DNA of 64,000 nt from Tetraselmis striata (taxonomy: Eukaryota > Chlorophyta > Chlorodendrophyceae > Chlorodendrales > Chlorodendraceae), in contig VCJN01000257.1 in NCBI GenBank assembly GCA_006384855.1, positions 1-64,000 of the forward strand, written 5' to 3'. Position 1 is the stretch's first letter; each line of letters opens with the position of its first letter. Of this stretch, positions 1 through 64,000 are shown piece after piece. The notes beneath the pieces were generated by a model. It searched no databases. It saw nothing but the letters and a program-made list of their open reading frames with translations, and had not been told where the DNA came from. The translations under genes were made by a program, and so were the position numbers.

Positions 1-856
1 TGTACATATATACTAACATTATACTCATAGTGTCTATGTAATACGATGAGGGCGGTGGAGGAAGGATGGTTGGGGGGGGGGGGGGGGACACCTTGACAAA
101 GTACTCTTTGGTGAACAGGATGAAGTCCTTGGGGTTGCGGTCGGTCAGGCTGCTGGTCTTGCGCACCGCCTGGGCAGCAGGTGGGTCGGGGGGGGGGGGG
201 GGGGGGGCGGAGTGTTCTAAATCAGACGTGCAGCCAGGATATCACCCGTAAAAACAGGGTGCCGTGCGCACAGGTTGGCCATAACAACAGGGTAACGGGC
301 CGTAATAATACTGCGCTACACCGGGCACCAACTAATGATGCTCCGGGGACTGCCGGAGGGCTGCTGGTATATTCAGTACAAATACAACTTGCTCATCTTC
401 GGCCTCGCCGGCTGTGTTGGGGGAGAAACCTGGAGGGCAGGGGGGGGGGGGGGGGGGGGGGTTGTCGGTCGTTTCTTCATGGGGCTGCGCGCGCTAGGTG
501 CCGGCTTGGAGAGTGAGGCTGGCATGTACCAGCATTATAAGCCATGTAATCTGGGACCCATATGAGGCGGCATTATGGCGCTCAGCCATGGTGTCCTTCA
601 CCTCCATCAGTGGCCTGGCATACTCTTCGTGCCACTCCTCATTGTTCTGTAAAATTTTGTGCGCCACCTCCAGCTCCTCTTCAAATCATTTGCCACCTCC
701 AGCATTTGAAATGTCCTTCACCAGACTCTCCAAATCATAGGCTTTTGCAGCGATTGGCGTATCATAGTCCACGCGAGGTGACTTGATACGAGCCATCCAC
801 TGCTCACCGAGCTGAGTCTTGTTGAGAGTGTTTATACTGCTGACCTGGTTATAACG

Positions 857-2392
857 TCATGCCTCTCCGCATCTTTGGGTCTTGTGGGTCGAGTGCGCGA
901 TGCCAGCCACGGCCTCAATGTTGTTGGACTTGCAAAATGATCTCACGGCCATGGTCATGTTGCTGTAGTGCCCATGTGTGTTGCAAGCATCAATGGGTGA
1001 ACGATCCAAACAATTATTGATGGGTTCCACAAACACAAAATGCTGCATATTATTGGATTGTTGATTGCAAAGCAAAATAACCAAAAAATCGGGCGGCAAG
1101 TACAACAGAAGCGCTTACCAAACGTCACCAGTTTTGGTATCACATGTGGTCCAACAGTACAATGAAACTCCAAAAACTCAAGGAAACCAAGCTTTGTATC
1201 CTTGCTGACCCATCCATTCTCAGTGTTGGAGACAGCCACTATGTCACCTTTCGGCTCCCTGTGTTTCATGATCACATCCCTATTGTAAGTATGTTTAACA
1301 CAACGTATCATATTTGTTGAAGACCGAGCACTGTTGTAGCTGCCAATAGGTAAAAACAAATCAACAATTATGTTTTTGTCAATCGTCCGTCATGCACCAG
1401 ACTAATTAAGTGGGACTCACTTGGCCAAGTTTGCAGGCAGAACTTTCCGTGCGAAGATCGGCATCATCGGAAGGGCCTTCCTGCCCATTGTGGCCAGTAT
1501 CGCAGTAACGTGTTCGCTCGCTCAGAAGGCACCAAAATCTGTTTTTGTATCCCTCCAAGGTCAGGAACCCTTTTTTTGGTCCCACTGCACTGGATTAGCA
1601 GCACGTTGATATCCAGAGTTGTTTCATCATAATTGATTATCTGCTGAATGGTGAGCAGGGGTTGAGGCAGCAAGGCATCTGCGCCATGTTGCGCCCTCAC
1701 CCACTTGATGGTGAGCTCACAAATGTGACAGCGCATGCCACATAACCTATCAACATTTGTGGCAGCACAGAACAAGGCATGAAAGTTAGTCCAACTCGCT
1801 GCCGTAATCATATACCATGCACATACTGTGTGGTGATCAATTATGGAATGCATGCTGGCGCTCATATTCTCATGGAACCACTTAACATTGTCCTTAGTGA
1901 GTGCATAGATGCGCTGCATTCCCACTGAGTGTCCACTGCAATGAGCAAACTCAATCCCTGAGATGCCTGACCTGTGGATCCATGCCTTGTACCAACCATC
2001 CATACATGTGTCCTTGTTGTACGGCCGGCCACAGATGTGTCCTTCATGCCAAGCTCAATGAACATGGCCTTCGCCATCTTTTTTATCTCTCGGTGATGCA
2101 GAGGCTCATCGCACAACATCATCACGCTGACGACGTCCGCCAACCACAACTCTGCATCTGGGCATAGTGGAGCTCGGCCAGGGGGTCGCAGTCCCTCGCC
2201 AGCCTTGATGCGCAGCACATACTTGCGCTCTTGCTCGCCATGTGGCACGCCGCAATAGGACTTGATGGTCTCGAACTTTATGGGCTTAGCTGCTACATGC
2301 CATGACTTTCTTCCAGGCCCTTGCTTCAGGGCATCGTGGTCCTTCTCCTGGCGATGCGAATGATTTAGTGTGACGCCGCCCTTGGACAGCAC
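857..2392 (-). pseudogene. pogo/Tigger-like (CENP-B/DDE) transposase relic, copy A
   Basis: Overlapping minus-strand frames broken by shifts read, in order, like a pogo-type transposase. A CENP-B-like helical region is followed by a GWYKAWIHR helix-turn-helix segment (about 1990). Next comes a YDETTLD segment (about 1630) at the place of the first catalytic Asp of the DDE fold, then a GWVSKDTKLGFLEFLE segment (about 1200). The reading frame changes at least twice between these blocks, so no intact enzyme is encoded. The order and motif spacing are what I see; the family call is by pattern recognition and needs a profile search. The same relic is in copy B. Confidence 0.55.
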
Positions 2393-3303
2393 CTCTTCAA
2401 GGGCGGGACACCGCTGCCTTGCGGGCAGTCATGTCTGCCCACTTCTCCAGCATGCTCATCACCAGCGTCAGGTTCTTGGGGTTGTCTTGTTGTAGGACCG
2501 AGCACCGGAGTGCACTGGAGTCTGTAAAAATCATCGAACGACCAAAAGGCAGTAATTAGCCTTTTATCATATGCGATATGAGTCATTCACATCAAAATTT
2601 CCCACAGCAAAAACACATACACAAACGTGTAAGCAAACATCGTATAGAAAGTGTATGTTCATAAACAACGGCTATCGGCGTCCATATGTACCCCACCTTC
2701 TTCGCCTTCCTCCTGACCCCTCCAAACTGCCCGCCCTTAGTACCACCGGCGGCGCCCGTCGTACGTTGTAGAGTTCCCCCCCTTGTCATGATGGCAGTCT
2801 TTCTGGTAGCGTCCCTGCTCGATGCGGCGGCAGCCTTCGTTACATATAGTCGCCCACTCGCCCGTCCAGTCGTTCCGACCCGGCCGACCGCCGCGGCTCG
2901 CCGAGTCACCGCCGCGCACCTCCTACATCCGGGAGTGTTTCCCCGCCCTGCCGAGCGTGTGACTGGGGTCACTGTGTCCGCCCTAGGGAGCAGGCGGAGT
3001 CGCTGGAGGTCTGGCTGTGTGCGCGGTAATGATTGGACTGGTCGCGGTAAAGTTTGGCTGTCCCCCGCGGTATGTTATGGACCCCCCGCGGTGAAGTATG
3101 GACCTTTCCGCATGTCGGGTTTCCGGTGTTGTTTGGACACCCCCAGGGATAACTACGTCCTGATACCCTGATACACCGCGGACGTTCTTATATCTGTTAT
3201 GTGTCCCTATATTGGATATTGATTGGCTCCGGACTCCGAGACGTGCCCGCCGGCAGCTCCCCCGCCTCCATCCGGAATTATGTAACTCGCTGCCATCCCG
3301 CGA

Positions 3304-4009
3304 CTAGCGCCACAATTGCTGCATCCCGCACACCGAGAAGCCGGCGCGCAGAGGATCCCCCTCCTCCCACAGCCGCTCTCGCCGCTCCGCCAAATTCCGC
3401 ACAAATGCGGGGCTGCTGGATGGGTAGGGTCGCAGTAGCAGCTCCGCAAACACGTAGACATCGCCTTCGGCCCCATACGACCGGTCGTCGATAGGAGTGG
3501 AGCTGTCAGCATAGGCAAGCGTACGATCTAGTAGGGGGAAGAGGACAGGCCGAGCCGCGGGACAGACGCCGACAGCCGTACCCCGCAGCGGCGTACGGGG
3601 CATCATCCGGTAGACGTCGCGGGTAGCGCACCACCGAGCGGTGGCCGCGAGGGCGGCATCATGGGCAGCTGAGGCAGCAGCCGGCGCGTGCTGGCGCTGC
3701 AGCGCCCGCACGCCAGCTGCCGACGCCGGGAGAGCCACACCGGGCGGGGGGCGGAGCCGTGGGAGGAGGGGGGCTGCAGAACTCGCAGGTGGCGGCACGG
3801 GCCGCCGCTCGCGCGCCATGGAACACGTGGTGGCCCGAGCGCGGGCAGCCGGCTCGTGGGGCGCACCGCACATACACAGAGGGGTCGAAAGTCGCAGCGC
3901 AGGCGAGGTGCATAGCAGCTACCGCCGGGTCGTCGGACTCCATCCCGTGGTTCACGTGCGTGCTCACGGGGGCGGGCCGCTGGTAGGTACGTCCGTCCGC
4001 AGCTGCCAT
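3304..4009 (-). pseudogene. Frameshifted copy A of an unidentified GC-rich reading frame
   Basis: Homologue of the open frame at 26690-27490. Relative to copy B it has an 18-bp in-frame insertion near 3820 and a 4-bp insertion in the G-run near 3745, which throws the frame. A stop at 3304 lies upstream of the copy B stop. The family is not recognised. The intact frame in B is the better representative. Confidence 0.5.
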
Positions 4010-4249
4010 CGCATCACCGGAACTGCCAGTCAACGCCCCCGCCGGGCGTCGACGACTGTACCCGCGCCATCGCAGCGCCGTACGCCCACCACCACCACCT
4101 CCCCCGCCGGGACCGCGACCCCCACGGAAGACGCCCTAGCAGAGGGGCCGGAGGACGCCCCACGGTGCTGAACCCCCACCGGCCACGCCACAGCCAGAAG
4201 CCAGGGGTCGGGGGGGATCGCGCTGTCGAATGGCCCGGTATAAGCAAAC

Positions 4250-5037
4250 CTCTGTGTCTATACCGATATGACCATAAAGCCGCATTATATAGCTGTATGG
4301 TAGCTATCTGAGTACAGGTGCGGCGCTACCTCAGTAATAGTACCCTGTACTGTCAGGCGGACCGACGCCGACGGCTTGCCCCCCGCCGGCTCGCTCCCCT
4401 GCCTGCCTCTCGTAGTACTGTAGTAGCGACTAAGGATTAGTACTTTGCCTTCGCCCGACTCTACTACCCGCGTGTAACCTTTTTAAGTAAACTTTTTGGT
4501 AACCTTTTTAACCAAACCCATCACCGACACGCTGCCATCCGTGTGATACCAAAAATAGAAGCCCTGTGCTTGCGGATGAGACAAAAAGCGTCTCATCCGC
4601 AATCCTGCCCCGTTTCGCAAGTCTATCCGCAGGCAACCCTCCACCCTGGCAAACAATCTCATATGGGGCCACCGCTTGGGCCTTAACGTGAGTGTGTCAC
4701 GGTGTCTGCGCTTGGCTTCCCCTCTCTAGTCTCGTTACTGGCACTGATACATGCGTCGAACTGTGGCGAGTGTGTTCTAATACTCTCCTCTCCGCATCCA
4801 GGTGTCACCTCGCCGTCTCCGCCCTCTGCCCCCGTTTCACAGTCACAGCCTGCGAGCATCCCACACGTTAAGAGGAAGAAAGCCAAGGTGAGTGTGCTTG
4901 CGTGTGTTCCGGCTCTGTGCTCTGCCTTCTTCGTCACTGCGAGTGCGCCCTATCGTTGCGAGTCGGGTGACATGTTGCCTACCACCCCACCACAGGAGCC
5001 GGCTCTCGCACACTCTGCCCAGCCCGCTCTGCACACG
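4250..5037 (+). promoter_or_regulatory. Upstream region / 5' leader of TIR-TM-WD40 gene, copy A
   Basis: No supported protein gene. It is conserved with 27720-28580. It contains intron-like boundaries: a GTGAGT at 4687 with a CATCCAG at about 4800, and a GTGAGT at about 4889 with a CCACCACAG at about 4996. This suggests short non-coding leader exons. Copy B lacks 2 bp just before the TIR start (CACACTGCCC against CACACTCTGCCC). Any frame read through from upstream would differ between copies, so I treat the region as untranslated. Confidence 0.45.
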
Positions 5038-7162
5038 ATGTCGTTCAGCGATGCCCACCTCCACGACGTTTTTCTCACCCACGACTGGCAAGGCGCCGAC
5101 GGCAGGAACCATGAGCGCGTGGCACGTGTGAACTGCTGCCTCCAGGAGCTTGGGCTCCGCACCTGGTTCGACGAGAGGCAGACAGGGAAAGTGCAAGAGC
5201 GCATGGCGGAGGGGCTGAAGGACTCAGGTGAGCTGGTCTTTGTCACACAGCGCTACCATGACAAGGTCACATGCGAGGACCAGTCAGACAACTGCAAGTT
5301 CGAGTTTGACATTGCGTTGGCATACAACCAGGCCAACATGCTGCCAGTGGTTATGGAGTTGGACATGCTCAACCCCAAAAAATGGCGCAGAACGATGAGG
5401 GCCTTGGGCACCAAAATGTTTGTGAACCTGTCCAACATCGACAACCTCACAGACGACCAACTGTTGGGGTTTGTGGAGACAAGGCTTCTGCCCCAAATGA
5501 CTTGGCTACCGGAATCCCTGCGGAAGAAGGCCGAGTCTGCGGCTGCCATCACCCCAAGAAGCAGCAGCAGCAGATCAAGAGCACCCTCCGTTGCCGTCAA
5601 GTTCGAAGAAGAGCTGGAGATGGATTTACAGGTTGAAGAACTTGGTGCGCCGGTTTCCGCACCGGCTATCCATGCATCAGCAGGTACATTTTGCGCGGAT
5701 GAATTACATTTGGACGGATGTAGTCTTCCTTTTGGAGTTTTCAGCATGCTCACATTTCTGTGTCAAACATGCGGTCCAGAGCTGCCGGGAATGATGGTCG
5801 GCACGGCAGATCAAGCTGAGGGTCACGGCTACTTTTCTTCTAGAGAGCGTGAAGAGTCTGGGCTGCTGATACCTGACTTTGAGCCTATGTCAGACAGCCA
5901 GGCATCAAGAATCAGCTATACCAGGAATACGGAAGTGCCGTCTGCTGTAAACCATGAGGTAATGTTGTCACCATGTTTGTTTATGGTCACTCAAGGTTAA
6001 GTGTGTTGATTCTTTTTTCTCGTTCTGTCAGGATTTGAAGAACCAAGGCACGAACAAGTTGACATCAGATCTTGAAAGGAAGGCAACTAGAGGATGGCCA
6101 TTCTCCAAGCGAGTCACGTTTGTCTTGATTGCAGCGATATTGCTTTTGGGTGCAGTCATTGGACTGGCAGTTGGTCTCAGTGGCAATCAGCAAGGCCAGT
6201 CAATCAATCACTCGGATCCTGTATCCTCGGTGGCTTTCACGGCGAAGCTGGAGGGGCACTCGGATTACGTGTCCTCGGTGGCGTTCAGCCCCGACGGCGC
6301 GACGGTCGCCAGCGGCAGCGGCGATACCACCGTGCGGCTGTGGGACGCGGCGAGCGGCGCGCTCACCGCCACGCTGGAGGGGCACTTGAGTCCTGTATTC
6401 TCGGTGGTGTTCAGCCCCGACGGCGCGACGGTCGCCAGCGGCAGCTGGGACGACACCGTGCGGCTGTGGGACGTGGCGAGCGGCGCGCTCACCGCGAAGC
6501 TGGAGGGGCACTCGGATTACGTGTCCTCGGTGGCGTTCAGCCCCGACGGCGCGACGGTCGCCAGCGGCAGCGAGGATACCACCGTGCGCCTGTGGGACGC
6601 GGCGAGCTTCGCGCTCACCGCCACGCTGGAGGGGCACTTGGGCTGGGTCAAATCGGTGGCGTTCAGCCCTGACGGCGCGACGGTCGCCAGCGGGAACGGC
6701 GATGCCACCGTGCGGCTGTGGGACGTGGCGAGCGGCGCGCTCACCGCCACGCTGGAGGGGCACTTGAGTCCTGTATTCTCGGTGGTGTTCAGCCCCGACG
6801 GCGCGAAGGTCGCCAGCGGCAGCTGGGACTATACCGTGCGGCTGTGGGACGCGGCGAGCGGCGCCCTCACCGCGACGCTGGAGGGGCACTCGGGTATCGT
6901 ATTCTCGGTGGCGTTCAGCCCCGACGGCGCGACGGTCGCCAGCGGCAGCGGCGATACCACTGTGCGGCTGTGGGACGGGGCGAGCTTCGCGCTCACCGCC
7001 ACGCTGGAGGGGCACTGGGAAGGGGTCAGCTCGGTGGCGTTCAGCCCCGACGGCACGACGGTCGCCAGCGGCAGCTACGATACCACCGTGCGGCTGTGGG
7101 ACGCGGCGAGCGGCGCGCTCACCGCCACGCTGGGGAAACCCTCGCGGCTGAGTGGAGGATGA
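5038..7162 (+). CDS. TIR - transmembrane - WD40 propeller receptor-like protein, copy A (2 exons)
   Basis: Two exons, 5038-5958 and 6032-7162, join in phase 0 across a 73-bp intron (GTAATG...CTGTCAG), giving 683 residues. Residues 8-155 are a TIR domain: HDVFLTHDW opening, TWFDE, FVTQRYHDKV, then an NCKFEF segment whose Cys-x-x-Glu sits at the position of the catalytic Glu of TIR NADases. A Ser-rich linker follows. Near residues 335-357 is one hydrophobic helix (VLIAAILLLGAVIGLAVGL) preceded by a basic stretch, predicting TIR in the cytosol and the C-terminus outside. Seven WD40 repeats of exactly 42 residues (6248-7129) could form one seven-bladed propeller. There is no signal peptide. The start is the first ATG after the point where copies A and B differ by 2 bp. 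Domain calls are by motif; an immune or signalling role is inference. Confidence 0.8.
6248..7129 (+). repeat. Array of seven 126-bp WD40-coding repeats, copy A
   Basis: Exactly seven units of 126 bp, each beginning with the LEGH box and ending TVRLWD...ALTAT. Units are almost identical at DNA level over most of their length and differ mainly at the few residues just after GH (SDYVSSV, LSPVFSV, LGWVKSV, SGIVFSV, WEGVSSV). This indicates recent expansion or ongoing homogenisation. Confidence 0.9.
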
Positions 7163-7880
7163 TGGCAAGCAGCGCGAGAGCCTTGGAGGGTTCCACCTCT
7201 TCCGTTTGTTGCATTTTCTGTTTACACCACTTCTCCAAATGTTCCTCTTGGGATGTGCTTCATGCATGTAAGACATGGAACAACCCGTGTATCGGATGTC
7301 CCTACTAAACACATTTTCAATTAGCCCTGACAGCATGCATGATGGGCGAGTCCACCGCTCGAGATATGCTTTGTGAACTGTGTCGAAATCTAGCGGGGTT
7401 GTGATCATATTCATGCCATCGACTGAAGATTGGTTTGATGCCCCACTTGGGTGGGGAGGGAGCTCCCGAGCCTCCCATCTGCACTTTGTGCCATGCAGTT
7501 ATAGCTAGCCAGCAGAGACAAGCTCGAAGTGTGTCGAACAAATAGGAATTTTCTCTCTAGGCTGCGCTGTCCAGGCATACCCTGGTGCTTCAGCACGCAC
7601 TTGTGATCATATCCTAATCGCATAATACACGACACCGCTGCTTCCTGGCGGCATGGGGAAGTCTGTCCAAACTGTCAGTGAGCTAGCTATCTAGATTCTA
7701 GACGTGACATATACTGCATTATGAAGCAACTTGACAGTTGAATCAGCGATGCGTCGATTTTTCAGAAAATTCTAAAAGAATGGGTTCTATATCACTGGCC
7801 TACAGTTCCATCAATTGCATTGCCAGCGCTTTGAAGTACCATAGTTTTTTTTTCCATTACCAGCAGCGAGTAGCGAGTAC
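7130..7880 (+). repeat. 3' flank of the WD40 array, repeated three times in the window
   Basis: Covers the end of the coding region (GKPS...stop) and about 720 bp of 3' sequence, and recurs at 9139-9907 and 30676-31426. No gene is seen in the non-coding part. All copies end at the same GTAGCGAGTAC junction, followed by different sequence in the second copy. Confidence 0.85.
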
Positions 7881-8047
7881 CAGTACTCATAGCCTCCCAA
7901 CCGTGAGATCGTATTCGGACGGCTGTGTAATTAAGGACCGTGGGTGGGCGGGTGCTTTGATTATAGTACTCAGTATTACATGCAAGTAGATAAGCGCTTT
8001 AGTCATGCACCTATAGGCCCGATCCGCTGCACTACACGGGTACCCGT
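7881..8047 (+). repeat. 167-bp dispersed repeat, copy 1
   Basis: Begins CAGTACTCATAGCC and ends ACGGGTACCCGT. The same 167 bp occur at 18918-19084 (different flanks) and 31427-31593. At 9907, where the upstream flank is shared, it is absent. Probably a small mobile or mini-element. No coding capacity is seen. Confidence 0.75.
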
Positions 8048-8160
8048 GAGGGCCCCATTTGACGTCAATCGGGGATTGTAACGGCCAAGACCTTCGCTTA
8101 AGCCCTTGCACCCTGACCGTTACGCGGTTTCAGCCCTACGGGACCCGGTGGCCCAGTACT

Positions 8161-8373
8161 TTACCGCCTCACCGCCTCACCCTCCGCCCCCGCGACGCCC
8201 GCGAACAGCTCGGCCAGCAGCGCCTCCGGGATCTGGTACGTCTTGGCCCGCCCCGTGCGGCGCTTGAACGGCCGCTTCCGCGGGTCGCCGTGCAGCCCGT
8301 TCTGGGCGCACGCCAGGTGGATGCCATGCTCGCGCTTGTAATCGCACGGATCGAGGTGGCAGTGCTTCAGCTC
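8161..8373 (-). pseudogene. Truncated 3' end of viral cytosine methyltransferase
   Basis: Matches 31707-31919, the last 70 codons and stop of the methyltransferase of the integrated virus, then stops dead at 8373 where WD40 sequence begins. The catalytic Pro-Cys region is missing, so this fragment cannot be active. It shows that copy A once bordered the same viral insertion, or received its end by copying. Confidence 0.85.
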
Positions 8374-9165
8374 AACGCGAAGCTGGAGGGGCACTCGGAC
8401 TGGGTCAGCTCGGTGGCGTTCAGCCCCGACGGCGCAACGGTCGCCAGCGGCAGCGGCGATACCACCGTGCGGCTGTGGGACGCGGCGAGCGGCGCGCTCA
8501 CCGCGAAGCTGGAGGGGCACTCGGATTACGTGTCCTCGGTGGCGTTCAGCCCCGACGGCGCGACGGTCGCCAGCGGCAGCGAGGATACCACCGTGCGCCT
8601 GTGGGACGCGGCGAGCGGCGCGCTCACCGCCACGCTGGAGGGGCACTCGGGCTGGGTCAAATCGGTGGCGTTCAGCCCCGACGGCGCGACGGTCGCCAGC
8701 GGCAGCGGCGAGACCACCGTGCGGCTGTGGGACGCGGCGAGCGGCGCGCTCACCGCGAAGCTGGAGGGGCACTCGAGTCCTGTATTCTCGGTGGTGTTCA
8801 GCCCCGACGGCGCGAAGGTCGCCAGCGGCAGCTGGGACTATACCGTGCGGCTGTGGGACGCGGCGAGCGGCGCCCTCACCGCGACGCTGGAGGGGCACTC
8901 GGGTATCGTATACTCGGTGGCGTTCAGCCCCGACGGCGCGACGGTCGCCAGCGGCAGCGGCGATACCACTGTGCGGCTGTGGGACGGGGCGAGCTTCGCG
9001 CTCACCGCGACGTTGGAGGGGCACTGGGAAGGGGTCAGCTCGGTGGCGTTCAGCCCCGACGGCGCGACGGTCGCCAGCGGCAGCTCCGATACCACCGTGC
9101 GGCTGTGGGACGCGGCGAGCGGCGCGCTCACCGCCACGCTGGGGAAACCCTCGCGGCGGAGTTGA
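8326..9165 (+). CDS. Chimeric frame: antisense viral segment joined to six WD40 repeats
   Basis: From the first in-frame ATG at 8326 the frame reads about 16 codons antisense through the methyltransferase remnant and then enters six 126-bp WD40 units in the correct frame (8383-9138), ending after GKPSRRS at 9165. There is no TIR or membrane helix. Six blades are one short of copy A and B arrays. It could be expressed as a small stand-alone WD40 protein, or be a dead fragment of a second TIR-WD40 gene. The start is a guess; no promoter is seen. Confidence 0.4.
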   Translation: MLALVIARIEVAVLQLNAKLEGHSDWVSSVAFSPDGATVASGSGDTTVRLWDAASGALTAKLEGHSDYVSSVAFSPDGATVASGSEDTTVRLWDAASGALTATLEGHSGWVKSVAFSPDGATVASGSGETTVRLWDAASGALTAKLEGHSSPVFSVVFSPDGAKVASGSWDYTVRLWDAASGALTATLEGHSGIVYSVAFSPDGATVASGSGDTTVRLWDGASFALTATLEGHWEGVSSVAFSPDGATVASGSSDTTVRLWDAASGALTATLGKPSRRS

Positions 9166-9907
9166 GGATGATGGCAAGCAGCGCGAGAGCCTTGGAGGGT
9201 TCCACCTCTTCCGTTTGTTGCATTTTCTGTTTACACCACTTCTCCAAATGTTCCTCTTGGGATGTGCTTCATGCATGTAAGACATGGAACGACCCGCATA
9301 TCGGATGTCCTTACTAAACACATTTTCAATTAGTCCTGACAGCATGCACGATGGGCGAGTCCACCGCTCGAGATGTGCTTTGTGAACTGTGTCGAAATCT
9401 AGCGGGGTTGTGATCATATTCATGCCATCAACTGAAGATTGGTTTAATGCCCCACTTGGGTGGGGAGGGAGCTCCCGAGCCTCCCATCTGCACTTTGTGC
9501 CATGTAGCTAGCTAGCCAGCAGAGACAAGATCGAGGTGTGTCGAACAAATAGGTTGTCGAATAGGTTGTCAAACAAACAAACTCTATGCTGCGCTGTCCA
9601 GGCGCACCCTGGTGCTTCAGCACGCACTTGTGATCATATCTCAATCGCATAATACACGACACCGCTGCTTCCTGGCGGCATGGGGAAGTCTGTCCAAACT
9701 GTCAGTGAGCTAGCTATCTAGATTCTAGACGTGACATATACTGCATTATGAAGCAACTTGACAGTTGAATCAGCGATGCGTCGATTTTTCAGAAAATTCT
9801 AAAAGAATGGGTTCTATATCACTGGCCTACAGTTCCATCAATTGCATTGCCAGCGCTTTGAAGTACCAGAGTTTTTTTTTCCATTACCAGCAGCGAGTAG
9901 CGAGTAC
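9139..9907 (+). repeat. Second copy of the WD40 3' flank
   Basis: Duplicates 7130-7880 with small changes near 9500-9590. It ends at the same GCGAGTAC junction, here followed by TGTTGTCACGATGTGCGCAC, which is the spacer sequence of the fold-back array at 15.2-16.4 kb. Confidence 0.85.
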
Positions 9908-10572
9908 TGTTGTCACGATGTGCGCACACAACAACACTTACTACCGGTTCCCACGCGGATGCACTGTGAGATTCAGATGTGACGTAAATGTGCCCTACTG
10001 GTGACGAACGACGACATACGGGGACGATACGGGACGGACGAGGGACGTGGATTTCATACCCAGTAGCGACGACTATCGCGCGCGACCTGTAAAGTACTAG
10101 CGACTATATGAATTTCTCGTTTCCATAATTTCATCAAATTGATATGCGCACGCGGGCTCGCGTGTCGCCCGCCGACGCGGAGCACCCGGGCTAAGTACAG
10201 GCGGATGTACGCACTCATTGCACATCGCCGCACATCGCTGACCGCACATCGCTGACCGCTGACCCCGCGGTGTGCCGCGATGTGCGGCACGACGGGCGGA
10301 GGTGTGGGCGGATGTAGGTGGTACGGTAGGTGGTAGGCGGTAGGTGGTGTTCGTAGGTGCGCGTTTTAATGCAGCCGCCCTAACTGCTGATGATTGTGTA
10401 ACGCCCCAGCACGCGCATGAAGTACGGGGTCGCCTCACGGTCACCGCCGCTCACCGTTGAATCAAGCGCGGACAGCCGCGCACTCGCATCTGTGTTGCCT
10501 GCCGGTGGTGGGTTACATCCACCCCAACTCTCAACCCCCCCCCCCCCCCGCCCCCCGCGCGCGGCAGCAGGC
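9908..10572. other. Non-genic stretch with short repeats
   Basis: Starts with about 55 bp shared with the fold-back array spacer, followed by a 22-bp segment (about 9964-9985) found inverted at about 18091-18112. Around 10216-10290 are irregular GCACATCGC repeats, and 10317-10355 carries GGTAGGTGGT repeats. No convincing gene. Confidence 0.5.
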
Positions 10573-10983
10573 ATGCCGGCAAAGGGATGGATAGCGAGTG
10601 TGTCGAAGGATGGCGTGTACTCATGCAAGCACTGCCGGGGCAACGTGACGGGCACATGTGATAAGATGGCGCGAGAGCGGCACTTCCTAAAATTCCCGAA
10701 CTGTAGCCACTCGTTGAAGCGTGCGGCTAAGTTGCGCCGCAAGGCCGCCTTATCACAAGCAGCAGCAGCAGGGGCGGCAGCAGCAGCAGCAGCAACAACA
10801 GGGGCGGCAGCAGGAGTAGCTGCAGCCGTCGGAAACGGCCCGCCGGCGCCGGTCTCGGACGACGGCGGCTCGAAGGTGGACGATGTGATGGGCGTGGGGG
10901 AGGACCCCGTTGGCGAAGACGGTATGGACATCGACGCGCCTGCGTGGCCGCCGGCGGGCGTCGAACCCGCGATGAGGGCGTGA
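10573..10983 (+). CDS. BED-type zinc-finger-like protein
   Basis: From ATG 10573 the frame encodes 136 residues. Residues 1-60 contain C-x-x-C (YSCKHC), a His (RERHFLKF) and a further Cys/His pair (PNCSHSLKRAAKLRRKA), an arrangement resembling BED zinc fingers of hAT transposases and related DNA-binding proteins. It continues into an Ala/Gln-rich tract and an acidic tail. The frame is also open upstream of the ATG, but that part is Pro-rich and crosses a poly-C tract. No transposase core follows directly, so this may be a first exon or a remnant. Confidence 0.4.
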   Translation: MPAKGWIASVSKDGVYSCKHCRGNVTGTCDKMARERHFLKFPNCSHSLKRAAKLRRKAALSQAAAAGAAAAAAATTGAAAGVAAAVGNGPPAPVSDDGGSKVDDVMGVGEDPVGEDGMDIDAPAWPPAGVEPAMRA

Positions 10984-11012
10984 TATGGAAAGGCGATCCC
11001 GGCGACTTCTAC

Positions 11013-12040
11013 ATGAAGGTCATCGCCAAGAAGTTCCGGGGAGTATGGCACTACGGCGTGATAACCGGCGTCGTTACCGAGTGGGTGTTGGAGGACTACG
11101 GCGGGGCGACCCAGTGGCGCGCTGTTTTCGAGGACGGGGACATTGTGGGCCTTCTGCGTTCAGAGGTGAGTGGGCCCGGCATGCGTGCTGGTGGCACCAC
11201 TCAACTGCGGTTGTATGGAATCACACGCACCCGCCCGGTCGGCGTGGCAGGTTGTGGAGGCTATGGCGGCTGCCCAGGAGCACCCCCCTGTGGATGCGGA
11301 CGGGGAGGCTCGCTTGGTAACCGTCCATGAAGGCGATGACTTGTCCAGTGAATCACGCACCTTGCCCGGCGTGCGTTCAACACAACCCGGCTGGCGGAGG
11401 CCAAGCAGAACACTGGCTGCCATGGCGTGTGCCATGTGCATGTGGTCCTGGGCTATGTCAGCATGATCAACCTCTTCCCCCTCGCGCCGTTCCACCTGTT
11501 TTTTTTTGGCTTGGGAAGGGACTTTTGGAGGAAATTTGTCACCGTGCAGGGTCACATTGGATTCCGAGCTATGAAGCAGGAAGACCGGCGCCAGGCTTTA
11601 GTCCCGATACCCAGCAACTTTGAACGCGGGTTGCGCCCTTCGTTTGCAGTGTCCAAGAATCGAAAGGTAACCCCCCCCCCCCCCCCCCGGGCGTGGGCGT
11701 GGGCGTGGGCGTGACGGCATTCCCCTCCATGACTGCAGGGTCAGGCAAGGTGACGGTGCAGTCCGGCTGGGTCATGGAGGACTGCTTGCACCACATGGAA
11801 ACGTTTTCCATTCTTAACGCCGGTCCGCTGCTCGAGGAGGCCCGGGTGAAGGCGATCATGACCGAGAAGGAGCTTCGCGTCCCCAGGCGGTGCTTGGGCA
11901 CATGTACAAGCGCATGCAAGGAGCTGCGTGGTTCGTCACGCGGTGGGGGTTGCAGAATGTGGTGACGGAGGAGGACGGCCCCGAGCGCAAGGCGCAGGTG
12001 GACGCGCTCACTAGGGAGGGGAGGACTCGATACCCAGCGC
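11013..12040 (+). CDS. Exons of an unidentified multi-exon gene with a Tudor/SH3-like first domain
   Basis: Exon 1 (from 11013 to 11165) encodes a compact domain with KKFRGVWHYGVI, W-V-L-E-D-Y and QWRAVFEDGDI, like small Tudor/SH3-type barrels that read chromatin; it ends GAG|GTGAGT in phase 0. A second exon, 11251-11316, also phase 0, reads VVEAMAAAQEHPPVDADGEARL. A further exon appears to end at AATCGAAAG|GTAACC (11667), and another opens near 11759 (SGWVMEDCLHHMETFS). The last exon runs into the 30-bp minisatellite. Exon limits after the second are uncertain. It may belong to a transposon carrying a host-like reader domain. Confidence 0.35.
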
Positions 12041-12470
12041 GGCGCCAAGGCGCGGCGGCCGGGGCAGCGCGGCGCCAAGGCGCGGCGGCCGGGGCAGCGC
12101 TGCGCCAAGGCGCGGCGGCCGGGGCAGCGCGGCGCCAAGGCGCGGCGGCCGGGGCAGCGCGGCGCCAAGGCGCGGCGGCCGGGGCAGCGCGGCGCCAAGG
12201 CGCGGCGGCCGGGGCAGCGCGGCGCCAAGGCGCGGCGGCCGGGGCAGCGCGGCGCCAAGGCGCGGCGGCCGGGGCAGCGCGGCGCCAAGGCGCGGCGGCC
12301 GGGGCAGCGCGGCGCCAAGGCGCGGCGGCCGGGGCAGCGCGGCGCCAAGGCGCGGCGGCCGGGGCAGCGCGGCGCCAACGCGCGGCGGCCGGGGCAGCGC
12401 GGCGCCAACGCGCGGCGGCCGGGGCAGCGCGGCGCCAACGCGCGGCGGCCGGGGCAGCGCGGCGCCAAGA
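12041..12470 (+). repeat. 30-bp minisatellite, about 15 units
   Basis: Unit GGCGCCAAGGCGCGGCGGCC plus GGGGCAGCGC, fifteen occurrences of the GCGCCAA core at exact 30-bp spacing. The last three full units carry a G-to-C change (CCAACG). Because 30 is a multiple of three, all six frames stay open, creating Arg/Ala/Gly-rich peptides that should not be taken as genes. Confidence 0.95.
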
Positions 12471-13078
12471 CAGCGCATACAACGGAATCGGCGGAAAGGG
12501 ATGCATTACAAGCTGTGGACGGCAGCCGCTGAAAACTATGCGGCCATGCCGCAACAACCCCAGCACTGGCTTCTGGATACCTCTGATCTGGCTGACGGCG
12601 GCGGGCTGCGGGATGCAGGGCCGCATGACTGAGGTGGCGGTGCTGGTGAGCCCGCAGAGTCTGCATGCGGCGGAGGCGGCGCAGCCGCATAGGCACTAGA
12701 CAATGCTCTGAAGCGAGCCCCAATTGTCTGCCCAGCGCCTGCCCCAATGTAACGCACCAGCTTGGCAGCAATTGGCAGCTCTTTTGCCCCCCCTCCACCC
12801 CACAGACACACTACCAATACCAGTTTCTCATCCCGGCGGGCAGTTGATGCGTATACCCAGACTTGTGCGTACGCGGTGCGGGGGGGGGGGGGGAGGGGGG
12901 GGGAATCACTATAGCTAAGCTAGTGATGTGAGATATGAGTGCAGCAACAGATATTGTGCAAGATATAATACGATGGCATGCAAGCGGGTCCCCGCTCTTC
13001 CACAATCATTGGCCCTGCTCCCTCTTGCCCCGCCCCCGGTGCCCTTTAGCTGCTCTCAGCATCCCGAGTGGGATGGGC

Positions 13079-13560
13079 GTAGCATCGTTTGCAGTAGCAA
13101 CGCAGCCTTTCCGGTGTGACGCCGCCTGGATGTAACCCAGCAGTACGCGCAAAGTGCAAGTGCAAGCTGCTGATGGCGGGGATCCCGCGCGGGGGGGGGG
13201 GGGGGGGGGGGGGCAGCGGCTGTGGGATAGGCGCGGCAGCGGTTGCTACAGAGTGAGGCGTCGCATCGTTTGCAGTAGCAACGCAGCCTTTCCGGTTGCA
13301 TAGTGTGACGCAGCCTGGATTTAACCCAGCAGTACGCGCAAAGTGCAAGTGCAAGCTGATGGTGGCGTGGATCCACGCGAGGTCGCAGGACGGTGCGCGA
13401 GGGGGGGGGGGGGGGCAGCGGCTGTGGGATAGGCGGGGCAGCGGTTGCTACCGAGTGAGGCGTAGCATCGTTTGCAGTAGCAACGCAGCCTTTCCGGTTG
13501 CATAGTGTGACACCGCTTGGATGTAACCCAGCAGTACGCGCAAAGTGCAAGTGTTACACG
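13079..13560 (+). repeat. About 190-200-bp tandem repeat, three copies with poly-G tracts
   Basis: The phrase CAGTACGCGCAAAGTGCAAG occurs at 13141, 13330 and 13532. Each is preceded by GCATCGTTTGCAGTAGCAAC. The first two copies also contain a long poly-G tract whose length differs between copies and explains the uneven spacing. No gene. Confidence 0.85.
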
Positions 13561-13595
13561 TCCGTGTGCCCCACCCAATGACATTGCGCCCGACC

Positions 13596-14402
13596 TCACT
13601 GACGGCATGTCTCGCTCTCCTTCAGCTCCTGGGCCGTCCGCCGCCTCACCCTGCGCACCCCACCAGCCGCGCGTGCCTTCTCGGAAGCCTCACACACGGC
13701 GGCGCGAGTCGCGTCGTGGAACGCGTCCCTGACATGGCGGAACTCCGCCCTCACCGTGGCCGTGGTCGGGCAGGGGACTGCCCGCTGATGGGTCGCCATG
13801 CATGGGTACTTGGGGCCGCACAAAGCCGGGGTGCCGTCGCAGCAACACTCCCAGTCCGTCCGTTGGCCGCAGTCCACGCATGACGGGCGTCCGGCCAGGA
13901 CACGCACATGATAGTGCATGTGGCCGCCTCCCGCCACTGCTCGTAGTGCTCCGGTCAACATGGCGACGAGCAAGTCGGCATGTCCCGCAGGTGGCTGCGG
14001 GGCGGGTGGCGCGAGCGCAGCCTCGCTCGCCTCGACAACCCCCTCAGCCCGATCAGTCGCCTCGACCACGGCCTCCTCCGCCTCCTGACGCGGCGCAGCA
14101 GGCGCATCATCGTCGCCTGGCAGGGCGTCCCCCCCCGCAACGGCGCCGTCGGCGGTGGCCGACGCCGTCGTGGCGGGGTGTTGTGAGGAGGTGGCCCTAG
14201 ACATAGGTGGGGCCGGCACCACGATGTGTTGCTCCACATGCGGTGCGGTTCCTGACGCGACAGCTCCGTCGCACCAGTACCGGCGCCGGCACCCCACGCC
14301 TGCTGGGCTTACCACCAACCGGCATGTTTCCTTTGGGAGGCGGTTCATCCGCGTCGGAGGTGAGCGGCGGTGCCTGTGTGGGTGTGGATACTGCCCAGCC
14401 AT
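13596..14402 (-). CDS. Candidate piggyBac-like transposase C-terminal region
   Basis: Open from ATG 14402 to 13596 (268 residues). The C-terminal third has a Cys/His cluster: C-x-x-C (SCVDC), W-E-C-C-C, LC, then C-M-A-T-H. This order (C..C, W-x-C-x-C, LC, C...H) resembles the cysteine-rich end domain of piggyBac transposases. The N-terminal two thirds are Ala/Pro-rich and acidic with no DDE core, so at best this is a terminal fragment or exon. It could instead be an unrelated zinc-binding protein. Confidence 0.3.
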   Translation of the reverse strand: MAGQYPHPHRHRRSPPTRMNRLPKETCRLVVSPAGVGCRRRYWCDGAVASGTAPHVEQHIVVPAPPMSRATSSQHPATTASATADGAVAGGDALPGDDDAPAAPRQEAEEAVVEATDRAEGVVEASEAALAPPAPQPPAGHADLLVAMLTGALRAVAGGGHMHYHVRVLAGRPSCVDCGQRTDWECCCDGTPALCGPKYPCMATHQRAVPCPTTATVRAEFRHVRDAFHDATRAAVCEASEKARAAGGVRRVRRRTAQELKESETCRQ

Positions 14403-15204
14403 TAGGGCTCCCGCCGCCTGCCGCTCCGCCGACCCACGCCGCGGCGTGTGCTGCGCCCCGCATAGTCGCCTCGAATATAATATACATGACGCGGGGACGG
14501 GGGGGGGGGGGGGGGGGGGGGGGGATTCGTGCGTTTCGTATGTCGGCGGAACGGCGTGCGAAGCTGCGGCTGGCGAAGGTGGTGGAAGTAAGCGTGGCGG
14601 CGTCGGCGGCGTATTACCGTGCGTGCATGCGTGCGCAACCCCGCGGCAGCAAGCGCCGGACTCGGCGTGTGCCAGCGGCAGAGCTGCGAAGCCATGGACA
14701 CGGTACGGGATGCCAAGTCTGGCTAAGCAACTGCCGAGGCTGGCGGCTTAACCCCCATGTCCGGCGGTTGAGGAACGGAAAGTGCGTAGAAGTTGATCGG
14801 GAAAGCGGGCATATAAGCCTGGCTGTGCTAGGTTCCTATTAAGTAATGGCGGTTTGTGCTAAGTAATTCGTAGGGGTGGACCATGCAGCGCAGGTAGGGG
14901 GCGGTATAAATGAGGCCGGGCACATATACTGCTCCACGAAACGACACTGTCGCACGTGTAGTTGAATAGACGCCCCCCCCCCCCCCCCCCCCCCCGCCGG
15001 GTCGGCCCGCCGACCCGCCACGGCATGTAATATCTGTCATGCATCGCCGGGGTATGTGTGAGTGGATGCCCCGCCGCCACATCCCCCCCCCCACCCACCC
15101 CCCCCCCCCCCCATTTACACTTGTGCACTCATTAAGTTTGGGCTGGTTTCGGAGCAGTACATGTACGTATGTATATACATACAATGGAACGTAGGACCTG
15201 CGCG

Positions 15205-16372
15205 GAAAGAGGCGGGGCTGGCGGAGTGCGTTGGGGGTGCGTAGAGTAGCGTGTTGGTGAGATTCGGGGTGCATCGGACGCCGGATGCCCATCCACCCAG
15301 CGTAAAAGACGCGTACGTAATATTCACACTATATATATTCACACGCAAATGTGTGAAAACCGGACATTCCGTGCCGGATGGGTGGGAATACGGCGTCCGA
15401 TGCAGCCAAAACCCCAGCAACACGCTATTCTGTGCACCGCCAATGCACTCCGCCAGCATCGCCTCATTCTCTGTCGATTTCGAAAACGCCTTCACATTAT
15501 CCACCGCTAATTGCAATTGCCACCGTGTAATGTTGTCACGATGTGCGCACACAACAACACTTACTACCGGTTCCGACGCGGATGGAGGCGAGGCTTGCGG
15601 AGTGCGTTGGGGGTGCGTAGAGTAGCGTGCTGCAAATAATTGGGGTGCATCGGACGCCGGATGCCCACCCACCCGGCGTAAAAGACGCGTAATATTCACA
15701 CTTTATTAACACACAAATGTGTGAAAACCGGACATTCCGTGCCGGATGGGTGGGAATACGGCGTCCGATGCAGCCAAAACCCCAGCAACACGCTATTCTG
15801 TGCACCGCCAATGCACTCCGCCAGCACCGCCTCATTCTCTGTCGATTTCGAAAACGCCTTCACATTATCCACCGCTAATTGCAATTGCCACCGTGTAATG
15901 TTGTCACGATGTGCGCACACAACAACACTTACTACCGGTTCCGACGCGGATGGAGGCGAGGCTTGCGGAGTGCGTTGGGGGTGCGTAGAGTAGCGTGCTG
16001 CAAATAATTGGGGTGCATCAGACGCCGGATGCCCATCCACCCGGCGTAAAAGACGCGTAATATTCACACTGCTTTATTAACACACAAATGTGTGAAAACC
16101 GGACATTCCGTGCCGGATGGGTGGGAATACGGCGTCCGATGCAGCCAAAACCCCAGCAACACGCTATTCTATGCACCGCCAATGCACTCCGCCAGCACCG
16201 CCTCATTCTCTGTCGATTTCGAAAACGCCTTCACATTATCCACCGCTAATAATTGCAATTGCCACCGTGTAATGTTGTCACGATGTGCGCACACAACAAC
16301 ACTTACTACCGGTTCCGACGCGGATGGAGGCGAGGCTTGCGGAGTGCACTTGCGGTGCACAGACTAGCGGGA
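15205..16372. repeat. Tandem array of fold-back (MITE-like) elements, about 370-bp period
   Basis: Three full units and one arm. The mark GTGTGAAAACCGG recurs at 15351, 15719 and 16090 (periods 368 and 371 bp). Each unit holds two arms of about 95 bp that are imperfect reverse complements: GAGGCGAGGCTTGCGGAGTG on one side, and on the other a sequence whose complement reads the same way. An AT-rich centre separates them, and about 105 bp of spacer links units. A solo copy is at 18112-18370. Confidence 0.85.
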
Positions 16373-16466
16373 GACTAGATCCATTCGCTTATTTACAAGC
16401 ACGGGCGGTGCTGCCAGACCTGATCGTCTACGGCCGATATAATATTCACACTATATTAACATCGGT

Positions 16467-16520
16467 GCACACCGCCGCACACCGCCGCACACCGCCGCAC
16501 ACCGCCGCACACCGCCGCAC
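16467..16520 (+). repeat. 10-bp tandem repeat
   Basis: About five copies of CACCGCCGCA in a row. No gene. Confidence 0.85.
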
Positions 16521-17119
16521 AACGCTGCGCGCGCACATTCGTCGCACACATTATCCCGGATTCACTCGCCGTATCCATTACGCCGTGCTACTTCAACAAT
16601 AAACATTGCGAAATTACACCGACACAATGCCGCACCGACTAGCTCTTGACAATACGTGCATATAAATAGTAGTGGCGCGCTGCTCCTCGCCTCCGATGTG
16701 TCGTTGACTGCTGCGGAAGGCGGTCGTCGACTGGGTGTTAGTTTCTCCACCTCGGCCGCCCCCCCCCCCCCCCTTCACCGCTCACAGCGCCATGGCCGAC
16801 CTCGCCCCCCCGGGCAAAAGTGGGCGGCGAGCCTTGTTGTCTCGCGTGTCCGCGCCGCCGGCATCGAGGAGGACGAGAAAGACATGAGGAAACGCGTGAC
16901 AAGGTGGGCGCGCAACAAAACACTCCATCCTCCACATTAGCACGCACCCACTCGTGGCTAACTTGTGCCGCGCGCAGGTTCGTCCGGGAGCGCCGTAAGG
17001 CCCACCTCAACGCCAAGGCTTCCACAGTGCCAGCGGCGCAACTCGTGGTGGCCGAGGAGGCCGCATCCTCAGCCGCTTAAAGGCGAAACGATTGTGGCTT
17101 GTTGTGGGTGTCTGGGCAC

Positions 17120-17386
17120 ATGGGGCGTCCCGACGCGAAGGTAAGGAAGCTCATGGCGGCGTCGTCGACGGCACAGCCTCCCGGGGTGGTGAAGACACTG
17201 ACGGATGACAAGAAGCGGAAGAGGCCAGTGAAGAAACGCCGAGGTAAGAAACTGACGGTCGCGGAGTCGGAGGCGGAGTCGGAGGCGCAGGCGCAGGCGG
17301 AGGCGGAGGCGGAGGCGGAGGCGGAGGCAGCGAGATCGTCGAAGCGGAGGGTCCCCCGGGCACGCAAGAACAAGAACAAGCAGTAG
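17120..17386 (+). CDS. Small basic/acidic low-complexity reading frame
   Basis: 88 residues from ATG 17120. A Lys/Arg-rich middle (KKRKRPVKKRRGKK, nuclear-localisation-like) is followed by an Ala-Glu repeat (from 6-bp GAGGCG microsatellite units) and a basic tail. It may be the last exon of a gene whose earlier exons lie at about 16791-17080, where RFVRERRKAHLNAK follows a possible CGCGCAG acceptor. Not recognised; it may be chance. Confidence 0.25.
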   Translation: MGRPDAKVRKLMAASSTAQPPGVVKTLTDDKKRKRPVKKRRGKKLTVAESEAESEAQAQAEAEAEAEAEAARSSKRRVPRARKNKNKQ

Positions 17387-17561
17387 CCCCCGCCCCCTTA
17401 CCCCCCCCCCCCCCCCCCAGGCGGGAGCGGCTGGCGGCGAGGGGGGGCGGGGGGGGGCGGGGCGGGCGTGGTCCCCCCGCCCCCGCACACACCCCCCCCC
17501 CCCCCCCCCCCCCGGGCCACATTCCCCGATGGCAGCTGTCGCGAATATTGTAATTCAAACA

Positions 17562-17818
17562 TTCTTCGGCAAACCGCTGCCTGCCCCCGCCCTCCCCCTC
17601 GCGAATATTTATGTAACGTGAGCACTCTTTGGCAAAACATGGCAGCCAAACCGCCCATCTGATGACCTTTGATCGGACGGCTGGCAGGCCCGTTCAGCAG
17701 TACTAGCTATAATGTACACAAAATTCCCCACTTTGGCCAAATAGTACGGCTGAGATTTGCGCTCCCCTGTACTAATAGTCGTAGTTATCCACAGGACCAC
17801 TCGTCATCGTGCCCGGGT
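17562..17818 (+). repeat. Dispersed repeat, first of two
   Basis: Shares about 215 bp with 18681-18895, including CTGCCTGCCCCCGCCCTCCC, TATTTATGTAACGTGAGCAC and GTCGTAGTTATCCACAGGAC. This copy has an extra segment near 17695-17740. No coding capacity is seen. Confidence 0.8.
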
Positions 17819-18111
17819 ACCGGGTACCGGGTACTAGATACCCGGTACCGGCGTAATAAATATATCGCGTACTACCCGGTACTACACGGACAACCTTGTA
17901 CCTTGTACGTCAGTGCCATGTAACGCTTCACCGGGCTGGTACGACTACCAGAATGATGACAAAAAGGATTTATCGCCCGCCGGCAATAACGCCGGATGTA
18001 CTCGCACGTAACTGGATGGACGTGCCGCCACCAGCAGCAGCCTTCACGGATAAATAATAGTCGCTAGTAGTAGTGCTTCGTCACCTGTATGTCACATCTG
18101 AATCTCACAGT

Positions 18112-18370
18112 GATGGAGGCGGGGCTTGCGGAGTGCATTGGCGGTGCGTAGAGTAGCGTGCTGTAAATACTTGGGGTGCATCGGACGCCGGATGCCCATC
18201 CACCCGGCGTAAAAGACGCGTAATATTCACACTATATTCACACACAAATGTGTGAAAACCGGACATTCCGTGCCGGATGGATGGGAATACGGCGTCTGAT
18301 GCAGCCAAAACCCCAGGAACACGCTATTCTATGCACCGCCAATGCATTCCATCCGCAACCCTCGCCTCAT
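18112..18370. mobile_element. Solo fold-back (MITE-like) element
   Basis: One complete unit of the family arrayed at 15.2-16.4 kb. It has two arms of about 95 bp in inverted orientation around an AT-rich core (GCGTAATATTCACACTATAT). The outer ends read GGAGGCGGGGCTTGCGG and, inverted, GAATGAGGCGAGGGTTGCGG. It has no protein. It is non-autonomous by structure. Confidence 0.7.
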
Positions 18371-18680
18371 TCCCAGTCGTACGTGCTTGTGCACAGGCAC
18401 GGAATGCTTGCACTGCTCCGAAACCACTGTCACATACCCCGCTCATTGGGTACCGATTGCGGCGCATGCACGGCTAGATATTTATTTGTTTACATAAACC
18501 GGGGGGGGGGGGGGGGCACAGTGTCCCGCTACTCACCCTGCATTGGATTAGGGCGACGATTGCAAACAAGACGAGGAGGCGCGAATGAACTGCTCCGAAA
18601 CCACGCGATGTGCCCGGTGACCTCCATATCCAGCACGTCCACCGATGCAAGTAAATAATAAGGACAGGACCCCCCCCCCA

Positions 18681-18895
18681 TTCTTCGGCGAACCGCTGCC
18701 TGCCCCCGCCCTCCCCCTCGCGAATATTTATGTAACGTGAGCACTCTTTGGCAAAACATGGCAGCCAAACCGCCCATGTGATGATCTTTGATCGGACGGC
18801 GGGCAGGCCCCTAGCCGAATAGTACGGCTGAGATTCGCGCTCCCATGTACTAAAAGTCGTAGTTATCCACAGGACGATTCGTCATCGCGCCCGGG
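18681..18895 (+). repeat. Dispersed repeat, second of two
   Basis: Partner of 17562-17818, about 95% alike by eye, lacking the inner segment near 17700. It lies directly before the second copy of the 167-bp repeat. Confidence 0.8.
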
Positions 18896-18917
18896 TTCGT
18901 ACTAGTACTATACGGGT

Positions 18918-19084
18918 CAGTACTCATAGCCTCCCAACCGTGAGATCGTATTCGGACGGCTGTGTAATTAAGGACCGTGGGTGGGCGGGTGCTTTGATTA
19001 TAGTACTCAGTATTACATGCAAGTAGATAAGCGCTTTAGTCATGCACCTATAGGCCCGATCCGCTGCACTACACGGGTACCCGT
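18918..19084 (+). repeat. 167-bp dispersed repeat, copy 2 (independent flanks)
   Basis: Same 167 bp as 7881-8047 and 31427-31593, but with unrelated sequence on both sides. This marks its limits and shows that it moves or is copied on its own. Confidence 0.8.
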
Positions 19085-19683
19085 ACGGCAAAAAAGGCCA
19101 CACTCGTCGAAACGGGGTTCGCCTAACCGCGCTTAACACGGTACTTGTACTGTATCCGTACTCAATAAAGGTCACCGCCGAAAAATCGACGCTTCGCTGG
19201 ATTGGATGAAGATCGTGTAGATATCCTCTTGGGGTGAGAGGGCAGCTCCCAACTCTCCCGTTCCTCCCAGCTGTAAATAACGCCGTGTGTCTAGGTACCT
19301 AGCTAGAGGAAAGAAACGTATAGGCCTATCCTGAACTCTGTGCTGCGTTGATGTGTTATCAGATTGTATATAGAGGTGTGGAGGGAATCCTCCCAGCTCT
19401 CCCCTACCTCCCAGTGATAGTTTGCGCCATGTATCCGTCGAAACGGAGCGATGACGGAATGGTGTGTTGCATTGGTGTGGTGTGGTCTGCGGATGTGGAG
19501 GCAGCTCCCAACCATCCCTATCTTCCCAATTGGTACTCGCTTTTATGTAGAACTTAAGTGCGCCTTCCGATGTGTCGTGGAGACCGATCAGTGTAAACAA
19601 AACCGCGAGGTGTCTGTTTCGGTTCCAAAAAATGGCAACAAAGGAATCAATTAACAGGTCAGCAGAGGAGAGGGGGGCGGGCT

Positions 19684-20640
19684 TCACTTTCCGGGCGCCA
19701 GCTGGTTCATGATGTGCACCAGGATGGCATCAAAGATCGCAAGACACAGCGCCTGCCAGGGAAGGGTTGGCGGGGTCAGGATGGGGCGGCCGGGAGGAGG
19801 GCGGTGGGGGGAGGGGAGGGGGGGGGGGGAGCAGTGCGCCCACCACGGGGCGCATTGCTGCTGCGGCGGGGCGGTGCGAGGCAGGCAGGGGAGGGCACCA
19901 GGGGGGGGGGGGGGGGTTGTGGGTTTTGGTTACATGGTGTGCTGTGTGTGTGCTGAAGGTGTACGATTTGACATGCTTCCCATTGATTGACAAAGCCCGG
20001 GTGGGACAGCCCGGGGTGAGTGCCCGATGGGCGAGCATATACCACAGCCATGCAAGCGCGATGCCATCCGCCAATCTTCGCACAACAGCCATCCTTGAGT
20101 TCTATTCAGTGTCCCTCACGGCGCTGCCTTCACCCCGTCCCCCAGGGGTTCCTCCGCCGCCATGCCCTCCGGTTGTGCTGCGGGTGGCGATGGTGGGTGT
20201 GCTGGGCGAAGAGTGTGTGTGTGTGTGTGGGGGGGGGGGGGGGGCGTTCACCGGAAGGCGGGGCCCGAGGTGGTGTTGATGGTGTTGGTGATGCGGTCCG
20301 GCATGGACGCCAGCCGCTTGGCGCCGATGTCCTTGTCCTAGAGGAACTCCGACACGATCCTGCCGGACACCGCAAACCCCAGCCAGCCGGTACGCATCAG
20401 AGCCGCCACCACATTGGCAGGCCGGAGCACCGTTGGGAGGACAGAGCAAAAGTGCGCCATCCAAGTCCTGGTTCTGATTTTCAGGCGCTGGAGGTCGGCG
20501 GCGAAGGGAGAAGGGGGGAGGGGATACGAGAAGAGGCGCACTTGCGGTTCTTGAAGTCGTCCTCCCAGCGCTGCGCCACCTCCGGCAAGCCCGCCCAGCC
20601 CTCCTTCTCCATCAGCGCCTGCGCCCGCAATCCGAGGCAA
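19684..20640 (-). CDS. Probable exons of an unidentified host gene
   Basis: Several short conserved-looking blocks sit on the minus strand. ALMEKEGWAGLPEVAQRWED lies near 20600. VLRPANVVAALMRTGWLGFA runs on to VSGRIVSEFL near 20430-20340. RRLADGIALAWLW is near 20070. A terminal exon at 19684-19752 follows a GGCAG acceptor and reads ALCLAIFDAILVHIMNQLAP before GK and stop. They are separated by poly-G tracts and low-complexity DNA in the manner of introns. The hydrophobic ends hint at a membrane or organelle protein. I do not recognise the family, and exon joins are unresolved. Confidence 0.35.
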
Positions 20641-21387
20641 CCTGAGCCTACCTTCCTCGCATCAGCAAGCCCCCCCCCCCCCCCCCCCCCCCCTGGAGGT
20701 CTCCGCCTTTGTAGGCTGGGAGTGCGGCTGCCCTTTGCTGCTGCCACATCCCCTACGGGATGCCGACGCACCCATGAGAGCCCGGAATATCGGCCTCAAC
20801 TTGGGTTTGCGCGCAGCGTATAGGATTGGGATTGCTTGTCCTCCCCCCCCGCCCCCCCCCCCCCCACACACACACATACATACACACACCCACACCCGGC
20901 AGGCGCATGCAGCAGAGGGCGACAACATGCGGAGGGGGGGGTGACAAAACGAAGTTGAAACTGAAGTCACTATATACTATCCACAATGTGGGTGAACGCT
21001 CGGCTAAGAATGGTCGCCAAGGGCTCGCTCTACTTCACCATATCACGCGTCCCGGCCTTGCCTATTGACACCCACAATGGACCAACACGCACGTGACAGG
21101 GTTTTCCCTGGTTCTTGTGGATTTGAACCAGGCGCTTCCGCCGGGGCGGGCACCATTATCGACTACATGGGTGGCTGCTTGTAGGAAGGGGTGCCGGGAG
21201 CTTGTGCGGCCGTCCAAATCACCGCACTTTCCATCACCACCTGATGATTCATTGCCGGGACCCGCAGACTGACCCTCCACCCCTCCACTCCCCCCTCCCT
21301 CATGTGTGTGGCTCGCCATTCAGGCCTTTGGAGCCGAGTCCTCCATCCCGAGGACCCCCAGCAGCCGCTGAGGACATGCCTCGTTCT

Positions 21388-21625
21388 CTGTCCGCTCGGT
21401 AGAGCGGAGATCTCTTGTACAAGAGGTCCCCGGCCCGATTCCCGGCTCTGCCATTGAGGGCAATATCGTCAGGGCCCGTGTCCCGGGTTTATGCATTAGC
21501 CTTTCGGGGTTCGAATGAGGCAACGGTCTAATGGCTATGCCAGGCCTACGACTGCAGTTGGCGCAGGAGGTCAAGTGTTGGGGTGGCTTCGGCCGATGGA
21601 TGACCCGGGGCAAAGTTATTTACGC
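21388..21625 (+). mobile_element. tRNA-derived SINE, copy 1
   Basis: The head resembles a tRNA with an A-box-like GCTCGGTAGAGCGGAG and a B-box-like CCCGATTCCCGGCTC. The body is shared with 61492-61745 and, inverted, 45886-46075: GCATTAGCCTTTCGGGGTTC, then CTACGACTGCAGTTGGCGCA and GGCTTCGGCCGATG. No cloverleaf is intact, so it is not a tRNA gene. Confidence 0.7.
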
Positions 21626-21960
21626 TACTTAACTTTTAGCACCCACTCAGGCGCTCTGTCAGCACGCCCTGGCAGCCCCGTCACGGCGTCATGGCATGCA
21701 GGCGCATATTATGCTGGCGCCGGACCTCTTGGCCGACCCGTTCCACGCACCCGATGATTCGCCGTCATTGGGCGGGCCTGGCCCGCCGCTTTCGCTCGCC
21801 ACCCTTACATGTTGCCTCGCCCACCGGTACCATGGACGTAGGGCACCTCCGAGAGCAGCCCCGCCCCCCTACTAAGTAACACCTCAGCTGAAAGCGCGCA
21901 TGATTCAGAGCGCAGAGACGGCGGGATTGGGGTCGCCTCTTTAAAGAGGGGGGAGGGGGC

Positions 21961-22086
21961 TTAGGTCTGCATCAGCACGCGCAGCGCGCTCGCGACGACG
22001 CCGTGGTCTGACGGGAAGTCCAGTGTGGGGAACGGCGCCTCCTCGTCGTAGGTCTTGGCGCCGGTGTTGTCCTTGATGGTCACCTC
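21961..22086 (-). CDS. Terminal exon of an endonuclease/exonuclease/phosphatase-like protein
   Basis: After a CCCGTGCAG acceptor, 41 codons run to a stop: EVTIKDNTGAKTY, then TLDFPSDHGVVASALRVL. The F-P-S-D-H-G-V-V block is the characteristic closing motif of the endonuclease/exonuclease/phosphatase fold, where the Asp-His pair is catalytic and the strand after it ends the domain. No upstream exons could be placed with confidence; the next 400 bp upstream (22087-22500) show none. Short, so the call rests on one motif. Confidence 0.4.
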   Translation of the reverse strand, partial: EVTIKDNTGAKTYDEEAPFPTLDFPSDHGVVASALRVLMQT

Positions 22087-24009
22087 CTGCACGGGGCAGG
22101 TCCAGCACCCGTGATTGCATGCCGCCACTGCTCCATGCAATACATGTCCCGGCCATGCAACACTACACGTGTGTCGGTGCCATTGATGCGCGATTGGTAC
22201 CGCCGTACCGCAACATAGCCACATGGCCTACAGAGGCCCCACCCTGCGCGCTTTACTTTGTGGACGGACCCTATGCGGGTTGGCCATGGGAGGGGCGGGC
22301 CCTTCTCTGATGCTGGGTAGCGACAGCTTCATGTCAAGGGAAAGAGCTTGATTCACTTGTTCACAAATTACAAGTTGCGACATGTCTAGCGAGAAGCATG
22401 TGACAATATACTACGAGTTGGTACAAGCGTGATTTGTACAAGTATGATGTGTACTTGAGACCACGAGTACACATGAGTGCGATATGAGGCTGCCATGTGG
22501 CGAGCGTTGTGCTTTTGAGACGAACGTCGCCTCGAATTTCACAAACAAGGATAATAATAGATATTGTGTACATATGTACTAACATTATACTCATAGTGTC
22601 TATGTAATACGATGAGGGCGGTGGAGGAAGGATGGGTTGGGGGGCCGGGGGGGGGGGGATCTTGACAAAGTGCTCGTTGGTGAACAGGATGAAGTCCTTG
22701 GGGTTGCGGTCGGTCAGGCTGCTAGTCTTGCGCTCCGCAATGCGCACCGCCTGGGCAGCAGGTGGGCCGGGGGGGGGGGGGGGGGGGGGGGGTTCGTAAT
22801 CACACGTGCAGCCAGGATATCACCCGTAAAAACAGGGTGCCGTGCGCACAGGTTGGCCGTAATAATACTGCGCTACACCGGGCATCAACTGATGATGCTC
22901 CGGTGACTGCCGGAGGACTGCTGGTATATTCGGTACAAATACAGCTTGCTCATCTTCGGCCTAGCCGGGTGTGTTGGGGGGAGAAACCTAGAGGGCGGGG
23001 GAGGGGGGGGGGGGGGGGTGTCGATCGTTTCTTCATGGGGCTGCGCGCGCTAGGTGCCGGCTTGGAGAGTGAGGCTGGCCGATGAGCAGCGGCCAACCTC
23101 ACTCTGGGATACCATACGGCGCGGATGCAGTTATTGGATGAGGCTAGGTGGCCCTTTCGGCTAGGGGCAGGAGGCACAGGATGAAGGTGTTAGAGAGGGG
23201 GGGGGGGGGGGGCGCAGCCTGTACGAAAGGTTGGCAGGCAGGTATGTAGCGTTTTTGGGCTGCAGCATTGGATGTTGGTATACGACGAGTGCGCGCCAGT
23301 GGGCTGGCTATGAGTAGGGCAGCATGTAGTGTCGGCTGGCAGACATCGGTGGTAGGCCTCGGCATGATGCGGCTTCTGGCAGAGGGAATGGGGCTGCTGG
23401 CTGCGGTCAGGTGGCAGCCAGCCAGGGAGGCATGTATGGGGACTGAGTGTAGTGGCTGCCCAAAATTTCCGTAGAGCTGAGCGGGTCGGGGTACATGCTA
23501 GCATGACAAGAATAATGATTTAAATAATCTTGTTTTCTTTGGGCTCATTGTCCTGGCTGCGAACATAATTCGGTGCCTGCCCTGGTCTACCACCAATGAG
23601 AATTCACATCTACGTGCGCGTGCATTTCAAAGCAGCAGCAATCAAGCAGATCAGAGCCCCAAACCCTCTCCCTGACTTGTACCAGCATTATAAGCCGTAT
23701 AACCTAGGACCCATACGAGGCGGCATTATAGCGCTCAGCCATGGTGTCCTTCACCTCCATCAGTTTCCTGGCATACTCTTCATGCCACTCCTCATTGTGC
23801 TGTAAAATTTTGTGCGCCACCTCCAGCTCCTCTTCAAATCATTTGCCACCTCCAGCATTTGAAATGTCCTTCACCAGACTCTCCAAATCATAGGCTTTTG
23901 CAGCGATTGGCGTATCATAGTCCACGCGAGGTGACTTGATACGAGCCATCCACTGCTCACCGAGCTGAGTCTTGTTGAGAGTGTTTATACTGCTGACCTG
24001 GTTATAACG

Positions 24010-25790
24010 TCATGCCTCTTTGCATCTTTGGGTCTTGTGGGTCGAGTGCGCGATGCCAGCCACGGCCTCATTGTTGTTGGACTTGCAAAATGATCTCACG
24101 GCCATGGTCATGTTGGTGTAGTGCCCATCTGTGTTGCAAGCATCAATGGGTGAACGATCCAAACAATTATTGATGGGTTCCACAAACACAAAATGCTGCG
24201 AATTATTGGATTGTTGATTGCAAAGCAAAATAACCGAAAAATCGGGCGGCAAGTACAACAGAAGCGCTTACCAAATGTCACCAGTTTTGGTATCACATGT
24301 GGTCCAACAATACCATGACACTCCAAAAACTCAAGGAAACCAAGCTTTGTATCCTTGCTGACCCATCCATTCTCAGTGTTGGAGACAGCCACTATGTCAC
24401 CTTTCAGCTCCCTGTGTTTCATGATCACATCCCTATTGTAAGTATGTTTAACACAACGTATCGTAATTGTTGAAGACCGAGCACTGTTGTAGCTACCAAT
24501 AGGTAAAAACAAATCAACAAGTATGTTTTTGTCAATCGTCCGTCATGCACCAGACTAATTAAGTGGAACTCGCTTGGTATCCTGGTCATACTTCTGGATT
24601 TTGTGGCGCTATGCAGCCCGCAATGCAGTCATTGGTTCCGAGCTTGACACACCGAGGATGGGGCAATTGTGGTATCTACAGCAACCGTGTTCCCGCGGAT
24701 ACCACCACACCCAAAAAGCCCAACATCGGCATGTGAGCACTGTTGTAGCTACCAATAGGTAAAAATAAATCAACAATTATGTTTTTGTCAATCGTCCGTC
24801 ATGCACCAGACTAATTAAGTGGGACTCACTTGGCCAAGTTTGCAGGCAGATCTTTCTGTGCAAAGATCAGCATCATCGGAAGGGCCTTCCTGCCCATTGT
24901 GGCCAGTATCGCAGTAACGTGTTCGGCTCGCTTAGAAGGCACCAAAATCTGTTTTTGTATCCCTCCAAGGTCAGGAACCCTTTTTTGGTCCCACTGCACT
25001 GGATTAGCAGCACGTTGATATCCAGAGTTGTTTCATCATAATTGATTATCTGCTGAATGGTGAGCATGGGTTGAGGCAGCAAGGCATCTGCGCCATGTTG
25101 CGCCCTAACCCACTTGATGGTGAGCTCACACATGTGACAGCGCATGCCACATAACCTATCAACATTTGTGGCAGCACAGAACAAGGCATCAAAGTTAGTC
25201 CAACTCGCTGCCGTAATTCATATACAATGCACATACTGTGTGGTGATCAATCATGGAATGCATGCTGGCGCTCATATTCTCATGGAACCACTTAACATCG
25301 TCCTTAGTGAGTGCATAGATGCGCTGCATTCCCACTGAGTGTCCACTGCAATGAGCAAACTCAATCCCTGAGATGCCTGACCTGTGGATCCATGCCTTGT
25401 ACCAACCATCCATACATGTGTCCTTGGTGTACGGCCGGCCACAGATGTGTCCTTCATGCCAAGCTCAATGAACATGGCCTTCGCCATCTTCTTGATCTCT
25501 CGGTGATGCAGAGGCTCATCGCGCAAGATCATCACACTGACGACGTCCGCCAACCACAAGTCTGCATCTGGGCATAGTGGAACTCTGCCTGGGGGTCGCA
25601 GTCCCTCGCCAACCTTGATGCGCAGCACATACTTGCGCTCCTGCTCGCCATGTGGCACGCCCCAATAGGACTTGATAGTCTCGAACTTTATGGGCTTAAC
25701 TGCTACGGGCCATGACTAACTTTCTTCCAGGCCCTTGCTTCAGGGCATCGTGGTCCTTCTCCTGGCGATGCGAATGATTTAGTGTGACGC
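24010..25790 (-). pseudogene. pogo/Tigger-like transposase relic, copy B
   Basis: Same blocks as in copy A: the CENP-B-like region (25272-25658), GWYKAWIHR, YDETTLD near 25040, and GWVSKDTKLGFLEFLE near 24350, with frameshifts between them. It differs from A by a segment of about 250 bp between direct repeats (24478-24566 and 24735-24822), the form expected if A lost it by recombination. Not functional. Confidence 0.55.
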
Positions 25791-26689
25791 CGCCCTTGGA
25801 CAGCACCTCTTCAAGGGACACCGCTGCCTTGCGGGCAATCCTGTCCTCCCACTTCTCGAGCATGCTCATCACCAGCGTCAGGTTCTTGGGGTTTGTCTTG
25901 TTGTAGGACCGAGCACTGGATTTCTGTAAAAATCAACGGACGACAAAAAGACAGGAATTAGCCTTTTATCATATGCGATATGAGTCATTCGCATCAAAAT
26001 TTCCCACAGCAAACACACATACACAAACGTGTAAGCAAGCATCGTATAGAAAGTGTATGTTTATAAACAACGGCTGTCGGCGTCCATATATACCCCACCT
26101 TCTTCGCCTTCCTCCTGACCCCTCCAAACTGCCCGCCCTTAGTACCACCGGCGGCGCCCGCCGTACGTTGTAGAGTTCACCCCCTTGTCATGATGGCAGT
26201 CTTTCTGGTAGCGTCCCTGCTCGATGCGGCGGCAGCCTTCGTTACATATAGTCGCCCGTCCAGTCGTTCCGACCCGGCCGACCGCCGCGGCTCGCCGAGT
26301 CACCGCCGCGCACCGTCACTGCCGCCGCCGGCGGCCCTCTTACATCCGGGAGTGTTCCCCCGCCCTGCCGAGGGTGTGACTGGGGTCACTGTGCCCGCCC
26401 TAGGGAGCAGGCGGAGTCGCTGGAGGTCTGGCTGTGTGCGCGGTACTGATTGGACTGGTCGCGGTATTGTTTGGACTAGTTGCGGTATTGATTGGACTGG
26501 TCGCGGTAAAGTTTGAGCCCCCCGCGGTATTTTATCATTTTATGGACCCCCCGCGGTAAAGTATGGACCTTTCCGCATGTCGGGTTTCCGGTGTTGTTTG
26601 GACACCCGCAGGGATAACCACGTCCTGATACCCGGATACACCGCGGACGTTCTTATATCTGTTATGTATGGCGCCGCAAAGGTATCCGT

Positions 26690-27490
26690 TTATTGGATAT
26701 CCATAATGTGGATGTCTCTAATTAATTGGCTCCGGACTCCGAGACGTGCTCGCCGGCAGCTCCCCCGCCTCCATCCGGAATTATGCAACTCGCCGCCATC
26801 TCGCGACTCGCGCCACAGTTGCTGCATCCCGCACACCGAGAATCCGGCGCGCAGAGGATTCCCCTCCTCCCACAGCCGCTCTCGCCGCTCCGCCAATTTC
26901 CGCACAAATGCGGGGATGCTGGATGGGTAGGGTCGCAGTAGCAGCTCCGCAAACACGCAGACAGCGCCTTCGGCCCCATACGACCGGTCGTCGATAGGAG
27001 TGGAGCTGTCAGCATAGGCTAGCGTACGATCTAGTAGGGGGAAGAGGACAGGCCGAGCCGCGGGACAGACGCCGACAGCCGTACCCCGCAGCGGCGTACG
27101 GGGCATCATGCGGTAGACGTCGCGGGTAGCGCACCACCGAGCGGTGGCCGCGAGGGCGGCATCATGGGCGGCTGAGGCAGCAGCCGGCGCGTGCTGGCGC
27201 TGCAGCGCCCGCACGCCAGCTGCCGACGCCGGGAGAGCCACACCGGGGGGCGGAGCCGTGGGAGGAGGGGGGCTGCAGAACTCGCAGGTGGCGGCACGGG
27301 CCGCCGCTCGCGCGCCCGAGCGCGGGCAGCCGGCTCGTGAGGCGCACCACACATACACAGAGGGGTCGAAAGTCGCAGCGCAGGCGAGGTGCATAGCAGC
27401 TACCGCCGGGTCGTCGGACTCCATCCCGTGGTTCACGTGCGTGCTCAGGGGGGCGGGCCGCTGGTAGGTACGTCCGTCCGCAGCTGCCAT
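26690..27490 (-). CDS. Unidentified 266-residue reading frame, copy B
   Basis: Open from ATG 27490 to the stop at 26690. The N-terminal half is Ala/Pro-rich with scattered Cys. The C-terminal half looks more ordered (RWCATRDVYRMMPRTP, RSYGAEGAVCVFAELLLRPY, SIPAFVRKLAERRERLWEEG). Conservation of the second half between copies is high while copy A is frameshifted. It could be a transposon-borne protein or a GC-rich chance frame. No family recognised and no promoter seen. Confidence 0.35.
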   Translation of the reverse strand: MAAADGRTYQRPAPLSTHVNHGMESDDPAVAAMHLACAATFDPSVYVWCASRAGCPRSGARAAARAATCEFCSPPPPTAPPPGVALPASAAGVRALQRQHAPAAASAAHDAALAATARWCATRDVYRMMPRTPLRGTAVGVCPAARPVLFPLLDRTLAYADSSTPIDDRSYGAEGAVCVFAELLLRPYPSSIPAFVRKLAERRERLWEEGNPLRAGFSVCGMQQLWRESRDGGELHNSGWRRGSCRRARLGVRSQLIRDIHIMDIQ

Positions 27491-28580
27491 CGCATCACCG
27501 GAACTGCCAGTCAACGCCCCCGCCGGGCGTCGACGACTGTACCCGCGCCATCGCAGCGCCGTACGCCAACCACCACCACCTCCCCCGCCGGGACCGCGAC
27601 CCCCACGGAAGACGCCCTAGCAGAGGGGCCGGAGGACGCCCCACGGTGCTGAACCCCCACCGGCCACGCCACAGCCAGAAGCCAGGGGTCGGGGGGGATC
27701 GCGCTGTCGAATGGCCCGGTATAAGCAAACCTCTGTGTCTATACCGATGTGACCATAAACCCGCATTATATAGCTGTATAGTAGCTATCTGAGTACAGGT
27801 GCGGCGGCGCTACCTCAGTAATAGTACCCTGTACTGTCAGGCGGACCGACGCCGACGGCTTGCCCCCGCCGGCTCGCTCCCCTGCCTGCCTCTCGTAGTA
27901 CTGTAGTAGCAACTAAGGATTAGTACTTTGCCTTCGCCCGACTCTACTACCGCGTGTAACCTTTTTAAGTAAACTTTTTGGGAACCTTTTTAACCTTTTT
28001 GGTAACTTTTTGTAGTGCGCTTTTGTGAAAGCCCTTATGTAATTAAAAATTTTTAACCAAACCCATCACCGACACGCTGCCATCCGTGTGATACCAAAAA
28101 TAGAAGCCCTGGCGCCCCCGCCACAAAAAGCGTCTCATCATCCGCAAGCCTGCCCCGTTTCGCAAGTCTATCCGCAGGCAACCCTCCACCCTGGCAAACA
28201 ATCTCATATGGGGCCACCGCTTGGGCCTTAATGTGAGTGTGTCACGGTGTCTGCGCTTGGCTTCCCCTCTCTAGTCTCGTTACTGGCACTGATACATGCG
28301 TCGAACTGTGGCGAGTGTGTTCTGATACTCTCCTCTCCGCATCCAGGCGTCACCTCGCCGTCTCCGCCCTCTGCCCCCGTTTCACAGCCACAGCCTGCGA
28401 GCATCCCGAATGTTAAGAGGAAGCCAGCCAAGGTGAGTGTGCTTGCGTGTGTTCCGGCTCTGTGCTCTGCCTTCTTCGTCACTGCGAGTGCGCCCTATCA
28501 CTGCGAGTCGGGTGACATGTTGCCCAACACGCCACCACAGGAGCCGGCTCTCGCACACTGCCCAGCCCGCTCTGCACACG

Positions 28581-30708
28581 ATGTCGTTCAGCGATGCCCA
28601 CCTCCACGACGTTTTTCTCACCCACGACTGGCAAGGCGCCGACGGCAGGAACCATGAGCGCGTGGCACGTGTGAACTGCTGCCTCCAGGAGCTTGGGCTC
28701 CGCACCTGGTTCGACGAGAGGCAAACAGGGAAAGTGCAAGAGCGCATGGCGGAGGGGCTGAAGGACTCGGGAGGTGTGCTGGTCTTTGTCACACAGCGCT
28801 ACCATGACAAGGTCACAGGCGAGGAGCAGTCAGACAACTGCAAGTTCGAGTTTGACATTGCGTTGGCGTACAACCAGGCCAACATGCTGCCAGTGGTTAT
28901 GGAGTTGGACATGCTCAACCCCAAAAAATGGCGCAGAACGATGAGGGCCTTGGGCACCAAAATGTTTGTGAACCTGTCCAACATCGACAACCTCACAGAC
29001 GACCAACTGTTGGGGTTTGTGGAGACAAGGCTTTTGCCCCAAATGACTTGGCTACCGGAATCCCTGCACCAGAAGGCCGAGTCTGCGGCTGCCATCACCC
29101 CAAGAAGCAGCAGCAGCAGATCAAGAGCACCCTCCGTTGCCGTCAAGTTCGAAGAAGAGCCGGAGATGGATTTACAGGTTGAAGAACTTGATGCGCCGGT
29201 TGTCGCACCGGCTATCCATGCATCAGCAGGTACATTTTGCGCGGATGAATTACATTTGGACGGATGTAGTCTTCCTTTTGGAGTTTTCAGCATGCTCACA
29301 TTTCTGTGTCAAACATGCGGTCCAGAGCTGCCAGGAATGATGGTCGGCACGGCAGATCAAGCTGAGGGTCACGGCTACTTTTCTTCTAGAGAGCGTGAAG
29401 AGTCTGGGCTGCTGATACCTGACTTTGAGCCTATGTCAGACAGCCAAGCATCAAGAATCAGCTATACCAGGAATACGGAAGTGCCGTCTGCTGTAAACCA
29501 TGAGGTAATGTTGTCACCATGTTTGTTTATGGTCACTCAAGGTTAAGTGTGTTGATTCTTTTTTCTCGTTCTGTCAGGATTTCAAGAACCAAGGCACCAA
29601 CAAGTTGACATCAGATCTTGAAAGGAAGGCAACTAGAGGATGGCCATTCTCCAAGCGAGTCGCGTTTGTCTTGATTGCAGTGGTATTGCTTTTGGGTGCA
29701 GTCATTGGACTGGCAGTTGGTCTCAGTGGCAATCAGCAAGGTCAGTCAATCAATCACTCGGATCCTGTATCCTCGGTGGCTTTCACGGCGAAGCTGGAGG
29801 GGCACTCGGATTACGTGTCCTCGGTGGCGTTCAGCCCCGACGGCGCGACGATCGCCAGCGGCAGCGGCGATACCACTGTGCGGCTGTGGGACGTGGCGAG
29901 CGGCGCGCTCACCGCCACGCTGGAGGGGCACTTGAGTCCTGTATTCTCGGTGGTGTTCAGCCCCGACGGCGCGACGGTCGCCAGCGGCAGCTGGGACGAC
30001 ACCGTGCGGCTGTGGGACGTGGCGAGCGGCGCGCTCACCGCGAAGCTGGAGGGGCACTCGGATTACGTGTCCTCGGTGGCGTTCAGCCCCGACGGCGCGA
30101 CGGTCGCCAGCGGCAGCGAGGATACCACCGTGCGCCTGTGGGACGCGGCGAGCTTCGCGCTCACCGCCACGCTGGAGGGGCACTTGGGCTGGGTCAAATC
30201 GGTGGCGTTCAGCCCTGACGGCGCGACGGTCGCCAGCGGGAACGGCGATGCCACCGTGCGGCTGTGGGACGTGGCGAGCGGCGCGCTCACCGCCACGCTG
30301 GAGGGGCACTTGAGTCCTGTATTCTCGGTGGTGTTCAGCCCCGACGGCGCGAAGGTCGCCAGCGGCAGCTGGGACTATACCGTGCGGCTGTGGGACGCGG
30401 CGAGCGGCGCCCTCACCGCGACGCTGGAGGGGCACTCGGGTATCGTATTCTCGGTGGCGTTCAGCCCCGACGGCGCGACGGTCGCCAGCGGCAGCGGCGA
30501 TACCACTGTGCGGCTGTGGGACGGGGCGAGCTTCGCGCTCACCGCCACGCTGGAGGGGCACTGGGAAGGGGTCAGCTCGGTGGCGTTCAGCCCCGACGGC
30601 ACGACGGTCGCCAGCGGCAGCTACGATACCACCGTGCGGCTGTGGGACGCGGCGAGCGGCGCGCTCACCGCCACGCTGGGGAAACCCTCGCGGCTGAGTG
30701 GAGGATGA
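28581..30708 (+). CDS. TIR - transmembrane - WD40 propeller receptor-like protein, copy B (2 exons)
   Basis: Exons 28581-29504 and 29578-30708 join in phase 0 over a 73-bp intron, giving 684 residues. TIR domain 8-155 with Cys87-x-x-Glu90 at the NADase glutamate position. A low-complexity linker runs to about residue 330. The basic stretch RKATRGWPFSKR is followed by a hydrophobic helix (about 336-357), and seven WD40 repeats span 381-674. Copy B has GG-V where copy A has G-E in the TIR strand before LVFVTQRY (3-bp difference). By the positive-inside rule the TIR is cytosolic and the propeller extracytosolic, the reverse of an intracellular NLR and like a Toll-type receptor. It lies immediately upstream of the viral element. 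Function is inferred from architecture only. Confidence 0.82.
29794..30675 (+). repeat. Array of seven 126-bp WD40-coding repeats, copy B
   Basis: Seven units of 126 bp in the same order as copy A (6248-7129), with only a few base changes (for example GATIAS in the first unit). Units one and three are almost the same, as are two and five, pointing to higher-order duplication inside the array. Confidence 0.9.
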
Positions 30709-31426
30709 TGGCAAGCAGCGCGAGAGCCTTGGAGGGTTCCACCTCTTCCGTTTGTTGCATTTTCTGTTTACACCACTTCTCCAAATGTTCCTCTTGGGAT
30801 GTGCTTCATGCATGTAAGACATGGAACAACCCGTGTATCGGATGTCCCTACTAAACACATTTTCAATTAGCCCTGACAGCATGCATGATGGGCGAGTCCA
30901 CCGCTCGAGATATGCTTTGTGAACTGTGTCGAAATCTAGCGGGGTTGTGATCATATTCATGCCATCGACTGAAGATTGGTTTGATGCCCCACTTGGGTGG
31001 GGAGGGAGCTCCCGAGCCTCCCATCTGCACTTTGTGCCATGCAGTTATAGCTAGCCAGCAGAGACAAGCTCGAAGTGTGTCGAACAAATAGGAATTTTCT
31101 CTCTAGGCTGCGCTGTCCAGGCATACCCTGGTGCTTCAGCACGCACTTGTGATCATATCCTAATCGCATAATACACGACACCGCTGCTTCCTGGCGGCAT
31201 GGGGAAGTCTGTCCAAACTGTCAGTGAGCTAGCTATCTAGATTCTAGACGTGACATATACTGCATTATGAAGCAACTTGACAGTTGAATCAGCGATGCGT
31301 CGATTTTTCAGAAAATTCTAAAAGAATGGGTTCTATATCACTGGCCTACAGTTCCATCAATTGCATTGCCAGCGCTTTGAAGTACCATAGTTTTTTTTTC
31401 CATTACCAGCAGCGAGTAGCGAGTAC

Positions 31427-31593
31427 CAGTACTCATAGCCTCCCAACCGTGAGATCGTATTCGGACGGCTGTGTAATTAAGGACCGTGGGTGGGCGGGTG
31501 CTTTGATTATAGTACTCAGTATTACATGCAAGTAGATAAGCGCTTTAGTCATGCACCTATAGGCCCGATCCGCTGCACTACACGGGTACCCGT
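31427..31593 (+). repeat. 167-bp dispersed repeat, copy 3
   Basis: Same as 7881-8047 and 18918-19084. It lies between the WD40 3' flank and the first viral sequence, so it may mark the original insertion junction. Confidence 0.75.
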
Positions 31594-31706
31594 GAGGGCC
31601 CCATTTGACGTCAATCGGGGATTGTAACGGCCAAGACCTTCGCTTAAGCCCTTGCACCCTGACCGTTACGCGGTTTCAGCCCTACGGGACCCGGTGGCCC
31701 AGTACT

Positions 31707-32378
31707 TTACCGCCTCACCGCCTCACCCTCCGCCCCCGCGACGCCCGCGAACAGCTCGGCCAGCAGCGCCTCCGGGATCTGGTACGTCTTGGCCCGCCCC
31801 GTGCGGCGCTTGAACGGCCGCTTCCGCGGGTCGCCGTGCAGCCCGTTCTGGGCGCACGCCAGGTGGATGCCATGCTCGCGCTTGTAATCGCACGGATCGA
31901 GGTGGCAGTGCTTCAGCTCGAGGCCCGCCTTGTTGGTCCAGATCGCGGTGTACTTCTTATAATCCCGCCCGTATTTGCAATATGTGCACCGGTGGAGGAA
32001 CGGCTCCAGCGGCGCCATGAACTCCCTTTTCCTAAGCATCCCCGTATACGGGTTCTCGATGAACCAGTGGCGCGGCGCGAACCACTCGATGATCTCGAGG
32101 CACTTTTGGGCGATCGAGTCCGCCAGCGCGAGGTCACGCACACCGATCGTCTTCGCGGTGCTGTACTCGGTGCACGGCGGGCTGGCCCATATAACGTCGA
32201 AGTGCCCCTGGGGGTACGCCGACCGGTAATCCCACTCGCGCACGTCCACCAGGTGCGTGGGGCGCGTCGAGGCGGTGGTGTCCACCGACACGTACTCCAC
32301 CTTGTCGTGGCCATACATCTCGCGCAAGGCCGACCCCACGCTCTGGGATCCCGAACAAACATCCAGAACGCGAATCAT
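31707..32378 (-). CDS. Viral DNA (cytosine-5) methyltransferase
   Basis: 223 residues. It begins MIRVLDVCSGSQSVGSAL, the AdoMet-binding motif I of cytosine methyltransferases. The catalytic segment DVIWASPPCTEYSTAK with the Pro-Cys nucleophile pair follows near residue 70, then WFIENPYTGMLRKREFM. The C-terminus has a C-x-x-C-like TYCKYGRDYKKYTAIWTN region. It is short compared with host Dnmts and lacks a long target recognition domain, as in many viral enzymes. The ATG at 32378 is preferred because motif I follows directly and an AT-rich leader precedes it; the frame upstream crosses a poly-C tract and a repeat. Likely role: modification of viral DNA. A 213-bp piece of this gene is in copy A. 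Confidence 0.8.
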   Translation of the reverse strand: MIRVLDVCSGSQSVGSALREMYGHDKVEYVSVDTTASTRPTHLVDVREWDYRSAYPQGHFDVIWASPPCTEYSTAKTIGVRDLALADSIAQKCLEIIEWFAPRHWFIENPYTGMLRKREFMAPLEPFLHRCTYCKYGRDYKKYTAIWTNKAGLELKHCHLDPCDYKREHGIHLACAQNGLHGDPRKRPFKRRTGRAKTYQIPEALLAELFAGVAGAEGEAVRR

Positions 32379-32515
32379 TACCGATCGTGACGACAAAAAA
32401 CAAGAAAATGCCCCAGGTCCGTCTTTTTGGGACGAACCTGCGCGCACCTGGTGCTGGTAGCAGGTGTAGCAAATGAGGGTCACAAGAACCCCTCCCCCTC
32501 CCCCTCCCCCCCTCC

Positions 32516-33425
32516 TGAAAACGTTTTCGGTTCGCAGCCCCATGGGAACATTTCCGGAGATCGTGGCTGGGTAGACGTCTGCTCTACCCCTGGTGATTTT
32601 TTGATCAGGAGCTTTCTTCGCCCACCGTATCATTTAAACGGTAAAAGCTCTGGGTAGAGCAGGTAGAGCAAAATGGGCTTTTTAAAACTTATCCCATATT
32701 CACGTTGTGAGTTTCGGGCCCGGCCGAAACTCGTTTTCCCTTACAAAAGTATTTTCCGGATTTTGCTCTACCTGCTCTACCTCTGATTAAAATGATACTA
32801 AAATTCTCTGAGAATTTCTGAAAATCAACCGGTGTACCGCTTGATTTTGCTGGGTAGACGTCTGCTCTACCTCTGCTCTACCTGCTCTACCCAGCCCCCT
32901 CGCTCGGCCTCACACAGGAACCCCTCCAGATCCGGAGCCCCTCCACCCTCCCCCCCTCTCCTCGCCCTCCTGAAAACGTTTTCGGTTCGCAGCCCCATGG
33001 GAACATTTCCGGAGATCGTGGCTGGGTAGACGTCTGCTCTACCCCTGGTGATTTTTTGATCAGGAGCTTTCTTCGCCCACCGTATCATTTAAACGGTAAA
33101 AGCTCTGGGTAGAGCAGGTAGAGCAAAATGGGCTTTTTAAAACTTATCCCATATTCACGTTGTGAGTTTCGGGCCCGGCCGAAACTCGTTTTCCCTTACA
33201 AAAGTATTTTCCGGATTTTGCTCTACCTGCTCTACCTCTGATTAAAATGATACTAAAATTCTCTGAGAATTTCTGAAAATCAACCGGTGTACCGCTTGAT
33301 TTTGCTGGGTAGACGTCTGCTCTACCTCTGCTCTACCTGCTCTACCCAGCCCCCTCGCTCACCCTCACACAGGAACCCCTCCAGATCCGGAGCCCCTCCA
33401 CCCTCCCCCCCTCTCCTCGCCCTCC
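32516..33425. repeat. Tandem 455-bp duplication between methyltransferase and TVpol genes
   Basis: Two near-perfect copies, 32516-32970 and 32971-33425. Differences are few (for example GCTCGGCCTC against GCTCACCCTC). The second copy covers the last 20 codons of the TVpol gene, so the duplication carried that 3' end with it. Each copy holds two inverted repeats, described separately. It is the only sizeable non-coding part of the element. Confidence 0.95.
32653..32781. promoter_or_regulatory. Nested inverted repeats, candidate replication or control region (copy at +455)
   Basis: Outer perfect 21-bp inverted repeat: GGTAGAGCAGGTAGAGCAAA and one more A at 32653-32673, mirrored at 32761-32781. 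Inside it, GAGTTTCGG (32709-32717) pairs with CCGAAACTC (32724-32732) over a 6-base loop. Just outside, GGGTAGACGTCTGCTCTACCC can also fold. All recur 455 bp downstream. Between two convergently ending minus-strand genes this could be an origin, a terminator/insulator or a packaging signal; none is proved. Confidence 0.5.
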
Positions 33426-35839
33426 CTGGCCTTGTAGTTGCGCAGAACGGTGACCCCCTTCGCCTTCGAGATCGCCAGTCCCTTGTTCCTGAGCTTCTGG
33501 CAGAGCTGTCGGCTTTGCTTGACGTCCACCATCTGGTCGCTGAAATCGCGGGCGGAGCGGAGCTTGCCCCAGATGTCGCTGAGGGTGACGAAGTCGGAAT
33601 ATTCACCCGTCTCCTCGTAAAACTCATTCAAGAACTGTCCCACGAGATCGTTCTCCCCGAGGAAGTCCCTCGCCTCCTGTCTCACGGACTCGGGCGGGTC
33701 GAAGGCGAACCCGGTTTCGTTGTATATCTTGATCAGAGAGCTGAGGAAGGCCGCCCCGAACACCTTGCTCGAGAACTTTTTCTGGAGGGAGCGGTCCACC
33801 TGCTTCTCGTGGGGGAGGGAAGGGGAATCGACGAACTTGAACGGGTATCGGATGAGGTCGAGGCGTCGCTCGATACCTCCTGAAGAATCGTCCACGCCCG
33901 GGATCTCGTTGAAGCACAGGACGATGTTCGCCACGCACCGGAACTCGCTGGCGGACTTGTAAAGGTCTCGGGCATGGATGAGGTCGTGGCCGGTACACTG
34001 CTTGAGGAGGCCGGCGCGAAGCGTGTCGCCCGGCTCGGCTTCGGATGCGATACAGACCCGCTTCCCCTTGAGCTTGGCCAGTTCGGATGAGAGAACGGAT
34101 CCGGTGACCGATCGGGTGGCGAAGAGGCCCGCTGTCGGTTCGTAGTAATACTGGCCGAGCGCTGAGGAGACCAGATTTTTCACGAGGCCTTTCCCGTTCC
34201 CGCCCGTTCCTGACCAGATCTGGAAGCGATCGTTGGGCCGGTCGCCGACCACGGAGGTGGCGAGGGTTTGCAACACGTACCACAGAACCTCATCGGAAGC
34301 GTGCATGGTTTCGATGGCGTCGATGATTTCTTGTCCGATATCGCTTCCGAACATGTGGGCCTCCACGTCCGCCTGCGTGTGCCCGACGCTCATGGAGATC
34401 ATGTCCTCGGGCCGCCCTTCGCGAAAGCACTTCTCGTCGAAGTCGTACACGCAGTCCTCGAAGCCGAGGGTGTGCGTGTTGCTGTCGAGCGCCGAAAGCC
34501 ACTGGGAAGGGTCGGCGACATGGTACGAGATTGCCAGCTGATCGACCAGGTCCCTTTTGAACTTCATGGTCGAGATGAATGTCAGGAGCCCCGACACGAG
34601 TTCGATCGTGAAACCGTCGGGAACCTCCTCGTTTTCGAGAATCTTGAGGGACTTCGCGACCGTCTTGTACAGGGAGGTATCGATTTTCTTCATGATGGGC
34701 TGGACGTTCATGTTGATCGGGTACCACCGCGGCGACCTGAACACGTACCAGCCGTCGGGCTTCCCGAGGAAGGCGTACGAGTCTGGGTACATCGCGTGGA
34801 ACAGTTTGGCGAGGAGGCGGTGGCCGCCCTCGAGGGCCGCCTCCACGACCAGCTTGGTCTTGTCGTCGCGCTTGTCGGCGATCTCCTTCATCTCGGTGGC
34901 GTGGTTGGCGAACCCCTCCTCGACTTGCTGAACCCACGCCTCGTCGTCGCCGGTGAGGTCGAGTCCTTTGACGGCGAAGGAGCACTCGAGGCCGGTGGCG
35001 TCGCGGACGTGCGTTCCCAGGGCCTCCAGATCGACCTTGTGTTCGTCGGCGGCGCTGATGAGCGCTCCGTCGTGGATGAGGGAGGCCACCTGAACGCCGC
35101 CGGCGCGGAGGTGACCGATGGCCGCGAGCATGCACCGGGCCTCGAGATCCTGGAGCCAGAGCGCAAAGGCGGTGTTCTGCCACGCCCTCCTGAGCTTCTT
35201 GGATTTCGCCGCTTTCACGAACGTCTGGTTCTCGGGCCGGGTCTCGAAGTCGCCCTTGAGCGCCACGACGGTGTAGTACAGCTCCTGGCAGATACTGGGA
35301 AGCTGGAGGGATTCCGGGATGTTGTGGTCGGCCTTCCACCCGTCGACGGAGCCCCCGAAGATCAGGACGATGAAGAGCTCCTTCGCGACTGCGCGCGGGA
35401 CGCCGGCGGCCTCCTGGACGGCGCGGAGGTGTTCCTCGCGGTTGGAGATGTAGTCGTGGATGGCGGGGGCGTCGGGGTACTTGCCGGCGAGGAGCTGGAA
35501 GTGGGCGTTCTGCATGTCGACCTCGACGTACTTGCCGGCGATCAGGACGCGGCGGAGGCAGCCGAGCATGTTCTGGAAGCACACGAACCGCTGGTTGGAG
35601 GGGTACATGCGGCCGATGAAGGCGTCGCCCTCGCCCGGGATCGGGTACGCCTTCTGGACGTACTCGACCGTGGTGGAGGCGTTCTTCCTGAGCCTCTGGT
35701 GCAGCTTCTTCGCGATCGTGACGAGGGACTTGTCGATCACGGAGCTGCTGGACTGGGAAAACAATTTCTTCAAGAAATCGACGTTGTGGCAGGTTTCCGT
35801 GAGCTCGATCCGGAGGGGCATGTTGCTAGCTCCTGACAT
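33365..35839 (-). CDS. TVpol DNA polymerase - SF3 (D5-like) helicase fusion
   Basis: 824 residues from ATG 35839. N-terminal half: a family-A-like polymerase of the transpoviron/virophage type (TVpol), with KYVEVDMQNAHFQLL near residue 108 (motif A Asp), VAKELFIVLIFGG near 150-165 (motif B-like) and SLIHDGALI near 255 (motif C, IHDG). C-terminal half: a D5_N-type region (HTLGFEDCVYDFDEKCF) and an SF3 helicase with Walker A SGTGGNGKG near 543, Walker B KRVCIASEAE near 595, sensor Asn in ANIVLCFNEIP near 640, and arginine residues in GIERRLDLIRYPF. It is the replicative protein of the element. The frame is intact. The last 20 residues (Gly/Arg-rich) lie inside the 455-bp duplication. The leader upstream is AT-rich. 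Confidence 0.88.
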   Translation of the reverse strand: MSGASNMPLRIELTETCHNVDFLKKLFSQSSSSVIDKSLVTIAKKLHQRLRKNASTTVEYVQKAYPIPGEGDAFIGRMYPSNQRFVCFQNMLGCLRRVLIAGKYVEVDMQNAHFQLLAGKYPDAPAIHDYISNREEHLRAVQEAAGVPRAVAKELFIVLIFGGSVDGWKADHNIPESLQLPSICQELYYTVVALKGDFETRPENQTFVKAAKSKKLRRAWQNTAFALWLQDLEARCMLAAIGHLRAGGVQVASLIHDGALISAADEHKVDLEALGTHVRDATGLECSFAVKGLDLTGDDEAWVQQVEEGFANHATEMKEIADKRDDKTKLVVEAALEGGHRLLAKLFHAMYPDSYAFLGKPDGWYVFRSPRWYPINMNVQPIMKKIDTSLYKTVAKSLKILENEEVPDGFTIELVSGLLTFISTMKFKRDLVDQLAISYHVADPSQWLSALDSNTHTLGFEDCVYDFDEKCFREGRPEDMISMSVGHTQADVEAHMFGSDIGQEIIDAIETMHASDEVLWYVLQTLATSVVGDRPNDRFQIWSGTGGNGKGLVKNLVSSALGQYYYEPTAGLFATRSVTGSVLSSELAKLKGKRVCIASEAEPGDTLRAGLLKQCTGHDLIHARDLYKSASEFRCVANIVLCFNEIPGVDDSSGGIERRLDLIRYPFKFVDSPSLPHEKQVDRSLQKKFSSKVFGAAFLSSLIKIYNETGFAFDPPESVRQEARDFLGENDLVGQFLNEFYEETGEYSDFVTLSDIWGKLRSARDFSDQMVDVKQSRQLCQKLRNKGLAISKAKGVTVLRNYKAREGEERGGGWRGSGSGGVPV

Positions 35840-35880
35840 TTTGGTTATTCTTGACAAAAATGTTTTCTGCTCGCGGACGC

Positions 35881-36090
35881 TTAGGCACTTTCTGCGATCT
35901 CGTACTTTCGGGGACGTCCGGGAGGCCGAACGTCGCTGCCCCGGTTCTTGTAGTATCGCGCGAGAGCGGCCTTGCGCTCCCTCTCGAGGTTGTCGACGTA
36001 GCGCTTCCTGTAATTCTCGCGGGCGATCCGCTTCTTCTTCTCGGCGGCGGATTCAACGGGGGCGATATCGATGGCTTCGGATACGTTCAT
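35881..36090 (-). CDS. Small basic viral protein A
   Basis: 69 residues, starting MNVSEAIDIAPVESA, then a charged segment ARENYRKRYVDNLERERKAA and LARYYKNR, ending GRPRKYEIAESA. The GRPRK tract resembles an AT-hook. The Arg/Tyr spacing (YRKRY...N.ER.RKAALARYYKNR) closely matches the small protein at 36731-36928. Probably a nucleic-acid-binding protein; function unknown. It lies 41 bp upstream of TVpol on the same strand and may be co-transcribed. Confidence 0.6.
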   Translation of the reverse strand: MNVSEAIDIAPVESAAEKKKRIARENYRKRYVDNLERERKAALARYYKNRGSDVRPPGRPRKYEIAESA

Positions 36091-36174
36091 GTTGATCCTT
36101 CTCCAGAAAATTATTTTTGTGTTCCTGACGGACGGCGCGTCTCCGGGGCGAGGAAAAAAATATCCTAGGTGAAC
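36091..36174. promoter_or_regulatory. Divergent intergenic region
   Basis: 84 bp separating minus-strand 35881-36090 from plus-strand 36175-36807. It contains AATTATTTTTGTG toward the left gene and GAAAAAAATATCCTAG toward the right gene, AT-rich blocks in a GC-rich element, the likely promoters of both genes. Confidence 0.45.
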
Positions 36175-36807
36175 ATGTCGTTGGAGTCCATCCCGTATCG
36201 GAAGTTCATGAACAGGTTCAAGGAGTTGGGCCACTCCGAGGAGGAGATTACCGAGTTCGAGAATGGAGGGAAGTATGGCGAGGAATATTACCGGAAGGTG
36301 TGTGCGATGTTCGGACTGGATCCCCCACGACCGACCGGCGTGTGTGTGTGCCAAGTTGAGATAGAGCATCACCACCTGGTGTACCGCCTCCGCGACAAAA
36401 AGTGTTATCTCATCGGAAAGGACTGCATTAAGATATGGAAAGGGATGCATCGGAAGCAGATGTGTTTGCTGTGCAAAGCGAACGCGGTGAAGGCATCCTC
36501 GACGGGGGAGTCCTCGTTCATTTGCGCCACGTGCAAGAAGTCGGCGACGAGTATCATGAGGAACGGTAAGCACGCCGGTAAAACGATTTTGGAAGTCATA
36601 TCGAAAGACCCGGGATACTGCGAGTTCATAAGGGAAAACATCGGGAACTGGGCCGTTAAGAAACCCGATTACGTGAAGCTGGTGGAGGTGTATAACATGA
36701 AAACGCGTTCAGGAACCCATCAGGAACCCATCAGGAACCCCTCGGAACCCTCCTGGGTCTTCCCTTCTCCTGAAGAGGCGGCCGCCCCTCGTGTTCCGGG
36801 TACTTGA
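36175..36807 (+). CDS. Viral zinc-binding protein (NCLDV/PLV type)
   Basis: 210 residues from ATG 36175. The middle has GVCVCQVEIEHHHLVYR and CYLIGKDCIKIW, a Cys-x-Cys...His...G-x-x-C arrangement of a type found in giant viruses and PLVs. A second pair CLLC...CATC (36460-36540) forms a likely zinc ribbon. The C-terminus is Pro/Glu-rich and includes short repeats of the base string CAGGAACCC (from about 36709). It overlaps the 3' end of 36731-36928 on the other strand. Biochemical role unknown; a regulator or nucleic-acid binder is plausible. Confidence 0.6.
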   Translation: MSLESIPYRKFMNRFKELGHSEEEITEFENGGKYGEEYYRKVCAMFGLDPPRPTGVCVCQVEIEHHHLVYRLRDKKCYLIGKDCIKIWKGMHRKQMCLLCKANAVKASSTGESSFICATCKKSATSIMRNGKHAGKTILEVISKDPGYCEFIRENIGNWAVKKPDYVKLVEVYNMKTRSGTHQEPIRNPSEPSWVFPSPEEAAAPRVPGT

Positions 36808-36928
36808 GGCGGTAGTACCGGTCGAGGGCTCGCCTCCGGAGCGCCTCGTAGTTTTCCATGTAATATCTGCGGCACCTTTCGCGCTTCCGGAGCTTCCTGA
36901 AGAAGTCCTGGTCGTGCTGCGTCGGCAT
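36731..36928 (-). CDS. Small basic viral protein B
   Basis: 65 residues from ATG 36928 (an in-frame ATG at 36955 would add nine). It reads MPTQHDQDFFRKLRKRERCR, then RYYMENYEALRRRALDRYYR, and ends in a basic tail. The ENYEALRRRALDRYYRLK block parallels ENYRKRYVDNLERERKAALARYYKNR in protein A at 35881-36090, so the two are probably paralogues. It sits directly downstream of the recombinase gene on the same strand and converges with the zinc-binding gene, overlapping it by 77 bp. Confidence 0.55.
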   Translation of the reverse strand: MPTQHDQDFFRKLRKRERCRRYYMENYEALRRRALDRYYRLKYPEHEGRPPLQEKGRPRRVPRGS

Positions 36929-36960
36929 TGTTGACCTGCGTGGCGATATTTTCATCCCGG

Positions 36961-38163
36961 TTAGTCCTCCTCTTCGGAGGGCGGCGCGCCCCGGAAGTAC
37001 CGGAGGGACATGACGGGCTTGTGCTTGAACTTGGCGGCGACCCGCCTGACGTTCGCCTCGGAGGGGTTGGAGCCGATGAGGGTCGTGATCCACGAGTGGC
37101 GGATGGCGTTGACCCCCACGTCCAGCCCGACGTCCTCGAACGCGGCGGCCACCCTCCTGCCGACCCGGGCGGGGAACAGTTTCTTGCGCGGTTTCCTTTT
37201 GAGGGAGTCGGCGACGAGGTCGGCGTTCTCGGTGGACAGCTTGAACTCGTAGGGTGGGTACGACTTCGCGGTTTTGAACTCGGCGATCACGAGCTTGCGG
37301 GTTTGCGGGACGTAAAAGTTTTTGATCCCCTTTTGCTGGGCGGTGCGTTCGCTCTGAACGATGACGACGGAGGACAGGTCGTCTCGTATCCCCGCGAGGT
37401 CGACCTGAAGCTTGGCCTCGAGGTACCGATCTGATTGTTTCCCGAACTTGTTCCCGATCTCGTCCAGGCCCTTCTTGATCTCGTCGAGCGGTTCGACGGT
37501 TTGCGTTTCGGTGTCGATGATGGCCTGCGTCTCGGCCTTCACGATGGCGCCGACCATGGCCTCGTGGTACGCGTCGTGCGCCTCCTGGCCGAGGGTGTCC
37601 CTGAACGGCTTGATGTACTTGGCGGTGGACACGATCGAGCCGATGATTGTTTTGAACGAGTTCTCTTTCGGGTACCGATCGCGGACTTTCGCGATCACGG
37701 CTTCGTGATCCCGGAGGCACTTCCCGAAGTCTTCCTGGGCTTCGCACGCGGCGATTTCCGCGATGGCGCGCACCCCGCGCTTGTACTGGTCGACGGAGCT
37801 GTCGGAGATGATTTTCGGCGACCCGTCGGGTTTCTTCGCGGGTTTGCCGTTGCGGCCGATCATCTGTTTCCCTCGTACGGCGTCGACCTTCGCGAGGATA
37901 TCCTGAACGGTTTGCGATCCTGAACGGGGTTCGGGAAGGTGTACCTGAGCCTCGGGGGGTTCGTTTCCGAAATCGAGGGGCGGCAGGTCCTTCTGGGCCC
38001 TGATGCGGTTGACGTCCTCGGCGGATATGCCCCACTTGGCGAGGGTGGCGGCGCGCGGGACGTGGTCGGCGGCAATCCGATCGAGGGCGCGGCGGCGGGA
38101 CTCGGTATCCCGAACCCCGGGTCGCGAGCGGCGATCGCGTTGGTACTGGGCGGTGCTGGCCAT
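36961..38163 (-). CDS. Tyrosine recombinase (integrase)
   Basis: 400 residues from ATG 38163. The N-terminus is basic, followed by a helical DNA-binding arm (residues about 110-260). The catalytic domain lies in the last 150 residues: AGIRDDLSSVVIV supplies the first Arg, KLVIAEFKTAKSYPPYEF the beta-hairpin Lys, GVNAIRHSWITTLIG the R-H box, and FKHKPVMSLRYFRG the nucleophilic Tyr. It would cut and rejoin DNA to integrate the element; PLVs often use such enzymes in place of the rve integrase of polintons. A TATA-like CTTATATC is upstream. All key residues seem present, so the enzyme may be intact. Confidence 0.8.
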   Translation of the reverse strand: MASTAQYQRDRRSRPGVRDTESRRRALDRIAADHVPRAATLAKWGISAEDVNRIRAQKDLPPLDFGNEPPEAQVHLPEPRSGSQTVQDILAKVDAVRGKQMIGRNGKPAKKPDGSPKIISDSSVDQYKRGVRAIAEIAACEAQEDFGKCLRDHEAVIAKVRDRYPKENSFKTIIGSIVSTAKYIKPFRDTLGQEAHDAYHEAMVGAIVKAETQAIIDTETQTVEPLDEIKKGLDEIGNKFGKQSDRYLEAKLQVDLAGIRDDLSSVVIVQSERTAQQKGIKNFYVPQTRKLVIAEFKTAKSYPPYEFKLSTENADLVADSLKRKPRKKLFPARVGRRVAAAFEDVGLDVGVNAIRHSWITTLIGSNPSEANVRRVAAKFKHKPVMSLRYFRGAPPSEEED

Positions 38164-38199
38164 TTTTCATCCCGAAGATATAAGTTTGGTGGTATTTCT

Positions 38200-41100
38200 T
38201 TAGAGGTCCACCCGGAGAACCGTGGGGGAGGACCACTGGCCCTGGGCGTGGGCGGTCATGACGGGCCTCCTGAACCCCGCGATCCTGGCGTCGATAACGA
38301 TCTTGAGGCTGAGGTCGCCGACGAGCGAGGTGGACGTCCCGAAGGAGAGCGAGCCGGTTTGCGAGGCGAGGATGGTGTTGGTGGCCTGGTCGAACGAGAG
38401 GCCGAGTTCCTGGTCGGCGCTGGTGATGTACACGCCGGAGGCGGAGTGGAACATTCTCACGGTGAGCCTGACGGAGTCCACGGTCTGGACGTTTTGCGCG
38501 AGGAGGACGGAGCTTATTTTGAACCTGATCGTGTTGGGTATGTTGAAGGAGGCGGTGGCGAAGGTGCCGTCGGAGGAGGCGGCGAGGGTCCCGTGGGTGG
38601 TGGCCGCGGCCATTTCCGAGAGGAATTCGCCGATCCAGTTCAGGACCGTGAGTTCGGCGTACGTCCCGTCGTGGTCGTGGTTTTTCGGGGAGTACCGGTC
38701 CTCGGTGATTTTCTTGGTGACGAGCTGGTTGGCCGAGGGGTGGGTGGGGTTGGTCTCGATCACGGACTGGGCCGGCACGGTGATGTTGGTGTTGATGGTC
38801 CCGCTGAGGCTGAGGTAGTTGGCGTCCGCGTACCCCTTGGTCATGGCGTCGCTGGAGTTGGTGGGCGAGGCGACGCCGGTGAGCGTGTTGTTGCCGAAGT
38901 CCGCGGCGGCCAGGACGCTGAGGGTGTTGACGGTGGCGGCGACGGTGGCGTACACGTTCTGCGCGTACGACTGGGCGGAGTCGATGGTCGTGGAGTACGT
39001 GTTTTTGGCGTAGATCTTGTCCCATTTCTTGTCGATTTTGCCGAGGGAAAACGTTTCCGTGCCGTCGGGGAACACGTCCCTGTCGACTTCGCACCCGTCG
39101 GGGTGGGTTTTGAGGCGGCACACGTCGGAGCCGTCCACCATGAAGCGCACGTCGTTCCTGACCTTGACGTCGTCGGACACTTCGACGTCCTTCACGAAGA
39201 TGTGGTCCCACTCGCGGGTTTCGCTCCCGAGGTCGTGGGACTGGTTGTTGTTGGGGACGATGTTTCCGGAGACTTCCACCCCGCCGGTGACGAACTTGAG
39301 GTCGGTGAAGTCCGAGGCGGTGATTCCGAGGAGGCTCCCGAGCCTGATTTTGTCCTCCGTGCCGATGTATGAGGACTGGAGCGTTTCGCACCACACCTCG
39401 GGCCAGCGGAGCGAGCGGTCCTCCTCGCCGGTGTCGGCGGAGTAGTTCCCCCCGAAGATGATGTTGGCGAAGGCGGACGGGTCGACGGTGGCGAGGTAAT
39501 CGTAGTTGGGCGAGATGGAGTATTCGCCGTAGTTGTTCACGACCCGCATGAACTTCGCGGCTTCGACGGCGGAGAGGTCGGCGGCGCCGCCGGGGTTGGA
39601 CACGGCCGCCACCGCGGTGTCGACGTACGATTTGTTGACCACGTCGGTGCCGGTCGTGGGCGCGCCCACCTGGGTGATTTTGTTGCCGTTGAGGCTCATC
39701 ACGTTGGTCACGTTGAGGAGCGGGGTCTCGAGGGAGCCGATGTACGCGCCGCCGGAGGCCGTGAGGAACTGGGTGTATACGTCCCGGAAGCTGGTGTTGG
39801 AGGATCCGAGGTCCCACGTTTCGTCGAGGGTCGGCACGAGGGATTCCCCGACGAGCATGTCGCCCCCGTCGAGGTTGATGAGCGGCTTGGTGGCGCCGGT
39901 GATGGAGGCCCAGTCGGTGGCGGGCGTGGCGGCCGCGACGGCCGAGTCGACGTACGATTTCGTTACAGCCTCGGCGTCCAGCTCCGGCGTGCGCGAGAGC
40001 GTGAGCGGCCGGTCGAGCGTCATGAGGTTGGACTCGGCGTCGTAGGCGAGCCGGACGCGGTCGGTGACGGATCCGATCTCGACGACGTCCGAGAAGCGGC
40101 CGGTTTTCGCGTACAGGAAGAGCCATCTGAGCTGGTCCTGGCCCAGGTTGTACCCCATGTTGCTGGTGGGCGTGATGGAGTCGAGCGCGACGATATCGAA
40201 GTTGGACGTTTCGACGGGAAACATCTGCGGCCCGACGTTCTGCGTGTATACGAACTTGTCGGTCCACGACGGCCGGTTGGCGAGCGTGTCCCACTCCGAG
40301 CCGGTTCCGAAATCCTGCGAGGTAACCCACGCCTCGGTCGCGTACCCCGCGAGCGACGGGATGGTGGGTTTGTTCGTGAGATCGTCATAGTTTCCCGAAA
40401 AGAGCGTCGGGGGATTCAGAACGTTCGCCCACTCGATCGAATCGGCCGTGAGAACGAGATCGTTGTCGAATCCGCTGAGGGGAACAGTCGCTTGGGAAGT
40501 GGCGACCCACGCGGGGATCGTGGGGATCGTGGGAGTATCCGCGAGATCGTTGTAACTTCCCGAAAAGAGTGTGGGTTTGTTCAGAACGTTGGCCCACTCG
40601 ATCGAATCGGCTGTGAGAACGAGATCGTTGTCGAACCCGCTGAGGGGAACAGTCGCTTGGGAATTCGCGACCCACGACGGGATCGTGGGGATCGTGGGTT
40701 TATCCGCCAAATCGGTATAAGATCCCGAAAAGAGCGTGGGTTTGTTCAGAACGTCGGCCCACTCCACGGAATCGGCCGTGAGGGAAAGATCGTTATCGAA
40801 TCCGCTGAGGGGAACAGTGTTCTGAGAAGTGGCGACCCACGCGGGGATCGTGGGGATCGTGGGCGTGTTCGTGAGATCAGTATAAGATCCCGAAAAGAGC
40901 GTGGGTTTGTTCAGAACGTCGGCCCACTCCACGGAATCGGCCGTGAGAACGAGATCGTTGTCGAAGCCGCTGAGGGGAACGGTCGCTTGGGAAGTGGCGA
41001 CCCACGCGGGGATCGTGGGGATGGTCGGTGTGTTCAGGACGTCCTCCCAGTCGACGGAGTACGAGACGGAATCGCCCTCGAGGAGGACGCGGCGCGAGGT

Positions 41101-42051
41101 TCCGCCGGAGTCGCTCGCGAAGAGGTTGTCGGCGTACACCGCGCCGAAGTGGCCCTCGAGGAACGGGAAGGTGGAGTTGCCGAGCCGGGCGAGCGGCGGG
41201 AAGCCGGGGTTGACGTCGTCCGGGACGAGGTCGCCCTTTATCGTGATCCCCTGACTGAAAACGTTTTCTTCCAGCCTGGGCGTGGCGAGCGCGGAGGTCA
41301 CGACCTTGCGCCAGGGGTCGTTGGAGGTTCCGAGGTCCAGCGTGTCGGCGGCGTCGCCCACGGCCGCGTTCCCCCCGCCGGGCGCGGCGACGAGTTTGAG
41401 CGCGGAGCCATGCGCCGCGAGCTCGAGGAGTTCCGAGAGGGTGTACGAGCCGGCCTCGCCGAGGAAGGAGGTGAACGTGAGGAGGTCCGGGTTCGAGAGG
41501 GTGGCCTGCGACGCGTACACGTGGCGCCAGGGGTTGCTGGGTTCGCCGAGGTCGAACAGGTTCGCGAACGGGACGCGGAGCGTGCCGAAAACGTCGATGC
41601 GGCCGGGGTTATCGTCGTGCGCGCCGATGGCTTTGGGTTCGAGCACGTCCACGATGAATCGCGCCTTTTCGGTTTGCGGGATGTACCCCGTCACGTCCAC
41701 GGCGGCGACCTGGTTGCTGAGCGCGGCGATGAGATCGTCCTGGCGGGCCTGGTCGGCGAACAAATCGTTACATGCGGATTCTAGGGTTGCTATGGCGCCG
41801 TCCTGGCGGTCCTGGTCGAGCCAGATTTCGTTACAGGCGGTGGCGAGGTCGAGGTCCTGGCGGGCCTGGTCGACCCACACGTCGTTGCTGAGCCCGTCGA
41901 GGTCGAGCTCGAGGTCGCTAAGGTTCGCCTCCGCCTCCGCGAGCTGGTTGCTGAGGCTCTCGAGTTCCAGCTGAAGCTCCGAATTGTCCACCTCGAGCGT
42001 CCGCCTGCCGTTGACTCTCAAGGGCGCGAACGCCGTCCGAGACCTCTGCAT
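38200..42051 (-). CDS. Long repeat-containing fibre / receptor-binding protein
   Basis: 1283 residues from ATG 42051. An N-terminal coiled coil (about 20-110, with repeated WVDQARQD/WLDQDRQD heptad-like units) is followed by phage-fibre-like modules of the type DLG-x(4)-W/F-x-D/H-V/I-Y (LGEPSNPWRHVY, LGTSNDPWRKVV, LGSSNTSFRDVY, LGKIDKKWDKIY). A central block has four 55-residue repeats (PTIPTIPAWVATSQATVPLS, then GFDNDLVLTADS, ...NKPTLFSGSY), encoded by 165-bp DNA repeats at about 40370-41040. The C-terminal 110 residues look globular. It probably forms a trimeric spike that binds the host; inference from architecture. It overlaps the upstream gene by 134 bp. Confidence 0.7.
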   Translation of the reverse strand: MQRSRTAFAPLRVNGRRTLEVDNSELQLELESLSNQLAEAEANLSDLELDLDGLSNDVWVDQARQDLDLATACNEIWLDQDRQDGAIATLESACNDLFADQARQDDLIAALSNQVAAVDVTGYIPQTEKARFIVDVLEPKAIGAHDDNPGRIDVFGTLRVPFANLFDLGEPSNPWRHVYASQATLSNPDLLTFTSFLGEAGSYTLSELLELAAHGSALKLVAAPGGGNAAVGDAADTLDLGTSNDPWRKVVTSALATPRLEENVFSQGITIKGDLVPDDVNPGFPPLARLGNSTFPFLEGHFGAVYADNLFASDSGGTSRRVLLEGDSVSYSVDWEDVLNTPTIPTIPAWVATSQATVPLSGFDNDLVLTADSVEWADVLNKPTLFSGSYTDLTNTPTIPTIPAWVATSQNTVPLSGFDNDLSLTADSVEWADVLNKPTLFSGSYTDLADKPTIPTIPSWVANSQATVPLSGFDNDLVLTADSIEWANVLNKPTLFSGSYNDLADTPTIPTIPAWVATSQATVPLSGFDNDLVLTADSIEWANVLNPPTLFSGNYDDLTNKPTIPSLAGYATEAWVTSQDFGTGSEWDTLANRPSWTDKFVYTQNVGPQMFPVETSNFDIVALDSITPTSNMGYNLGQDQLRWLFLYAKTGRFSDVVEIGSVTDRVRLAYDAESNLMTLDRPLTLSRTPELDAEAVTKSYVDSAVAAATPATDWASITGATKPLINLDGGDMLVGESLVPTLDETWDLGSSNTSFRDVYTQFLTASGGAYIGSLETPLLNVTNVMSLNGNKITQVGAPTTGTDVVNKSYVDTAVAAVSNPGGAADLSAVEAAKFMRVVNNYGEYSISPNYDYLATVDPSAFANIIFGGNYSADTGEEDRSLRWPEVWCETLQSSYIGTEDKIRLGSLLGITASDFTDLKFVTGGVEVSGNIVPNNNQSHDLGSETREWDHIFVKDVEVSDDVKVRNDVRFMVDGSDVCRLKTHPDGCEVDRDVFPDGTETFSLGKIDKKWDKIYAKNTYSTTIDSAQSYAQNVYATVAATVNTLSVLAAADFGNNTLTGVASPTNSSDAMTKGYADANYLSLSGTINTNITVPAQSVIETNPTHPSANQLVTKKITEDRYSPKNHDHDGTYAELTVLNWIGEFLSEMAAATTHGTLAASSDGTFATASFNIPNTIRFKISSVLLAQNVQTVDSVRLTVRMFHSASGVYITSADQELGLSFDQATNTILASQTGSLSFGTSTSLVGDLSLKIVIDARIAGFRRPVMTAHAQGQWSSPTVLRVDL
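40370..41040 (-). repeat. 165-bp repeats inside the fibre gene
   Basis: The string GGAACAGT recurs at 40481, 40646, 40811 and 40976, exactly 165 bp (55 codons) apart. Units differ by scattered, mostly third-position changes. Confidence 0.9.
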
Positions 42052-42784
42052 TATTGTGACTTATTCTGAGTTTTATTGTGGCGGTCCACCGGGAGCCGTT
42101 GAGGTCGAGGAAGCGGCCGTTGTCGTCCTCCAGGCGACACACGATGAAGGAGACGGCCATGTTTTTGCACTCGACCCACGCGTCGGTCGTGTGGTGCTCG
42201 AGCTCGTTGAACTGGGACGTGAGCGGGATCTTGGCGAGGACGTTGGAGGTGCGGCGCGTGATGGGGTCGCGGTTGGAGGTGTGGAGGGACGTGCGGAGGA
42301 AGATGGAGGAGGTTCGCGTGAGGTCGACGCCGCGGGGCGCCTCGAGCTGGCCGTCGGAGCTGGTGTCGCCTGGGGCTAGCCCGAGGAGGGATGAGCATGT
42401 GGTGGCGGCGTCGACGGCGACTTCGGCGATGTGGTCCGAGACGAGCGTCACCTTGTTGGTGGCGGGCGAGTACACCATTTCGAAGGTGTACAGGAGGCTG
42501 GGGTTGACGAACTCGATGAGCTCGTCGATCGACCTGTTCCCGTGCGGGAGGGTTATGATCTCGGCCCGGCCGCCGGGATCGCCCGGGGTGTAGTACCGGA
42601 GCGCGAGGGTGTCGTTGTCGGCGAAGACCGAGTAAAAGGTGTGCGGGATCCACGCGTTCAGGAGCCGCGCTTCGAGGAAGTGGCGGGCCGGGACGTCGAT
42701 CGCGTCGGGGAGCCAGAACACGTGCGATCCGTCGGGGAACACGAAGTCGCTGTGCTGGGTGTCGAGAAACAGCTGCTGAAGCAT
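41918..42784 (-). CDS. Virion structural protein, penton/minor-capsid-like candidate
   Basis: 288 residues from ATG 42784. The first 220 residues follow a layout seen in PLV and giant-virus structural proteins. An aromatic N-terminus leads into LLNAWIPHTFYSVFADNDTL (the P-x-x-F/Y-Y...N element), then IITLPHGNRSIDELIEFVN, VYSPATNKVTLVSD, and LLGLAP. The C-terminal 40 residues are low-complexity and overlap the fibre start by 134 bp in another frame, so they may not be conserved. With no other candidate, this is the best guess for the penton. Identity needs a structure-based search. Confidence 0.5.
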   Translation of the reverse strand: MLQQLFLDTQHSDFVFPDGSHVFWLPDAIDVPARHFLEARLLNAWIPHTFYSVFADNDTLALRYYTPGDPGGRAEIITLPHGNRSIDELIEFVNPSLLYTFEMVYSPATNKVTLVSDHIAEVAVDAATTCSSLLGLAPGDTSSDGQLEAPRGVDLTRTSSIFLRTSLHTSNRDPITRRTSNVLAKIPLTSQFNELEHHTTDAWVECKNMAVSFIVCRLEDDNGRFLDLNGSRWTATIKLRISHNNAEVSDGVRALESQRQADARGGQFGASAGTREPQQPARGGGGEP

Positions 42785-42794
42785 TTCAGTTTAC

Positions 42795-43313
42795 TCAGTA
42801 TATCACGAATTCGGGGAGGGGCGGGGACTGCGGGATCGCGGGCGCCTTCTTCTTGCGCGTTTTCGGGATCGGGATCGGGTCGGAGGGGGGCGGAAGCTGG
42901 TGGGAAGCTGCAAAACAGCGTGTTTTTTCGTCCGGAAGCTGCGGGGAAGCTGCCGGAAGTACGGAAACACGCGGTTTCCTGGCCTTCCTGGTCGGCTTGG
43001 GCGGCGGCTGGGGCGGGTTGAGGTACTCCTCGTACAGCCTCTCCATGATCTCGCGCTTCTCCGATTTCTTCCGCCTCGCCTTGGCCAGGTGCTCCACCAT
43101 CCGGGCGCTGGGCTGCCGCTTGGTCACTCCCGTGGCCCTTTCAACTGGCTCTCCTCGCTCTCCTTCTCCTCGCTCTCCTTCTCCTCGATCTCCTTCTCCT
43201 CGATCTCCTGAGGCTTCTCCGCTTTCCTCGAGCTGGGAATCGCCCGATTCAGACACTCGCTCAAGTACGTCACCATTCCGATCGCCACCAGGGTTCTCCA
43301 CGCGGCCGTCCAT
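42795..43313 (-). CDS. Viral hypothetical protein with acidic repeats and basic helix
   Basis: 172 residues from ATG 43313. An acidic Gly/Glu/Arg repeat (residues 30-55) precedes SARMVEHLAKARRKKSEKRE, a helix pattern common in small viral proteins, then a Pro-rich basic tail ending LPEFVIY. The N-terminal third overlaps 43124-43321 in another frame. The acidic repeat may be an out-of-frame reading of that gene, in which case the true start would be the inner Met (MVEHLAKARR). Function unknown. Confidence 0.45.
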   Translation of the reverse strand: MDGRVENPGGDRNGDVLERVSESGDSQLEESGEASGDRGEGDRGEGERGEGERGEPVERATGVTKRQPSARMVEHLAKARRKKSEKREIMERLYEEYLNPPQPPPKPTRKARKPRVSVLPAASPQLPDEKTRCFAASHQLPPPSDPIPIPKTRKKKAPAIPQSPPLPEFVIY

Positions 43314-43321
43314 GGGTCCAT
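43124..43321 (-). CDS. Small membrane-anchored viral protein candidate
   Basis: 65 residues from ATG 43321, the first ATG after the divergent promoter. It starts with MDPWTAAWRTLVAIGMVTYL, a likely membrane segment, and ends in a strongly charged tail of EIEEKE/ESEEKE repeats. It overlaps 42795-43313 in another frame over 190 bp. Either two proteins are made from overlapping frames, or a frameshift joins this N-terminus to the basic helix of the next gene. Confidence 0.4.
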   Translation of the reverse strand: MDPWTAAWRTLVAIGMVTYLSECLNRAIPSSRKAEKPQEIEEKEIEEKESEEKESEESQLKGPRE

Positions 43322-43340
43322 TTGTGTCTATCTATAAAAA
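43314..43340. promoter_or_regulatory. Divergent promoter candidate
   Basis: The 27 bp between opposite-facing starts read GGTCCATTTGTGTCTATCTA then TAAAAA. The TATCTATAAAAA on the plus strand and TTTTTTATAGATAG on the minus strand are TATA-like in both directions. Confidence 0.45.
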
Positions 43341-43559
43341 ATGTCGCCGGCCACGACCCCTCCCGCGATCGACGATATCGATTTCCTGCTCCTGCGGGAG
43401 CCGAACTACGGGAGGCGCGAGTGGTGGGCCGCGAAGTACCCGGGGTTCACCCCGGAGCAGTGCGAGATCCTGGAGATCCAGTGCTGGGCGGAGGCGGAAC
43501 CGAAGGAAACAAGAGGAAAGATTAAAAAGCTATGCCGAAAGCGGGAGAGTTCGAGATAG
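43341..43559 (+). CDS. Small viral hypothetical protein
   Basis: 72 residues from ATG 43341: MSPATTPPAIDDIDFLLLRE, then WWAAKYPGFTPEQCEILEIQ and a Lys/Arg-rich end. It is the first gene of the plus-strand group and overlaps the packaging ATPase by 28 bp, which suggests co-expression. Not recognised; the PGFTPEQCEILE helix looks like a genuine folded segment. Confidence 0.5.
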   Translation: MSPATTPPAIDDIDFLLLREPNYGRREWWAAKYPGFTPEQCEILEIQCWAEAEPKETRGKIKKLCRKRESSR

Positions 43560-44254
43560 TCGAGCGGTCGGCCTTCGCGATCGATCCCCCGGAGTTCCTG
43601 TGCGATCGTCCGATATGCAAGCAGATCGTGGCGCCGCTTCCGAGCCGGCCGTTTTTCATGGCGATCATCGGGAGCGCGGGGTCGGGGAAGACGAGCCTGA
43701 TGATTAATATGTTGACCAGCCGGAAGGCGTACCAGCGGGCGTTCCACCGCGTCCACGTCGTGATGCCTCCTCACAGCGTGGCCAGCCTGAAGAACAACCC
43801 GTTCGAGGAGCACGAGCGGATGTACGGCGAGCTGGATTTCGACACCCTGGGCGGGATTCGGGAGGGCGTTCGGGAGGCGGGCGACTCGAAGAAGAACAGC
43901 CTTCTGATTCTGGACGACGTGACGGTCGCCCTGAAGGATTTGGACGTCCAGCGCGATCTTAAGGATCTGATATACAATCGTCGGCATTACCGCCTCTCGA
44001 TTATCATTCTGGTGCAGTCGTACATCGCGATGCCGCTGTCGATCCGGAAGAGCCTGAGCCACTTCGCGATGTTCAAGCCTCGGAACAAGAAGGAGTACGA
44101 GGCGATATTTAACGAGATAATCAGCATGGACCGGGCGGAGGCCGAGCGGATGATGAGGTTCGTGTACGACGACCAGTTCGCGTTCCTGTTCGCGGACGTG
44201 GAGCGCGGCCAGTTCTTCAAGAAGTTTGATCTGATTCGGGTTTCGGGCGAGTGA
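43532..44254 (+). CDS. FtsK/HerA-type genome-packaging ATPase (A32-like)
   Basis: 240 residues from ATG 43532. Walker A is IIGSAGSGKTSLM (about residues 45-57) and Walker B is NSLLILDDVTVAL (about 122-134). An RRHYRLSIIILVQSY stretch provides the following strand and polar residue, and an Arg-rich FKPRNKKEYEAIFNE segment follows. Length and motif order fit the packaging ATPases of PLVs, virophages and nucleocytoplasmic viruses, which pump DNA into capsids. The frame is intact. It starts within the end of the preceding small gene. Confidence 0.88.
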   Translation: MPKAGEFEIVERSAFAIDPPEFLCDRPICKQIVAPLPSRPFFMAIIGSAGSGKTSLMINMLTSRKAYQRAFHRVHVVMPPHSVASLKNNPFEEHERMYGELDFDTLGGIREGVREAGDSKKNSLLILDDVTVALKDLDVQRDLKDLIYNRRHYRLSIIILVQSYIAMPLSIRKSLSHFAMFKPRNKKEYEAIFNEIISMDRAEAERMMRFVYDDQFAFLFADVERGQFFKKFDLIRVSGE

Positions 44255-44316
44255 TCTTGGGGAACGTCCGCCGGGGGGCCGAGTTCTCGACGCCGAAAAT
44301 TTATCAATAAAAACAA

Positions 44317-44637
44317 ATGCCGAGGCAGACCAGGCGAGTGAAGGACCCCTGCGCTTGCAAGAAGAAGAAGGGAACGGGATCGCGGTGCGGGTGCGGGACT
44401 TCGTCTCGGCGGCGCGCGCCCCGAAGGGCCCCGGCGGCGGCCGCGGGCCCCGAGCCTTTCGCGAAGGGATGGAACACGTACTACCCCACGCACGCGCCGT
44501 TCGGCATCGACCACGCCTACGGGCAGCGTCCGATGTTGCCGGTCGTGGTTCCTCACAACACCGGGAAACCCCTGGGCCACGCCGCGGGCGGGAACATCCT
44601 GGGCGGGTCGGCCGAGCGGGCTAGAACAGTAATTTAA
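44317..44637 (+). CDS. Small Cys-rich/basic viral protein at the right end
   Basis: 106 residues from ATG 44317, preceded by the AT-rich leader AAAATTTATCAATAAAAACA. The N-terminus has CACKKKKGTGSRCGCG, the middle is Ala/Arg-rich, and the end reads PFGIDHAYGQRPMLPVVVPH. Such small basic proteins near packaging genes can be virion DNA-binding proteins, but that is a guess. The coding region ends just before the apparent right limit of viral sequence and may be truncated. Confidence 0.5.
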   Translation: MPRQTRRVKDPCACKKKKGTGSRCGCGTSSRRRAPRRAPAAAAGPEPFAKGWNTYYPTHAPFGIDHAYGQRPMLPVVVPHNTGKPLGHAAGGNILGGSAERARTVI

Positions 44638-44638
44638 C

Positions 44639-44917
44639 CTATTTTGCACCGTGGAATTCATTTTGCACCGTAGGGTTTGTTTATACCCTAGTTCCCGGGT
44701 TTACTATCAGTACTTAAGACTCACTGGTGATGTAGCTTGGGTTTGTAGACCTTGGGTGCAGTGCAGCATTCATTAGCATGAAGGCCAGCCGCGACGCATA
44801 TCCAATGTTGGTTTTGGAGCATTTTGTCCAAAATGGGACAAGATGAGGCAATGATATCAATATTTATTATGATTATTACATCCAGCGGCTAGCTAGCCAC
44901 AAGACGTTGCTAATAGT
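44639..44917. other. Right junction of the viral element
   Basis: ATTTTGCACCGT occurs twice in the first 40 bp after the last viral stop, followed by AT-rich sequence with no gene. No inverted copy is seen at the left end, so the true viral terminus is not visible here. Confidence 0.35.
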
Positions 44918-45884
44918 TTATTCGTTGAGCATCCCCAACTCAAGCAAGTCCTTCTTCGTGGCTGCGTTAAACTTGACGACTCCGCCGGGTTTGCGTTGCG
45001 CTGGGGTGGTTGACATAATGTGGACGCAGTTGTTTCGTGGCTGGCTGATTTGCCACCCAGTTTGCGCATATGTCTTCACGACTTGGACGCTTTCACCGTA
45101 CCACTTCTTTCTGACCATGGTGCCGTTCTCGTTGAACACCTCTCGACTTCCCGACGCGTCGTGGATGGCCTTCGCGTACGATAGGGGGACGGCTTCAACA
45201 AGCTTCAAAGGAAGCGTCAGGCACTTCTCCCAGCTTGTGTCAACTGGCTTCTTCCCTCCTTTTGTCTGCGCGTACAACCATAGGGGCATGAGGGGTTTGC
45301 CCTTTGCATCGGCATGGAAGGGCTCGTATACGGCCACGGTCAACGTGTCTTCGGTAGTCTCGCGCGACTTCACAAGCCCGATGACGAATCTCGACTCCCA
45401 ATCACCAAGAGTTTCGGGACACTTGTCTTCCTCATGCACCTGACGATGGCCAAGACCGCGAGCTATGTTAGTCCCGAGCGAGACACCACGCCATTTTTGT
45501 CCCAGTTGGGACAAAATAACAAGCAAGGTAGATGAACCAAATTGTTTTGTCCCGTAAAGGACAAAAATGACAAACAATGGGACTCACATCGGAGACGTCG
45601 ATGACAACGAGGTTCGAGCCCTTTGCATCGCTGGGCGATGTGTTGTCATGAAGCCTCTCCTTGGCGCCGGCGTGAACTCCCCGGAAGGCGCTGTCATCTT
45701 GAAGCACTTGAGCACGAACCTCGGCTTCAACGCGAGCGGCTTCGGCATTGTTGAGGTCTGCGTTGGTAGCCATCGTTTGACGTGCCTCGGCGGGCGCGGT
45801 CTGCCCGTGCTCGCGCAAGAAGTCGTCAACTTCCTCTTTCCGTTGCGGCCAGAACCCGGAGAAAGCTGCATGTAGGTTTTGCAT
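44918..45884 (-). CDS. Two-exon unidentified protein
   Basis: Exon 1 (45588-45884) ends GAT|GTGAGT. A 148-bp intron ends with a CTAAC branch-like site and CGTCAG. Exon 2 (44918-45439) continues in phase 0, total 272 residues. The N-terminus is charged and helical (WPQRKEEVDDFLREHGQTAP, AEAARVEAEVRAQVLQDD). The C-terminal part seems globular (CPETLGDWESRFVIGLVKSR, KWYGESVQVVKTYAQTGWQI). The intron holds TTTGTCCC/GGGACAAA inverted motifs also seen in the minisatellites at 47-49 kb. The proposed ATG lies in or at the edge of a SINE. Family unknown; host or transposon gene. Confidence 0.5.
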
Positions 45885-45885
45885 G

Positions 45886-46075
45886 TAGCCATCATACTAT
45901 TAGACCGTTGCCTCGTTCGAACTCCAAGGGGCTAATGCATCCACCGGGTAAACCCGGGACACATACGGGTCTGGACGATATTGGAATGCCCTGAAATAAC
46001 AGAGCCGGGACGAATCGAACCGGGGACCTCCGGAGTAGGACATCACCGCTTTATACCGGGCGGACAGACAACGAG
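45886..46075 (-). mobile_element. tRNA-derived SINE, copy 2 (inverted)
   Basis: On the minus strand the head reads GTCCGCCCGGTATAAAGCGG and GGTTCGATTCGTCCCGGCTC (B-box-like). It is followed by GTGTCCCGGGTTTACCCGG, GATGCATTAGCCCC and GAACGAGGCAACGGTCTAAT, as in the copies at 21388 and 61492. It abuts the start of the gene at 44918-45884. Confidence 0.65.
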
Positions 46076-46424
46076 GTAGTGTAGTACTGTAGTGCGACTA
46101 GTAGTCCTCGTGCCTGTAGTTCTCGCGTAGTGTGGCAGCGACTAGTACCCGTAGTCCCATATTATGGACTGGGGATTGCTACCCGCGTAAAAAAATAAGA
46201 AAAATCATTAGTCGCTATATGGGCTATCCGCAAAACCACCCAAAATGGCACTAGGAAACGCCCACCTGTGGTAAGAACTCTACAGAACAGTTGCGGGCAT
46301 ACCGCTGCGGGTACTTCAGGGTTTAGTCGCTAGCAGTCGCGCAATACGAGCTGTATTTTACATGCTGAGCAATCCTTTTAGTCGCGCCATTAATAATAAA
46401 TAGCCGGCTGTCGTGATATTACTG

Positions 46425-47950
46425 TCGTGATATGCTCGTCGCAATCCTTAGCGCTATCACACTAATCCTTGGCGGTAGCGCCTGGAACCCTTCTTCTACT
46501 TGCTGCACATGGGTACCCGAGTCGCTACTCGCTACTGCGACTCGCTACCAGAGGCTTATCGCTCTTGTGGTCGCTTTATTTTACCGCCTGGCAGTCGCGC
46601 CATTGTAGGAGCCGTATTTTATATAGCGAGCGATCCTTATTATACGCTGATTAGCACCATTAGTAGCTGATTCGTACGTGCAGTCGCGCTACGACAGTAT
46701 CTGCTAGCTACGGCGACTGTACTACTACCAGGGGCGGTAGTGGTACGGTAACTAATAATAAAAATTCCGCCGACAGGTACAGGTACGCGCACCTGCTACT
46801 AAGGGATAAGGATCACCACACGTGAAGATTTTTCGTACGTCGTCGCGCGGTGCTACATATATAGTGGCTATTATCCCCTTATACACGACTCCGGGTATGG
46901 GCAGTGGACTACTGGTATGGGTACTGCTATGGGCCTTACGCGACTACCCGTACCAGGTATCGCTCGTAGATATTTGCCAATACCCCGTCCCGTACTGGTA
47001 CCAGAAAGAGAATATTGTGGGCGGGTTAGTGAATCCAATTAGGGAATCTTCCTACTCGCTGTAGTAACTGTAGTGCGCCTGTGTGTGTACTCGCTACCAG
47101 TAAAGCAGGTACTACTCGCTACACCTACTAGCGACTACACCTCGCTACACCTACTGCTGGCTGTACTCGCTACGTGCAGCGACTGTTTTCGTCCCACTGA
47201 TGACAGACCGTTTCGTCCCACTGATGACAAACCGTTTCGTCCCACTGAGGACAAACCGTTTCGTCCCACTGATGACAAACCGTTTCGTCCCACTGATGAC
47301 AAACCGTTTTGTCCCACTGATGACAAACCGTTTCGTCCCACTGATGACAAACCGTTTTGTCCCACTGATGACAAACCGTTTCGTCCCACTGATGACAAAC
47401 CGTTTTGTCCCATTGATGACAGACCGTTTTGTCCCACTGATGACAAACCGTTTCGTCCCGCTGATGACAAACCGTTTCGTCCCACTGATGACAGACCTAT
47501 TTCCCTTGCAAGACCTTAAGTACTGCGGTTTAATTATGTTGTGTGCTTAACTACTGCGATTGATCAAAATGCTAAATAACCACTCATGACGGTCGATGTG
47601 TATGGGGGAGTACAGGTCAAAGCTCCACCTGCTCACCCTCCGCCCCCCCCCCCCTCAGTCCACCACCAAACGTCCCTACTAGTGCCGCCGCGGCGGCCTG
47701 ACGAGACATGTAATACTACCTAGCAGGACCATGATACCGCTCGTCTCGTTCGGGCTTGTATTCCTGCCGACTTAGTTGCCTATCCAACTCGAACGCGGGC
47801 GTACATTACACCGCATCCGGAGGGGACCTGACCGAACTCGCCAGATCTGGCCGCAACACGCGTCGAGCAGGCGGGCATGTACTGTAAGCGCGCACAACTC
47901 ACCTGGGGTGGCATCGTCCTTGTCTCCTTGGCGTGCCGAGAGGTGCGCCT
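46425..47950 (+). repeat. Left arm of a large inverted repeat
   Basis: About 1.5 kb that reappears inverted at about 48700-50165. Examples: GCTCGTCGCAATCCTTAGCG at the outer end, GGGATAAGGATCACCACACG near 46803, the 24-bp minisatellite, and AACTCACCTGGGGTGGC near the inner end. The arms differ by small indels, by substitutions and in minisatellite copy number. Confidence 0.9.
47189..47505 (+). repeat. 24-bp minisatellite, 13 units (left arm)
   Basis: Unit TGATGACAAACCGTTTCGTC plus CCAC, thirteen in a row at exact 24-bp spacing, with C/T and A/G variants (GACAGACC, TTTTGTCCC). The period is eight codons, so frames stay open and encode PTDDKPFR repeats without being a likely gene. Confidence 0.95.
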
Positions 47951-48699
47951 GCTGATCAGAGACGAGCCCTTGCCAGTCTCGTTGTCGGCGACCTCACCGG
48001 AGTACTACTCCATATGTACTTTCTTTTCTCAACCTCCTTCCGATCACAGGCACGCGCGTCGCAATCACACGAGTAGTCGCTGCGGCACGAACGCGGCGGT
48101 ACTGTACTTGTGGTGTGTGACGCGCCCGATCCTAGATAGAGAAGAGGCCGTGCTTTCGACCGTCGCCATGCTGCAGCGTTGGGCGAGTGGTGGGGGCGGT
48201 GGAGGACGGTGATCTGTGGTGAGGAAGAGGCGGCGGATGATGACCGTTCTCGGACGGGCCGTTGACTGGGCGGCATAATCTCAAACTATGGGTAAAAATA
48301 ATTGACCGAGCTGCTGATAGTTTTGTACTAGTACGTATACCGAAATCCAATCCAAGGAATATATCATCCCATACGGGAATATTATTGCCACGCTACTGTA
48401 TACTCTCGTACCGGTATGACTCTCGAGTAGAGAATATATAATCCCATACGGGAGAACCAGTAATCGCAATTTATATTCGCAGTAGTTTGCCCTTTATATT
48501 CGACGCAGTGCAAAGTACATGTACGGAGGCACCTGATGACCACAACGAGGTGCACTATAGTGCGCGCGCGCGCGGTTGGTCTGGCAGGGGTCAGAGCGGC
48601 GGCAAACGGAAATCAGGTCATTTCCACCTCACCCTCACCGCTCCCGACCCAGAACCCGCCGCTGATCTGCCGCGCCGGACCCAGCTACCGCCAGGATGG
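47951..48699. other. Central spacer of the large inverted repeat
   Basis: About 750 bp of unique sequence. It contains short pairs such as ATATCATCCCATACGGGA and ATATAATCCCATACGGGA (about 48359 and 48436). No supported gene; a possible GATGCCACC...CAG|GTGAGTT splice-like site occurs at both arm edges. Confidence 0.4.
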
Positions 48700-50165
48700 C
48701 GCAGCACAAGAACGAGCCTGCCAACGGGAAATAAGACAAGGATGACGCCACCCCAGGTGAGTTGCGCGTACAGTAGCTGCCTGCCTGCTCGACGTGTGAT
48801 GTGGCCAGATCTGTCTCGTCGCCGCGGCGGGACTAGTGAGGATTCCTGGTGGTGGACTAGGGGGGGGGGGGGGGGCGACTCCCCTATACACATCGACCGT
48901 CATGAGTGGTTATTTAGCATTTTGATCAAGCGCAGTAGTTAAGCACACAACATAATTAAACCGCAGTACTTAAGGTCTTGCAAGGGAAATAGGTCTGTCA
49001 TCAGTGGGACGAAACGGTTTGTCATCAGCGGGACGAAACGGTTTGTCATCAGTGGGACAAAACGGTCTGTCATCAGTGGGACAAAACGGTTTGTCATCAG
49101 TGGGACGAAACGGTTTGTCATCAGTGGGACAAAACGGTTTGTCATCAGTGGGACGAAACGGTTTGTCATCAGTGGGACAAAACGGTTTGTCATCAGTGGG
49201 ACGAAACGGTCTGTCATCAGTGGGACGAAACGGTTTGTCCTCAGTGGGACAAAACGGTTTGTCATCAGTGGGACGAAACGGTCTGTCATCAGTGGGACAA
49301 AACGGTCTGTCATCAGTGGGACGAAACGGTTTGTCCTCAGTGGGACGAAACGGTCTGTCATCAGTGGGACGAAAACAGTCGCTGCACGTAGCGAGTACAG
49401 CCAGCAGTAGGTGTAGCGAGGTGTAGTCGCTAGTAGGTGTATCGAGTAGTACCTGCTTTACTGGTAGCGAGTACACACACAGACGCACTACAGTTACTAC
49501 AGCGAGTAGGAAGATTCCCTACTTGGATTCCCTAACCCGCCCACAATATTCTCTTTCCGGTACCAGTACGGGACGGGGTATTGGCAAATATCTACGAGCG
49601 ATACCTGGTACGGGTAGTCGCGTAAGGCCCATAGCAGTACCCATACCAGTAGTCCACTGCCCATACCCGGAGTCGCTACAGGCAGTCGCGTATAAGGGTA
49701 TAATAGCCACTATATATGTAGCACCGCGCGACGACGTACGAAAAATCTTCATGTGTGGTGATCCTTATCCCTTAGTAGCAGGTGCGCGTACCTGTACCTG
49801 TCGGCGGAATTTATATTATTAGTCACTATGGTTACCGTACCACTACCGCACTACCGCCCCTGGTAGTAGTACAGTCGCCGTAGCTAGATACTGTCGTAGC
49901 GCGACTGCACGTACGAATCAGCTACTAATGGCGCTAATCAGCGTATAATAAGGATCGCTCGCTATGTAAAATACGGCTCCTACAATGGCGCGACTGCTAG
50001 GCGGTAAAATGAAGCGACCACAAGAGCGATTAGCCTCTGGTCGTAGCGAGTCGCAGTAGCGAGTAGCGACTCAGGTACCCATGTGCAGCAAGTAGAAGAA
50101 GGGTTCCAGGCGCTACCGCCAAGGATTGGTGTATAATAGCGCTAAGGATTGCGACGAGCATATCA
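48700..50165 (-). repeat. Right arm of the large inverted repeat
   Basis: Inverse of 46425-47950. Outer end near 50163 reads CGCTAAGGATTGCGACGAGC, the complement of the left outer end. Together with its partner it could form a long hairpin or be the long terminal inverted repeats of a DNA element about 3.7 kb long. Confidence 0.9.
48993..49376 (-). repeat. 24-bp minisatellite, 16 units (right arm)
   Basis: Reverse complement of the left-arm array with sixteen units (three more). The order of variant units differs, so the arrays have changed since the arms were made. Confidence 0.95.
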
Positions 50166-51323
50166 GCACAGCATCTGGTACCTGTAGTAGCGATATACAA
50201 CATCCTGCTGTAGAGGTACCAGTAATAGGCGGCGGAACTATTCGCTTGGAAATAACGTATAATTCTAATTTATATTTAAAATAATATCATAATAAAAGGG
50301 TGGTAGTGTCATTGGCACCCAATGGGTGCACTCTTACTTTTGCCTACGTCTAATTTGTGCGTACGTCTTGGGGCAGCGGCAGGTCAGGTGAGGGATGATG
50401 TCTTGGCGGTCGGGTTGGAGGGCATGAGCTTCACCATTCAGATCGGAGCACGGCCCGTGATCCAGCCCTACGACTGCGGTAACGACCTATGCTAGGTCCA
50501 TAGTAGAATGATAATTTAATCTGGGCCAGCTAATTATACTCGTAGTCCGACTCTACTACCACATGTACCCATTAGCCACTACCTGTACTCGTGCATATAT
50601 TACCGCGACGACGATCGACGATATATGATGAGCAGCAAGCGCAGTGCTGAATAATATGGTCCACTACTTCTTTAGTCATCGTCCATTTTGAGAGAGTTGC
50701 AACTGAAGTGCACTAACGGCCCTCGGACGAGGGACACTGGGAAGACGGGCCTTCAAATATTCAAATATTCATGTAGCCGTCCAAGACAAGGTGCCATGTA
50801 GCCAAAGGACCCCTAGGGGACGCGTCTGACAAAATAAATCCCCAGACGGAACAATGATGCCGGCGACGGCTGATCGTGTGTGTTGCCATCGGCGAAGTTT
50901 CCGAGATACAACTCGTGCAGTACGCAGGCAAATACATGATATCTCCGCGGGATACATCATCCGCGGGATCATACAAGTAAATTATTCCAGTGTCCCCGTA
51001 ACCCCACCCGCTGCGTGCCATGTCTTGACGACAACGTCGCTGGTCAACTAGTGAGACCCTCCTCCGCCTACATGTGGCGGAACCACCCCAAGGTGCCTGC
51101 TCACACCGCGTTGGTGCTGAGTATTTATACAAATCCTGCATTATATTCATATATTATTACTATGTTGCCGTATTTAGTCGCTATTGTATAATATGTGAGT
51201 TACGGCGTATCAAAAGTACCGAAAGCATCCCGGGTGACATAACATAGCAATGCGATCAACATAAAAAAATATCGCCTCGTCGGTTTGCCACGCATTCAGG
51301 TCCCTGCTGCATGACTTCGGTGT
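50166..51323. other. AT-richer stretch without a supported gene
   Basis: Contains only short frames with no recognisable motif. GGTGTTGTGAGCAGG-like complement motifs and TATATTATTACTATG occur near 51100-51170. I see no RNA gene. Confidence 0.4.
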
Positions 51324-51629
51324 ATGGTGGGACGATATATAATTCATCCGACCCACTCGTTTACACAGAGGAACTTGAAGACGGTCCTTATCGACAACAA
51401 CAAGACGCAAATCGTTGGGATGAAGTCCAGGATGACCTCATGGTTCAAAGAGAAGCCATGGGACGAGACTCAAAGACTGCGTCCAAATGACTTCGAGAAG
51501 TGGCGGGGTCTACCCCTTCCAATGACCGAGGAAGAGGAGAGGGGAGAGCGTGCAGCGGCGGAGAAGAGGAGACTCGAGGCGGCAGAGCGTCAAGGGAATT
51601 ATTATGTGATCGAAGATGATGATATGTAG
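51324..51629 (+). CDS. Small charged reading frame
   Basis: 101 residues from ATG 51324. The C-terminal half is strongly charged (TEEEERGERAAAEKRRLEAA, ending YYVIEDDDM) and would form a helix. The N-terminal half (NLKTVLIDNNKTQIVGMK) has no known motif. A second frame through the same bases also looks protein-like, so the true frame or exon limits are uncertain. Confidence 0.25.
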   Translation: MVGRYIIHPTHSFTQRNLKTVLIDNNKTQIVGMKSRMTSWFKEKPWDETQRLRPNDFEKWRGLPLPMTEEEERGERAAAEKRRLEAAERQGNYYVIEDDDM

Positions 51630-52539
51630 TACAATTCCGCAAAAATAGCCGCTCATATGTTTTGTCCCGGCTTTGACGGAGTTTCAGCCCCCAACGGCAC
51701 AAACTACTTGTAGCCATCACGCCCCACCCCCCCCCCCCCCCCCCCGCCCTTATTTTTGTCCCAGTTTGGACAGAGTTTCAGCCCCCGACGGCGCAAACTT
51801 CTTGTAATCATCCCGTTTCCTTCACTCTTTTGATTTGTCCATGTTTGGACGGAATTGGTTTCCCGACTTGGCACAAAATGAACCAACCGGCATTCATATT
51901 AGCTTTCAATCCCACAGCTGCCCCCAAACCCTAATTTAGACCTAACCACAATGCACCGCGTGCCTCGGGGCAAAATAGGTTACATTACTGTTACAGCTTG
52001 TCTCCTCTCCCCGCCTGCGAGCTACCCACGCCCCCTTCCGCCGCCTCCCTCTACTGCCGTTGCCGCAGTAGTTTCGCTTGCGGTTGCTTGGATCCCGCCA
52101 CTGCCGGCGATGGCGGAGCCAATTCGGCGCTGGTCTTTAAGGTGCGCTACCGTGCGCCCCATCTCCCCGCGGTCCGACATGATAGTCAATCACCGATAAA
52201 CTGCATTGGACAACCATCTTGCCCGCGCGCCACGCCCACTCGACCGTGCGTCTGCGTTTACGAGATAGCACTAGTGATATACATGCATGCATGGCTACCT
52301 TTTGTTTTGTAGCCAACTTCTCCGTGGACAACCGGCCGCGTCCGGTGGTGTTGCGCAATATCCCGACGCTAGCGACAGGTTGCCCCCCGCACGCCATGTG
52401 AGGTTCGGTCGTGTCCCAGCTAAACGCAAGGCCGCGATTAACGGCCATGTCGCGGAGCCGGCAGGGGACGCCGGACTCGCCACATGAGCAAAACAAAAAA
52501 TGTTGAACACACCGCGGCGCCCTCGCGAAGGATGGAGCC

Positions 52540-54167
52540 GTAGCCGGGGGTGATCATGGGAAGGGTAGCAAGGTCGTCAAGGATGTTGGTGATGACGTCA
52601 CCGGGAAGGGGGCGCGCCGCAACTCCTCGCTAGTCTTGGGCTGACAGGATTTGAAGTGCCCGCTTCATGTCGCTGATGGATGGGCCGGTGGCCGGGGTGT
52701 CATCCCCACCGGCGTGACGAAGGAAGCTGTTGATGGCCAGGAGGTAGGGTTACAGAAGCCGGCGCCGATGGTGCCGCGCTCCGCAATCCAGGCGAGGTAG
52801 CGGACGCTACGCATACATGTAGACTCGGTGGAATGCAGAGGGGGGATGCCTCCTCGTCGATGCAAAACTCGGCGAAGAGACGAATCTTGCCTTCGTAGTT
52901 GGTGTAGGTGCTGGCCACGAGCGAGGTAGTCAGCATATCGAGCACCTTGGCGCCCCAGTCGTATGTGCCGTAGATGGCCTCGATGCTGCCTCGCATGAAC
53001 TCGCTCCAGGGCGCCTTCGCTTCGGCGTTGGCGATGAAGTAGGTAGGTGTCTTCGCGGTGCGGCGGACACACCGGAACGCGCCGTACGTTGCTGCCGGGC
53101 TAGAGGGTGGGCGCTCGTCGGGTGGTGTCGACATGACAAGGTGCGACCCGAAGATGAAGCCATGACGGCAGTAGGGTACTGTAGCCGCTGACCTCGTAGC
53201 GAGCGTCGAGTGAGTACCATGCTCGTCTAGCTGCCCGTGAGAGGCCGCTGCGCTAACGGTGGGCGAAGAGGGTTAGCGCGGCTGGTCGGGGAGGCCGCGC
53301 CATAAAGGGGGAGTATGTGTAGACTCGCGATGTAGCGCCGGAGGGGTTGACCCAGACAAGGGTACATGGAGGATGACGGCTCGCGCATAAGGGTCAGTGA
53401 TAAGGGAGTCCCGCTCATGCCGACGACTCAAGTGCGGCATTACTTGAAAGGCGCGCCAAGAGGCGTGTCCTCGACACGCAACTGCATGGGGTCGGCACGG
53501 CAGAGCACCCCATCATTCGGCCTTGTCGACAGAAGGGGCCTCGGCCTTCGTCTTGCCCTTACCGGAGTCCTTGGTGGCGTCCTTTGCAAAGGTGGCTCGT
53601 GGCGCTACGTCTCGCGCCCCGGGCATGTAGTCTTGAAGGGTTCGCGGCTGCCGCCGCCTAGTCGCGGTCGTTGCGCCGAAGGGCGCCGCCGAAGCGCTGG
53701 CGGGCGGTGGGTTTTGCGGCGCTAGAGATGTTGGCGTCATAGACGCGGTCCTTGTAGAGCTTCAATAGCTCGAAAAACTCGGGCGACCCCAGGGTCTCGG
53801 TGCCGGGGCGGAAGTAGCTCTCCCGTACGACGTCGAGCTCGAAAGTGTCGCCGTGGTGCATCGGTGTGCCCCACTGCTTGCGGAGATAAGCCAGACGGAG
53901 ATGATGGCCGTCGTTGATGGCCTCCATGTTGTGGACGATGGCCTCAAGCCGCCGCCCGAAGGCTAGAGTAATTCCCTCGGTGACGCATGCCGCCGCCAAC
54001 AGCTTACGCAAGTCGATTGTCGAGCCGGCGATGAAAGCCACGTAGCACGCGTTGTGGTAGTATTCATATGCTGCCGGTTGGAGGCGGGGGTTGCCAAGAA
54101 GGTACCCGAGCACACGGTCGAGGGCGATGGGGAAGAGCCCGGGGCGTCGCAGACTATCGGGAGGCAT
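52540..54167 (-). pseudogene. Relic of a tyrosine-recombinase mobile element (DIRS/Crypton-like)
   Basis: Minus-strand frames in order. At 54167-53658 is a 169-codon frame (YYHNACYVAFIAGSTIDLRK, WGTPMHHGDTFELDVVRESY), possibly a Gag-like first protein. About 53134-52890 reads SLVASTYTNYEGKIRLFAEF followed by CIDEE, the N-terminal core-binding fold of tyrosine recombinases. After frame changes come YLAWIAERGTIGAG and LLAINSFLRHAG, then DMKRALQILSAQD and RPLPGDVITNILDDLATL. The catalytic R-H-R-Y domain is not visible, and at least two frameshifts break the gene. Not functional. Confidence 0.5.
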
Positions 54168-54199
54168 CCCGTTCTCGAAACCAGGCAGAGCCGTGGCGA

Positions 54200-55830
54200 T
54201 GGCGGTTTTCTAGTCAAGGTAGTGTGGTTCGCTTGAGCGGGCGAAGGGCGGACGGACGTCTTGGTCGTGACCAACACCGGCGCGGGACTCGTCCCCCGTC
54301 CCCCCCCCCCCCCCCCCCCCCCGGAATGGCGCCGTCCTCTTCACCGGCGACTGCCGGCGGCATAGGAGTCTCATGAGTGGTGAAGAACCGGGAGAGCTGC
54401 TCATGAATGAATTGCTTCAATATTATATCTTCCGCCTTACGACGAGTCGATGAAGTATGCCTCGGTAGATGTTGTTCCGACGCCCCCGACAGCCGCCGCC
54501 TTGGGGATAGTCGACGGCGTCGACCATCTTGGGGGCGGTAGGTGAGCCGCTGCCAGACATCTCAAAGGGGTCGCCGGGAGAGAGACGCGTGGCGAAGAAA
54601 GAATAAAAGAAGAGCCTCGGCTTGACATGGTCATGTAGCAGCAGCGCGAGCGGAGGATGGAAGGTTTTGAACCGTTTCCGAAGGCCTGAAAACTCTGCAT
54701 GGTCCGAAACCGCAAGTTCGTGTTGTCCGGGCAGGAAGCCATCATAAAACTAAGAGAGTGGTCCAGTGCAGCGGACAATGATGGTTTTATAAGATTTGAT
54801 GTGTACGGGGTGACCGCCGTTCTCGCCGTGGGCGGCACGCAAGGTGCCGTACATCGGCTCTCAGTAACCAACGCACCAGTGAGTGACAAACCACCCGTGC
54901 TCAATCGCCAGTGTTCAAGCAGCAGTGCTAAACCACCAGAACCGGGTACAGGTGTCGGCACCCGCATACCCTATGTGCAGGGAGGAAAAACGAAACCCCA
55001 ACACAGCTCTAAACAAAAGCCAGGTACCTGTAGTAAGAATACCACCGCTTTCAAAGCATCAGTACTAAAAGATCAACAGCATAGCAAGCCGCTTTAAGGG
55101 GGCCCAGGAACCTGTACGGGTACCGGGCGCGCTTCGTCGTCCATCGTCGTCCATCTGCTGCTCACGGCATGCCTGTCGCCTGCGCGAGCCGTGCCCGCAC
55201 TGCTGAAAAACCGTGACGCAACAGACTACAAGGTGTCTGCACGCTGCCGGGCCGAGACAATACGCCGGGTTGGGGGCGAGCCTACACAACTCAGCGGCGC
55301 TCTGGAGCCCGCAGCCAGGGCTAAGGTCAAGAGCAAACGCACGGCTACCGTTCCTGGAAGGTGGGGTACACCCCGGTGCGTACAGGTACCGTACGCGGGG
55401 ATCGCAACTCGCTTAGTAGGGCGCTGCGCGCTCCGCGTTGTAGTGTGTTGCCTGCGACCCACCTGCAGCTCATGGCGCACCCGTCAGGCGCGCCTTATTG
55501 CACTTTCACGGAGCCTCTCCACAGAGCAGCTCCACAAGGGCGCTCTCCTCGCAGGATAGCGGCTCACCCCGGCGAGCACTACGCGCGCGCGCCAGAGGGG
55601 GGGGGGGGGGGGGGGGGGGGGCAACGTGTGGTCCGTGTCAGCTCACTCGGACTCAGCTGACTAACTGGCGCTGTCGAGCAGCACAGGTGGAACTCGAGTG
55701 ACAGAAAAGAACTACGCGGTCGCCTGCACCTGCATCTGCAGTAGCCGTCGGCACGGCAGCCGCAGCAGCAGTGGGAGTTGCGGTAAAGGCGAGCGAGCGG
55801 TTGTCGTTGATATCCGCGCCAGCGAGCGCG
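54200..55830. other. Repeat-rich stretch, no supported gene
   Basis: Includes poly-C at about 54300-54322 and poly-G at about 55597-55621. A frame at 54699-55097 (FIRFDVYGVTAVLAVGGTQG) might be an exon but shows no splice context I trust. Confidence 0.35.
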
Positions 55831-58800
55831 ATGGCGGGCGCTGCTAATGCCGAGAGTTTTGAGCTGGTGCGTTGCCGCACGGCAAATGCATCACACGTGG
55901 TGGAGCTGAGATATTTGGGCCCTTAGACAGGTGGGCAGGTGGGCAGTGGCGCAGGGCTGAGCCTGCGGGGCTGCCGGCGGCGCAGGTGAAGAAGCTGCAC
56001 GAGGGGCAGCAGGGGACGGCCAACCTGATGCGCAACAAGCTGACGGGGGAGCTGGTGGCGGTGAAGTTCATCCAGCGAGGCCCCAAGGTGCGCGTGCCGC
56101 CCAGCTTGGGGTGATGACACAGGGGCCATTGCTCATGGGCGGCCGCGGCAGCGCAGTGACAAAACCCCTAACACGGTGACATCCGTGGGGAGGGGGTGGG
56201 GGGTCCCTATATCACCCTTAGTTCACTACCAAGAATATACCTCATATTAGCGCTCAGGGAATAGTAAGATATCAGCATCCACCATTCACCTTGAGCGCGG
56301 GCGCGCGCGCGGGGGGGGGGGGGGGGGGGTTCTACTCAGGGGTGTTTTTATACCAGTAAAGCACTGTCTATTTCCCCGCCAATGTAGCAGTGGCAGCACG
56401 CTCACCGTGGAGCTTAGCGCAGCTTAGTGGGCATGCCCCCCCCTCCCCCCCCAACCCTCCGCCTTCCCCCTCCCATAACCCTGCCTTCCGCCTGATGCGA
56501 TGAGTAGGTGGATGAGAACGTGGAGCGGGAGATCATGTGCCACCGCGGGCTCAGCCACGGCAACGTGGTTCAGTTCCTGGAGGTGCGGTGTCAGCAGGAG
56601 GGTGGGGGTTCGCCTGCGTGCCAACCCGCCCTGCGGGCGCCGGGCCACCAGAGCTGTGAGCGCATCCCCTCGCGCGCCGCCTTCCCCGGCCCACACGAGC
56701 AGGTGTTTCTCACGCCGGAGTACCTGGGCATCGTGATGGAGTATACATCCCACGGCGAGATGTTTGACTACGTGGCGTCCAAGGGCCAGCTGGCGGAGGC
56801 GGAGGCGCGCTACTTTTTCCAGCAGCTCGTCTGCGGCGTGGAGTACTGCCACAAGATGGTGCGACCCCAGCAGAGACGCCAGGGGGGGGGGGGGGGGGGG
56901 GGGCATTGGCGGGCGAGCAGGCAGGTAATGAATGGCGGTGAGGGAGTACTTTGTGGGAACCCATTATAGCTGCTGGGTGAAGTCCCGTCATCGCTGCGCC
57001 AGGGCGTGGTGCACCGGGACCTCAAGCTGGAGAACACCTTGCTGCACATGGAGGAGGGCCATGCACCACGTGTCAAGATCTGCGACTTTGGCTACAGCAA
57101 GTCGATGCACTACCACTCGATGCCCAACTCCACGGTCGGCACGCCCGCGTACATCGCGCCCGAGGTGTTCCTGCGCTCTAGCTCGGAGGGCGCCTATAGC
57201 GGCGAGGTGCCCCCCCCCCCCTCCCCCTGCCCCCTCCCCCGGGCCCTCTATTGAGGCGTTTCCATTTCATGCCCGTGAGCTGACACTTGTGTGCCCCCCT
57301 GACACCTTACATCCAACCACCGTCTCGGGCAATCCATTTGTCGCCAGGCTTCAGACGTGTGGTCGTGCGGCGTGCTTCTGTTCGTGATGCTATTTGGCAC
57401 GTATCCCTTCGGCGACCCCGACGGCGGCGGCGATGCCTCCATTGCCACCGTCATAGAGGTGACCCCCTCCCCCCCCAAGTTCCCCTCCTTTCTCCACCAA
57501 TTCCGCGCCTTGCCCACGGTAACTGGGAAGTTTGATTGCCGCTCGTGGTGCCCCTGCAGCGCATCGTGACGGCGCAGTACAGCTTCCCGCCGGGAGTGCC
57601 TGTATCCGCCGAGGTGGTGGACCTCTTCTCAAAGATCTTTGTGCCGGAGGCATCCCAGCGCATCAGCATCTCCGGCATCCGATCCCACCCCTTCTTCACT
57701 GTCAACCTGCCCTGGGAGTTCCAGGTGCATTCCTGGTCAACCCCTGCCTGCTCAAGCTCACTGTGCACTCAACCGCCATGGTGCGAGTCCATTGGACATA
57801 TGGTCTAGAGGAAATATGCAACGACACTATGCATGGGACACCACAAGCATCAACAAATATTTGCTGCATTAAAATAGGAATGATGTGCCAGTTACATTGT
57901 GCAAGGATATATAGGACATTTTCCTGTGGTAGTATGCATACATATACGTATACATGTACACGAATGTGAACTTTTATATGTATTGGTATCCATACCACAC
58001 TCACATAGTCATGGTTGACGTTACGCAGTGGGATTGATATATATGTACATAATATCTATACATACATACATGTAGTGGTATTGACATACATGTACATATA
58101 TACACACAAATATATACAAATATGTATATATATATGTATATTGTACATACATATACACAAATATGTATATATATATATATATATCCTCGTGTACCATATA
58201 TATGCCAATGTATTTCACATTATTATTATTTAACACATTGGCATGCATGGAGCGCGAGGTATATTGATAGCATCTGCATAGCATGGCACTACCTCCCGAG
58301 TACCGAGCGAGTTGTGCCGCCACCTTCCTCTCCCCTCCCAATATAGGTCAACGCACCGCTGCCGGTATCAGTGAGGCAGAGCGACGAGGACACGCTGGCC
58401 ATCCTGCAGGAAGCAAAGCGCGCGGACCACTCCATGCAGGTGCCCGCCTGGGCGGACGACGTCATGGAGGTGGACATCAGCCCCACGCCAGTGTCGTCTA
58501 TGGACAACGAAGCGGCAGACTGGGCCATCACCGCCGACGAGCTCAAGGTGCGGTTCAGTCGGCCTTTTCCCGCCGGGGATACCTGGTTTCAGGGTTGCTG
58601 GACACCTTGTCCTGCGCGCTTGCTCTGGACTCAGTGCCGATTGCCGTCGCCCGCGCAGGACATGTTGGCTTGCATAGACGTGGCGCAGGAGGCAAGCTCC
58701 CCAACGCCGGCTCAGGCACCGCAGGGGCTGGGTGGCATGAGGCTGCCCGGCGGTGGCGCCGCCCGGCATGTACCGCCCCGGCTGAGCCCCGCCGCTTCCA

Positions 58801-58967
58801 CCGGCTCCTCTGGCGGCTTCGACCCCTTGGGGTGGAAGTCCCACCCCGTGCCCGCGTCCAGCGCGGTGTCGTCGGAGGTAGTGCACGTCTCGGCGTCCTC
58901 AGAGGTCTCCTCCGCTCCTATGGGTCTCGGCCTCGGCGGCGGCCTCAACCCGAGGCGTCGGAAGTGA
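55831..58967 (+). CDS. SnRK2-type serine/threonine protein kinase (9 exons)
   Basis: Exons 55831-55866, 55986-56087, 56508-56582, 56703-56858, 57003-57206, 57348-57458, 57560-57724, 58347-58547 and 58659-58967 give 452 residues; all eight introns are phase 0 and begin GTG. Kinase marks: VAVKFIQRG (Lys), VEREIM (helix C Glu), [51 protein letters not shown] (HRD), [10 protein letters not shown] (DFG), [13 protein letters not shown] (activation loop), [15 protein letters not shown]. These match plant SnRK2 kinases of the ABA and osmotic-stress pathway. Oddity: the P-loop reads LHEGQQGTA where SnRK2s have a glycine at the His. After the kinase domain, [10 protein letters not shown] and an acidic segment resemble the regulatory tail; the C-terminus is longer than in land plants (about 330-360 total). 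Confidence 0.9.
56880..56904 (+). repeat. Poly-G tract in a kinase intron
   Basis: About 24 consecutive G inside intron 4 of the SnRK2 gene, 20 bp after its donor side. It shows that such tracts are tolerated inside transcribed host genes. Confidence 0.8.
57725..58346 (+). repeat. Intron 7 of the kinase with CATA/TATA microsatellite
   Basis: 622-bp intron, much longer than the others (116-420 bp). From about 57930 to 58200 it is made of irregular ATACATGTATAT and TATATATG repeats and could form cruciform or unwound DNA. No nested gene. Confidence 0.8.
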
Positions 58968-60489
58968 GTTGTCTTCGGGGGCGCATTCCTGAATGAGTGG
59001 GCCGCAGCATAATGATGGCCTTGGTTCACAACGCTTGCACTCCCATGTAAGGTTAGTTGTTCTACACGATAGTACAAGGAGGGCCCGCCCGCCAAGAGGG
59101 GACGTCAGGTATGCGCCGGCAGGTATCATAGCCGCATCTGATACCAGCACTGCACCTCCCGACGTGCCCCTATGCCCACAACAAGCCCGACATGCACAAG
59201 CGCCTTGTGCTACTCTGAGCTCACATTGGCGCATCGCTGCGGGGGCCGGTGCTGTGGTGGACAGTGACTCGACCTGTGAGGCTTTCGGGTTGCGTCCGGC
59301 TGATTCAGCAAGTCTGCAGCCAATGTGTTGTCAAAGCACTGGGGGCGGGGGGGAGGGGGGGGGGGGGGGGATGAGCACTACATGATTGACGCGGCGTGCG
59401 CCACGGCGTCAACGTTCGCAGAAACACGTGGGCCAGCGACAATGATGTGCATTGGGATGAGCGCAGAGCCGTGGCCTCGGCTGGTGAGCGCGTGAAGGAG
59501 GCGGTTGGAATGCTGCTGCTTCTCCCCACCTCGTGCACCAGTATTTTAATATTGTTACTGGACTTTTTTGTGGTGAAACATACGGAGCGCTTAGAGTCCC
59601 CGCGGCTTTGGCGTTGCTTTATGTCTTGGTGATGCTTACTGCGGCCAAGCTAGATATCATCCCACGGCTCAGCCACGTGATCGCGGCGATTGCGCAGGGG
59701 ATGCACAGTCCCTGGTATCATGAACTATGTGGCTAATAACTAGTTCAATCCCCCTGTTTGTCCCATCAACTGTCAGCACGTGGCGCAGGTGTGTTCCCTT
59801 CTTTCGCAGCGCATCTCCGCTACATGGCTCTACTGCCCACAGCACCAGATTCATTCTTCCTCGCCCTCCCGGGATGGGGGGGGGGGGGGGGGGGGGGTAG
59901 CACGCGATCTCCTGCATGGACGAGCTCGACCGAGCGGTGGCTAGGTTTTGCCTATGGGTTCCTTTTGGTTGTAATTGATTATCGTTTCGCTGCTGGCTGT
60001 TTTCTAGGCTATTACTCATTCAGATGACCATTGATGAGATAATATAAGTTTTGTCATACAAATTATAGCGCATGTGCTTCGTGATCATAATCATCCTCGT
60101 AGTAATTTGCTGCAGACTGCTGCAACAGTATGTAGTGCTGGTTGTTACACCTCGCTGCTGCATGCGTCAACCGCGATAATATTGCACCCTCACTTGCTTA
60201 ATATTCATGGACAATAACTCGTAGTAACTACTGGTACTTGTCATATAGATGTTTTATGCATAGTCTTACAGTCATCACAATGATAGCAGCGCGCTCTTGA
60301 CATTATGACCCCCAATATGATCCCCCCCCCCCCCCCCCCCAATATTAGTTCCCTCACACAAGAAGTGTCACGTGGGGTATTGTCTCAGACGGATAACAGT
60401 CGCAAGTAATAGCAGGAATTAATTCCAGAGTCTGTGTGAAAAACGGCACCAGCCGTATACGTGAGTGTCACCTTTCAGAGAGAGAGGGT

Positions 60490-60521
<32 letters not shown>

Positions 60522-60745
60522 CTTACATGGAGCTGTACGTTGGACGGCGTCACGGCACCCCGGATCCCCTTTTATTGTTTTATGCAATTTGGTTGCTATG
60601 CCAGTGTTATATGGGACATGGAGGTGTCACTGTCTCTGACTTCATCAGCATCGTACTCGTACAAGTATCCACCCGAATGAGTGTAGCGCGTGTGCTGGCT
60701 GGCCCTTAGTCACGCCGCCTTCCGCACTTCCATCAAGGCGTATAT
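58968..60745. other. Intergenic stretch with poly-G/C tracts
   Basis: No supported gene. Contains poly-G at about 59352-59370 and 59874-59897, poly-C at about 60320-60340, and a 32-base G tract at 60490-60521. Confidence 0.45.
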
Positions 60746-61200
60746 GTGAGGCTCGAGGTGCGCTTTGACAAGATGCACATGTACAACGCCGACCTGGAGG
60801 CTGCGCGGCGCGAGGCCCCGGCCGACATCGACTGGCCCGACCCGGATGGCCACGACCGCATCCCGCCCGTCCTCAACGCGCCACGCGGATCGCCAGAACA
60901 TGTGCATGTCTGCTTGCGCGGTAAGGTTGAGGAGCTGCATGAGGAGGCGGACGCCAGCTTGAGGAGCTTGGAGGTTGCTATCCGCCAAGCCAAACCGTCG
61001 GTACGTACAATCATGTAATGTATCACCACGCCCGGACCTTACCCAAGCACTGCATGCGGCACATGGCAGGGTAGCGGGCGGGGTATTGGCTCCGCAATCT
61101 CCTCGCGTCCGATGTGGAGGCCTTCGCGGAGATAGTGGATGCCACCATCCTCGCGGGGGTCGAGCGGGTGCTAGGGGCCTCCTTCGACCCCTCCACGCAC
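60746..61200 (+). CDS. Two exons of an unidentified helical protein
   Basis: A first exon ends at 61000 (KPS|GTACGT) and reads VRFDKMHMYNADLEAARREA, IDWPDPDGHDRIPPVL, then KVEELHEEADASLRSLEVAI. A second, 61075-61200, is phase 0 at both ends and reads GYWLRNLLASDVEAFAEIVD then ATILAGVERVLGASFD. The pattern of phase-0 introns with GT donors matches the neighbouring kinase gene, so I take it as host. The first Met and the last exon are not placed. The family is not recognised. Confidence 0.45.
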
Positions 61201-61491
61201 GTACGGCACCGACACCAACCCAGCCAGTAGTCACCGATTACTTGGCGGGGATCTTGCACGACTCGGCAGATTCCGACACGGTGAGGCAGAGGAGGCGGCT
61301 ACATTGAGCGAGGACTGCCGTAAGAGGGCAGCATGCTTCGGGGTACGCCCGACCCTATGCGGGTTCATGCAACCGGTGCGTAAGACTTTTAGCTTATTAT
61401 GTAGTTGGGAGACTGGCAGGTATCCCGATAAATTAATTATTCTAAATCTCAAATTTTGATCGAGACTGCAGTGACTACAAGGTACATCCCT

Positions 61492-61745
61492 TGTCCGCTC
61501 GGTTGAGCGGTCGTCTCGTATGCGAGAGACCCGAGTTCGATTCCTGGCCGATGTATTTTGGCAATATCGGCCCGGCGTGTCCCGGGTATACCCGGTTGAT
61601 AATGCATTAGCCCTTCGGGGTTCGAATGAGGCAATGGTCTACGGTTAGGTCTATGCCAGACCTACGACTGCAGTTGGCGCACGAGGTCAAGTGCTGGGGC
61701 GGCTTCGGCCGATGTCCCGGGGCGAACTTTACTTTATTTTACTTT
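61492..61745 (+). mobile_element. tRNA-derived SINE, copy 3
   Basis: The head GTCCGCTCGGTTGAGCGGTC, an anticodon-arm-like TCTCGTATGCGAGAG and a B box GAGTTCGATTCCTGG are the best-preserved tRNA features in the family. The body continues with GGGTATACCCGG, GCATTAGCCCTTCGGGGTTC and ACTGCAGTTGGCGCACGAGG. Confidence 0.75.
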
Positions 61746-61788
61746 TACAACGGCGCACGGCAGGCTTCACCTCCCCACTCCGCTGAAT

Positions 61789-61789
<1 letters not shown>

Positions 61790-61821
<32 letters not shown>
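61790..61821 (+). repeat. 32-base poly-G tract
   Basis: Uninterrupted run of 32 G, the same length as that at 60490-60521. Likely G-quadruplex forming, and prone to length error in assembly. Confidence 0.9.
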
Positions 61822-61823
<2 letters not shown>

Positions 61824-62155
61824 GGTGCCCGCCTTTCCCCTCCAACCTCCCTTGGAGACCCTACCGCAAGAGCTCAGGCGGGCGAGATGCAGACCGCATT
61901 GGCGGACCGCAGCCGAGGCCAGCGGACCGCCACAGCCTGCGGCGCGGCGGGGTGATCAGCAACGCCGCGACCTGCGGGATATTTTCAGCGCAGGTGGAGC
62001 CAAGACGCAGCACGACGACCGAAGATTTCGCGGTGCCGGTGCATTACTGATGTACATGACAACCTTTTCGGGTGGAGCGAGTATTGCAATAGCGGTAGTC
62101 GCTTGTACTGTTGGCGACCGCTTATTGTAATCATCCGGAAATAACACAAATACTG

Positions 62156-62235
62156 ATCAACTGCAGTTGGCGCAAGAGGTCAAGTGATGGGGCGGCTTTG
62201 GCCGATGCCCCGGGGCAAACTTTTTACAACTACTG
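62156..62235 (+). mobile_element. SINE fragment (3' part only)
   Basis: ACTGCAGTTGGCGCAAGAGG, GGCGGCTTTGGCCGATGCCC and GGGGCAAACTTT match the 3' part of the SINEs at 21388 and 61492; the tRNA-like head is missing. Confidence 0.65.
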
Positions 62236-62964
62236 ATCACGTGATGGAAGGAGGTGGGGTGTGGGCACGAAAGAGGATGGCCGGAAGCTTGAGCTGTAAT
62301 TACTTGCACACGGCGCCCCCCCTTGTTTGCGTGTCGTCGATCCGTGGTCGGCATGCCGGTCATGCTCGCCTGCGAGCTACTTGCTTTGCCTCCACGGCGC
62401 GCCTCGTCGATGTAGCCGCCCGTCCCATGTCAGACTGAGATGGCCGCTCGCTGATTTACCCCGTTTCATATGGCTGAGACTCCCTCAGGGCCCTCCGGCT
62501 CCCGCCTCCTGGCCCCTAAGTCGCGGGCGTGCCCGGCAGCTCCGCCCCCAAACGCCCGCCCCGCCTTTAAGTGCCGGGCTCCCGTCGTCTCCTCGCGCTC
62601 GTCGCCCTCGCTCGTTCGTTCTCACGGGGCGGCTGAGTGTTTCCGGGTGTTCCGAACGGGTCAGCCGAGGGGCGCCGCCGATCACTCCGCTGTAATAGGT
62701 CGGGACTCAAGTGATTCAAAGGTGGAACACATACAAGTGGGTGGTACGCCAAATCTTCTGCAGGTCTGTCGCGGGTCTTACCGAGGTACGAGAATACGAT
62801 TTTATTTCGAACAGCCCTCGCGAGTAGGCTGCCCTGTCCTAGTCGTACACACCCCCTCCGCACCCGCATGCGGATCTCGGAGAGGCCGACGCAAGGCTGA
62901 GATCGTACATGATTTGTTTTTAGTAGCCCCCCGTACAAAGATGCTGCCCAGCGGCACCAGCAGG

Positions 62965-63200
62965 CGCCACCGGGACTACGAGCATTATTTGAAAAGCCAA
63001 CCCGTAGGGCTCCCCGGTCGTCGCAATATCCGAGGACCCGCCACAACCGGCCACCCCGCTCAGCCCCCTGCCGCGCCTAGCCGGGCAAGGGTCTTAGGGG
63101 CTACCAACGCCCACCACGTGGAGGTGGGCGTACGTGGTGCCGCACCCAAGATCCTCCACTTACGGTGAATCGCTGCCTGGCGGCCGGCGCCTCTTATGTC
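62965..63200 (+). repeat. Left arm of an inverted repeat
   Basis: CGGGACTACGAGCATTATTT, GACCCGCCACAACCGGCCAC and CTTAGGGGCTACCAACGCCC recur inverted in 63760-63990. Imperfect, with small indels. Confidence 0.8.
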
Positions 63201-63759
63201 TCGGGTACGACTAATGTCGCACTCGACCTACACGGGACAAGCTTGGGGAACCGCACGGAGCTGCTGAGCCGAGACCTTTTTGTTTTGCGCGTCGTTTCTA
63301 TCAACCCGCCATGTGTGGGTCCCGGGGCGAGCGTGGGACTGTGTGGGGAGCAGCGTGAAGCACGGAAACTGCTGAGTGGCCGGTTACATAGAAGTGACCA
63401 GGCCCGTTGGGGCGCCGCACGCATGTAGGCAGGCGAAGCGGTACTAACATGACTACGTGCCTGGCCGTAGGCGTGCGTTGTATGTGCTAGTGCGGAACAT
63501 CAATAATGATACGCGATTAAGTACTAAGGTATACCCTATGTACATTGTGCATAATTATGCAGTAGTAGTGTACCAACACTAATGTCACATGCCCCCCCCC
63601 CCCCCCCCCCCCCACAATCTCGCAAGGGGGTGCTCCAAGCCGGGGCGGGTCCGGTTGCCGTAGCTTGTCGCTACCGTAGAGAGGCAGCCCGGCATGCCCT
63701 GACCTAGGAGTGGATCGGGGCTGGCCCTCTAGGAAGTCTAACTGCGCGAGCTAGGCGCT

Positions 63760-63990
63760 CCCCGCTAGGCAGCGGCGCACCAAGATGAGTGAAGGATCAT
63801 GGGTGCGGCCGGCGGCCCGGCGGCACCACGCCCACCTCCACGTTGTGGGCGTTGGTAGCCCCTAAGACCCGTGCCTGGCTAATCACGGCAGGTGGCTGAG
63901 CGGGGTGGCCGATTGTGGCGGGTCCTAGGATCATGCGACGACTCGGGAGCCATGCGGGGGGCTTTTCAAATAAATCTCGTAGTCCCGGTA
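63760..63990 (-). repeat. Right arm of an inverted repeat, reaching the window end
   Basis: Inverse of 62965-63200, with about 560 bp between the arms, including a poly-C tract at about 63594-63613. The arm may extend beyond base 64000. No gene is supported in the loop. Confidence 0.8.
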
Positions 63991-64000
63991 GTCCTGTTGG

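Follow-up and report, generated by a model that had tools for sequence, protein, structure and literature searches.

The window analyzed here, a stretch of 64,000 nucleotides on contig C200 of the core chlorophyte Tetraselmis striata, carries two closely related genes (copy A and copy B) and a partial copy, all on the forward strand; the genome searched for relatives comprises 224 Mb in 2903 contigs. By sequence inspection, the reading frame of copy B runs on the + strand from an ATG at 28581 to a stop codon ending at 30708, and its three exons encode an N-terminal TIR domain, a linker, a strongly hydrophobic helix, and a C-terminal WD40 propeller (Table 1). The domains named in the initial annotation were all recovered: Pfam TIR_2 (PF13676) matched residues 11-133 with 40.7 bits against a cutoff of 28, WD40 (PF00400) matched the C-terminal part in seven stretches (E 6.1e-90), and the best 19-residue Kyte-Doolittle window reached 3.06, with the next best in the protein at 1.11. 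TIR_2 was the only Pfam match in 28581-29504, leaving about 72 residues before the first blade, which hold the helix, and a central NACHT or NB-ARC NTPase was not found by Pfam on either part of the gene. The TIR-transmembrane helix-WD40 (TIR-TM-WD40) architecture in T. striata is real.

Table 1. Features of the window, with positions counted from its first nucleotide
Feature	Position	Strand	Remarks
Segmental duplication, copy A side	1326..8373	.	94.8% identity over 7,236 columns
Copy A	5038..7162	+	Exons 5038-5683, 5780-5958, and 6032-7162; structure as copy B
Partial copy	about 8383..9138	+	Propeller part only (six WD40 blades), no TIR and no helix; ORF 8050-9165; follows copy A
Segmental duplication, copy B side	24735..31919	.	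7.2-kb duplication partner of 1326..8373
Copy B exon 1	28581..29229	+	TIR domain and first half of linker
TIR domain	28611..28979	+	C87-x-x-E90; predicted fold and PDB matches
Intron 1	29230..29325	+	96 bp, phase 1, in frame; missing from P0006, P0007, and gene model P0001
Copy B exon 2	29326..29504	+	Remaining linker
Intron 2	29505..29577	+	73 bp, GT-AG, phase 0; removed in P0007, read into in P0006
Copy B exon 3	29578..30708	+	Hydrophobic helix, WD40 propeller, stop
Transmembrane helix	29662..29718	+	Core AFVLIAVVLLLGAVIGLAV, preceded by ERKATRGWPFSKRV; Kyte-Doolittle 3.06
Seven 42-residue WD40 blades	29794..30675	+	Most variable at sites 5, 6, 7, 9, 25, 27, and 34

The initial annotation had described a single spliced frame with one phase-0 intron of 73 bp; that join held up, but an upstream intron of 96 bp had been missed. 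Both conclusions draw on two JGI entries retrieved by protein search, P0006 (290 aa from a 1383-base contig) and P0007 (266 aa from a 1895-base contig). P0007 reads HASA-ELPGMM and then NHE-DLKNQ, followed by the helix and three blades, with both introns absent; in P0006, the 96-bp segment is absent and reading continues into the 73-bp intron. Because all four genomic copies contain both the 96-bp and the 73-bp segments, P0006 and P0007 look like products of partly spliced and spliced RNA, respectively, and P0007 supports the 73-bp join with the helix retained. P0007, which has only three blades, combines features of the related genes on contigs C828 and C2490 (see below); it may represent a different allele or a chimera assembled from paralogues. 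The extra in-frame intron means that the product of copy B is likely 652 aa rather than 684 aa; with both introns out, the predicted product of copy A is 651 aa. For the linker segment LPFGVFSMLTFLCQTC, we had considered two roles, that of an additional helix and that of an extracellular repeat module, but the segment sits in the 96-bp intron and both were rejected.

Two public gene models of the T. striata set Tetstr1, also retrieved by protein search, are spliced differently: P0001 (84% identity, with 83% of the query stretch covered) joins TRNTE straight to the first blade and loses the whole helix, and P0002 (96% identity over 55%) has its join in mid-helix and loses half of it, so that the best hydropathy windows are 1.11 and 1.01, respectively, and neither has a full helix. 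Taken at face value, these models would fit a soluble cytosolic TIR-WD40 sensor, NLR-like but without an NTPase, in which splicing normally removes the helix and the helix form is a minor isoform, and such a sensor would be in keeping with the hypervariable blades found in NACHT-like ORFs elsewhere in this genome, which are presumably cytosolic. However, the splice sites of P0001 and P0002 differ even though the two are closely similar paralogues, which suggests prediction error; P0007, without the 73-bp intron, retains the helix; the intron has a long pyrimidine tract at its 3' end; and the helix segment is nearly invariant across the four genomic copies and P0007. We therefore consider the soluble sensor unlikely. 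The loss of the helix from P0001 and P0002 is probably mis-annotation, and, as the two models conflict with each other and with P0007, we did not accept them as settling the case against the helix. A helix-bearing transcript of the TIR-TM-WD40 gene thus seems likely from the sequences compared.

Copy A, whose first intron occupies 5684-5779, is 97% identical to copy B in the first exon stretch and 98% identical in the final one, and the two genes lie within a 7.2-kb segmental duplication. The initial annotation had counted these two copies correctly but had overlooked a partial third copy, which aligns in its WD40 part and 3' flank over 8370-9907 with 94.6% identity, and two further genes of the same TIR-linker-intron-helix-propeller build on contigs C828 and C2490. 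The C828 gene has seven blades. The C2490 gene has a TAG within blade seven, the last one, a linker segment in triplicate, and a Pro/Thr-rich stalk directly after the helix. The segmental duplication, the propeller-only fragment, and this TAG could be taken as signs of a recently amplified, partly decaying gene family without a present function. Against this, the frame stays open across all seven blades in three of the four genes and across six in the remaining one, the TIR has dN/dS values of 0.20-0.43 over the six pairs of the four copies, and the database proteins resemble products of spliced RNA; decay is, in our judgment, very improbable. The indels between the copies leave the frames open.

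Beside copy B, a virus-like element occupies 31707-36052 on the - strand and carries genes for a DNA methyltransferase and a D5/DUF5906-type primase-helicase. By the 3' end of the primase ORF, a segment of about 0.45 kb is directly repeated in tandem (32486-32970 and 32935-33425, 98% identity). Integrated Polinton-like viruses have been reported from Tetraselmis (PMC10120064).

The AlphaFold model of the TIR domain has a pLDDT of 86.9, and its best PDB matches are AbTir, RPS4, and SARM1, with the first Toll-like receptor at rank 37; the 26 PDB chains found at E <= 0.001 bear titles of TIR domains or TIR-containing proteins. A profile search of PDB sequences with the TIR gave Cat1 (E 7.1e-5), 3h16 (0.0018), and, weakly, AbTir (0.023). 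We aligned 14 TIRs, namely those of the four window-family genes, six TIR-ARM paralogues, and four database proteins, and found C87 and E90 invariant in all 14. Ten of 12 genome matches entered this alignment; a fragment (L011) and a distant match of 29% identity (L012), which has no Cys in the CxxE motif, were left out, as were the TIR_2 matches outside the window-family/TIR-ARM group. We take E90 to be equivalent to E642 of SARM1 and E88 of RPS4. The initial annotation had noted that the Cys-x-x-Glu motif is kept and had suggested a signaling NADase, and the alignment and the predicted fold bear out an enzymatic-type TIR. On its predicted fold, the TIR is nearer to the NADase TIRs of AbTir, SARM1, and RPS4 than to Toll TIRs. 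The dN/dS values, the CxxE motif, and the fold and sequence matches together indicate a constrained TIR whose sequence and fold place it with the NADase type, and we consider that it probably cleaves NAD+. When viral contigs were scanned with the TIR alignment, 23 stretches fitted the pattern and none was confirmed, and the idea that this TIR is held in common with viruses was dropped. A TIR has been reported in Tetraselmis virus 1 (PMC9503650).

The helix is flanked asymmetrically: the 15 residues before it hold five Lys/Arg and one Asp/Glu, and the 15 residues after it hold no Lys/Arg and one Asp/Glu. The helix segment has dN/dS values of 0.57-0.68 in the comparisons with copy B. In exon 2 of the linker, dN/dS is 1.5-3.3 in four of six pairs, zero in one, and without a synonymous change in one; with values above 1 in four of the six pairs, we regard the linker as loosely constrained. 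Pro/Thr-rich stalks are typical of extracytosolic linkers, and we counted the stalk of the C2490 gene, right after the helix, in favor of an extracytosolic propeller. With one strong helix and this charge asymmetry, the signals agree with the membrane orientation first proposed, and a single-pass topology with the TIR in the cytosol and the propeller on the extracytosolic side appears likely.

The variation among the WD40 blades is the most informative new fact about this family and the strongest clue to its function; the initial annotation had not touched on it. Site counts were made on 31 of 34 blades, 25 of them distinct, after three had been dropped because they were short, one residue longer, or contained a stop. 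Outside sites 5, 6, 7, 9, 25, 27, and 34, the blades are near-identical. Sites 7, 9, 25, and 27 are all within the five most variable sites (hypergeometric P 4.5e-5), show 22 combinations in the 25 distinct blades, and have accumulated at least 28 non-synonymous and 3 synonymous changes, as opposed to 29 and 23, respectively, at the remaining 38 (Fisher P 7.5e-4); sites 8 and 26 require a minimum of 1 non-synonymous and 4 synonymous changes. Compared with the neutral expectation, the four sites give P 0.056, which is not significant, and the blades are not independent of one another. In the NWD genes of Podospora, codons 7, 9, 25, and 27 are strongly positively selected, codons 8 and 26 are under purifying selection, and the four selected codons map to the top of the modeled propeller (PMC1805685, PMC2873952). 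We took the algal and fungal blade numbering as equal because site 8 is the conserved Val and site 26 the conserved Asp. Given this pattern of variation, a role in recognition is the best reading of the propeller. The initial annotation had proposed structure prediction for both domains; it succeeded for the TIR, but the predicted model of the propeller (pLDDT 54.3) was too poor to use.

Most WD40 domains serve as scaffolds, and it could be argued that the protein sits in the membrane of an internal compartment (ER, plastid envelope, or flagellar membrane), where its propeller would be an assembly scaffold, with an enzymatically inactive TIR and with drift and concerted evolution at work in the blades; the four-site neutrality test, at only P 0.056, would accord with this. 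However, the variation falls on the same loop positions as in the fungal allorecognition genes, with sites 8 and 26 conserved, and the CxxE motif is invariant in the 14 aligned TIRs. A scaffold of this kind strikes us as distinctly unlikely.

We note that three NACHT-like proteins of the same genome, L047 (C1590), L052 (C2605), and L057 (C985), also have 42-residue WD40 blades, with variable sites that overlap those of the window gene. Their NTPase is indicated by an NPHP3_N match below the cutoff in L047 (21.6 versus 24.8 bits) and by a DALDEG motif recognized by eye. With 37 of 43 blades used and six left out, the pooled ORFs show non-synonymous and synonymous changes of 29:4 at the four sites and 21:16 elsewhere (P 0.004); when each of the three genes is tested separately, only C985 shows a significant focus on the four sites (P 0.003, compared with 0.12 in C1590 and 0.5 in C2605). 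As these ORFs are presumably cytosolic, the occurrence of like blades in them means that blade variability is no proof of a location outside the cell.

Overall, the explanation we favor, although we put its chances only at about even, is that the proteins of the window family are anchored in the membrane and act as recognition receptors, with a TIR in the cytosol that probably cleaves NAD and a diversifying propeller on the extracytosolic side. The four related T. striata genes would encode single-pass membrane receptors whose N-terminal TIR lies in the cytosol, with the basic residues on the inner side of the anchoring helix, and whose C-terminal WD40 propeller faces the cell exterior or the lumen of a compartment. 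Duplication and exchange would keep the blades alike, and the binding residues on top of the propeller would diversify, as they do in the fungal HET-D/HET-E genes. Binding of a partner of microbial or viral origin, or of one from another cell, would bring the receptors together and activate the TIR, which would then most likely cleave NAD+ or make ADP-ribose-type signals. The analysis establishes the gene structure, the domains, the strongly hydrophobic helix, the pattern of variation among the blades, and, in a predicted model, the type of TIR fold; we infer the membrane side, ligand binding, clustering, enzyme activity, and any role in defense or in self/non-self recognition. A bolder version, which we put forward tentatively and hold to be possible but doubtful, is an independently built family of surface receptors, analogous to Toll but with an inverted TIR-TM arrangement, in which a germline-diversifying WD40 ectodomain would use the hypervariable face known from fungal allorecognition genes to sense non-self, for example viruses, bacteria, or other strains, in the cell's surroundings and would signal by NAD cleavage.

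TIR-signaling surface receptors are known from animals, and the TIR receptors of land plants are intracellular. The window family has the look of an immune sensor in the membrane of a unicellular plant relative. If this is true, the Toll-like solution, with the sensor outside and the TIR inside, arose more than once, in a core chlorophyte too, and a repeat-shuffling propeller can serve as the sensor of a membrane TIR receptor. Because T. striata can be cultured and has a described virus, TsV-N1 (PMC4517135), the receptor idea is testable.

With respect to known systems, a protein search with the window gene found no relative along its full length outside T. striata. In T. striata, a TIR-TM-WD40 gene that does not belong to the window family, P0009 (L025, TSEL_028582, contig C1973), has a TIR_2 match just below the cutoff (27.4 versus 28 bits) and weak WD40 matches; the search with P0009 reached P0010 and P0011, and the database protein P0011 has a TIR, a strong helix, and a C-terminal WD40 part in that order. 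A scan of bacterial and archaeal genomes returned six loci, three of them from Anaerolineae with a TIR followed by a strong helix. In L069, both TIR_2 and WD40 were confirmed by Pfam; in L068, WD40 was confirmed, the TIR being recognized by eye and absent among the best 25 of 61 Pfam rows; and in L070, the match spans the TIR and helix only. No STAND family appeared among the best 25 of 55 rows for L069 or the best 25 of 61 for L068. This runs counter to the earlier generalization that bacterial TIR-WD40 proteins are usually soluble and come with STAND modules. L068, L069, and P0011 resemble the window gene in having an N-terminal TIR, one strong helix, and C-terminal WD40, so the order of parts is not unprecedented. 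The Anaerolineae proteins differ in a coiled stretch, seen by eye, after the helix, and no more than one regular WD motif in L068 and two in L069 turn up in a simple motif count, which indicates that their blades are not near-identical 42-mers. The initial annotation knew of no algal family with this order, and in the parts of the open-licence literature covered no description of an algal TIR-TM-WD40 family was found; the order itself, however, is known from Anaerolineae and P0011.

Elsewhere, the part covered of a survey of TIR architectures does not name TIR-TM-WD40 (PMC9153377), TIR-only proteins have been reported from unicellular green algae (PMC9806590), seven chlorophyte TIRs have been placed in a mixed group (PMC7075850), and cyanobacterial STAND proteins combine repetitive WD40 propellers with TIR partners (PMC9218822). 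The red alga Chondrus crispus has TIR-NBARC-WD40 proteins (PMC9806590) and NB-WD40 genes with TIR (PMC7145615), which unite TIR and WD40 in one algal protein but around a central NTPase that the window gene lacks. SARM1 shares a related TIR fold but has ARM repeats in place of the helix and propeller, as do the TIR-ARM genes of T. striata, whose TIRs are 45-51% identical to that of the window gene. The latter (L060-L065, on C40, C1400, C2592, C1704, C765, and C645) have a TIR, an apparent intron, and armadillo-like repeat arrays, which Pfam confirmed in L064 only, with a SAM-like stretch between TIR and repeats seen by eye, and recall the parts of SARM1 in reversed order. A further T. striata locus, L013 on the 536-kb contig C613, is a 1054-aa open frame with the best TIR_2 score of the genome (50.7 bits) and a helix of hydropathy 2.56; its C terminus looks propeller-like by eye, with no Pfam match in the 667 aa scanned. 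On the strength of its score, it had been a candidate for the best family member, but it was rejected because it is another kind of TIR-helix ORF, in which Pfam matches no propeller.

By sequence comparison, the parts of the window gene and their order are known, and it is the eukaryotic hypervariable sensor that is unmatched among the comparators. The fungal HET-D, HET-E, and HNWD proteins are cytosolic. They share with the window gene a blade variation centered on sites 7, 9, 25, and 27 with sites 8 and 26 conserved, but their organization is HET-NACHT-WD (PMC1805685), with no TIR or helix, whereas the window gene is without HET and NACHT. Toll and Toll-like receptors share the plan of a single-pass membrane protein whose TIR and recognition domain lie on opposite sides, and, by hydropathy alone, the window gene likewise has a single helix between sensor and TIR. 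The term Toll-like topology used in the initial annotation is loose because the domain order is inverted, with the TIR N-terminal and the would-be ectodomain C-terminal; the window gene also has WD40 instead of LRR.
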